A stretch of DNA of 37,342 bases from Tidjanibacter sp. (lineage in GTDB: Bacteria; Bacteroidota; Bacteroidia; Bacteroidales; Rikenellaceae). Position 1 is the first letter of the stretch; each line of letters starts with the position of its first letter. The translations under genes and the position numbers were made by a program. The DNA is taken from contig JAGBGK010000021.1 of NCBI GenBank assembly GCA_017936005.1, forward strand, positions 1-37,342. The letters are read 5' to 3'. This document shows, one piece after another, positions 1-37,342 of this stretch. Under the pieces are notes generated by a model, which had not been told where the DNA came from, did no database searches, and worked only from the letters and a program-made list of their open reading frames with translations.

Positions 1-6
1 CAATTT

Positions 7-1095
7 TCAATTTCCCTCTCCCCTCAGGGCCTTTACGATGTCAACCATCTGGTCATACTGCTCTTCCATACTTTGGAGCAATTTGTATTGCGCACGGGTA
101 CGCACGAGGTTGTGGTCGGCATATTTGGTCTTGTAGTAGGTGTCGCCGTCGATGTAGTCCATCAGGAAGCGCAACACCTGCTCGAAGGTGATGAACCTAC
201 CGCTGAACGCTAGCCACTCCCACTCGCTCTCCGAGAGGGTGGCGGCACGCTCCGAGAGGTAGCCCTCAATGTAGGCACGGAACATATCGAGGCTCATCGA
301 AACCTTCTCCAAGTCGGGGTCATCCTCGGCACCGGTGTTGGTGTAGGAGCGCAGAGCGTCGCCCACGTCGTTGAGCGAGGTGCTACTCATAACCGTATCG
401 AGGTCGATGGCGCAGAGTACCTCTTTGGTGTCGGCATCAAAGAGTATGTTGCTGATTTTGGTGTCGTTGTGGGTTACTCGTGTGGGAATGGTGCCATTCT
501 CCACGAGCGACCAGAAGCCCAACATCTCCTCCCTGCGGCTCTCAATCCAGCCAATCTCCTCGGCGAGCGAAGACACACGGCCGGCCTTGTCGGCCCTCAC
601 TGCCGCATCCCACTGCTCAAAGCGGTAGCGCATATTGTGAAATCCCTTGATAACCTCGGCCAAAGGCTCCGTAAAGTCGGCCAACTGCGCTTGGAAACGA
701 CCAATACCCTTGCCACCCTGATAGGCGAGGGCGGTGGAGTCGGCACGGTCGTAGGTGGTGGTGTTGGGAATGAAGGTGCACACAGCCCAGAAGTTACCCT
801 CCTCATCCTTGTAGTAGAGGTTGCCATCGGTGGTAGGGATGACCGTAAGTGTTTCACGCATAGGGTTTTCCACTTTGGCCTTGATGTGTTCGGTGACCTT
901 GCGGATGTTCTCCATCATAGCGGGCACATCGGGGAATACGATGTGGTTTTTGCGTTGGAGTATGTAGTCGGGAGCCTCACCTTCGGTCCTCACGATGAAG
1001 GTGTCGTTGATGAAGCCGTCGCCGAGTGCGCGGATGTCGGCGATGGTGCCTTCGAGCGCAAAACGCTGTGCAATGTTGAGTAGTTTATTGTCCAT
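7..1095 (-). CDS. APH-fold sugar kinase, N-acetylhexosamine kinase-like
   Basis: A 362-residue protein of the aminoglycoside phosphotransferase/choline kinase fold. The Brenner-type catalytic motif THNDTKISNILFD (about residues 208-220) supplies the catalytic Asp and the metal-binding Asn, and CAIDLDTVM about 15 residues later is the DFG-equivalent metal site. No signal peptide is visible, so it should act in the cytoplasm. NahK, which phosphorylates GlcNAc/GalNAc at C1, has this fold. The GH89 hexosaminidase upstream would release GlcNAc, so phosphorylation of an N-acetylhexosamine is a reasonable inference, not a proven activity. It begins 12 bp after the CBM9-like gene stop and is probably co-transcribed with it. 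It ends with TGA, the only TGA among the genes here. Other small-molecule kinases of the fold cannot be excluded. Confidence 0.8.
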   Translation of the reverse strand: MDNKLLNIAQRFALEGTIADIRALGDGFINDTFIVRTEGEAPDYILQRKNHIVFPDVPAMMENIRKVTEHIKAKVENPMRETLTVIPTTDGNLYYKDEEGNFWAVCTFIPNTTTYDRADSTALAYQGGKGIGRFQAQLADFTEPLAEVIKGFHNMRYRFEQWDAAVRADKAGRVSSLAEEIGWIESRREEMLGFWSLVENGTIPTRVTHNDTKISNILFDADTKEVLCAIDLDTVMSSTSLNDVGDALRSYTNTGAEDDPDLEKVSMSLDMFRAYIEGYLSERAATLSESEWEWLAFSGRFITFEQVLRFLMDYIDGDTYYKTKYADHNLVRTRAQYKLLQSMEEQYDQMVDIVKALRGEGN

Positions 1096-1107
1096 AATTA
1101 GGGTGTT

Positions 1108-1716
1108 TTATTTGTCAAAAATGAGTTCGCCAAACCATTCGGGGCGGTGGAAGTCGGGCTGTTCTACACCGATGGGGCTCCAACTCACAAAGTGTGCGGG
1201 GGTGGTGCCGTCGCCGCACTTATAGAGGTTGGCCAAGAGCCTCTCGGGGGTGCCGTTGAGTTCGAGCACCGAGAAGGGGAGTGTGAGTTCCAAACTCCAC
1301 CTACCGTCCTTGATGTCAATGGGCTCGGCAGGGAGTGAGGAATGTCGCACGATGGGTGCGGCCTGCTCGGGTGTGAAGTGGGCGCAATCGGAGCGAGAAC
1401 GCCTTTTGGCCGAGAGCCCCACGCCGATACAGTTGGTCTCGAAGTTGAAGTAGAAGGGGCTGTCGGGCTCCTTGATGAACAACTCCACGCAACTATCCTC
1501 CCACACGGGCCCGTTGGCGGTGGTGCAGATTGCTTTGGTGTGGGCCTCCTCCACCTCGTAGCGCACCAAGAGGGCCTCCTCTGTGTGGCCTATGTAGAAG
1601 CGCACGGATGGTTTGTAGGGATACTCTGCCCAATTGATGCACTCGATGGTGTCGGTGGCAAACTGCTCCAACTTCTCAAAGCCCTCCACTCGGGGCACAC
1701 GGATACTCTTTTTCAT
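1108..1716 (-). CDS. CBM9-like carbohydrate-binding protein
   Basis: A 202-residue protein resembling the stand-alone family 9-like carbohydrate-binding proteins of Bacteroidetes. The beta-sandwich signature includes VWEDSCVELFI (about residues 72-82), FYFNFETNCIG soon after, and the C-terminal strands FVSWSPIGVEQPDFHRPEWFG. No signal peptide or membrane segment is seen, so it is probably cytoplasmic or leaderless. The family is often found beside glycoside hydrolases, but its role is poorly defined; sugar binding is inferred from the fold. Start ATG at 1716. The kinase gene follows after 12 bp. The 168 bp between this gene and the GH89 gene upstream holds a heptamer array and a hairpin repeat, so it may have its own transcript start. 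Confidence 0.75.
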   Translation of the reverse strand: MKKSIRVPRVEGFEKLEQFATDTIECINWAEYPYKPSVRFYIGHTEEALLVRYEVEEAHTKAICTTANGPVWEDSCVELFIKEPDSPFYFNFETNCIGVGLSAKRRSRSDCAHFTPEQAAPIVRHSSLPAEPIDIKDGRWSLELTLPFSVLELNGTPERLLANLYKCGDGTTPAHFVSWSPIGVEQPDFHRPEWFGELIFDK

Positions 1717-1722
1717 AGTTTT

Positions 1723-1753
1723 GTCAACCGTCGACGGTCGACCGTCAACCGTC
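1723..1753. repeat. ACCGTCN heptamer array, copy 1
   Basis: About four 7-bp units of the form ACCGTCN, the second inverted at one base so that ACCGTCGACGGT (1727-1738) is a perfect palindrome. Related longer arrays lie at 32994-33053 and 37248-37286. It sits 7 bp upstream of the CBM9-like start codon, in the probable 5' leader. The origin is unknown. Confidence 0.75.
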
Positions 1754-1790
1754 TTTTTCTTAATTAGTAAATATTGTTCCTTTCTTTTTC

Positions 1791-1879
1791 TCGGGTATCT
1801 TTTTTAATACCCGTGAAGTTAGGGAATTTAGGGAGGTTAGGGAATAATTTTGAATTTTGAATTTTGAATTTTCAATTTT
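1791..1879. repeat. CGGGTAT hairpin plus GGTTAGGGA tail, copy 1
   Basis: A hairpin with arms CGGGTAT (1792-1798) and ATACCCG (1807-1813) around a T-rich loop. It is followed by GTTAGGGAATTTAGGGAGG, TTAGGGAATAATTTT and several GAATTTT/CAATTTT units. A second copy with nearly the same sequence lies at 33217-33311. It fills the gap between the GH89 and CBM9-like genes. No T-run follows the hairpin on the minus strand, so it does not look like a normal intrinsic terminator for GH89. Confidence 0.75.
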
Positions 1880-1884
1880 CCCCT

Positions 1885-4104
1885 CTACTTCGTAGGGGTA
1901 TTGCGGTATTTGGCAAACACCTTTCGTGCCATCTCCAACTCGCCACCTGCGGGCTTGCGGTCGAAGGTGTCGATGCGGTCCGTCCACCAACGAGTCTCAA
2001 ACTTGTCGGCAATGCTACGGAAGGTGTTGTGGTCATCGCTGGTGTATTTACCCTTGGTCAGCACAGCACTCTTAACCTCGTGGAAGTACATCTCCCAGCG
2101 CTCGCCATAGTAGGAGGTGATGAGGCCCGCTTGACAACGCCTTGCGTAGTCGTTCAGGCGGCTACCCTCCACACCCCAAGCGGTTACGATGCTGCGTGCG
2201 TTGCTCTCGTAGTAGTTCTTCTCGGCCTCGTCGGTGCCAAAGGTGCGAGCATCCTGCAACCACTTGTCGAGCATAAAGGTCTGGTTGGTGGCCATCAGAA
2301 TGTCGAGGTCCTTGAAAATCTCACACATAAAGTTCTCCTCTTTGGTCATAGCCTCGATGTCGCACCTCTTCTTTGCGTCGCTGAAACGGCACAACGAGAG
2401 TACGAAGGTGTTGGATAGCAACTCACGGGTGATGTTAACCACGTCGAAGCGGTGGCTGGGACGGTCCGATTCGACCTGCAAGAGGTAGTCGAGTGCGCTG
2501 ACGAGGGTCTGCTGGTCGTCGGTGATGGTCTGATTCCACTTGTAGTCCGCCTGTGGTGGGGTTACCAACCAGGGGTGGCGGTGTTTGGGGTTGCCGGTGT
2601 GGGAGTGTTTGCCATACTCCTCGTTGTTATACACGCCATCGGCCAATATCTGCCAAGCCTTGCGAGCGTTCTCGTCCACAAACCCCACCCTCTGGTCGGC
2701 CATAGTGTTCACCCACTCGGTGGGAGAAGTGTGCTGTGGCAGAGTCCAAGCCTTCTCGAACACATATTCATACACGAAGGGGTTGTAGTCGAAACCCTCC
2801 AAAGTGGAGCCAATACCTGTAAGGTTCTCCACATTGGCAAGTGTGTTCTCAAAGCGGCGGTCAATCTCCTTGATGTTACCCGTCAGGGGCGAGTTGCCGC
2901 CAAAGTTACCCAAGTAGCACCAAATGAAGGGTGTGCCATAGAATTTCTCAACTGTTGGCCACACCTCATAGAACTCGCAGAAGTAGTCGAGCATCAGCTG
3001 GCCCTTTGCGGGAGGGGCGGTCAGGTAGGCCTCCACGCGTTCGGGAATCCAGTGCTGACGCTGATAGTAGAACATCCAACCCATCTGCAACCACACAGCC
3101 TTCTTGTCGGCCTTACGCAGACTCTCATAGACCTGTTTGCTCACACGGGCCAAGTAGTCGGGCTCCCACGATGGGGGAGTGAGCTCGTTGAAGATATCAA
3201 TACCGTAGACGTGGTCGGTGCCGTAGGTCTGGGCCTGAATGTCGAGGAAAAGTTTTTGGATTTTGGTGTAGGCTGGGTCCATAGGGTCGAGGAAGCTGCA
3301 CGCATAGTCGTCGGGGAAGTCGCTCCAATGTTTCAGCTTGGTGATTTTAGCCTCCGGCATCACCCTCTTCAACTCGGCAGGAACGTGGCCTGCAAAGGCA
3401 GGCAACACGGGTTTCATATTAAGCTCCCTCTCGCGAGCAACAATCTTCTTCTGCAACTCCTCCTGACTATCGAGCCATCCTTTGGGTAGAGGGCCCTGCC
3501 AATAGTCGATGTTCTGCATACGGTGCCAGGGCAGGTGTGCGGGGCCCGTGAAGAAACCCCTAATCTCCTCGTCGGTGAGTCCGAGGTTGCTCCACACTTT
3601 GTACCAAATGCTCTCCTGACCGGTGATGGCCAAGGGAAGGTTTACACCATTGAGGGCCATCCAGTCGATGAGCCTCTCCCAATCGCTCCAACCCCACCAC
3701 GGCATTGTGTAGCCATAGGTGCAGTAGTTGAGGAAGAAGCGGTCTTTCACCCTTGCTTTGGCTGCTACGGGAGTGTCAACAGAGGGGAGTGTGGCGGGCA
3801 GCACTACGGGGTCTGCCGCATACCACGACACTTCGGTGAGGCAGTAGTATTTGAGGTAGTGGTTCAGACCAACGGCCATTGAACCTGCATTGTTACCGGC
3901 GATGACAATCTTCCCATCTTCGCTCGAAAGTTCCCAGCGGTCGCCTCCCTTTGCGGGCAACACTCGCCACTCGAATTGGTCCGCAACGGAGGGTACAACC
4001 CTCTCGGCCAGAGCCTTTATTGCGGAGATGTTGGTGTCTATTTTGGCGGCAAAAATGTTGGTCGCCCAAAGGCATAATGCCACAAATACTACAATCCTTT
4101 TCAT
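1885..4104 (-). CDS. GH89 alpha-N-acetylglucosaminidase
   Basis: A 739-residue homologue of NAGLU, which hydrolyses terminal alpha-linked GlcNAc from mucin-type or heparan-type glycans. Residues 1-19 form a signal peptide (hydrophobic core VVFVALCLWATNIFA), so it is exported, probably to the periplasm. Family landmarks are clear: YCTYGYTMPWWGWSDWERLIDWMALNG near residues 127-155, GIDIFNELTPPSW with the acid/base Glu, and GSTLEGFDYNPFVYEYVFEKAW with the predicted nucleophile Glu. The C-terminal helical domain with YYGERWEMYF is present. Length fits a GH89 without extra binding modules. It starts 70 bp after the LacI stop with no obvious promoter between them, so they may be co-transcribed. The product would feed the kinase at 7-1095. 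Confidence 0.93.
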   Translation of the reverse strand: MKRIVVFVALCLWATNIFAAKIDTNISAIKALAERVVPSVADQFEWRVLPAKGGDRWELSSEDGKIVIAGNNAGSMAVGLNHYLKYYCLTEVSWYAADPVVLPATLPSVDTPVAAKARVKDRFFLNYCTYGYTMPWWGWSDWERLIDWMALNGVNLPLAITGQESIWYKVWSNLGLTDEEIRGFFTGPAHLPWHRMQNIDYWQGPLPKGWLDSQEELQKKIVARERELNMKPVLPAFAGHVPAELKRVMPEAKITKLKHWSDFPDDYACSFLDPMDPAYTKIQKLFLDIQAQTYGTDHVYGIDIFNELTPPSWEPDYLARVSKQVYESLRKADKKAVWLQMGWMFYYQRQHWIPERVEAYLTAPPAKGQLMLDYFCEFYEVWPTVEKFYGTPFIWCYLGNFGGNSPLTGNIKEIDRRFENTLANVENLTGIGSTLEGFDYNPFVYEYVFEKAWTLPQHTSPTEWVNTMADQRVGFVDENARKAWQILADGVYNNEEYGKHSHTGNPKHRHPWLVTPPQADYKWNQTITDDQQTLVSALDYLLQVESDRPSHRFDVVNITRELLSNTFVLSLCRFSDAKKRCDIEAMTKEENFMCEIFKDLDILMATNQTFMLDKWLQDARTFGTDEAEKNYYESNARSIVTAWGVEGSRLNDYARRCQAGLITSYYGERWEMYFHEVKSAVLTKGKYTSDDHNTFRSIADKFETRWWTDRIDTFDRKPAGGELEMARKVFAKYRNTPTK

Positions 4105-4174
4105 TCTTTTTGTTCTATTAAGTTATTGGTTTTTATTATTAGTTTTCGAGATGTTCTATTTTTCCGTTTTGGGG

Positions 4175-5272
4175 TTATTTTCCACCCCCCCCCGTGGAAT
4201 TTTGCACAACATACTCCTTGTAGAAGTCGATGTTCTCACGCGTGATTATGTCGAGCGGCATATAGTTCTCCACCTCGGGGTGGCCGCCACAGATGATGTT
4301 TTTCAGGAGTGTTTCCACCGCAAGGAATCCTTGCAATCCGGGCCTTTGGCCCACAAGAAAGTCGAGGCGACCATCCATCATGGCGGCGATGTTGTCGGCG
4401 GTCAAGTCGAGGCAGATGGTTTTGATGTTGTTGATACCTATACGTTTAAGGCTGTCGGTGATGATACTACCCCTCGACGACAACACCGCTGCACCCTTCA
4501 CGTTGGGATGGGCAGCAAAGAAGTCCGAGAGGGCCTTGTCGTTGTAGGCATTGTCGAGAGGAGAGAAGTTCAGGCGGTGCACCTTGTCGCCCAAGCGGTG
4601 CTCGTGGAAGAACTCCATAAAGCCAATCTTGCGCTGGATGGTGTTGTTGGCACTCTCGTCGCCCACCCTCATCGCCTGAAACAGGGCATATTCGCTATCG
4701 GCAGGGGTGGTTTGACGTATGAGCTTGGCAATCAGATAGCCACACGACTCCTGCTGGGCCGAGTAGAAGGCCATCGGGTTGGTGCCCTCCACCATAGAGT
4801 CCACATAGGCATAGGGGATGCGCTCCTCGTCCAATGCCTGCGCCAGACGTATGGTTTCGTCCTTGAAAGTGGGCGCAATGACCACCGCATCGGGCCTCGC
4901 TTCCAACACCTTTGTGTAGGTAGTGCGGCAGTTGTAGAGGTCATATTGATCATAGGTAAAGACCTCGCTTGAAAGGTCTACCATATTATATTCGTTGATG
5001 GCCTTGCGGAAACCTGCGTGTACTTGTTCCCAATATTGGCTGCCCTCGGTGTGGGGCGTAACGAACACTATTTTGATGTGTTTACGGATGGAGATGGAGG
5101 AGAGATAGATGTTGGGATTGTAGTTCACTTTGTTGAGAACATCCTCCACTGCTTTGAGTGCGTCGGGCGACACTTTACCTCGTCCGTGCAACACCCTATC
5201 GACCGTTCCGGCCGACACTCCGGCCATCTCGGCGATGTCCTTAATTCTGATTTTCTGAGGATTTTTTGCCAT
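4175..5272 (-). CDS. LacI-family transcriptional regulator
   Basis: A 365-residue regulator. The N-terminal HTH reads IRIKDIAEMAGVSAGTVDRV (about residues 7-26), followed by the hinge region and a periplasmic-binding-protein-like effector domain (KIVFVTPHTEGSQYW near residue 65 onward), which usually binds a sugar or sugar phosphate. I chose the ATG at 5272 because it lies 18 bp from the predicted -7 element and precedes the HTH directly; an in-frame ATG at 5362 would lie upstream of the promoter. It is divergent from the PUL and is the likely controller of both arms. The C-terminus reads NSTGGGGK, and its Gly codons form a run of nine C on the plus strand (4185-4193), a possible slippage site. 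The effector is unknown. Confidence 0.92.
   Translation of the reverse strand: MAKNPQKIRIKDIAEMAGVSAGTVDRVLHGRGKVSPDALKAVEDVLNKVNYNPNIYLSSISIRKHIKIVFVTPHTEGSQYWEQVHAGFRKAINEYNMVDLSSEVFTYDQYDLYNCRTTYTKVLEARPDAVVIAPTFKDETIRLAQALDEERIPYAYVDSMVEGTNPMAFYSAQQESCGYLIAKLIRQTTPADSEYALFQAMRVGDESANNTIQRKIGFMEFFHEHRLGDKVHRLNFSPLDNAYNDKALSDFFAAHPNVKGAAVLSSRGSIITDSLKRIGINNIKTICLDLTADNIAAMMDGRLDFLVGQRPGLQGFLAVETLLKNIICGGHPEVENYMPLDIITRENIDFYKEYVVQNSTGGGGK
4179..4199. repeat. C9 homopolymer flanked by TTCCAC/GTGGAA
   Basis: Nine consecutive C at 4185-4193 inside the last codons of the LacI gene. The run is bracketed by TTCCAC (4180-4185) and GTGGAA (4194-4199), a 6-bp inverted repeat with a C-only loop. Length change would alter only the last few residues and the stop, so the effect on the regulator may be mild. 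Confidence 0.8.
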
Positions 5273-5276
5273 TGTG

Positions 5277-5291
5277 TGTGTATTTTGCACA
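5277..5291. promoter_or_regulatory. possible LacI autoregulatory half-site pair
   Basis: TGTGTATTTTGCACA has TGTG/CACA ends like the 14-bp candidate operator at 5558-5571, but it lacks the central ACGT and is one base longer. It overlaps the transcription start expected for the lacI-type gene. It is weak evidence for autoregulation. Confidence 0.2.
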
Positions 5292-5321
5292 AAGGTATAA
5301 TTTATTTTTGAAACTTCCAAA
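5290..5321 (-). promoter_or_regulatory. promoter of the LacI-family gene
   Basis: On the minus strand a TTTG (-33) at 5321-5318 and TACCTTTG (-7) at 5297-5290 are separated by 20 bp. This matches the Bacteroidetes primary-sigma consensus TTTG, about 19-21 bp, TAnnTTTG. The start codon lies 18 bp downstream of the -7 element, giving a very short leader. Confidence 0.75.
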
Positions 5322-5525
5322 GTGGATGTTTGCGCGATGTGGTAGATATATCTTCGTTTCACGCAAAAGTGTCGTTTTTCGGGGTGTGTATTTTGGTGTG
5401 TGTTTGAATGAATTTTGTATGGCTCATTTGATATTTATAGGGTGGTTTTATTTTGATTTACAATTGTTTGCAATTGTGTGTGCGCTGTGTGTATATTTTT
5501 GTTTGTTCAAAAAATAACAAAAAAT
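5322..5525. other. divergent intergenic region, AT- and TG-rich
   Basis: The central part of the 330-bp gap between the regulator and the first esterase gene. It is rich in TGTG and TTTG steps and contains no credible gene. Apart from the two flanking promoters I see no further clear regulatory site. Confidence 0.5.
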
Positions 5526-5557
5526 TTTGCATATTAAAAAATAAAGGTGTAACTTTG
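5526..5557 (+). promoter_or_regulatory. main PUL promoter
   Basis: TTTG at 5526-5529 and TAACTTTG at 5550-5557 are spaced by 20 bp, a near-perfect Bacteroidetes promoter. The expected start is near 5563-5565, leaving a leader of about 40 nt before the ATG at 5603. No other plus-strand promoter of this quality was seen before the terminator at 30350, so it may drive most of the esterase, GH3, beta-helix and SusCD genes. Confidence 0.75.
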
Positions 5558-5571
5558 TGTGTACGTCCACA
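5558..5571. promoter_or_regulatory. candidate LacI-family operator, site 1
   Basis: TGTGTACGTCCACA is an imperfect palindrome with half-sites TGTGTAC and TGTGGAC and a central CG, the usual architecture of LacI-family operators. It begins at the first base after the -7 element and covers the predicted transcription start, a classic repressor position. The exact reverse complement occurs at 13557-13570 and 15222-15235. Confidence 0.55.
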
Positions 5572-5602
5572 ATGTAGTGGCGTAAAGCAGGTGAATATTA
5601 CT

Positions 5603-6526
5603 ATGAAAAACTCGACAAAAAAGAACCTTATTATCCCCTTTGTGATGGCATTTTGCGTGCTCGTTTTGGGTGCTTGTGGAGATGTTAATGAGAATGGCGG
5701 AGGCAATGAGGGCGGAGGCGAAACTCCGACTCCTGAGGAGCAGATTCCAACAAGTGGTTGCGATGTTTACCTCTTCCTCGGACAGAGCAATATGTCGGGT
5801 TTTGGTGGCGAGATGATTGAGGGCGATGACGAGCCTATTCCGAATGTGTATCTGCTCGACAACTTGGGCGAGCTTCGTCCCGCTGCTGCTCCTATGAACT
5901 TCTACTCGTCGGTGCGCAAGAGGATGGCTGTGCAGAAGATTAACCCTGCGTTCCAATTCTCCAAAGTGATGAGCGAGAAGAGCAAAAACCCCGTGGTTAT
6001 CGTGTGCAATGCGCGTGGCGCGACCACTGTTAGCCAATGGCAGAAGGGTGCAAGCCCCATTCTGTTCAGCGAGGATGGCGGCGACGACCCCTGGATGTGG
6101 GGCCAGAGCGCTCAACTCTATGCCGAGGCGGTGCGCCGTTGCAAGCAGGCTATGGAGTATGGCACCTTGAAGGCTGTGTGCTGGCACCAGGGATGTGGCG
6201 ACTCGCAGAGCGATTATGCGGTGAACAACTACCTTTCCCAATTGAATAGGTTCGTTACAGACTTGAGGGCTGATTTGGGTGTTGGCGAGGAGGTTCCCTT
6301 CATTGCCGGAGAGTTGCAGTATAAGAGCTCCGGTGCTCCGAGGTTCAACCCTATGATTAGGACCATCGGAACGGTTGTGGCAAATGGTCACTGGGTGTCG
6401 GCCGAGGGTGTGACCATCTGTGGCGATGGTATCCACTTCGACCGTCCGGGCAATATCCTCATCGGTGGCAGGTATGTGGACAAGGTACTCGAACTGCTTG
6501 ATGTTGAGAAAGAGGAGGTTGAGTAG
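5603..6526 (+). CDS. SGNH/SASA-family esterase lipoprotein, paralogue A
   Basis: A 307-residue lipoprotein esterase of the sialate O-acetylesterase-like (SASA, formerly DUF303; CE6-like) family, which removes O-acetyl groups from glycans. The signal is MKN..VMAFCVLVLGAC with the lipobox Cys near residue 24, then a Gly/Asn/Glu-rich linker. The catalytic Ser lies in GQSNMSG (Ser62). CNARGATT forms the oxyanion region, WHQGCGDSQ (194-202) matches the family WHQG block, and DGIHFD supplies Asp275 and His278. The family WHQGE Glu is Cys here. I used the ATG at 5603 because it starts the signal peptide. It is the first gene after the PUL promoter and has three tandem paralogues. The natural substrate is unknown. 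Confidence 0.85.
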   Translation: MKNSTKKNLIIPFVMAFCVLVLGACGDVNENGGGNEGGGETPTPEEQIPTSGCDVYLFLGQSNMSGFGGEMIEGDDEPIPNVYLLDNLGELRPAAAPMNFYSSVRKRMAVQKINPAFQFSKVMSEKSKNPVVIVCNARGATTVSQWQKGASPILFSEDGGDDPWMWGQSAQLYAEAVRRCKQAMEYGTLKAVCWHQGCGDSQSDYAVNNYLSQLNRFVTDLRADLGVGEEVPFIAGELQYKSSGAPRFNPMIRTIGTVVANGHWVSAEGVTICGDGIHFDRPGNILIGGRYVDKVLELLDVEKEEVE

Positions 6527-6567
6527 GAGAGAAACAATTAACTTGTTGTGCGGGAACAAGAGGTGTG

Positions 6568-7473
6568 ATGAAAAGGCTTTTGATGAATAATGTTGCGATG
6601 CTTGTTGCTGTGGCCTTCTGCGTGTTGACGCTCGGGGCTTGTGGCGAGAGTGGAACGGGCAATGAGGGTGGAGGCGAAACTCCGACTCCTGAGGAGCAGA
6701 TACCAACGAGTGGTTGCGATGTTTACCTATTCCTCGGCCAGAGCAACATGTCGGGCTTTGGTGGCGAGATGATTGAGGGCGACGACGAGCCTATTCCCAA
6801 TGTCTATCTGCTTGATAATAATGGCGAACTTCGCCCTGCAGCGGCTCCTATGAACTTCTTTTCATCGGTGCGTAAGAGGATGGATTTGCAGAAGGTTAAC
6901 CCTGCGTTCCAATTCTCCAAGGTGATGAGCGAGAAGAGCAAAAACCCTGTGGTTATTGTGTGCAATGCGCGCGGCGGAACCTCTATGAGCGAGTGGCAGA
7001 AAAAGGCTTTGCCCATCTATTTTGGCTCCCCCGGTGATGACCCTTGGTTGTGGGGCTTTGGCGCACAGTTGTATGGTGAGGCTGTAAGGCGTTGTAAGGA
7101 GGCGATGAAGTATGGCGAGCTGAAAGCTATCCTTTGGCACCAAGGGTGTAGCGACTCCCAACCCGGTGCAGCGGCAGCCTATTTGGGCCGTCTGAAAACT
7201 TTTGTTACAGACCTGAGGGCCGACTTGGGTGTTGGTAGCGAGGTGCCATTTATTGCCGGAGAGTTGCAATATAAGAGCCCCGGCGCACCCAACTTCAACC
7301 CCGTAATCCGTAGGATTGGCGAGGAGATAGAGGGAGCCTATTGGGTGTCGGCCGAGGGTGTGACCATCTGTGGTGATGGTATCCACTTCGACCGTCCGGG
7401 CAATATCCTCATCGGTGGCAGGTATGTCGATAAGGTGCTCGAACTGCTTGATGTTGAGAAGGAGGAAGAATAG
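6568..7473 (+). CDS. SGNH/SASA-family esterase lipoprotein, paralogue B
   Basis: A 301-residue paralogue of the preceding esterase, with GQSNMSG, CNARGGTS, WHQGCSDSQ and DGIHFD all present and the lipobox LTLGAC. The N-terminal linker and the C-terminal 120 bp are almost identical in DNA to paralogue A (6391-6520 against 7345-7470), which points to a recent duplication or gene conversion. The ATG at 6568 is preferred over the GTG just before it. It starts 41 bp after paralogue A, and CTTGTT/AACAAG in the gap could form a small hairpin. It is probably an outer-membrane-anchored deacetylase. Confidence 0.85.
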   Translation: MKRLLMNNVAMLVAVAFCVLTLGACGESGTGNEGGGETPTPEEQIPTSGCDVYLFLGQSNMSGFGGEMIEGDDEPIPNVYLLDNNGELRPAAAPMNFFSSVRKRMDLQKVNPAFQFSKVMSEKSKNPVVIVCNARGGTSMSEWQKKALPIYFGSPGDDPWLWGFGAQLYGEAVRRCKEAMKYGELKAILWHQGCSDSQPGAAAAYLGRLKTFVTDLRADLGVGSEVPFIAGELQYKSPGAPNFNPVIRRIGEEIEGAYWVSAEGVTICGDGIHFDRPGNILIGGRYVDKVLELLDVEKEEE

Positions 7474-7562
7474 AGAAATGTAGGCTGTGGTGCGAGGGAG
7501 TGTAGAACTCCTTTGCACTGCGCTTTTGATGATAGGAAAAACATAATTTTTTGAACCGCAAA

Positions 7563-8435
7563 ATGATGAATATGAAGTATTGGCTGGTGGTACTATGTGC
7601 CGCCATTATGAGTTTCTGCTCGTGTGCGCCCGCGCCTGTTACGCCTGAGGGCGAGGGCGAGAACGAGGGCAACAAGGAGCAAACCTACGATGTGTACCTG
7701 CTCATCGGTCAGAGCAATATGGCCGGTAGGGGCGTGATGCTCCCCGGCGATGAGGCACCCATTGAGGGCGCTTGGTTGCTCAACGCACAGGATGTTCCCG
7801 AGCCTGCTTGCGCTCCTATGAACCGCCACTCGACCATCCGTAAGGGTGTGACGATGCAGGGTATCAATCCCGCTTGGTCGTTCGCCAAAGAGGTGGCAGC
7901 AAAGAGCGAGAACCCTGTGTTGATTGTCTGCAATGCTCGTGGCGCTACCACCCTCGGTATGTGGCTCAAAACCGCAGCCGAGAGGTACTACTCCGAGAAG
8001 GAGGGCGACGACAAGTGGTTGTGGGGCCAGCCCATTCCCAACCACTTCAACGAGGCCGTGCGTCGTTGCAAGGAGGCAATGAAGTATGGCGAGTTGAAGG
8101 GTATCATCTGGCACCAGGGATGCGGTAACTCGCAACCCGGCACAGTGGGTAGTTACCTGCCCGCTTTGAAGAAGTTTGTGAGGGATTTGAGGGCCGAACT
8201 TGGCGTTGGCACAGAGGTTCCCTTCATTGCCGGCGAGATTTATCACGGCTATGTTAATGCACAGTATTTCAACCCCGTGATTCAGCAGATTGGCGACTAC
8301 GTTGAGGGTGGCTATTGGGTGTCGGCCGAGGGCTGCACCGCCAATAGCGACAATGTGCACTTCGACCGCGCAGGTCAGATTCTGCTCGGTGAGAGATATG
8401 CCGCCAAACTCTTTGAGGTGCTCGAAGCGAAATAG
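7563..8435 (+). CDS. SGNH/SASA-family esterase lipoprotein, paralogue C
   Basis: A lipoprotein esterase of about 290 residues. It has GQSNMAGRG, CNARGATT, WHQGCGNSQ and SDNVHFD, so the Ser and the Asp-x-x-His pair are kept while the DGIH form changes to DNVH. The lipobox is MSFCSC, followed by a Pro/Glu/Gly linker. Three in-frame ATGs lie at 7563, 7566 and 7572, and a TTG at 7551; I chose 7563 because it leaves a normal positively charged signal n-region. The 89-bp gap from paralogue B holds a small GGAGT/ACTCC hairpin. It is more diverged from A and B than they are from each other, so different acyl or sugar specificity is possible. Confidence 0.82.
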   Translation: MMNMKYWLVVLCAAIMSFCSCAPAPVTPEGEGENEGNKEQTYDVYLLIGQSNMAGRGVMLPGDEAPIEGAWLLNAQDVPEPACAPMNRHSTIRKGVTMQGINPAWSFAKEVAAKSENPVLIVCNARGATTLGMWLKTAAERYYSEKEGDDKWLWGQPIPNHFNEAVRRCKEAMKYGELKGIIWHQGCGNSQPGTVGSYLPALKKFVRDLRAELGVGTEVPFIAGEIYHGYVNAQYFNPVIQQIGDYVEGGYWVSAEGCTANSDNVHFDRAGQILLGERYAAKLFEVLEAK

Positions 8436-8479
8436 AAACAACGCTCTTTTGTGAGAATAAGACAACAGCGACGGGAAAG

Positions 8480-9349
8480 ATGAAAAAGTTGGCAATCATA
8501 GCAGTTGCGGTGTTGACTTCGGTGGCTTTTCCCTCGTGCAATGGCAGTAATGGCAGTGATGGGGAGCAAGGTGGCGAGGAGGAAGCTCCTGTGTCCTACG
8601 ACATCGTTCTGTGCATCGGCCAGAGCAATATGTCGGGTTTCGGAGGTGTGATGCTTCCCGGCGACGAGGACCCCATCCCCAACGCATACCAGCTCAATGA
8701 CAAGGGCGAGGTTATTCCTGCGGCAGCTCCTCTCAACTTTTTCTCCTCGGTGCGAAAGAAAATCGCATTGCAGCAGGTAAATCCTGCGTTCCAGTTCGCT
8801 AAGGATGTGGCTTCCAAGAGTGAGAACCCACTCCTAATTGTGGGCAATGCTCGTGGCGGTACCTCCATCCACCAGTGGCAGAAAGATGCAACTCCCGTTA
8901 CGTTTACCCAAGAGGGTAATGACGATCCTTGGCTGTGGGGCACTAGCGTTGGTAACCTTTTCGACGAGGCAGTGCGTAGGTGTAAGCAGGCTATGGAGTA
9001 TGGCGAACTGAAAGGTATCCTTTGGCATCAGGGCGGTGGCGACTCCAACGAGAACGCTTCGGCAAGATACCTCAGTGATTTGAAACAATTTGTGGATGAT
9101 TTGCGAGATGCGCTTGGGGTTGGCCCAGAGGTGCCATTCATCGCAGGCGAGTTGTATCACGGACACAAAAACGCCGCGTACTTCAACCCGATGATTCAGA
9201 CTGTGGGCGACCACATTGAGGGTTGCTATTGGGTGTCGGCCGAGGGCGTAACCGTTGGTCCCGATGGTATCCACTTCGACCGCAAGGGGCAGATTCTCTT
9301 CGGTGGAAGGTATGCCGCCAAGTACCTCGAAGTGCTCGGAATGGAGTAG
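8480..9349 (+). CDS. SGNH/SASA-family esterase lipoprotein, paralogue D
   Basis: A 289-residue esterase with signal MKKLAIIAVAVLTSVAFPSC and a short Ser/Gly/Asp/Glu linker. GQSNMSGFGG, GNARGGTS, WHQGGGDSN and DGIHFD are in place. The residue after WHQG is Gly, not the Cys seen in A-C or the Glu typical of xylan-acetylesterase relatives. It starts 44 bp after paralogue C and is followed after 60 bp by the GH3 gene. Four esterases in a row in front of a depolymerase set suggest a densely or heterogeneously acylated glycan. Confidence 0.84.
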   Translation: MKKLAIIAVAVLTSVAFPSCNGSNGSDGEQGGEEEAPVSYDIVLCIGQSNMSGFGGVMLPGDEDPIPNAYQLNDKGEVIPAAAPLNFFSSVRKKIALQQVNPAFQFAKDVASKSENPLLIVGNARGGTSIHQWQKDATPVTFTQEGNDDPWLWGTSVGNLFDEAVRRCKQAMEYGELKGILWHQGGGDSNENASARYLSDLKQFVDDLRDALGVGPEVPFIAGELYHGHKNAAYFNPMIQTVGDHIEGCYWVSAEGVTVGPDGIHFDRKGQILFGGRYAAKYLEVLGME

Positions 9350-9409
9350 GCGAGGAGAACAAAAACGAAGCGAAATAGAAAAACAAACAAAAATAAAAAC
9401 CAATTAACA

Positions 9410-12232
9410 ATGAAGAAATTTGCACTTACACTCGGAGCGTTGCTCGTGGTATTGAGCGCAATGGGTGCTGCACCCGCAAGACCCCAAACCCCCAAAGCCG
9501 GCCAAAAGGTGGAGAAATTCACCCTCGGCAAGAACAAGATGTACAAGAAAGACTACATCGACTTCAACAAAAACGGCCGTATGGACGTGTATGAGGACCC
9601 CAATGCCGATATCGACGCTCGTGTGGAGGACCTGTTGAGCCAGATGAACTTGGAGGAGAAGACCTGTCAGATGGTAACCCTCTATGGCTACAAACGTGTG
9701 CTGCCCGACGACCTGCCAACCCCCGAGTGGAAAAACAAACTCTGGAAGGATGGCGTGGGCTCCATCGATGAGCACCTCAACGGTTTCCGCCACTGGAACC
9801 TTCCCGTGTCGGACAACGAGAATGTGTGGCCCGCATCGCGCCACGCTTGGGCTCTGAACAAAGTGCAGCAGTTCTTCGTTGAGGAGACAAGGCTCGGTAT
9901 CCCCGTAGATTTCACCGACGAGGGTATCCGTGGTGTGGAGGCTTATAGGGCTACCAACTTCCCCAGCCAAATCGGTATGGGCCACACTTGGAACCCCGAC
10001 CTTATCCGCAAGATGGGTTACATCACCGGCCGTGAGGGTAGGCTTTTGGGCTATACCAACGTCTATGCCCCCATTCTCGACGTGGGTAGGGACCAGCGTT
10101 GGGGCCGCTATGAGGAGGTCTATGGTGAGGACCCCTATCTTGTAGCCGAGTTGGGCGTTGCGATGGTTGAGGGCCTGCAAACCAATTGGCAGGTGGCTGC
10201 AACAGGTAAGCACTTTGCTGCATATTCCAACAACAAGGGCGCTCGTGAGGGTATGGCCCGTGTGGATCCCCAGATGGGCCCGAGGGAGGTGGAGAATGTT
10301 CACCTCTATCCTTGGAGGGAGGTCATCCGCAGAACCGGTATGAAGGGTGTGATGAGCTCCTATAACGACTACGACGGTGTGCCCGTTCAGGGTAGCCGCC
10401 ACTGGTTGACCGAAATCCTCAGGGAGCAGATGGGCTTCGATGGTTATGTGGTGTCGGACTCCGACGCTGTGGAGTATCTCCACTCCAAACACCACGTTGC
10501 AGCCAATATGAAGGAGAGTGTTCGCCTGAGTGTTGAGGCGGGTCTTAATGTGAGGTGTACTTTCCGTAGCCCCGATAGTTACGTTCTCCCCCTGCGTGAA
10601 CTCGTTCAGGAGGGTACAATCCCTATGGAGATGATTGACGAGAGGGTTAGGGATGTGTTGAAAGTGAAATTCTTGGTAGGTCTGTTCGACGACCCCTACC
10701 AGCGCGACTATAAGGCTGCCGACGAGGAGATTGACGGCGAAGAGAACAACGTGTATGCATTGCAGGCTTCGAGGGAGGCTATGGTGCTTTTGAAGAACGC
10801 CAATGGTACCCTGCCTCTGGACCGTAGCAAGGTGAAGAAGATTGCCGTTGTGGGCCCCAACGCTATGGCGGAGAAGTTTGCTCTGCTCCACTATGGCCCT
10901 CAGGCTAACGAGGTTACCAACGTGGTTGAGGGTATCACCGCAGCTGCTCCCGATGCAGAGGTGATGTATGCCAAAGGCTGCGACCTTGTGGATAGCCGCT
11001 GGCCCATCTCGGAGATTCTGCCCGAGGACCCCAATGCCGAGGAGCAGGCAATGATTGACGAGGCTGTGGCTTTGGCCGCACAGAGCGATGTTGTTGTGGC
11101 AGTTGTGGGCGGTAGCAACCGTACCTGTGGCGAGAACAAGAGCCGTACCAGCCTCGAACTCGCAGGCCACCAGAACACACTCCTCAAGGCACTCAAAAAG
11201 GCGGGTAAGCCTATGGTTGTGGTGCTGATTAACGGCCGTCCTTTGTCGATTAACTGGGCCGAGCAGAATGCCGATGCAATCTTGGAGGCTTGGTACCCCG
11301 GTGCACACGGCGGTCAGGCCATTGCCGAGGTGCTCTTTGGCGACTACAACCCCGGTGGTAAACTCACCGTTACCTTCCCCAAAACCGTTGGTCAGATTCC
11401 TTTCAACTTCCCCTTCAAACCCGCTTCGCAGGTGGACGGCCCCGTTACATTCGGTCCCAACGGCGACCAGTCGAGGGTTAACGGCGCGCTCTACAACTTC
11501 GGCTATGGTTTGAGCTACACCACCTTCGAGTACTCCAACTTGAAGCTGGGTAAGACCAAAGTGCTTCCTTATGAGGACGTGGAGGTTGAGTTCGACGTAA
11601 CCAACACCGGTAAGATGGCTGGCGACGAGGTAGTTCAGCTCTACGTTAGCGACTGCGTAAGCTCGGTTACTGTGTATGAGAAACAGTTGCGTGGTTTTGA
11701 GCGTGTACACCTCGAGCCCGGTCAGACCAAGAGGGTGAAGATGACCCTGAGGGGCGACCTGCTCTCGCTGTTGGATGTGAATATGAAGAGGGTGGTGGAG
11801 CCCGGTTACTTCGATATTATGATTGGTGCCTCCTCGGTGGATATCCGCCTGACAGAAAAACTCCTCGTGTTGGACGAGAAGGGCGACTACAAAGAGGTTG
11901 GTGCCTATGCCGACGATGTGTCGGTGGTACGTTCCACCCTGCCCGCAACCCTTTCGAGGGGTGTGGATGTGACCTTCCCCGTGAAGAAGGATGTGAAGGT
12001 TGACTACCTGACCATCACTTGGGGCGATGACGCTGATGGTTGCGAGTTTGAGATTTTGACAACCATCGGTGGTGGACAGTTCTTGCCCGTCTATGGCGGT
12101 ATTGCCGAGAAGGGTAAGAGCCAGACCTGCCGCTTCGAGGCTGCTACGGCAAGTGAGATTAGGGTTGCCGTTACCAAAGGTAAGGGTACGGTGAAGGCTC
12201 TCGAAAGTAGCGCATTGGCACGTAATAAATAG
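9410..12232 (+). CDS. GH3 beta-glycosidase with appended C-terminal domain
   Basis: A 940-residue exported enzyme; residues 1-20 are a signal peptide ending near AMGAA, with no lipobox Cys, so a periplasmic location is likely. After an N-terminal linker (YIDFNKNGRMDVYEDP) comes the GH3 barrel. The nucleophile is Asp350 in GYVVSDSDAVEYL, and the substrate pocket includes GKHFAAY and GEDPYL. The second GH3 domain contains VVVAVVGGSNRTCGENKSRTS, with a candidate acid/base Glu. A fibronectin-III-like domain follows (YGLSYTTFEYSN onward). The last 115 residues or so look like an extra beta-sandwich, possibly discoidin-like. GH3 enzymes remove single sugars (glucose, xylose or others) from non-reducing ends; the specificity is not readable here. 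Confidence 0.92.
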   Translation: MKKFALTLGALLVVLSAMGAAPARPQTPKAGQKVEKFTLGKNKMYKKDYIDFNKNGRMDVYEDPNADIDARVEDLLSQMNLEEKTCQMVTLYGYKRVLPDDLPTPEWKNKLWKDGVGSIDEHLNGFRHWNLPVSDNENVWPASRHAWALNKVQQFFVEETRLGIPVDFTDEGIRGVEAYRATNFPSQIGMGHTWNPDLIRKMGYITGREGRLLGYTNVYAPILDVGRDQRWGRYEEVYGEDPYLVAELGVAMVEGLQTNWQVAATGKHFAAYSNNKGAREGMARVDPQMGPREVENVHLYPWREVIRRTGMKGVMSSYNDYDGVPVQGSRHWLTEILREQMGFDGYVVSDSDAVEYLHSKHHVAANMKESVRLSVEAGLNVRCTFRSPDSYVLPLRELVQEGTIPMEMIDERVRDVLKVKFLVGLFDDPYQRDYKAADEEIDGEENNVYALQASREAMVLLKNANGTLPLDRSKVKKIAVVGPNAMAEKFALLHYGPQANEVTNVVEGITAAAPDAEVMYAKGCDLVDSRWPISEILPEDPNAEEQAMIDEAVALAAQSDVVVAVVGGSNRTCGENKSRTSLELAGHQNTLLKALKKAGKPMVVVLINGRPLSINWAEQNADAILEAWYPGAHGGQAIAEVLFGDYNPGGKLTVTFPKTVGQIPFNFPFKPASQVDGPVTFGPNGDQSRVNGALYNFGYGLSYTTFEYSNLKLGKTKVLPYEDVEVEFDVTNTGKMAGDEVVQLYVSDCVSSVTVYEKQLRGFERVHLEPGQTKRVKMTLRGDLLSLLDVNMKRVVEPGYFDIMIGASSVDIRLTEKLLVLDEKGDYKEVGAYADDVSVVRSTLPATLSRGVDVTFPVKKDVKVDYLTITWGDDADGCEFEILTTIGGGQFLPVYGGIAEKGKSQTCRFEAATASEIRVAVTKGKGTVKALESSALARNK

Positions 12233-12252
12233 AGTATGGTTGCACGATTGGT

Positions 12253-13683
12253 ATGAGAACTATGAGTTTTTTTACGACGTTGATGGTTTTGGCCGCTCTG
12301 GTGGGGTGTGGTGAAAATGGCACCCCTACACCCGAGCCAACCCCCAATGAGTGGGACAATACCAAGGTGGAGTACTACGAGTATAGCCACACGGTTGTCC
12401 CCTCGGCATTCTACCACGTGGAGGTCAATGGCAAGGGGGTCAAAACCCTGCCCACCACCGAGGCACACGTCTGTGTGTTCGGTTGCGATGGAGTGGTTGA
12501 GGTTGAGATTTTCGACCTGCGCCAAAATATTGAGAGCGTCGTTGTGAGGCCCATATCGAAGAATTATACTTATAGTAACGAAGGTGGTAGTGTGAAACTC
12601 TACCTGCGCCCCTATGACAGGGTGGACGTGGAGATTAATGGCGACGAGACCAACCCGCTATTTATCTTTGTCAACCCCTTGGAAGAGGGCAATCGACCCG
12701 ATGAGAACGACCCCAATGTGAAGTACTTCAAGGCGGGAGGCGTGTATGGCAACCATATCACCCAGACACTCAAATCGGGCCAGACCATCTATATCGAGGG
12801 TGGCGCGATTTTGACCGGAGGTATCATCTCGGAAGGCCTTGAAAATGTAAAAATCGCAGGCTGTGGTATTTTGGACGGACGTGAAACATCCACACAGGCA
12901 ATTAAGATTGGCAGGACCAAGGGGTTGACCATCGAGAATGTGACGGTGCTGAACAGGGATCTGTGGACCACCTACCTCTGGGAGTGTGAGGATATTGTGG
13001 TGGATAACTACAAGGTTGTGGCGGTGGCAACCACCCACCACCAATACGGTGCCGAGAACGATGGCTGTAACTTGTTGGGATGTAAGAATGCGGTTGTGAG
13101 CCGTAGTTTTAGTTACTGCCACGATGACGCTTTCTGCATCAAGGCCCAAAAGTGGCTTGTGGGTGCCGAGGTGGACAATGTGGAGTTCAGGGACTGCATC
13201 GCTTGGAATGTGGGCGGTGGCAGTTCGTTCCAAGTGGGTGCCGAGTTGAACAAGAATGTGAATGATGTGAGGTTCCGCAATGTGTATGCCATTCGTACTG
13301 CGGGTCGTACCCCCAGCCTTCGCCGAGGCTCTTTGAGTTTGCAGAACTGTGCGGGCGGCAAGGTAACCAACATATCTTACGATGGAGTGTGGGCCGAGGA
13401 CCCCAGAGAGTATGGTATCTATATGGGTATCCTCAAAACGAGCTACGAAATCGGTCAGGGTGTTGAGTGGACTCCGGGCGAGGTGGATGGAGTGAGTGTG
13501 AAGAATGTGAACTTCCTTGTGAAGCCCCCCTATGGTTTCCATTTTCAGGGCTACGATGTGGACGTACACAGACTCAAAAATATCACCTTGGAGAATATCA
13601 CCATTGCAGGTGAGAAACTTACGAAGGATAACGCAGCGGCGATGGGCGTGGTGATTAAGAACGCCGATGTGGAGATAAAATAG
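12253..13683 (+). CDS. beta-helix glycoside hydrolase, clan GH-N-like, paralogue 1
   Basis: A 476-residue lipoprotein (lipobox AALVGC, then a Pro/Thr linker). Residues 35-150 form a predicted beta-sandwich with the conserved VVRPISKNY and VEINGDETNPLFIFVNPLE. From SGQTIYIEGGAI (about 176) it becomes a right-handed parallel beta-helix. The acidic cluster Asp270 in AENDG and Asp291-Asp292 in CHDDAFCIK has the 21-residue spacing of GH28 polygalacturonases (NTD...DD). The sandwich-plus-helix layout recalls GH49 dextranases and isopullulanase, which share clan GH-N with GH28. It is one of the three paralogues with the first Asp intact. The GH28 catalytic His (GHG motif) is replaced by GGGSSFQVG. 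Hydrolase activity is inferred; the substrate is unknown. The ATG at 12256-12264 region offers an alternative start three codons in. Confidence 0.72.
   Translation: MRTMSFFTTLMVLAALVGCGENGTPTPEPTPNEWDNTKVEYYEYSHTVVPSAFYHVEVNGKGVKTLPTTEAHVCVFGCDGVVEVEIFDLRQNIESVVVRPISKNYTYSNEGGSVKLYLRPYDRVDVEINGDETNPLFIFVNPLEEGNRPDENDPNVKYFKAGGVYGNHITQTLKSGQTIYIEGGAILTGGIISEGLENVKIAGCGILDGRETSTQAIKIGRTKGLTIENVTVLNRDLWTTYLWECEDIVVDNYKVVAVATTHHQYGAENDGCNLLGCKNAVVSRSFSYCHDDAFCIKAQKWLVGAEVDNVEFRDCIAWNVGGGSSFQVGAELNKNVNDVRFRNVYAIRTAGRTPSLRRGSLSLQNCAGGKVTNISYDGVWAEDPREYGIYMGILKTSYEIGQGVEWTPGEVDGVSVKNVNFLVKPPYGFHFQGYDVDVHRLKNITLENITIAGEKLTKDNAAAMGVVIKNADVEIK
13557..13570. promoter_or_regulatory. candidate operator-like 14-mer, site 2 (intragenic)
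   Basis: TGTGGACGTACACA lies inside the 3' part of beta-helix paralogue 1, where it encodes part of DVDVHR. It is the exact reverse complement of site 1, and the match extends to 18 of 20 bases counting the upstream CTAC. It could be an auxiliary operator or a coincidence of coding sequence. Confidence 0.35.
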
Positions 13684-13720
13684 AGAGAGATTAGCAAAAC
13701 TAAAAACCATAAATAGAACG

Positions 13721-15214
13721 ATGAAATCAAAAATCTACACAACAGTATCAACAATGTTGATTGCAATGGGCCTCGTGTTGGCTTCTTGCACACCAAATTC
13801 AACACCAACACCAGACCCCACTCCCGAGCCGGAGAATCCGTGGGATAACACCACCGTGGAGGTGTATAAATACTCCTCGCAGATTGTCCCTTCGATTATA
13901 TATGGCGTTACGGTCAACGGCCAAAACTGTTTTGTGTATCCCTGCTCCGAGCCTCAGGTTGCAACCTTTGGTGCCGATGGCTTGGTGGAGGTTAAGGTTG
14001 ACCTTTTCACAACCAATGTCGAGAGCGTGATGGTGCGCCCACAGGCAAAGGAGTATGAGTACCGCCTCGAAAACGGTAGCGTATATCTCTATCTGCGCCC
14101 CTACGACCAGGTGTCGGTGGAGGTAAACGGCGACTTGGAGAACCCTCTGTTCATCTTTGTTAACCCCTTGGAGAAGGACAAACCTAACCCAGAGGACGAG
14201 AACGTGGTTTACTACAAGGCGGGCGAAGTGTATAATGTCCCTTCGGTGATTGTTAAGTCGGGCCAGACGGTCTATATCGAGGGTGGTGCTGTGATTTATG
14301 GTGCAATCTTCTCGGAGAGCGCTACCGACATCACCATCACCGGTTGCGGTATCGTGGATAGTAGGGAGACCGGCACCACTTGGGGTACCCGTATCTCCTA
14401 TGGCAAAAACGTGAGGTTGGAGAACATCCTCCAATTCAACCACGCTGGTTGGAGTTGCGCTATGGTACAGTGCGACAACTGCCACCTGTTCAACTACAAG
14501 ATTATCGCACCCCACAACCCTCATAATCAATATGGTATTGAGAATGGCGGTATCTCGATGAACTCGTGCTGGGATTCGAGTGTGAAGAACTGCTGGGCCT
14601 TTGGACACGACGATGCTTATATGATTAAGAGCCGCAAGTGGGGCTGGGATAGGGAGGTTAAGAATGTAACCTTCGAGAACTGTATCGGCTGGAACGTGGA
14701 GGCAGGCAACACCTTTGAGGTGGGCTATGAGATGCAGAGGGATGTGGACAATGTTAAATTCAAGGACATCTACGCCATCCACTCGGGCACTCGCAACATT
14801 ATGCGTAGGGCCGCAATCAGCATCCACCAGGCTGCTGCCGGTAAGGTTACCAACATCAGCTATGAGAACGTACACATCGAGGACCCACAGGAGTATGGTA
14901 TCTATCTGAGTGTGATGAAGAGTGGCTATGACATCGGTTTGAAGGAGGGCGAGGTTTGGACCCCCGGCTCGATTGATGGCGTAACATTCAAGAATGTCTA
15001 TATCTACAAGGATGCACCCCAGGGTAACCTCATCCTCTATGGCTACGACAGTGGTGAGCACAACGTGAAGAACCTCACCTTTGAGAACTTCTTCATCAAC
15101 GGCGAGAAGATTACCTCGTGGGAGCAGTCGGGTGCAAAGATTGACACCAAACACGCTCTCGGCTCCAGCTTCAAACCCGTGATAACCCCTGCCAAGAACG
15201 TGACTTTCAAATAG
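13721..15214 (+). CDS. beta-helix glycoside hydrolase-like, paralogue 2 (Asp-to-Gly)
   Basis: A 497-residue lipoprotein (lipobox VLASC; linker TPTPDPTPEPE). It has the family layout: sandwich domain with VMVRPQAKEY and VEVNGDLENPLFIFVNPLE, then a beta-helix from SGQTVYIEGGAV. The catalytic-site candidates are Asp297-Asp298 in GHDDAYMIKS. The residue 21 positions earlier, Asp in GH28, is Gly276 in GIENGG, and no Asp occurs in the following loop (GISMNSC); only the Glu two residues earlier is acidic. GNTFEVGYEM and RRAAISIHQ follow in order. It may be a hydrolase with a rearranged triad, a binding protein, or an enzyme with another mechanism. It starts 37 bp after paralogue 1. Confidence 0.68.
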   Translation: MKSKIYTTVSTMLIAMGLVLASCTPNSTPTPDPTPEPENPWDNTTVEVYKYSSQIVPSIIYGVTVNGQNCFVYPCSEPQVATFGADGLVEVKVDLFTTNVESVMVRPQAKEYEYRLENGSVYLYLRPYDQVSVEVNGDLENPLFIFVNPLEKDKPNPEDENVVYYKAGEVYNVPSVIVKSGQTVYIEGGAVIYGAIFSESATDITITGCGIVDSRETGTTWGTRISYGKNVRLENILQFNHAGWSCAMVQCDNCHLFNYKIIAPHNPHNQYGIENGGISMNSCWDSSVKNCWAFGHDDAYMIKSRKWGWDREVKNVTFENCIGWNVEAGNTFEVGYEMQRDVDNVKFKDIYAIHSGTRNIMRRAAISIHQAAAGKVTNISYENVHIEDPQEYGIYLSVMKSGYDIGLKEGEVWTPGSIDGVTFKNVYIYKDAPQGNLILYGYDSGEHNVKNLTFENFFINGEKITSWEQSGAKIDTKHALGSSFKPVITPAKNVTFK

Positions 15215-15221
15215 ATGAGAG

Positions 15222-15235
15222 TGTGGACGTACACA
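15222..15235. promoter_or_regulatory. candidate operator-like 14-mer, site 3 (intergenic)
   Basis: TGTGGACGTACACA lies in the 56-bp gap between beta-helix paralogues 2 and 3, 7 bp after the stop codon. It is identical to site 2 (16 bases, with the trailing GA) and is the reverse complement of site 1 at the PUL promoter. No plus-strand -7 element is visible near it, so an internal-roadblock or looping role fits better than direct promoter occlusion. Confidence 0.4.
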
Positions 15236-15270
15236 GATTAGGAATATAATAACGCAAAAATATAATTAAG

Positions 15271-16824
15271 ATGAAAAAACTGACTGCATTGACCGCACTA
15301 TTGTTTGGTACATTGTGCCTCTGGGCTTGTACTCCCAATCCCGACAATGGAGAGGGCAAAGAACCGGAGCCATCGACTAACCCCTACGACGAGCAGATTA
15401 AGAATACCACGGTGGAGATCTACAAATATGCTCCCAATGCTCCCCGTACGGCATACTATGCAGTGAGCGTGCAGGGTAAGGGCGACCCACAGAACTGCTA
15501 TGTATTCCCCGTTGGTAAGGATGGCGTGGGTGCCAGCAACGGTAGGCCATACGATATTCCCCACATTGCAACCTTTGGTGCCGATGGTATGGTGAGGGTG
15601 GAAATTATCCCCTTGCAGGTAGTACCCGAGACGGTTGAGGTGCTGCCCAGTGTGAAGGAGTATCCCAACTGGATTGAGGACGGCAAGGTGGTTGTCTACC
15701 TCAGCGAAGGCGACAAGGCAAGCGTGGTGATTAATGGCGACTTGGAGCACCCTGTGTTCCTCTTTGTCCACTCGCTCGAAACCGACAAACCCAGCAAGGA
15801 CGACCCCAATGTAATCTACTTTGAGGCAGGCAAGATTCACGACCGCCAGCCCAAGCTGACTGCCCAGTCGGGCCAGACCATCTATATCGAGGGTGGTGCT
15901 ATTGTGTTGGGTGCTGTCTATATTCAGAATGTGGAGAATGTAACCATCGCAGGCCACGGTATTATGGACGACTACCACATTGTCCATGATGAGGGCACCC
16001 ACAAGAATTGGGGTATGAGGTTGTACCGTTGTAAGAATATGACCGTTAAGGATATCCTACTGGCCAATATGCACGGCTGGACAACCTATGCTGTTGAGTG
16101 CGAGGATGTAACCTTCGACAACTACAAGGTTATTGCCGCTTGGAATGAGTACAATAACACGGGCGTGGAGAACGACGGTATGGGTGTGATGTGTGGCAAG
16201 AGGATTAAGTTCCTCAACACCTTCTCCTACTCGCACGATGATACCTATGTTATCAAGAGTGGCAAGTGGAGCTATACCGGCGAGGTTGAGGATGTGCTCT
16301 ATGATGGCTGTATGGCTTGGAACAGGTGGGGTGGCAATGCCTTCGAGATTGGCTATGAGGTGCCCTACAACATCTCGGACATCAAATATCGCAACTGCTA
16401 TGTGCTCCGCTCGGCTATCAGTATTGGCTACACCTTCCGCCACGGTGCTATGTCCATCCACAACTCCGGTAAGGGTACGGTGAGCAATGTAAGCTATGAG
16501 AATATGCACATCGACAACCCCGATGAGTTTGGTATCTACTTCTCGATTATCAAGACTTCCTACACCCTCCCCGATGGCGAGGTTTGGGGCCCAGGTAACA
16601 TCAACGGAGTGACGATGAAGAACATCTATATGTACAACACTCCTCCCTATGGCAACATCCTCTTTGGCTACGACAAGGACCACACCGTTAAGAACATCTC
16701 CATCGAGAATCTCGTGATTAACGGTCAGAAGTGTATGTCCATCAAGGATGCCAACTTCACTGTGGACCAGGCACATGCAAAAGTGTCCTATCCTGTGCCT
16801 GATAGCGAGGTGACTTTCAAATAG
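15271..16824 (+). CDS. beta-helix glycoside hydrolase, clan GH-N-like, paralogue 3
   Basis: A 517-residue lipoprotein, the longest of the array (lipobox LCLWAC). Its N-terminal region has an insertion, GKDGVGASNGRPYDIPH, before the conserved sandwich. VVINGDLEHPVFLFVHSLE and SGQTIYIEGGAI mark the transition to the helix. Asp302 (GVENDG) and Asp323-Asp324 (SHDDTYVIKS) keep the complete GH28-like spacing. The site following is GGNAFEIGYEV, with no GHG histidine. FRHGAMSIHN and the terminal strand SEVTFK are shared with paralogue 4, its closest relative by motif. Likely surface or periplasm-facing polysaccharide hydrolase; the specificity is unknown. Confidence 0.72.
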   Translation: MKKLTALTALLFGTLCLWACTPNPDNGEGKEPEPSTNPYDEQIKNTTVEIYKYAPNAPRTAYYAVSVQGKGDPQNCYVFPVGKDGVGASNGRPYDIPHIATFGADGMVRVEIIPLQVVPETVEVLPSVKEYPNWIEDGKVVVYLSEGDKASVVINGDLEHPVFLFVHSLETDKPSKDDPNVIYFEAGKIHDRQPKLTAQSGQTIYIEGGAIVLGAVYIQNVENVTIAGHGIMDDYHIVHDEGTHKNWGMRLYRCKNMTVKDILLANMHGWTTYAVECEDVTFDNYKVIAAWNEYNNTGVENDGMGVMCGKRIKFLNTFSYSHDDTYVIKSGKWSYTGEVEDVLYDGCMAWNRWGGNAFEIGYEVPYNISDIKYRNCYVLRSAISIGYTFRHGAMSIHNSGKGTVSNVSYENMHIDNPDEFGIYFSIIKTSYTLPDGEVWGPGNINGVTMKNIYMYNTPPYGNILFGYDKDHTVKNISIENLVINGQKCMSIKDANFTVDQAHAKVSYPVPDSEVTFK

Positions 16825-16866
16825 TATAGTGTGACGAGATAATTGCAACCTAATACAATAAAGACA

Positions 16867-18387
16867 ATGAAACCAATGAACGTGTTTATGATGCTGGTGG
16901 GCACACTGCTGATGGCTTGTGCACCCGAGCCCACTCCGGGTGGTGGGGGCGAAAACAATACACCCACAGACTCTTTGGAGGCGCAGATTAAGAATACCAC
17001 TTTGGAGAACTATAACTATGCTCCCGATGCACCACGCTCGCACTTCTTCGCAGTGGGTGTGCAGGGTAGTGGCGAGATGGAGAACTGCTATGTCTTCCCA
17101 ATGGTCACCAATCACGACTCGCCACACATCGTAACCTTCGGTGCCAACGGCCTCGTGAGGGTGGAGATTTACCCCTTGACAGTGGTGCCCGAAACGGTTG
17201 TTGCACGTCCGCTGGTCAAAGAGTATCCCTGCTGGGTTGAGGATGGCAAGGTGGTGCTCTATGTGAGCGAGGGCGATAAGGCAACGGTGGAGATTAACGG
17301 CAACGAGGATATGCCCGTGTTGGTCTTTGTCAACCCGCTCGAAACCAACAAACCGAGCAAGGACGATCCCAATGTGGAGTACTACGAGGCGGGTAAGGTC
17401 TATGACCGCCAGCCCACCTATTCCCTCAGTGCAGGCAAAACGCTCTACATCGAGGGCGGTGCCATCGTGAAGGGTGGCTTCAAACCCACCTTGCAGGACA
17501 ACATCACCGTAGCAGGCTATGGTATCATTGACGACTTCCACGTTGCTCACGAGAACAACAGTGGGTGGGCCTTCCGTATGGATAGGTGTAATGGTGCAAA
17601 GGTGAGTGGTGTTATCATTGCCAATATGGCGGGCTACTCGTGTGCTACGATTATGTCGCACGACATCACCTTCGACAACGTGAAGATTATCGCCCCTTGG
17701 AACGAAGACCACGAAACGGGTGTGGAGAATGGTGGCATTTGCTTCTTCGCTTGTCAGAAGGTTAGGTGCAAGGACCTCTATGCCTACGCACACGATGATA
17801 CCTATATGGTTAAGACCAACAAATGGTCGTGGATTGGCGAGGCCAAAGACCTTGTGTTTGAGGGCTGTCAGGCCAACAACGTCAGGGGTGGTAACGCCTT
17901 TGAGATTGGCTATGAGGTCAACGAGGGTGTCGATGGAGTAACCTTCCGTGACTGCTACGTTATCCACTCGGCAAGGAGCTATGGCTACACCTACCGCCAC
18001 GGCTCGTTCACCATCCACAACTCCACCAAGGGTATGGTGAAGAATATCCTCTATGAGAACTGCTACATCGACGACCCCAAGGAGTTTGACTTCTACATCT
18101 CGGTGTTGCCCGACTGTGGCTACTCGCTTGGTAATGGAGTGGAGTGGGGCCCCGGACACATTGAGAATGTTACGATTAGGAACATCTACGTGGAGAAGAA
18201 AGCTCCCTATGGCGAGATTATGTTCGGCCTCGACAGCGAGCACACCGTGAAGAACGTAACCATCGAAAACTTCAACATCGAGGGCAAGAGGATGACCTCT
18301 TTTGAGGAGATTGGCTTCGGTATAGACCCCAAATACAACGGTAGGGGCTATGTTAAGGTGAAACCAGAGGAGGTAACCTTCAAGTAG
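16867..18387 (+). CDS. beta-helix glycoside hydrolase-like, paralogue 4 (Asp-to-Gly)
   Basis: A 506-residue lipoprotein. The start ATG at 16867 gives MKPMNVFMMLVGTLLMAC, a clean lipoprotein signal; a TTG 24 bp upstream only lengthens the n-region and was not used. VVARPLVKEY, VEINGNEDMPVLVFVNPLE and AGKTLYIEGGAIV mark the sandwich and the first helix coils. Asp310-Asp311 lie in AHDDTYMVKT. Gly289 in GVENGG replaces the first GH28 Asp, and the next loop is GICFFAC, with no Asp. The helix coil ANNVRGG differs from the usual GWNV. It is highly similar to paralogue 3 in the C-terminal half (YRHGSFTIHN, EEVTFK), yet the two differ at the candidate catalytic Asp, which suggests recent divergence of function. 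Confidence 0.68.
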   Translation: MKPMNVFMMLVGTLLMACAPEPTPGGGGENNTPTDSLEAQIKNTTLENYNYAPDAPRSHFFAVGVQGSGEMENCYVFPMVTNHDSPHIVTFGANGLVRVEIYPLTVVPETVVARPLVKEYPCWVEDGKVVLYVSEGDKATVEINGNEDMPVLVFVNPLETNKPSKDDPNVEYYEAGKVYDRQPTYSLSAGKTLYIEGGAIVKGGFKPTLQDNITVAGYGIIDDFHVAHENNSGWAFRMDRCNGAKVSGVIIANMAGYSCATIMSHDITFDNVKIIAPWNEDHETGVENGGICFFACQKVRCKDLYAYAHDDTYMVKTNKWSWIGEAKDLVFEGCQANNVRGGNAFEIGYEVNEGVDGVTFRDCYVIHSARSYGYTYRHGSFTIHNSTKGMVKNILYENCYIDDPKEFDFYISVLPDCGYSLGNGVEWGPGHIENVTIRNIYVEKKAPYGEIMFGLDSEHTVKNVTIENFNIEGKRMTSFEEIGFGIDPKYNGRGYVKVKPEEVTFK

Positions 18388-18429
18388 TGGGAAAGAATGA
18401 GTAACGGACGCTATATATAACATAAAGGT

Positions 18430-19887
18430 ATGAAACAAAGAGTGTTAAGCATAGTGGCAATTGTGGCGGTGGCAATGACCGCCCTGGTGTCGTGTGGCCC
18501 CAAAGATGATGAAGTGGATTTGAGCATCTATGAGTCGCAGACGGCAAATACCTCCCATCAGGTCTATAACTATGCACCTGATGCTCCCGTGTCGGCGTTC
18601 TACTCCGTGAAGGTGGCTGGCGACGACTGCTATGTCTATCCCGTGAACACCGACCACGACAAACCACAGTTGGTGTCGTTTGGTACCAATGGCCTTGTGA
18701 GGGTGGAGATTACCCCGTTGAAGGTGAGCCCCACGTCTGTGGTGGTGCGCCCGCTGGCAAAGAACTATCCCCACAAGATTGAGGACGGTAGGATTATCCT
18801 CTACCTCACCGAGGGCGACCACGCCACCATCGAGGTTAACGGCGACGAGGATGTACCCATCTTCTTGTTTGCCAACCCGCTGGAAATCAACAAACCCGAC
18901 AAAAACGACCCCAATGTGGAGTACTACGAGGCGGGAAAGATTTATGACAAACAGCCCACGTTTACAATCGCTTCGGGTAAGACTCTCTACATCGAGGGCG
19001 GTGCCATTGTGAAGGGCGCTCTTGATGTGAAGGGTATGAACAATATCACCCTTGCCGGCTATGGTATAATTGACGATTTCTATGTGAAGCACGAGAACCA
19101 ATCGCTATGGTCGTTCAAGGTGTGGGAGTGTAACAACGTGAAGGTGGATGGCCTGACGGTGTGCAATATGTATGGTTGGAGTTGCGCCTTCTTGGAGGTG
19201 AACGACCTTGATATCAACAACTTCAAGGTGATTGCCCCCTACAATGAGTACAATAGTGTTGGTGTGGACAATGGCGGTATCGACCTGCTGGGTTGCCAGA
19301 GGGCCAAGTGTATCAACTCCTTTGCATACGCACACGACGACGGTATTCTGGTGAAGTCCCACAAGTGGGGCTATCGTGCCCACGCAAAGGACAACCTCTT
19401 TGAGAACTGCATCTCGTGGACGGTTGGTGGTGGCAACTCGTTTGAGGTGGGTTATGAGCTCAACGAAGGTGTGGAGGATATTACCTTCCGCAACATCTAC
19501 GCACTCCACAGTGGTACTCGTGGTAATGCCTACCGTCGTGGTGCCGTTACCATTCACAACGCTACGGCAGGTGTGGTGCAGAACATACACTATGAGAACG
19601 TCTACATCGAGGACCCCAAAGAGTATGGTATCTATGTTTCGCTATTGAGGTCAGAGTATGGCATCGGCGACGGCGTAGAGTGGGGCCCTGGTGTGATTAA
19701 GAACGTGACATTCAAGAATGTCTACTTCTACAAGGAGCCTCCCAGGGGACATCAAATCAACGGCCTCAACAATGGCGACAGCAAGGTGCAAAACCTTGTG
19801 TTTGAGAACCTGAACATCTGCGGAAAGAAGATTACACAACCCGACGAGAAGTTCTTTATCCAACTTGCCGACGTGAAGTTCAAGTAG
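18430..19887 (+). CDS. beta-helix glycoside hydrolase-like, paralogue 5 (Asp-to-Gly)
   Basis: A 485-residue lipoprotein with signal MKQRVLSIVAIVAVAMTALVSC and no Pro-rich linker. VVVRPLAKNY, VEVNGDEDVPIFLFANPLE and SGKTLYIEGGAIV are family marks. The cluster is Asp303-Asp304 (AHDDGILVKS). Gly282 in GVDNGG replaces the first GH28 Asp, though an Asp remains three residues later in GGIDLLG, where GH28 also often has Asp. SGTRGNAYRRGAVTIHN and the terminal ADVKFK are conserved. It starts 42 bp after paralogue 4. Function as in the rest of the array; catalytic competence is uncertain. Confidence 0.68.
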   Translation: MKQRVLSIVAIVAVAMTALVSCGPKDDEVDLSIYESQTANTSHQVYNYAPDAPVSAFYSVKVAGDDCYVYPVNTDHDKPQLVSFGTNGLVRVEITPLKVSPTSVVVRPLAKNYPHKIEDGRIILYLTEGDHATIEVNGDEDVPIFLFANPLEINKPDKNDPNVEYYEAGKIYDKQPTFTIASGKTLYIEGGAIVKGALDVKGMNNITLAGYGIIDDFYVKHENQSLWSFKVWECNNVKVDGLTVCNMYGWSCAFLEVNDLDINNFKVIAPYNEYNSVGVDNGGIDLLGCQRAKCINSFAYAHDDGILVKSHKWGYRAHAKDNLFENCISWTVGGGNSFEVGYELNEGVEDITFRNIYALHSGTRGNAYRRGAVTIHNATAGVVQNIHYENVYIEDPKEYGIYVSLLRSEYGIGDGVEWGPGVIKNVTFKNVYFYKEPPRGHQINGLNNGDSKVQNLVFENLNICGKKITQPDEKFFIQLADVKFK

Positions 19888-19933
19888 GGTAGAGAGAGTT
19901 AACCGAATAGGAGATAACCACAATACAAAGAAT

Positions 19934-21319
19934 ATGATGAAGAGCAAACTTACAATCTTTTTAGTACTGACCGCATTGGTGCTCACCTCGTGTGGCCCCA
20001 AGGTGGAGAACTACAAATTCGACGAGAGCCTTGAAAAATCCGAAATGTGGAGTGTGAAGGTGAAGGGTGACGATGTGTATGTACACCCCACCCACCAGCC
20101 CCACATCGCCTCGTTTGGTGTTGAGGAGAAGGGTGTCGAGGTTGTGATTGAGCACCTGACCGCCAATGTGGAGAGTGTGGCTGTGCGCCCGCTGGGTAAG
20201 AAATATGACTACACCGTTGAGGGCAACAAGATTCGCCTGCGCCTGAAACCCTACGACAACATCTGTGTGGAGGTCAATGGCGACGAGTGGAACCCCTTGT
20301 TCCTCTTTGTCAACCCCCTCGAAGAGGGACGCAGGCCCGACCCCAACGCCGAGGGTGTACGCTACTACAAGGCCGGCAAAGTCTATAAGGAGGATATCAC
20401 GCTCAACTCCGGCGAAACACTCTGGATTGAGGGTGGTGCCATTGTGAATGGTAAAGTTCGCGCGCAGGATGCCGAGAATGTAACCATTGGCGGCCCCGGC
20501 TATGTGAAGAAATTTGAGCCCGGCTTTGGTCGCAGTAAGATGGCCTTCGTGGTGGATAACTGCAAAAATGTGAAGGTGAGTGACGTTACGGTACTCAATA
20601 GGGATAGTTGGAGCTGTGCCTTCTTTGTGAGTAAGGATGTGGAGATTGTGGGTATGAAAATCGTGGCTCCACGCAGCACCAACCAGCACGGACACGATAA
20701 CGGAGGTATCGATATGCTCGGCTGTCAGGATGCAACCCTCACCCACTGCTTTGCCTATGCCCACGACGACGCATTTATGATTAAGTCGCACAAATGGCAT
20801 TGGGGCGGCGAGGTGAAGAACGTACACTTCCGCGATTGTATCGGCTGGAATGTGAATGCAGGCAACACCTTCGAGATGGGCTATGAGATGAACAACAACG
20901 TGAGCGATGTGAGCTGGACCGACATCTACTCCATCCACTCGGGTACCCGTGGCGTGTGGCGTAGGGGTGCCGTTACCATCCACCAGAGCGCAGGAGGTAC
21001 CGTTAGGAACGTAACCTACAACAATGTCCACATCGAGGACCCCAAGGAATATGCCTTCCACTTCGCCATTCTCAAAACCGAATATGGCATTGGCGATGGC
21101 GTGGTGTGGAGCCCGGGTAAGGTGGAGAATGTAACCTTCAACAACGTCTATGTCTATCACGACGCTCCCGAGGGCTCGGAGATGTGGGGTTACAGCGAGG
21201 ATAACTGCTTTGAGAACATCACCTTCAACAACCTCTACCTCAACGGTAAAAAAGTTACCTCTTTTGAAGAGGCCGACTTCCGTAGGGTTGAGAACATCAA
21301 AAACGTACAATTCAAATAG
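19934..21319 (+). CDS. beta-helix glycoside hydrolase-like, paralogue 6 (Asp-to-Gly)
   Basis: A 461-residue lipoprotein (lipobox VLTSC). It lacks the N-terminal YxYAPDAP segment of paralogues 3-5 and starts the mature domain directly at SEMWSVKVKGDDVYVHP. VAVRPLGKKY, VEVNGDEWNPLFLFVNPLE and SGETLWIEGGAIV follow. Asp278-Asp279 are in AHDDAFMIKS; Gly257 in GHDNGG replaces the first GH28 Asp, with Asp three residues later (GGIDMLG). GNTFEMGYEM and WRRGAVTIHQ are intact. By motif it is the nearest relative of paralogue 7, and only 17 bp separate the two genes. Confidence 0.7.
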   Translation: MMKSKLTIFLVLTALVLTSCGPKVENYKFDESLEKSEMWSVKVKGDDVYVHPTHQPHIASFGVEEKGVEVVIEHLTANVESVAVRPLGKKYDYTVEGNKIRLRLKPYDNICVEVNGDEWNPLFLFVNPLEEGRRPDPNAEGVRYYKAGKVYKEDITLNSGETLWIEGGAIVNGKVRAQDAENVTIGGPGYVKKFEPGFGRSKMAFVVDNCKNVKVSDVTVLNRDSWSCAFFVSKDVEIVGMKIVAPRSTNQHGHDNGGIDMLGCQDATLTHCFAYAHDDAFMIKSHKWHWGGEVKNVHFRDCIGWNVNAGNTFEMGYEMNNNVSDVSWTDIYSIHSGTRGVWRRGAVTIHQSAGGTVRNVTYNNVHIEDPKEYAFHFAILKTEYGIGDGVVWSPGKVENVTFNNVYVYHDAPEGSEMWGYSEDNCFENITFNNLYLNGKKVTSFEEADFRRVENIKNVQFK

Positions 21320-21336
21320 AAACCAAATATAAACCG

Positions 21337-22722
21337 ATGAAGAAAATTACACAGTTTTTGACTCTGCTTGCAGTTGCGTTTGCGGTAAGCAGTTGTGGTC
21401 CCAAGACTACCGTGTAGATTTATGATTTCCCTGATGAGTATGAGGCCTCCCAGATGTGGAGCGTTAAGTGTGGCGGCGAGGAGGTTTTCGTAACCCCCAC
21501 CGAGGAGCCTCACTTGGCTTCGCTGGGTTGTGATGGCAAGGTGAAACTCACCGTTGAGTACCTCGCAGGTGAGGTTGAGAAGGTGGATGTTCGCCCCATC
21601 GCAAAGAACTATCCCTACAAGGTGAAGGGCAACCGTATCACCATCGAGTTGGAGCCCTATCAGAAGGCCGTAATCGAGGTTAATGGCGACCTGGTGAACC
21701 CTCTGTTCATCTTTGCCAACCCTCTGGAAAAGCGTCCCGATAGGAACGACGAGAATGTAATCTACCTCGAAGCAGGCAAGATTCACCAGGGCGATAGCCT
21801 CACTCTCCACACCAACCAACACCTCTACTTGGAGGGTGGTGCTGTGCTGAAAGGCTACCTTCTGGCAAGCCACGCCGACAACATCAAGGTTAGCGGCCCC
21901 GGTTATGTGGATGCTCGCCACAAGGGACTCGGCAACAGGGCCCTCCTGTTTGAGTACTGCAACGGCGTTGAGTTGGAGGACTTTATGATTATCAACAAGA
22001 ACTGGTGGACTTGTGTGTTGTGTGTATGTAACGACGTGCAGATGACCAACTACAAGAGCGTTGCTCCGCCCAGCGACAACGGCCACGGCCACGAAAACGA
22101 CGGTGTGGACATCCTCGGCGGTCAGAACATCACCCTCGACCACTGCTTCTCCTACTGCCACGACGACGCCTTTGTGGTTAAATCGCGTAAGTGGGATTGG
22201 GGTGCAGCGGTGAAGAACGTGGAGTTCAACGACTGTATCGGTTGGAACGTACACGCAGGTAACACCTTCGAGATTGGCTGGTGCTGTGGCGAGGATATCA
22301 CCGACATCAGGTACAACGACGTCTATGCCGTTCACTCCGGCTCGCGTGGTAGGTGGTACAACGCTGCTCTTGCTATCCACAACGCTTCGAAGGGCGTGGT
22401 TAGCGGCATTGTCTACAACAATGTACACATCGAGGATCCCCAGAGGTTCCTCTTCCACGTGAGCATCACCGAGTCGCACTTCAACATCGGTACGGGTGTT
22501 AAGTGGGCTCCCGGTAAGATTCACGATGTGACCTACAACAATATCCACGTCTATAAGGCAGCCCCCGAGAAGGACGGCTCGCAGTTCTATGGTTGGAATG
22601 ACGAGTTCGACATCCAGAACGTGATCTTCAAGAATGTCTACATCGAGGGTAAGAAGGTTACCAGCTTGGAGGACCTGAATGTTACCAAGATGCAGCACGC
22701 CAAGAACTTCCGATTTGAGTAG
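21337..22722 (+). pseudogene. beta-helix glycoside hydrolase, paralogue 7, in-frame TAG after signal
   Basis: The seventh paralogue. From the ATG at 21337 the frame gives a full lipoprotein signal, MKKITQFLTLLAVAFAVSSC, then GPKTTV and an in-frame TAG at 21415-21417. The frame then continues without break to 22722: IYDFPDEYEASQMWSVK and the complete sandwich plus beta-helix. The layout matches paralogue 6 (LTSCGPKVENYKF...SEMWSVK), so the upstream part belongs to the gene. A single base change (for example CAG, AAG or GAG to TAG) would explain it. The first in-frame ATG after the stop is 21454, which would give a leaderless protein. Asp255 (HENDG) and Asp276-Asp277 (CHDDAFVVKS) keep the whole acidic cluster. 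It may be a pseudogene, a readthrough product, a population variant or an assembly error. Confidence 0.8.
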
Positions 22723-22770
22723 TGAAAATCCAAATCCATAAATAACCAATAATACTTAAACAACTAAACT

Positions 22771-25700
22771 ATGAAAAAACTTTTGCTACAATGTGTTACG
22801 TTGCTTGCAGCACTGATGTGTGCAGGTAGCGTAGCAGCGCAAAGCGGCAACATTTCGGGTCGAGTAATCGACTCGGATGGTGAGCCGATTCTTGGTGCAT
22901 CGGTGGTCTATGACGGTACCAACGTGGGTACGACAACCAATGCAAAAGGCGAGTACTCGATCAAGAGTATGAAGGGCAAAAAACTCGTGTTCTCCTACTT
23001 CGGTTTGAAGGACTACAGCGTTACCGTTGGTAACCAGACTCGCCTGAACGTCACTCTCGAAGCCGACAACATCAAGATTGATGACGTTGTGGTCATCGGT
23101 TATGGTGAGGTTTCCCGTAAGGACTTGACCGGTGCTCTTTCGTCGGTGTCGTCGGAGGAGCTGGTGAAGAGTGGTAGTAGCAACGTATTCGGCGCATTGC
23201 AGGGCCGTGTTGCAGGTATCAACATCACCTCGCAGTCGGGTGAGCCCGGTTCGGGTTTCAACATCAAGGTCAGGGGTAACAACTCTATCAATGCGGGTAC
23301 TACTCCTCTCTATGTTATCGACGGCAACCAGATGGACCTCTCCTCGGGTGAGGTTGCAACTTCGGGCTCGACAAGTAGCAACACCTACGACCCTATGGCG
23401 TTCCTTAACCCCGCCGATATCGAGTCGATTGAGGTGTTGAAGGATGCTTCGGCGACTGCTATCTACGGTGCTCGTGGTGCAAACGGCGTTGTGCTGATTA
23501 CCACCAAGAGTGGCTCGGGCGGCGACCGCACGATGATTAACTTCGATGCAAGCTATGGCGTTTCGAATGTGCCCAAGTACCTCGAAATGTTGACTCCTCA
23601 GCAGTATGTAGACTATCGTTTCGAGCGTAAGGACTACGGCTGGGACCACTATGGCGACGACCTCGATGGTGATGAGGTTCCCGATGTAGCGAAGAACGCA
23701 AACCAGTATGATAGCTACGATTGGCAGAGGATTCTCTATCGTACCGCAATCACTCAGAACTACAACATCTCGGCTTCGGGTTCGGTGAGCAAAAAGACCC
23801 AGGTGTTGGTGAGTGCAGGCCACCTCAACCAAGAGGGTCTTATCAAAAACAACGACTTCCTCCGCTATTCGGCCCGTGTAAAGGTTGACCACCAGGCCAA
23901 GAAGAATATCAAAATTGGTGCTTCGGCAACCTATGGTCGCAACATCTCCAACGGTGCCGTTTCGTCGGGTGGTGGTGCGCTGGGTAACAGCGGTCTTATT
24001 CAGCTTATCTATTTGGAGCGTCCTGTGAGGCTTATGTCGCCTTCGGATGAGACCGAGTATCCCAACGGTTGGACCTCGCTGCTGAGTATGGTGGAGAAGG
24101 AGACCTACCGTAGGACAATCTACGACCGTGTGATGGGTAACGTCTATATGCGCTGGGACATCACTCCCGACCTGCTTTTGTCGGCCAACTTCTCGGGCAA
24201 CACCTCGTTGTCGAGCCAGAGGGAGTTCTATAGCAAACACAGCCGCTGGGGCCAGTCGAGGAATGGTTACGCAAAACAGACTATGGTGAACACTTGGGGC
24301 TATAACGGCTCGGTTACGCTGACCTACAAGAAGAAATGGGGCGAGCACAGCTTCGACGCTATGATTGGTGGTGAGATGAGCGAGTACTACAGCGATAGGT
24401 TCTACATCGCAGGCTACGACTTCGCTGATGAGAGTACCGGCGTGTTCGACTTCTCGAAGGCTCAGATTATGGAGATTCCTTCGGTGTCGATTGGTGAGAA
24501 TGCTCGCCTGTCAACCTTCGGTCGTATGAACTACAACTACGCAAGCAAGTACTACTTCACCTTCAATATGCGTGCCGACGGTTCGTCGAAATTCGCACAG
24601 GGCTACCGCGTGGGCTACTTCCCCTCGGTTTCGTTGGCGTGGAGGGTTTCGGAGGAGAACTTCATCAAAGACAATGCAGAGTGGTTTGACAACTTCAAGA
24701 TTCGTTTGAGTGCCGGTGCTACCGGTAACGACCGTGTATCGAACTACGTTTATATGTCGTTGATGGGTACCAACTTCTACGGCCAGAACGGTAACGAGAT
24801 TATGGGTATGGGCCCCAGCAGCTCGGCTAACGGTAAGCTCAAATGGGAGACCACCTATCAGTACAACGCCGGTGTGGACTTGGGCTTCTTTGGCAGCCGT
24901 GTTAACCTGACTGCTGATGTGTACTACAAGGACACCCGTGATATGCTTTACAGCGCAACCCTCTCGGCACAGTCGGGCTTCACCACCCAGTGGCAGAACC
25001 TCGGTAGGGTAGAGAACAAGGGTATTGAGGTTGTTCTGAACACCCACAACATCGAGAAGAAGAACTTCTCGTGGTCGACCGCTATCGCATTTGACCTTTC
25101 GCGCAACAAAGTGTTGGACATCGGTGGTATTAAGTACACCAGTGTGAACATCGGTAACGGTATGTTGTCGACCGACCTTTCGCGTATTATGGTTGGCCAG
25201 CCCATCGGTGTTGGTTATGGTTATGTATTCGACGGCAACTACCAGCTGAAAGACTTCATCATCACCCACAAAGAGCTTGGCTTTGTTCTGGACGACAATA
25301 TGATTGACAACGGTGCAGTAACCTCGGGCAATATGGACCAGTATAAGTTCGAGTTGAAACCCTATTTGGATGAGAACGGTAATCCTACCGGTCCTGTTAA
25401 GATTGCTTCGGAGGCAGCCACCAGGCCTGGCGACCGTAAGTATAAGGACTTGGACGGCGATGGTAGTGTTGACTCGGCAAACGACCGTACTGTCATCAGC
25501 AATTCGAACCCCGACTTCACCATCGGTTTGACCAACAACTTCACCATTGGTAAGTTCGACATCAACATCTTCTTCGAGGGTGTCTATGGCCGCGATATTA
25601 TGAACGAGTTTAAGCTCCGTAGTGAGTCTGGTAAGAGTGGTGCTACCCAGTTCAGCAACCTTCGCAAGGAGGCTTGGTTGGGCCACTGGACTCCTGAGAA

Positions 25701-26010
25701 CGGCTCGCAGACCTATGGTCGCCTGCTCAACTCGACCAACACTTGGGTATCGTCCTACTTTGTTGAGGATGGTTCGTTCATTCGTTTCAAGACACTGAGC
25801 GTCGGCTACACCTTGCAGAATGCTGCTTTGAAGCGTGCCGGTATCGGTATGTTGCGTTTCAGCGTTGCAGCCGACAACCTCTACATCTGGTCGAATTATA
25901 GCGGTATGGACCCCGACGTTAGCTCGTCCAACTCGCTCTTCACAGGTTTCGACCGTCTGTCTTATCCCAAGGCTCGTACAGTAACCTTTGGTATTAACGC
26001 TACATTCTAA
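22771..26010 (+). CDS. SusC/RagA-type TonB-dependent outer-membrane transporter
   Basis: A 1079-residue SusC homologue, the energised pore that imports oligosaccharides across the outer membrane with its SusD lid. The signal peptide ends at VAAQ (about residue 23). A carboxypeptidase-regulatory-like domain follows (ISGRVIDSDGEPILGASV to about residue 100), then the TonB-box-like DVVVIGYG and the plug (LSSVSSEELVKSG, LQGRVAGINITSQSGEPG, IYGARGANGVVLITTKSG). The rest is a 22-strand barrel ending in ARTVTFGINATF with a terminal aromatic. Start 48 bp after the beta-helix array with no promoter seen, so it is probably in the same operon. No STN domain is present, so control is likely through the LacI protein rather than an anti-sigma factor. 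Confidence 0.96.
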   Translation: MKKLLLQCVTLLAALMCAGSVAAQSGNISGRVIDSDGEPILGASVVYDGTNVGTTTNAKGEYSIKSMKGKKLVFSYFGLKDYSVTVGNQTRLNVTLEADNIKIDDVVVIGYGEVSRKDLTGALSSVSSEELVKSGSSNVFGALQGRVAGINITSQSGEPGSGFNIKVRGNNSINAGTTPLYVIDGNQMDLSSGEVATSGSTSSNTYDPMAFLNPADIESIEVLKDASATAIYGARGANGVVLITTKSGSGGDRTMINFDASYGVSNVPKYLEMLTPQQYVDYRFERKDYGWDHYGDDLDGDEVPDVAKNANQYDSYDWQRILYRTAITQNYNISASGSVSKKTQVLVSAGHLNQEGLIKNNDFLRYSARVKVDHQAKKNIKIGASATYGRNISNGAVSSGGGALGNSGLIQLIYLERPVRLMSPSDETEYPNGWTSLLSMVEKETYRRTIYDRVMGNVYMRWDITPDLLLSANFSGNTSLSSQREFYSKHSRWGQSRNGYAKQTMVNTWGYNGSVTLTYKKKWGEHSFDAMIGGEMSEYYSDRFYIAGYDFADESTGVFDFSKAQIMEIPSVSIGENARLSTFGRMNYNYASKYYFTFNMRADGSSKFAQGYRVGYFPSVSLAWRVSEENFIKDNAEWFDNFKIRLSAGATGNDRVSNYVYMSLMGTNFYGQNGNEIMGMGPSSSANGKLKWETTYQYNAGVDLGFFGSRVNLTADVYYKDTRDMLYSATLSAQSGFTTQWQNLGRVENKGIEVVLNTHNIEKKNFSWSTAIAFDLSRNKVLDIGGIKYTSVNIGNGMLSTDLSRIMVGQPIGVGYGYVFDGNYQLKDFIITHKELGFVLDDNMIDNGAVTSGNMDQYKFELKPYLDENGNPTGPVKIASEAATRPGDRKYKDLDGDGSVDSANDRTVISNSNPDFTIGLTNNFTIGKFDINIFFEGVYGRDIMNEFKLRSESGKSGATQFSNLRKEAWLGHWTPENGSQTYGRLLNSTNTWVSSYFVEDGSFIRFKTLSVGYTLQNAALKRAGIGMLRFSVAADNLYIWSNYSGMDPDVSSSNSLFTGFDRLSYPKARTVTFGINATF

Positions 26011-26034
26011 CCCTCTAACCGTTAAAGAAAGACT

Positions 26035-27954
26035 ATGAAACTTAATAAGATATTACTTTCGATTTTGGGTTTGTCGATGGTGTTGGTGTCGTGTGAGAAC
26101 GCCGAATTCCTCGATAGGAAACCCTATTCGCAGACCTCGCCCGACAACTTCTATGCGAGTGCATCGTCGATGAAGATGGGTCTTGTGGGCTGCTATGAGA
26201 TGATTACCGCTCACAACATCCCCGGTGCATCCTATGTTCAGAGGGGTACCTATGCACAGGGTCTGTTGTTCTTTATGAACGCACCTTCGGATACCTATGT
26301 ATGTGCTTCGATGTCGAACGACTCCGGTATGGATGCTCTGTTGGCTTCCTACCACGAGGGTACCAAGCCCGTGCGTGATTTGTGGAAGACTATGTATGTT
26401 GGTATCAACCGCTGTAACACTATGCTTCACTACCTCCCTGGTGTGGAGATGGACGAGGCAGCCAAGTTGCAGTATGAGGGCGAGGCAAGGTTCCTGCGTG
26501 CATTCTACTACTACCACCTTGCGTGGAACTTTGGTGGTGTGCCCGTGGTTGTTGACTACGACTCTGATGGTACCGAGCCCCGTGCGACCTTGGAGAAGGT
26601 CTATGAGCTGATTCTTTCGGACTTCGAGTTTGCCTACCAGAACCTCAATGCTGTTGGTATGTTGGGCAACACTTCGGCCAACAAGTACACCGCTGCTGCA
26701 TTCTTGGGCCGTATGTGCAACTACTTGGCTGCTTGCAAACGCAACGGTACGGGTGCGAGCTTGGTTGCCGAGCAGCCCCTCAACGACTTTGCTTGGGTTG
26801 ACGAGGATGCTATGAGCAAAAGGGCCTACGAGGTGTTGAAAGATGTTGTTGACAATTCGCAGTATATTCTCCTTGACGACTACACCAACATCTTCCGTGA
26901 GGGTATGCAGGACATCTACAAGGAGAGCCTTCTGACTGCCGAGCTGGCAATGTCGGCTGTGTCGGGCTACTGGCCTAACAGCTTCTACCTGCCTGCTCCT
27001 CCCAATGGTGGTACCGATAGCCCCACCTGCTATGGTGGCTACCACAATGGTACTCCCGACCTGTTCTATATGTACGACAAGGCTGACCCCCGTAGGGACC
27101 ACAACCTCACCTCGCGTTATAGCGACGGTAAAGTGGCCAAGAAGGTTGGTGGCCACACCTATTGGGACCCCGTTATCGACAAATCGGAGGCCAACACCAA
27201 CATCCGTGTGAACATCTGGGAGCTTGACGCACAGGGCAACCCCATTCCCGACCCTGCAAACCCCGGTAAGAACAAGACTATCTCGGTGTTGAGGCCTTTC
27301 TACGACTCGGATAGCCAGACCTATTACCCCACCTCGGGTCTGTCGTGCTGCATTGGTAAGATTCGCCTTATGAGCACCGATGAGACTCCCCACACCAACT
27401 CGCAACACTCCTTCTGCTACCCGCTGATGCGTTTGGCCGATGTTTACTTGATGTATGCTGAGGCTATCTACTTCCACCTCAAAGACGAGGCGTTGGCTCG
27501 TCAGCAGTTGGACAAAGTGTTGGAGCGTGCTTGTAAGATTGCCGAGAACCCCACCGAGGCGTTCAACACCTTGAAAGCTGCCTACAAACGCGATAACTTC
27601 ATCGACGAGTTGTTGGAGAGCAGGGAGAGGGAACTTGTTATGGAGTTCTCGCGTAAGTGGGACCTCATCCGCTACAACATCATCGACGAGAGGATTGAGA
27701 ATATGATGAGTACCTACATCACTTGTATGAAGGGTAAAGTACCCGCAAACTACCTCACCAACAACAAGACCGAGGATGACTATTTGAATATTCCTTCGAC
27801 AAGTCCTATCCACCAGGGTGGTGTTATTTTGCAGGCAAACTGGGCTCCCTACAAGATTTGGTTGCCTCTCTCGGAGGAGCAGATTGGTGTGAACAAGAAT
27901 CTGACCCAGAATGCAGGCTGGTCTGCATCTGCCGACACCCCTGCTGCTCAATAG
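26035..27954 (+). CDS. SusD/RagB-type glycan-binding lipoprotein
   Basis: A 639-residue SusD homologue, 24 bp after susC. The lipoprotein signal ends at LSMVLVSC (about residue 20). The family start FLDRKPYSQTSPDNFYASASSMKMGLVGCYEMI is clear, followed by TPR-like helices (LQYEGEARFLRAFYYYHLAWNFGGVPVV near 145-170) and the C-terminal SusD signature (FCYPLMRLADVYLMYAEA; RERELVMEFSRKWDLIRYN). It is longer than the typical 500-550 residues, with insertions around 310-440 that may form the glycan-binding face. It binds oligosaccharide at the cell surface and closes over SusC. TAG stop. Confidence 0.95.
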   Translation: MKLNKILLSILGLSMVLVSCENAEFLDRKPYSQTSPDNFYASASSMKMGLVGCYEMITAHNIPGASYVQRGTYAQGLLFFMNAPSDTYVCASMSNDSGMDALLASYHEGTKPVRDLWKTMYVGINRCNTMLHYLPGVEMDEAAKLQYEGEARFLRAFYYYHLAWNFGGVPVVVDYDSDGTEPRATLEKVYELILSDFEFAYQNLNAVGMLGNTSANKYTAAAFLGRMCNYLAACKRNGTGASLVAEQPLNDFAWVDEDAMSKRAYEVLKDVVDNSQYILLDDYTNIFREGMQDIYKESLLTAELAMSAVSGYWPNSFYLPAPPNGGTDSPTCYGGYHNGTPDLFYMYDKADPRRDHNLTSRYSDGKVAKKVGGHTYWDPVIDKSEANTNIRVNIWELDAQGNPIPDPANPGKNKTISVLRPFYDSDSQTYYPTSGLSCCIGKIRLMSTDETPHTNSQHSFCYPLMRLADVYLMYAEAIYFHLKDEALARQQLDKVLERACKIAENPTEAFNTLKAAYKRDNFIDELLESRERELVMEFSRKWDLIRYNIIDERIENMMSTYITCMKGKVPANYLTNNKTEDDYLNIPSTSPIHQGGVILQANWAPYKIWLPLSEEQIGVNKNLTQNAGWSASADTPAAQ

Positions 27955-28050
27955 CAGGGGTGCCGAAGGGTGCTTTGTAGTAATGGAAAAAATATCAACA
28001 ACCCATTATAAATTAACCTTTTAACTAACAAACAAAAACAAACAAAGACT

Positions 28051-30315
28051 ATGAAAAAGATTTTATTCGTAGCAATGGTGGCCCTTGCAGCATTGGCTTG
28101 CAAACCCGACGGCCCCGAACCAGTTGTTATCCCCGAGCCCGACAAAGGTGCAACCTACCTGTTGGAGGGTGTAATTGACACCGAAGGCTTCCAGTGGAGC
28201 GAGAGCGCTGTTATCGGTTTGTACTCGATGAACACCGCTGTTAAGGCTGCCAACTTGGAGTGTAAGATTGAGGGCTGGGTAGCCCCCGTACTCCCCGGTG
28301 AGGGTGAGGAAGAAGGTGGCGAGACCGAAGGTGGCGAGGAGGCAGTAACTCCCGCTATGTTCTTGGCCGGTGAGGCTGTTCCCGCCAACGCTAAACGTTT
28401 CGTAACCCCCGCTATGGACTTGGTGAAGGGTGAGAACGAGTTTATGGTTTACTATCCCTACGACAAGGCTCTGACCTACGTTATGGGTACCATCTACGGT
28501 TTGAACGTTTCTGCTTCGCAGGTACAGACTCTTCCCAACGTAGCAGCAGAGTGCTTCTCGCTGGGTACTGCAAAGGGTACTCCCAAAGTTGACGAGACCT
28601 TCAAGTTCGTTATGAACCCCATCACTGCTCTTGCACAGGTTAAGATCAGCTCGACCGAGTTTGCAAACTATGGTGTTAAGAAGGTAACCATTTGGAACAA
28701 CGACGATGTAACCCTCAGTGGTGGTTTCAACGTGAACGTTAACAATATGACCTTCGAGAACCTGCCCAACGCAACTCCTACCAAGGCTGCTGTTACCGTT
28801 ACTGCTCCTGCTTTGTTCAGCGCAGTTAAGACCCAGAACATCTACGTTAACCTTCTCCCCAGCGACCTGACCGGTAAGGATATGTGGTTGCTCGTTGAGT
28901 TGGCGGGTCCCGAGGGCAACGTAGTGCTTCCTATCAAGAAAGAGGGTGTTAAGTTTGAGGCTGGTAAGACTACCGTCATCGAGCTTTCGAACCTGAGCTT
29001 GGCTGACAACGCTGCCGGTGATTGGTATGTTCCCACCGAGAAACGTCTGCTTGGTGGTCTTGGCTACGCTTATGGCGAGGCCAATACTTACCTCATCCAG
29101 TGCAAGAACGGTCAGACCTACACCAATGGTACCTACGCTCCCAACGCTGACATCCCCAGCGAGGTTAAGATCGACATCCGTCCTCGTGGTAACTTCGCAG
29201 AGGTTGTAGATCCTAAGGGCGCTACCTTCGAGTGGTTCCGCTATGGCGCACAGACCACCGTTCCTGGTCAGGGTACCGGTGCAATGTGGGGTAAGGCTAC
29301 TACCCGTCTTGACTCGGCTGGTTCTGTTCCCACCGAAGATGGTGCTTTCACTTTCGAGTATGATGGCAACTACACCGTAACCGTTAAGAACAACAAGTCG
29401 TATGCAGGTGCTCCTATCCTCCTTATGATTAAGGACGGTAAGATTCTCTGGGCTTGGTACTTCTGGAACGTTTCGGCCGATGGTACCAAGTTGGAGGGCA
29501 TCGATATTGGTAACGGTATGAAACTCGCCAATATGTTCATTGGTCAGAACACTATGCAGTTTGCACAGTGGGGTAGCAACCTCCAGACTGGTCAGAGCAG
29601 CAAGTACCTTCCCGGTTTTGCATATGTTGCTTACTACCAGTGGGGCCGCTATGTGCCCGTTCAGACTTGGACACACTGGTGGAGTGTTGACGATCCCGAA
29701 AAAGGTGTTACCGGTAATATGCCCGCATATCACACCGCTACTCCTGTTACTATGAAGGAGGCTTTGGCTCGTCCCGTAGGTATGATTATGCTTCCCGAGA
29801 ACGCTGTTGATATGCCCAACTGGTTGAGCGAGCCTTATGGCGACCTCTGGGGTAACGACGCTAATGGTACCGGTAAGACCGACCTCGTTGGTACCAAGTC
29901 GATCTACGACCCATGTCCTAAGGGTTGGAGGGTTGCCGATATGGCTGCTTTTGAGTACCTCATCGAGCACAAAGACCTCTTCACCTTCTATGAGGATACC
30001 GATCCCGTTTACAAGGCAGCTCCCGGTTCTATCTTCGATGGTAAGCTCCACATGTTGTCGCCTGGTTACTCGTTCGGTAAGAAAGCAACCAACGGCCGTA
30101 TGCAGACCGAGGGTGGTGGCGATTCTCACTCGAACAAGTCCCAATGTACTTTGGCAACCACTTGGTCGAACTTGGCTCCCGGTGCAACCGGTGCACAGCC
30201 CTACGCATTCTTGCACGGTACCCAGCCTCAGTTCGCTAACCGCTACAAACGTGGTACTTTCAACCGTACCAGCGCATTCCCCGTACGTTGCCAGGTTGAT
30301 ACCGACAACAGGTAA
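28051..30315 (+). CDS. fimbrillin-like/FISUMP-like surface lipoprotein 1
   Basis: A 754-residue lipoprotein (lipobox LAALAC). Residues 35-330 look like a fimbrillin-family domain: FMVYYPYDKALTY, FKFVMNPITALAQVKISS and TTVIELSNLSL are typical fragments. A low-complexity Glu/Gly insert (GEGEEEGGETEGGEE) lies near residues 87-102. From about 330 the protein shares long blocks with the lipoprotein at 30680 (LGYAYGEANTYLIQCKNG, WAWYFWNVSADGTKLEG). The C-terminus resembles the FISUMP type: YDPCPKGWRVADMAAF, GRMQTEGGG and FPVRCQVDTDNR. It starts 96 bp after susD and precedes a strong terminator. It is likely a surface glycan-binding or adhesive protein of the PUL; a structural pilin role is possible. 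Confidence 0.75.
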   Translation: MKKILFVAMVALAALACKPDGPEPVVIPEPDKGATYLLEGVIDTEGFQWSESAVIGLYSMNTAVKAANLECKIEGWVAPVLPGEGEEEGGETEGGEEAVTPAMFLAGEAVPANAKRFVTPAMDLVKGENEFMVYYPYDKALTYVMGTIYGLNVSASQVQTLPNVAAECFSLGTAKGTPKVDETFKFVMNPITALAQVKISSTEFANYGVKKVTIWNNDDVTLSGGFNVNVNNMTFENLPNATPTKAAVTVTAPALFSAVKTQNIYVNLLPSDLTGKDMWLLVELAGPEGNVVLPIKKEGVKFEAGKTTVIELSNLSLADNAAGDWYVPTEKRLLGGLGYAYGEANTYLIQCKNGQTYTNGTYAPNADIPSEVKIDIRPRGNFAEVVDPKGATFEWFRYGAQTTVPGQGTGAMWGKATTRLDSAGSVPTEDGAFTFEYDGNYTVTVKNNKSYAGAPILLMIKDGKILWAWYFWNVSADGTKLEGIDIGNGMKLANMFIGQNTMQFAQWGSNLQTGQSSKYLPGFAYVAYYQWGRYVPVQTWTHWWSVDDPEKGVTGNMPAYHTATPVTMKEALARPVGMIMLPENAVDMPNWLSEPYGDLWGNDANGTGKTDLVGTKSIYDPCPKGWRVADMAAFEYLIEHKDLFTFYEDTDPVYKAAPGSIFDGKLHMLSPGYSFGKKATNGRMQTEGGGDSHSNKSQCTLATTWSNLAPGATGAQPYAFLHGTQPQFANRYKRGTFNRTSAFPVRCQVDTDNR

Positions 30316-30349
30316 TCGGAAACTCTAAAATATCTTGGGTTGAGATAGT

Positions 30350-30401
30350 CTATGCCCACCCCTGTGGGAGCCAATCCCATAGGGGCGGGGCATAGTTTTT
30401 T
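30350..30401 (+). terminator. strong intrinsic terminator of the PUL transcript
   Basis: A near-perfect stem of about 20 bp with arms CTATGCCCACCCCTGTGGGA and TCCCATAGGGGCGGGGCATAG around a short loop, followed by six T. It lies 35 bp after the stop of fimbrillin-like lipoprotein 1 and should end most transcripts from the PUL promoter. Confidence 0.88.
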
Positions 30402-30513
30402 GAATTGAGAATTGAGGGCAGAAAGGGCAAAAAGAGCAGCAAAGGGCACCTTCCCTAAACTCTCTACCCCTCCCTAAATTCCCTTCGACAAAACAAAACA
30501 ACAAAACAAACAG
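30402..30513. repeat. low-complexity leader with inverted GGTTAGGGA-type tail
   Basis: Holds TTCCCTAAACTCTCTACCCC and TCCCTAAATTCCCTTC, a degenerate reverse-complement form of the tail seen in the repeats at 1791 and 33217. The stretch before it (GAGGGCAGAAAGGGC) recalls, in reverse, the CCCTTTCTGCTC segment near 33106. No clear TAnnTTTG promoter was found for the genes that follow. Confidence 0.5.
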
Positions 30514-30654
30514 ATGAAAAAACTTTACCAACAGCCCACCATCGAGCAGGAGATCCTCTTGGTGGAGGCAGGCATTGCCCAGAGCGGCCATTGGGACGAA
30601 ATCGGTATTGATGACGGCTCGTCCGCCGGTTCGCTCGAAGAGAACATTTGGTAG
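30514..30654 (+). CDS. 46-residue peptide, unknown function
   Basis: A short open frame from ATG at 30514 to TAG at 30654. It begins MKKLYQQPTIEQEILLVEAG, then reads IAQSGHWDEIGIDDGSSAGS, and ends LEENIW. It is acidic apart from the first residues and has no signal peptide core, transmembrane segment or Cys. The MKK-Y--P--E opening resembles, from memory, a class of short uncharacterised Bacteroidales peptides found near fimbrillin or surface-protein genes. It ends 25 bp before the second fimbrillin-like lipoprotein gene, whose leader contains AGGAG, and is probably co-transcribed with it. It could be a regulatory leader peptide, a small chaperone-like partner or a modified peptide precursor; none of these can be shown here. 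Confidence 0.6.
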   Translation: MKKLYQQPTIEQEILLVEAGIAQSGHWDEIGIDDGSSAGSLEENIW

Positions 30655-30679
30655 AACTTAAAGCAGGAGAACACAGACT

Positions 30680-32917
30680 ATGAAAGCAACAAAATATTTT
30701 GCCTTGGTAGCAGCACTCCTCGCAGTAGGCTGTACCAATGAATTGATGGACGATGCCATCAATCAGAACAACAACGTTGAGGACGGCATTGTCCTCACCC
30801 TCACCGGCGACGCTCAGGCCGAGGAGGTAGAGAGCCGTATCATTGTTGACGGCAGCAAGTCGGGTGGCAAATACATCGTTAAGTGGCGTAACGACGACGC
30901 AGTGGGTATCTTCTCGGCCGATGGTACCACCATCAACAACGTGAAGGCCGCCGAAACAAGCATTGAGAGTGGCTCGCACACAACTGCCACCTTCGCAACC
31001 GAGAGTGCTGTTGCTGCCAACACGGGCGACGAGATTGTGGTTTACTATCCCCACAAAGCAGCCACCACCTATGCCAACGGTAAGTTCTCGGCCAACGTTG
31101 CAGCTTCGCAGCAGACCAACGACTTCACCGTGGCATACGGCTTCTCGGCCTACACTTTTGCCTATGATGTGGCCACCGTGGATGCAGAGGGTGGCGTTAA
31201 GTTCGCTTTGGAGCACCCCCTGGCTTATGTGAAAGTTCAGGTGGAGGTTACCGACTATGTTAAGAATTGGAAAGTTAGGGGTGTGCAGATTGTGGACCGC
31301 ACCGGCGCAGCTAAACTCGCAGGCGACTACACCATCGACACCGCCACCGGCGAACTCACCGTTACCAACGGTACTCCCAGCGTGGAGCAGTATTTCAAAA
31401 ACAATCCCACCGGTACTGTTGAGGAGACTGCAAGTCGCTATATGACCCTCGCAACTCTGCCTTGGGATTTCACCGGCAGCGAGGTGTGGGTTGTGGCCAA
31501 GTTTGAGGATGCCGACGGCAACACTATTTATGTTCCCACCAAGTATGAGAACGCAAAACTGAAAGCAGGTGCTTGGAACATCATCAAACTCAACCTCACC
31601 GCCGACAGCCAGTCGGTTAAGAGCTTCTATGAGCCTCTCGACACCCGTCTGATGCCCGGCTTGGGTTATGCCTATGGCGAGCAAAACACTTACCTCATCC
31701 AGTGCAAGAATGGCTCGACCTACACCGGCGGTACCTACACCCCCAATGCCGACATTCCCAGCTCGGTGAAAGTTGACATCCGTGGTCGTGGCGATTTCAG
31801 CAAAATTGCCGACATCAGCAAAGCAACCTTTGAGTGGTTCAAACTCGGTGTGCAGACCAATGGCAATGGTAACCGTACCGTTTATGTTGGTGGTACTTCC
31901 AACTATGCCGGTGCAAATGTGGATGCAACCAAATATACCATCGACGACAGCACCAAAGCAGAGGGTTACATCACCGTAACCAACACCGGTGCCTATGCAG
32001 GTTCGCCCATCCTTCTGATGAAGGTTGACAACAAAGTTGTTTGGGCTTGGTACTTCTGGAACATTTCGGCTGATGGTACTCAATTGGAGGGTGTTGATGT
32101 TGGTAATGGCAACTTGCTGGCCAATATGCTTATCGGTCAGAACACCACCAACTTTGCTGCTTGGGGTAGCAATCCGAAGAGTACAACCAACTCGTTGGCA
32201 CAGCCCGCCTATCGTTTCGTAGCTTATTATCAGCATGGTCGCTATGCTCCTGCTGCAATTTGGACAAGCTATTGGAGCATTGATGATGGTGTAAATGCAG
32301 AGTCGAAAGACACTGGTGATAAGGTAGATGGCATGGTTGCTGGTGGAACTCCTGTTGTTCGCACCGATGGCGCAATCTCGTTGGCAGAGGCTTTGGCACG
32401 TCCCGTGGGTATCATCATCAACACGGCTGATAATACTAATCAGGCAAAATGGTGCTCGGATGAACTTATGGATCTTTGGGGTGCCGGTACCAACAATGCT
32501 AACGCAGCCGTTAAGACCGTTTTCGACCCCTGTCCCAAAGGTTGGAGGGTGGCAGACTACTCGTCGTATAATACCATCGTTAACAACAAGGCAAATACTA
32601 CCTTGTCGTCGTATACGGGTGCTCCCGGTCTTGTTTACAAAGATGTTGTATTCTTGGCAACAGGTTACATCAATGGCAAAACAGCCACAAATGGTCGTAT
32701 GAACACAATGGGTGGCTCGGAAACACCAACTAATGCAAGTTCTGCTTATGTGGTTGAGTGGTCCAACTTTGTTGGCTCGGCAACTGCAAGCCAACCCAAA
32801 GCATTGTATTCGAAGACAAATGCAAGTACTACCACCACAGACTACTTGAAGATTGGTGGTTTCAACCGTTCGAATGCACACGCTGTTCGTTGCCAGAAGG
32901 ACACCGACAACCGATAG
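30680..32917 (+). CDS. fimbrillin-like/FISUMP-like surface lipoprotein 2
   Basis: A 745-residue paralogue of the protein at 28051. The signal MKATKYFALVAALLAVGC is followed by an acidic/Asn-rich linker. The N-terminal half again looks fimbrillin-like (DEIVVYYPHKAATTY, FALEHPLAYVKVQVEV, WNIIKLNLTA), but it is far more diverged from its partner than the C-terminal half. Shared C-terminal blocks include LGYAYGEQNTYLIQCKNGST, PNADIPSSVKVDIRGRGDFS, VWAWYFWNISADGTQLEG, FDPCPKGWRVADYSSYN and HAVRCQKDTDNR. The Glu/Gly insert of lipoprotein 1 is absent. It lies after the PUL terminator and ends at its own terminator, so expression may be uncoupled from the PUL. It is likely surface exposed; the ligand is unknown. 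Confidence 0.75.
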   Translation: MKATKYFALVAALLAVGCTNELMDDAINQNNNVEDGIVLTLTGDAQAEEVESRIIVDGSKSGGKYIVKWRNDDAVGIFSADGTTINNVKAAETSIESGSHTTATFATESAVAANTGDEIVVYYPHKAATTYANGKFSANVAASQQTNDFTVAYGFSAYTFAYDVATVDAEGGVKFALEHPLAYVKVQVEVTDYVKNWKVRGVQIVDRTGAAKLAGDYTIDTATGELTVTNGTPSVEQYFKNNPTGTVEETASRYMTLATLPWDFTGSEVWVVAKFEDADGNTIYVPTKYENAKLKAGAWNIIKLNLTADSQSVKSFYEPLDTRLMPGLGYAYGEQNTYLIQCKNGSTYTGGTYTPNADIPSSVKVDIRGRGDFSKIADISKATFEWFKLGVQTNGNGNRTVYVGGTSNYAGANVDATKYTIDDSTKAEGYITVTNTGAYAGSPILLMKVDNKVVWAWYFWNISADGTQLEGVDVGNGNLLANMLIGQNTTNFAAWGSNPKSTTNSLAQPAYRFVAYYQHGRYAPAAIWTSYWSIDDGVNAESKDTGDKVDGMVAGGTPVVRTDGAISLAEALARPVGIIINTADNTNQAKWCSDELMDLWGAGTNNANAAVKTVFDPCPKGWRVADYSSYNTIVNNKANTTLSSYTGAPGLVYKDVVFLATGYINGKTATNGRMNTMGGSETPTNASSAYVVEWSNFVGSATASQPKALYSKTNASTTTTDYLKIGGFNRSNAHAVRCQKDTDNR

Positions 32918-32959
32918 TGGTTTGACTCTACGGCTATCTTGATTTGAAGATGGCTTTGC

Positions 32960-32991
32960 GCCCCCTCGCCCAAAACGAGGGGGCTTTTTTT
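32960..32991 (+). terminator. intrinsic terminator after lipoprotein 2
   Basis: A 9-bp GC-rich stem GCCCCCTCG/CGAGGGGGC with a CCCAAAA loop, followed by seven T (32985-32991). It lies 42 bp after the stop codon. Confidence 0.92.
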
Positions 32992-32993
32992 AC

Positions 32994-33053
32994 AACCGTC
33001 AACCGTCAACCGACTACCGTCAACCGTCTACCGTCAACCGTCTACCGTCAGAC
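32994..33053. repeat. ACCGTCN heptamer array, copy 2
   Basis: About eight tandem 7-bp units of ACCGTC plus a variable base (A or T), with one shifted unit (ACCGACT). It starts directly after the terminator T-run. It is the longest of three arrays in the window and leads into the paired-hairpin module. Confidence 0.85.
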
Positions 33054-33097
33054 ATACCCCTCAGTCGCTTTGCGACAGCTCCCCTAACTTAGGGGAG
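33054..33097. repeat. paired-hairpin module, copy 1
   Basis: TACCCCTCA, then hairpin GTCGC-TTT-GCGAC (33064-33076), then hairpin CTCCCCTAACTTAGGGGAG (33079-33097). The order and loop sequences recur at 33153-33187 and 37298-37331. Confidence 0.85.
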
Positions 33098-33152
33098 CAG
33101 TTTTCCCTTTCTGCTCTTCCCTGCCCGTTCTGCTCTTACAAACAGACCTCTC

Positions 33153-33187
33153 TGGCACTTTGTGCCATCTCCCCTAACTTAGGGGAG
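33153..33187. repeat. paired-hairpin module, copy 2
   Basis: Hairpin TGGCAC-TTT-GTGCCA (33153-33167) and hairpin CTCCCCTAACTTAGGGGAG (33169-33187). The first stem differs from copy 1 at two paired positions, both compensated. Confidence 0.85.
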
Positions 33188-33216
33188 AGCAACAAACGCC
33201 CCCGGCCTTTTTACTT

Positions 33217-33311
33217 CACGGGTATCTTTTTTAATACCCGTGAGGTTAGGGAATTTAAGGAGGTTAGGGAGTAATTTTCCATTTTCAATTTTCCATTTTC
33301 AATTTTCCTCT
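33217..33311. repeat. CGGGTAT hairpin plus GGTTAGGGA tail, copy 2
   Basis: A 9-bp stem CACGGGTAT/ATACCCGTG (33217-33225, 33234-33242) around the same T-rich loop as copy 1 at 1791. It continues with AGGTTAGGGAATTTAAGGAGG, TTAGGGAGTAATTTT and CATTTTCAATTTTC units. It runs into the promoter of the GH109 gene. Confidence 0.8.
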
Positions 33312-33327
33312 CTTTTTGCTACCTTTG
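33297..33327 (+). promoter_or_regulatory. promoter of the GH109-type gene
   Basis: TACCTTTG at 33320-33327 is a full -7 consensus. The -33 position, 19 bp upstream, is TTTC (33297-33300) rather than TTTG and is supplied by the AT-rich end of the repeat. The ATG lies 27 bp downstream of the -7 element. Confidence 0.65.
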
Positions 33328-33354
33328 TCAATGATTAACTAACACAAGCAACCA

Positions 33355-34764
33355 ATGAAAAACATCTTCGCAAGGGTGGCAATGCTCGCCCTGATGGTGG
33401 CCACTCTCGGCGCCTGCACACAAGCCCCAGAGGGTTACACGCTCAAAAACGGCACCTATCACTACAACACTCCCGCACGTCCCGCAGGGCAGCAGGATAT
33501 GCTCGCCTTTGCCGCCGAGCCCATCGACACCGTGAGGGTGGGTTTCATCGGCCTCGGTATGCGTGGCCCCGGTGCTGTGAAGCGTTTTACCCACATCCCT
33601 GCAACAAAGGTGGTGGCTCTCTGCGACCTCAACCCCGAGGGTGTGGCCGAGTCGCAGGGTTATCTCGCAGCAGCAGGTATGCCCGCAGCCGAGGAGTATG
33701 TGGGCGACCCCGAAGCGTGGAAACTCCTCTGCCAGAGGGACGACATCGACCTCGTCTATATAGCTACCGATTGGGCCAACCACGCAAAGATGGGTGTCTA
33801 TGCTATGGAGCAGGGCAAGCACGTCGCTATCGAGGTGCCTGCGGCTATGACTATGGACGAAATATGGGCCCTCATCAACACCTCCGAGCGCACTCGCAAG
33901 CACTGTATTCAGCTCGAAAATTGCGTCTATGACTTCTTTGAAATCACCACCCTCAATATGGCACAGCAGGGCCTTTTCGGTGAGATTCTACACGTGGAGG
34001 GTGCCTACATCCACAACCTCGACGAGTATTGGAGCGAGTATTGGAACAATTGGCGACTCAAATACAACGCCAAGGCTCGTGGCGACATCTATGCCACCCA
34101 CGGCATAGGTCCCGTGTGTCAGGTGCTCAACATCCACCGTGGCGACCGTATGAAAACCCTTGTGGCTATGGACACCAAGCCCGCCAACGGCCCCAAAATC
34201 TACAAGAAAGTTACCGGCGAGGAGTGTCCCACATTTGCGCAGGGCGACCACACGATGACTATGATTCGCACCGAGAAGGGTAAAACCATACACATCCAGC
34301 ACGACGTGCTCACCCCAAGGCCCTATTCGCGTATGTACCAACTAACCGGCACAGCAGGCTTCGCCAACAAGTATCCCGTGCAGGGCTACTGTTTCCACAA
34401 CGAAGCACTCCCCAGCGATGCCGCACCCGAACTCGACAACCTCGACTCGCACAAGTTTGTGCCCGAGGAGGTGAAGAAAGCCCTGATGGAGAAATACAAA
34501 CACCCCATCGTGAAGGACATCGAGGAGATGGCCAAAAAGGTGGGCGGCCACGGTGGTATGGACTACATTATGGACTACCGCCTTGTCTATTGCTTGCAGA
34601 ACGGACTACCACTCGATATGGATGTCTATGACTTGGCCGAGTGGTGCTGTCTGGCCGAACTCGGAGCACTCTCCATCGAGCACAACTCCGCACCCGTTGA
34701 GGTGCCCGACTTTACCCGTGGCGGTTGGCAGAAGATTGATGGTTACCGCCACGCTATGAAATAG
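33355..34764 (+). CDS. GH109-type NAD-dependent glycosidase lipoprotein (Gfo/Idh/MocA fold)
   Basis: A 469-residue lipoprotein (lipobox VATLGAC near residue 20). The Rossmann motif VGFIGLGMRGPGAVKRF (about 62-78) binds NAD(H). Family marks of GH109 are present: IEVPAAMTM, QLENCVYDFFEI, GDIYATHGIGPVCQVLNIHRGDR and GGHGGMDYIMDYRL. GH109 enzymes use a redox-assisted elimination to cleave alpha-linked GalNAc, as in blood group A or mucin glycans, though some members act on other hexosaminides. It has its own promoter and is followed by an inverted repeat and a convergent terminator, so it looks monocistronic. Together with the GH89 gene it suggests use of host mucin-type glycans in this neighbourhood. 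Confidence 0.86.
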   Translation: MKNIFARVAMLALMVATLGACTQAPEGYTLKNGTYHYNTPARPAGQQDMLAFAAEPIDTVRVGFIGLGMRGPGAVKRFTHIPATKVVALCDLNPEGVAESQGYLAAAGMPAAEEYVGDPEAWKLLCQRDDIDLVYIATDWANHAKMGVYAMEQGKHVAIEVPAAMTMDEIWALINTSERTRKHCIQLENCVYDFFEITTLNMAQQGLFGEILHVEGAYIHNLDEYWSEYWNNWRLKYNAKARGDIYATHGIGPVCQVLNIHRGDRMKTLVAMDTKPANGPKIYKKVTGEECPTFAQGDHTMTMIRTEKGKTIHIQHDVLTPRPYSRMYQLTGTAGFANKYPVQGYCFHNEALPSDAAPELDNLDSHKFVPEEVKKALMEKYKHPIVKDIEEMAKKVGGHGGMDYIMDYRLVYCLQNGLPLDMDVYDLAEWCCLAELGALSIEHNSAPVEVPDFTRGGWQKIDGYRHAMK

Positions 34765-34770
34765 CGCATC

Positions 34771-34864
34771 TCGTGTGTAAATTTTGCACCATCCTGCGGT
34801 AGGCGAGTTCCTCATTTACGCTCGGTAAACTATGTCCTTGCGTGGCACAAAATTTCCTACACGA
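34771..34864. repeat. imperfect long inverted repeat after GH109
   Basis: The left arm TCGTGTGTAAATTTTGCACC (34771-34790) pairs imperfectly with GGCACAAAATTTCCTACACG at 34844-34863. Inside is a second weak fold around CGAGTTCCTCATTTACGCTCG. It might be a transcript-end structure or a small mobile-type repeat. Confidence 0.55.
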
Positions 34865-34892
34865 TAGTGCACTATTAGTATCTCGTAAAACA

Positions 34893-34922
34893 ATAAGCGA
34901 GCGCAACCCTGCGCTCGCTTAT
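34893..34922. terminator. bidirectional terminator between convergent genes
   Basis: A perfect 13-bp stem ATAAGCGAGCGCA/TGCGCTCGCTTAT with a 4-base loop, between GH109 (plus) and the HAD gene (minus). T-rich sequence follows on both strands, though neither has a long T-run. Confidence 0.8.
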
Positions 34923-34932
34923 CTGTTTGTGT

Positions 34933-35775
34933 CTATTTAAGCAGTAGCTCTCCGAACTCCGCAAGCGATGGGACCACAAGGTCGGGCTTCTCCCCCGCAG
35001 TTGCAACATCCGCCTCGGTGCTCTCGCCCGAGAGTACCAGCACCCCAAAGGCTCCCGCATTGCGGGCCATAGCGATATCGGTGTAGATGCGGTCGCCACA
35101 CATCGCAATCTCGTCAGCCTCCAACCCATAGCGTTGCTTTATGCCGTCCAGCATACGGGCGTCGGGCTTGCCGAGGGTGATGTCGGGTGTGCGGCCCGTG
35201 GCGTGCTCAATACACCTACAAATGGAGCCACAGTCGACCAACACGGTCTGTTCGTTGGTGGGGCACACGCGGTCGGGGTTGGTGGCAATGTAGGGCACTC
35301 CCTCCTTTGCCCACCACGCTGCACGGCACAATCGCTCGTAGGTGAGGGTTTTGTCGAAGGCCACCACAAGCGCATCGGGCCTCTCCTCGGGGCTGTCGGC
35401 CACACTCTCAAATCCTACCTCCTCAAATTGGCGCACCATACTCGGAGTGCCGAGCAGGAAGAGTCGGTGGGCCGAAGGGTGGTGGGTGCGGAGGTAGTCG
35501 ATGGTGGCGATGGTGGTGGTGTAGATGCGCTCCCTGCCACACTCAATGCCCATCGTGGCAAGGGCCGCAAGGTAGTCCTCCACACTCTTCGAGGGGTTGT
35601 TCGTAAGGAACGAGTAGCCAATACCGTGGGCCTCCAAGTCGGCTAGGAATTTGTGGGTCCAGGGGAACAGGCGGCTACCCATATAAATCGTGCCGTCCAT
35701 ATCGAGGGCGACGTGGCGCAGTCGGCCCAAGCGGTGGGCCAACTCGTCGGAGGTGTATGGTGTTTGGAATTTCAT
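34933..35775 (-). CDS. HAD-IIA (NagD-like) sugar or glycerol phosphatase
   Basis: A 280-residue haloacid-dehalogenase hydrolase of subfamily IIA. Motif I is ALDMDGTIYMG (about residues 22-32), motif II is FLTNNPSKS, motif III includes LGKPDA, and motif IV is MCGDRIYTDIAMARNAGA. It is cytoplasmic and dephosphorylates small phosphate esters such as nucleotides, sugar phosphates or glycerol phosphate. The ATG at 35775 is chosen because the reading frame further upstream runs into the gene for G1P dehydrogenase and lacks family sequence. It lies 56 bp after that gene on the same strand, so the pair is probably an operon. Confidence 0.88.
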   Translation of the reverse strand: MKFQTPYTSDELAHRLGRLRHVALDMDGTIYMGSRLFPWTHKFLADLEAHGIGYSFLTNNPSKSVEDYLAALATMGIECGRERIYTTTIATIDYLRTHHPSAHRLFLLGTPSMVRQFEEVGFESVADSPEERPDALVVAFDKTLTYERLCRAAWWAKEGVPYIATNPDRVCPTNEQTVLVDCGSICRCIEHATGRTPDITLGKPDARMLDGIKQRYGLEADEIAMCGDRIYTDIAMARNAGAFGVLVLSGESTEADVATAGEKPDLVVPSLAEFGELLLK

Positions 35776-35831
35776 TGCGTAGGGGGGATTGTTGCCAAAA
35801 CGGAACGCAGGGTGGGGGATTGGCGGGGAGG

Positions 35832-37169
35832 CTACTCCTCGATTTCCCACCTGCCACCGGGGCCAAAGATCTCGTCCATCCACTTGTTGAGCAGGCCACA
35901 GCGCAAGCCGAGGTCGAGGATGGTGAAGCGGCGGCGAATCTTCACGGCCTTAATCACGCTCTCTTTCAGGCGACTGCGGCTGATGCCAATCTGCTCCGGC
36001 TCGGTGGGTGCTCCAACGGCCGCAAGCAGACGTTTGCACTCCTCAAACGAGAAAATCTGCGCCTCAACGGCGGCCTTTATCTCGCCCCAATTGGCTTTCA
36101 GCACACCGAGCTGTCGGCGCAACTCGCGCTTGTTGATATATTTTGCCGAGGTCTCCTTCACGCCAATAAGCGGGAAGTTGGTACCTTCAAATGTTACGAG
36201 TGCTTCCAGGCGAGCCTCCTCGGCGGTGGGCCACGCTGCCACAGCCGACTCCACATCCAGCGAGCCGATATCCTCCCTGAGCAGGCACTCATAGAGTGCT
36301 GTGGAGCACAAGAGGCCGATGGCGACCATAAAGCCGTGCGATGTAGGTAGGTGTTCCATCTCCCACAGGCGTGCAAAGAGGTGGTCGGCACCACTCGCTG
36401 GTCGGCTCGAACGGTGGGCCTGCATAGCAAAGCCACTCATAAGGAGTCCTTCGGTCAGCTTGATGAGCGCATCCTGCGAGCCCTCACACACACTCCGAGG
36501 GTTGGCCAAAGCCTCGCGCAGACCATCCTGCACAAGCGAGAACGAAAAGTCGTCCATAGGCTCAACGCCCAAGCGGTCGGCCAAAATCCAGTCGGCACCG
36601 GTGGGTATTTTGGCCAGCAGGTCGGCATAACCGCTGGCTATCATTTGTGGAGGGCAGGTGGCGATGATGTCGGTGTCGGCAATCACACCCATCGGGGCGG
36701 AGCAGTCGAAGGTCTGCTTCATACCATCCTTAATCATCGGTGCGCCATAGGCGGTGTAGCCATCCATCGACACCGCTGTTGCCACAACCATATAGCTCCT
36801 GCCTGCGTGGTAGGAACATATCTTTGCAAGGTCGTTGATAGTACCCGAGCCGATGGCCACAGCCACAGCGTCGGTGGTGCCCAAACGAGCGTCCAGCTGT
36901 TCCACAAAAGTCCAGTCGGAGACAAGGCCCACGGAGTCGAAGAGGAACGGGGTCTCTTGTTCGATGCCTGCTTCGGAGAGCGAAGCCTGTACGGCTTGTC
37001 CGGCAAGTTTGATGGTCTGTGTGTCGGCCACAATGATTGCCTTGCGTGAGCCAAAGAGCTCACGGAACATACGGCCACACTCGGCCACAACGCCACTTCC
37101 GACCTTCAATGCGCGGGTGTCGGTGGCACGTTGGAGCGTGTTGTTGACCATATTTTCGTTGCTAATCAT
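35832..37169 (-). CDS. sn-glycerol-1-phosphate dehydrogenase family (AraM/EgsA-like)
   Basis: A 445-residue protein of the iron/zinc-dependent alcohol dehydrogenase superfamily. VAVAIGSGTINDLAKICSYH is the nucleotide-binding GGG-type motif, and ATAVSMDGYTAYGAPMI, MIASGYADLLAK (metal-ligand Asp) and SRPASGADHLFARLWEM (metal-ligand His) match AraM/EgsA. The family reduces dihydroxyacetone phosphate to sn-glycerol-1-phosphate in archaea and some bacteria. The C-terminal 90 residues are longer than in short EgsA forms and resemble the bacterial AraM type. ATG at 37169 is used; ATG at 37151 is a possible alternative. The adjacent phosphatase could act on the product. A role in the PUL is not indicated. 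Confidence 0.87.
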   Translation of the reverse strand: MISNENMVNNTLQRATDTRALKVGSGVVAECGRMFRELFGSRKAIIVADTQTIKLAGQAVQASLSEAGIEQETPFLFDSVGLVSDWTFVEQLDARLGTTDAVAVAIGSGTINDLAKICSYHAGRSYMVVATAVSMDGYTAYGAPMIKDGMKQTFDCSAPMGVIADTDIIATCPPQMIASGYADLLAKIPTGADWILADRLGVEPMDDFSFSLVQDGLREALANPRSVCEGSQDALIKLTEGLLMSGFAMQAHRSSRPASGADHLFARLWEMEHLPTSHGFMVAIGLLCSTALYECLLREDIGSLDVESAVAAWPTAEEARLEALVTFEGTNFPLIGVKETSAKYINKRELRRQLGVLKANWGEIKAAVEAQIFSFEECKRLLAAVGAPTEPEQIGISRSRLKESVIKAVKIRRRFTILDLGLRCGLLNKWMDEIFGPGGRWEIEE

Positions 37170-37206
37170 TCTCTTTTTTGCTTCTCCCTAAGAGACATTC
37201 AACCTA

Positions 37207-37237
37207 CAAAAGTACGAATTTTTATGGAATATCCAAA
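37207..37237 (-). promoter_or_regulatory. promoter of the G1P dehydrogenase-HAD operon
   Basis: On the minus strand TTTG (37237-37234) and TACTTTTG (37214-37207) are separated by 19 bp, matching the Bacteroidetes consensus. The ATG at 37169 lies 37 bp downstream of the -7 element. Confidence 0.78.
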
Positions 37238-37247
37238 AAGCGGGCCG

Positions 37248-37286
37248 CCGACCGTCAACCGTCGACCGTCGACCGTCGACCGTCTG
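37248..37286. repeat. ACCGTCN heptamer array, copy 3
   Basis: Five tandem units ACCGTC plus A, G, G, G and T. It lies just upstream of the promoter at 37207 and leads into paired-hairpin copy 3 in the same order as at 33 kb. Confidence 0.85.
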
Positions 37287-37297
37287 CATACCCCTCC

Positions 37298-37331
37298 GCC
37301 ACTTTGTGGCACCTCCCCTACCTTAGGGGAG
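37298..37331. repeat. paired-hairpin module, copy 3
   Basis: Hairpin GCCAC-TTT-GTGGC (37298-37310) and hairpin CTCCCCTACCTTAGGGGAG (37313-37331), preceded by TACCCCTC as in copy 1. The first stem again differs by compensated changes. It runs to the window edge with AGTAATTTTC. Confidence 0.85.
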
Positions 37332-37342
37332 GAGTAATTTTC

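Follow-up and report, generated by a model that had tools for sequence, protein, structure and literature searches.

The catalytic machinery of family GH110, formed by D321, D344 and D345, is common to GH28, GH49 and GH87, according to an excerpt of PMC7939477. For GH28, an excerpt of PMC8952511 describes D180, D201 and D202 as essential, places D201 21 residues after D180, and treats sequences that lack D180 as non-functional. GH49, represented by isopullulanase (1wmr/3wwg) and dextranases (6nzs, 1ogm), is composed of a β-sandwich followed by a β-helix. A conserved hydrolase paralogue of a Sus-type locus that has lost its catalytic residues has also been described: GH26B of Segatella copri PUL 7 lacks both of them, and the binding assays reported in the excerpt of PMC12704710 were also negative. 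Here, we analysed a window of 37,342 nucleotides (the whole stretch of DNA under study) from a Tidjanibacter sp., in which positions 12253-22722 hold seven consecutive plus-strand genes of one family, encoding two-domain lipoproteins. Alignment shows that genes 1, 3 and 7 have the full triad of catalytic aspartates (hereafter D-types), and that the first of these is replaced by glycine in genes 2, 4, 5 and 6 (G-types). Whereas GH26B is one protein with both residues changed, in the array the change affects one residue of three, in four tandem paralogues that stand beside intact ones. The genes are as follows.

12253-13683, plus strand: gene 1, two-domain β-helix lipoprotein, D-type (END-G, HDD)
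13721-15214, plus strand: gene 2, same family as gene 1, G-type (ENG-G, Gly replacing Asp)
15271-16824, plus strand: gene 3, D-type, modelled with AlphaFold, with D302, D323 and D324
16867-18387, plus strand: gene 4, G-type, start set by inspection at ATG 16867
18430-19887, plus strand: gene 5, G-type (DNG-G), modelled with AlphaFold, GPKDDE directly after the lipobox Cys
19934-21319, plus strand: gene 6, G-type (DNG-G)
21337-22722, plus strand: gene 7, D-type, in-frame TAG at 21415-21417

Genes 2 to 7 have sequence identities of 36-47% to gene 1, and 61 columns are invariant in the seven-row alignment. By inspection, each protein has a signal peptide and a lipobox Cys, located at residues 18-23 (for gene 7, in the interrupted frame from 21337). 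Both the alignment and the signal peptides bear out a sequence-only reading of this DNA, which had proposed seven consecutive lipoprotein genes of one family. The motifs that it listed are all present: HDD and the N-terminal NG and LE are the same in all seven proteins, and FEVGYE and RRGA differ among them. The start of gene 4 is most likely ATG 16867 rather than the listed TTG 16843. Gene 5 is the only one of the seven in which inspection found an evident acidic motif of the export type after the lipobox Cys, a point against the explanation favoured below.

All seven proteins match the Pfam GH28 model (PF00295), over the helix part only, with 29.1-42.7 bits against a curated cut-off of 22.9 bits. 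These scores are low, and the Pfam search gave no high-scoring match of all seven to one characterised family. No array protein matched the GH49 models PF03718 and PF17433 at E ≤ 1, in a Pfam search where the HMMER filters discard most matches above E 0.1; gene 2 gave a sub-threshold match to the isopullulanase solenoid (11 bits, cut-off 30.2). Across 198 genomes of the phylum, PF03718 had one match, below the cut-off. The GHG histidine of polygalacturonases is absent from all seven proteins, as the earlier reading had noticed. This absence is not diagnostic, because GH28 rhamnogalacturonases also lack it (PMC8952511, excerpt).

Candidates from other genomes were scored twice, with at most five per genome in one scoring and at most four in the other. 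Alignment A2 has 65 rows, the seven window genes and 58 of 95 listed open frames, from which fragments, near-duplicates and fused frames were omitted by hand; alignment A4 has 50 rows, the seven genes and 43 others. The family is found in Bacteroidota, Planctomycetota, Verrucomicrobiota and other phyla. In A2, 62 of the 65 members match GH28 at E ≤ 0.01, and one matches the model of the GH49 N-domain. A profile of the 65 relatives, 456 positions long, placed isopullulanase first (E 1.2e-28), with a match that spans positions 16-440 and covers both domains, followed by GH28 3jur (E 7.1e-26, over 207-438) and dextranase 6nzs (E 5.3e-25). The Asp and AspAsp columns were in register with the TDG and DDD stretches of isopullulanase, and the GH49-first outcome was reproduced on repeat. 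GH49 ranked first only once the relatives had joined the profile: with the seven rows alone, the profile matched chains of GH28 type, and GH49 was absent at E ≤ 10. When gene 2 was searched singly against solved structures, the one match was adiponectin (E 0.0014), and no stretch passed alone.

AlphaFold models of gene 3 (pLDDT 91.0, pTM 0.90) and gene 5 (pLDDT 92.0, pTM 0.90) represent the D-types and the G-types, respectively. In Foldseek searches, ranks 1-7 were all GH49 chains for both models, with E-values of 2.7e-18 to 6.4e-13 for gene 3 and 7.2e-17 to 2.6e-12 for gene 5, and GH28 came after them. The superpositions are moderate, with query TM-scores of 0.56-0.63 and RMSDs of 6.6-7.9 Å for gene 3, and 0.48-0.66 and 6.1-10.3 Å for gene 5. 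GH87, which shares the β-helix and the three-Asp machinery with the array, as does GH110 (PMC7939477, excerpt), appears in both Foldseek lists, and both families appear in the profile search, with much weaker matches. Among the GH87 entries listed for gene 3 are those titled D1045A, D1068A and D1069A with nigerose; a literature search on GH87 mutants found nothing relevant.

The models and structural matches are consistent with the predicted N-terminal β-sandwich and right-handed β-helix, and profile, alignment and Foldseek agree on the kinship with clan GH-N and on the GH49-like layout, both of which had been read from the letters. The array proteins belong to clan GH-N and combine a GH49-like architecture with a GH28-like acidic spacing. 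From GH49 they differ in sequence (14-17% identity in structural alignments) and in the spacing from Asp to AspAsp, which is 21 residues in gene 3 and 19 in the aligned isopullulanase stretch, hand-counted from the profile alignment. With GH28 (exo-polygalacturonase 3jur, galacturonidase 5olp) they share the spacing of 21 and the DD-x4-K stretch of the exo-type enzymes; they differ by the β-sandwich, which lies outside the GH28 model, by low scores, and by four members without an equivalent of D180. Genes 1, 3 and 7 have the predicted clan fold and the residues of the machinery; genes 2, 4, 5 and 6 have the fold only. It is possible that the array proteins represent a new family, as the earlier reading had suggested, and we found no characterised member of this two-domain group.

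The Pfam assignments, together with NCBIfam searches in which the best matches are GH28 pectin enzymes, could be read as ordinary, diverged GH28 paralogues that are all active on pectin-type galacturonans. We regard this as improbable and rejected it as a first choice, since another GH28 of the same genome scores 116.7 bits and the closest folds are those of GH49. The NCBIfam matches are weak, reaching at most 40.3 bits against cut-offs of 500-800, and a Pfam scan of 16 neighbouring genes showed no pectin-specific enzyme.

The catalytic residues of gene 3 are encoded at the following positions, computed from the gene start.

16174-16176, plus strand: codon of D302, the residue replaced by Gly in genes 2, 4, 5 and 6
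16237-16242, plus strand: codons of D323 and D324, a pair kept in 65/65 rows of A2

At the D302 column, A2 has Asp in 53 of 65 rows and Gly in the other 12, each of them a gene of type 2, 4, 5 or 6 from a Tidjanibacter array. The Gly is retained across three Tidjanibacter genomes, and the HDD motif is kept in every G-type row. A wider set consists of 153 distinct stretches spanning the catalytic region; where two loci overlap, the same protein may be included twice. Outside the Tidjanibacter arrays, the residue is Asp in 121 of 121 stretches, and all three aspartates are present in 120; the Tidjanibacter loci contribute 32 stretches, 12 with the full triad and 20 with Gly. The acidic cluster with GH28 spacing proposed earlier thus stands as regards the spacing, but is incomplete in four proteins. 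For the same reason we rejected the wording of seven active enzymes of one type: the first catalytic Asp is missing from four genes, and a stop interrupts one of the remaining three.

Residue 300, two positions before the lost Asp, is Glu or Asp in all 21 full array rows. It is also acidic in the related loci L012 and L014, although not in L015, copy b of G828 or the three outgroups examined. It might stand in for the lost Asp in the G-types. In a reading where all seven are active with differing specificities, residue 300 or D324 alone would activate water, and the Gly would leave space for a sugar that is substituted or branched; the retained HDD and the strong constraint described below also suit it. 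This reading appears rather unlikely to us, given that the Asp is present in every relative examined outside the arrays and that GH28 enzymes need the equivalent residue (PMC8952511, excerpt). Furthermore, the acidic residue also occurs in the D-types and so is not a gain that accompanied the loss. G-types and D-types are separated by 11 columns over the whole protein, which is rank 10 among the 35 four-versus-three splits, and by 5 columns within the active-site stretch, where the split has rank 5. Since other splits outrank this one, nothing points to a coordinated switch of the active site.

D-types and G-types alike could also be non-enzymatic β-helix surface adhesins, as the adhesin PfbA is among the weaker Foldseek matches (E 3.5e-5 for gene 3, 1.2e-5 for gene 5). 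The E-values of the top GH49 chains are lower than this by more than ten orders of magnitude, and the triad is complete in the D-types and nearly all relatives, which makes this very improbable.

The G-type genes are as constrained as the D-type genes, with dN/dS of 0.089-0.216 over nine pairs and 0.097-0.191 over six pairs, respectively. The partial gene 2 of L013 was excluded from the column comparison of this analysis, from the split control and from the segment trees. Gene 7 is interrupted by the TAG at codon 27, after the lipobox Cys at codon 20, so that its listed frame starts at 21454 and lacks the signal peptide; the sequence from 21454 onward was used in alignments and in the Pfam search. 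The gene is uninterrupted in two relatives. Its frame is open apart from the TAG, with dN/dS of 0.097 and 0.134, which indicates that the stop is recent or an assembly error. Reassignment of TAG was rejected as its cause, as TAG terminates 18 of the 23 genes read in the window. The stop, and a copy number that varies among genomes, would also fit decaying duplicates, with the G-types heading for loss as gene 7 may already be. We give this very little weight, because in all three Tidjanibacter genomes the G-type genes have open frames, under a constraint equal to that of the D-types, and gene 7 is itself constrained.

The other genes of the locus are listed below.

7-1095, minus strand: N-acetylhexosamine 1-kinase (NahK-like)
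1108-1716, minus strand: CBM9-type domain protein
1885-4104, minus strand: GH89 α-N-acetylglucosaminidase (NAGLU), by Pfam
4175-5362, minus strand: LacI-type regulator, divergent
5453-9349, plus strand: four tandem SASA-type carbohydrate esterases (5453-6526, 6565-7473, 7551-8435, 8480-9349)
9410-12232, plus strand: GH3 enzyme, directly upstream of the array and in the same place in L012, L014 and G828
22771-26010, plus strand: SusC/RagA TonB-dependent transporter (TIGR04056, 864.2 bits, cut-off 368)
26035-27954, plus strand: SusD-family lipoprotein (SusD_RagB)
28051-30315, plus strand: large lipoprotein A after SusD, position kept in L012, L014 and G828
30680-32917, plus strand: large lipoprotein B, related to A
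33355-34764, plus strand: GH109-type protein, closest solved structures 6t2b and 2ixa

With a SusC/SusD pair, CAZymes (GH3, SASA, GH109) and a LacI regulator, this is a Sus-type PUL. Lipoproteins A and B have no Pfam match at E 0.001. The order GH3, helix gene, SusC, SusD, A is found with one helix gene in L012 and L014 and with two in G828. Because the same locus contains one or two copies in other Bacteroidales, the seven-gene array is an expansion specific to this lineage. The neighbours GH89, NahK and GH109 point to amino sugars as substrate candidates, and those of one relative to xylose; for relatives, 10 hand-picked open frames were scanned.

We favour, with moderate confidence, an explanation in which this tandem expansion within one Sus-type locus has D-types that cleave an α-glycan and G-types that hold it. 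Genes 1 and 3, and gene 7 where it is uninterrupted as in the relatives, retain the three clan carboxylates and would be inverting α-glycosidases near the cell surface. In gene 3, with roles borrowed from GH110 and GH28, D302 and D324 would activate water and D323 would be the general acid. With Gly at the first carboxylate, genes 2, 4, 5 and 6 would be non-hydrolytic or nearly so; having lost the Asp and yet being under selection, they probably hold rather than cut a complex sugar, and we propose that they are kept because they still bind glycan. Intact and disarmed copies would then act jointly on a heterogeneous, O-acetylated polymer, capturing and trimming it ahead of import by SusC/SusD.

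Features of GH28 and GH49 are combined in a widespread two-domain group of clan GH-N, and in the Tidjanibacter lineage most copies lack a residue that every other relative examined has kept. This makes it testable whether conserved pseudo-hydrolases of Sus-type loci are glycan-binding proteins. If so, the G-types would parallel, in nature, the single-Asp mutants that trap sugars in clan structures (GH87 with nigerose), and the array would be a surface system able to hold one heteropolymer at several of its parts. As Pfam calls all seven GH28, such arrays should not be tallied as enzyme copies in genome surveys.

As to the origin of the array, we suggest, tentatively, that tandem duplication and the loss of one Asp made a GH-N hydrolase into a conserved surface glycan-holding set beside two or three live copies. 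The full-length tree, which carries long-branch warnings for L012, L014, L015 and both G828 rows, implies on visual reading a minimum of three changes for the Asp loss. Trees of four segments place some types differently, genes 6 and 2 among them, so paralogues may have exchanged sequence.

The sequence-only reading had claimed seven consecutive lipoproteins of one family, and this was borne out: seven genes of a single family (genes 1-7) lie on the + strand at 12253-22722. The window is contig 31 of a draft genome of 1.97 Mb. The most likely starts of genes 4 and 7 are 16867 and 21337, respectively. Tidjanibacter sp. MAGs were the nearest named relatives found; gene 1 shares 96% identity with its copy in a sheep-colon MAG (locus L010) and 69% with that in a water-buffalo caecum MAG (locus L011). 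The surrounding genes are the following.

7-4104, - strand: NahK-like N-acetylhexosamine kinase, CBM9-type protein and GH89, an amino-sugar set
5453-9349: four tandem SASA esterases, upstream of the array
Upstream of the array: GH3
Downstream of the array: SusC, SusD, two large lipoproteins and a GH109-type protein
28051-32917: the two large lipoproteins, related to each other and without Pfam match; their post-SusD position is kept in relatives
Strand opposite to the array: LacI regulator

All seven array proteins matched GH28 in Pfam (29.1-42.7 bits against a cut-off of 22.9), over the helix part only, and their top NCBIfam matches were pectin enzymes, far below the respective cut-offs. Another GH28 protein elsewhere in the genome scored 116.7 bits. 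Among solved structures, a profile made from the seven alone found GH28-type structures (E 7.4e-9 and 6.1e-8) and did not find GH49. With relatives added, the top solved match of the resulting 65-row profile was the GH49 isopullulanase (E 1.2e-28), in an alignment that spans the N-terminal sandwich through the helix, followed by the exo-polygalacturonase 3jur (E 7.1e-26, helix only) and the dextranase 6nzs (E 5.3e-25). In Foldseek, the AlphaFold models of genes 3 and 5 (pLDDT 91.0 and 92.0) gave the same order, with GH49 chains first (ranks 1-7 for gene 3, E 2.7e-18 to 6.4e-13; for gene 5, 7.2e-17 to 2.6e-12) and GH28 after them (E 3.1e-8 and 2.3e-9, respectively), at moderate TM-scores of 0.48-0.66 of the query. 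Pfam at E 0.01 matched 62 of the 65 members to GH28 and one to the GH49 N-domain. The acidic residues have a GH28-like spacing of 21 residues. Because profile and Foldseek matches rank GH49 first and GH28 next, the array proteins are, judging from profiles and predicted folds, members of clan GH-N with a GH49 architecture and GH28-like acidic spacing. This combination had been proposed earlier, and the 65-row profile, the two models and the spacing uphold it. Among the open-access titles listed, none was found on this two-domain helix group; no open-access paper was found on Tidjanibacter with polysaccharide utilization, or under the heading of pseudoenzymes in Sus-type loci.

According to an excerpt of PMC7939477, GH28, GH49 and GH87 share with GH110 a conserved fold and catalytic machinery (in GH110, Asp-321, Asp-344 and Asp-345), and GH28 requires Asp180, Asp201 and Asp202, as stated in part of PMC8952511. 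The equivalents in gene 3 are D302, D323 and D324. In the alignment of family members, D323 and D324 are present in 65/65 rows, while in the D302 column 53 rows have Asp and 12 have Gly. The Gly rows are types 2, 4, 5 and 6 of three Tidjanibacter arrays. A broader count covered 121 stretches outside Tidjanibacter array loci and found all three Asp in 120; the sole exception (L124, in genome G478) keeps D302 and has Asn-Asn in place of the AspAsp pair. Four of the seven genes therefore show a natural loss of D302, and this loss is absent from the relatives examined outside arrays, since all 12 Gly rows belong to arrays and D302 is kept in 121/121 stretches outside.

Decay of the Gly-type genes (2, 4, 5 and 6) is argued against by their low dN/dS, 0.089-0.216 in nine pairs versus 0.097-0.191 in six pairs of the Asp-type genes (1, 3 and 7), and by the Gly, which is maintained across orthologues at dS of about 0.5-1.1. 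A test for coordinated active-site change between types failed its control. A rival view is that the Gly-types still cut, and its best hope is the acidic residue two places upstream of D302 (E/D300), found in 21/21 full array rows of both types. In the working that we propose, the Asp-types are predicted to act at the surface as inverting enzymes that cleave an alpha-linkage, and the Gly-types would be putative holders of the glycan chain, possibly acting in a SusCD-assembled lipoprotein complex. A precedent for a conserved inactive hydrolase in a Sus-type locus is Segatella copri GH26B, in which, according to part of PMC12704710, both catalytic residues are missing in >60 genomes and MAGs, and which neither cut nor bound any substrate tried there. 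In levan and dextran loci, outer-membrane lipoproteins assemble on SusCD (PMC7618045, in excerpt). There would hardly be room for all seven or eight copies on one transporter.

The family is represented in Bacteroidota, Planctomycetota, Verrucomicrobiota and further phyla. Of 75 loci compared, each 3.7-21.4 kb long, just two contain three or more members scoring above 100 bits: L010 and L013, the latter from the water-buffalo MAG. A scan of 268 genomes from the bacterial family to which the window genome belongs gave matches at E 1e-20 or better in 32, with a maximum of five candidates scored in each genome. At least five such matches were seen in just three of them, which share one genus; 20 genomes of this genus are listed without any. 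The order GH3-helix gene-SusC-SusD-large lipoprotein(s) recurs in L012 and L014 (one helix gene each) and in genome G828 (two, of which one lacks an intact N-terminus in its frame). A separate contig of the L014 genome carries another member (L015), with a GH109-type gene two genes on. As one- and two-copy loci of the same order occur in relatives and, among the genomes scored, large arrays were seen in one genus only, the array is a local expansion within an older locus. The water-buffalo MAG carries seven members (one partial) on a single contig and gene 1 at an end of a second, for a total of eight if the contigs adjoin. Its type 4 is present twice (L013, 2214-5225), so array copy number varies.

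The SASA esterases, GH109, GH89 and N-acetylhexosamine kinase nearby point to an O-acetylated glycan with N-acetylhexosamines as a candidate substrate. Against this reading stand the window GH3, whose closest solved structure is a beta-xylosidase, and the genes at 91-4281 of L014, which precede the homologous locus: a xylulokinase-like gene that stays below its cut-off (271 against 380 bits), xylose isomerase and XylE transporter genes (both over cut-off), with a hybrid two-component regulator between. SASA esterase number varies, with four in the window, two found in the related locus L131 and three in L011. Both large lipoproteins have a DPCPKGWRVAD-type stretch near the C-terminus, which we take to be FISUMP-like. 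On the - strand at 34933-37169, a glycerol-1-phosphate dehydrogenase-like gene (174 bits to NF002022, cut-off 413) is overlapped by 52 bases by a HAD-type phosphatase gene; this dehydrogenase is unusual outside archaea.

Gene 7, when translated from 21337, meets an in-frame TAG at codon 27 (21415-21417), just downstream of its lipobox Cys (codon 20). Its frame is otherwise open and constrained (dN/dS 0.097 and 0.134 versus two orthologues), and uninterrupted copies are present in L010 and L013. The TAG may be a nonsense mutation of recent origin, a variant of this strain or an error in the assembly. TAG is an ordinary stop here, the commonest, ending 18 of the 23 genes read in the window. The GC content of the window is 52.6%, and many genes have long antisense open frames.
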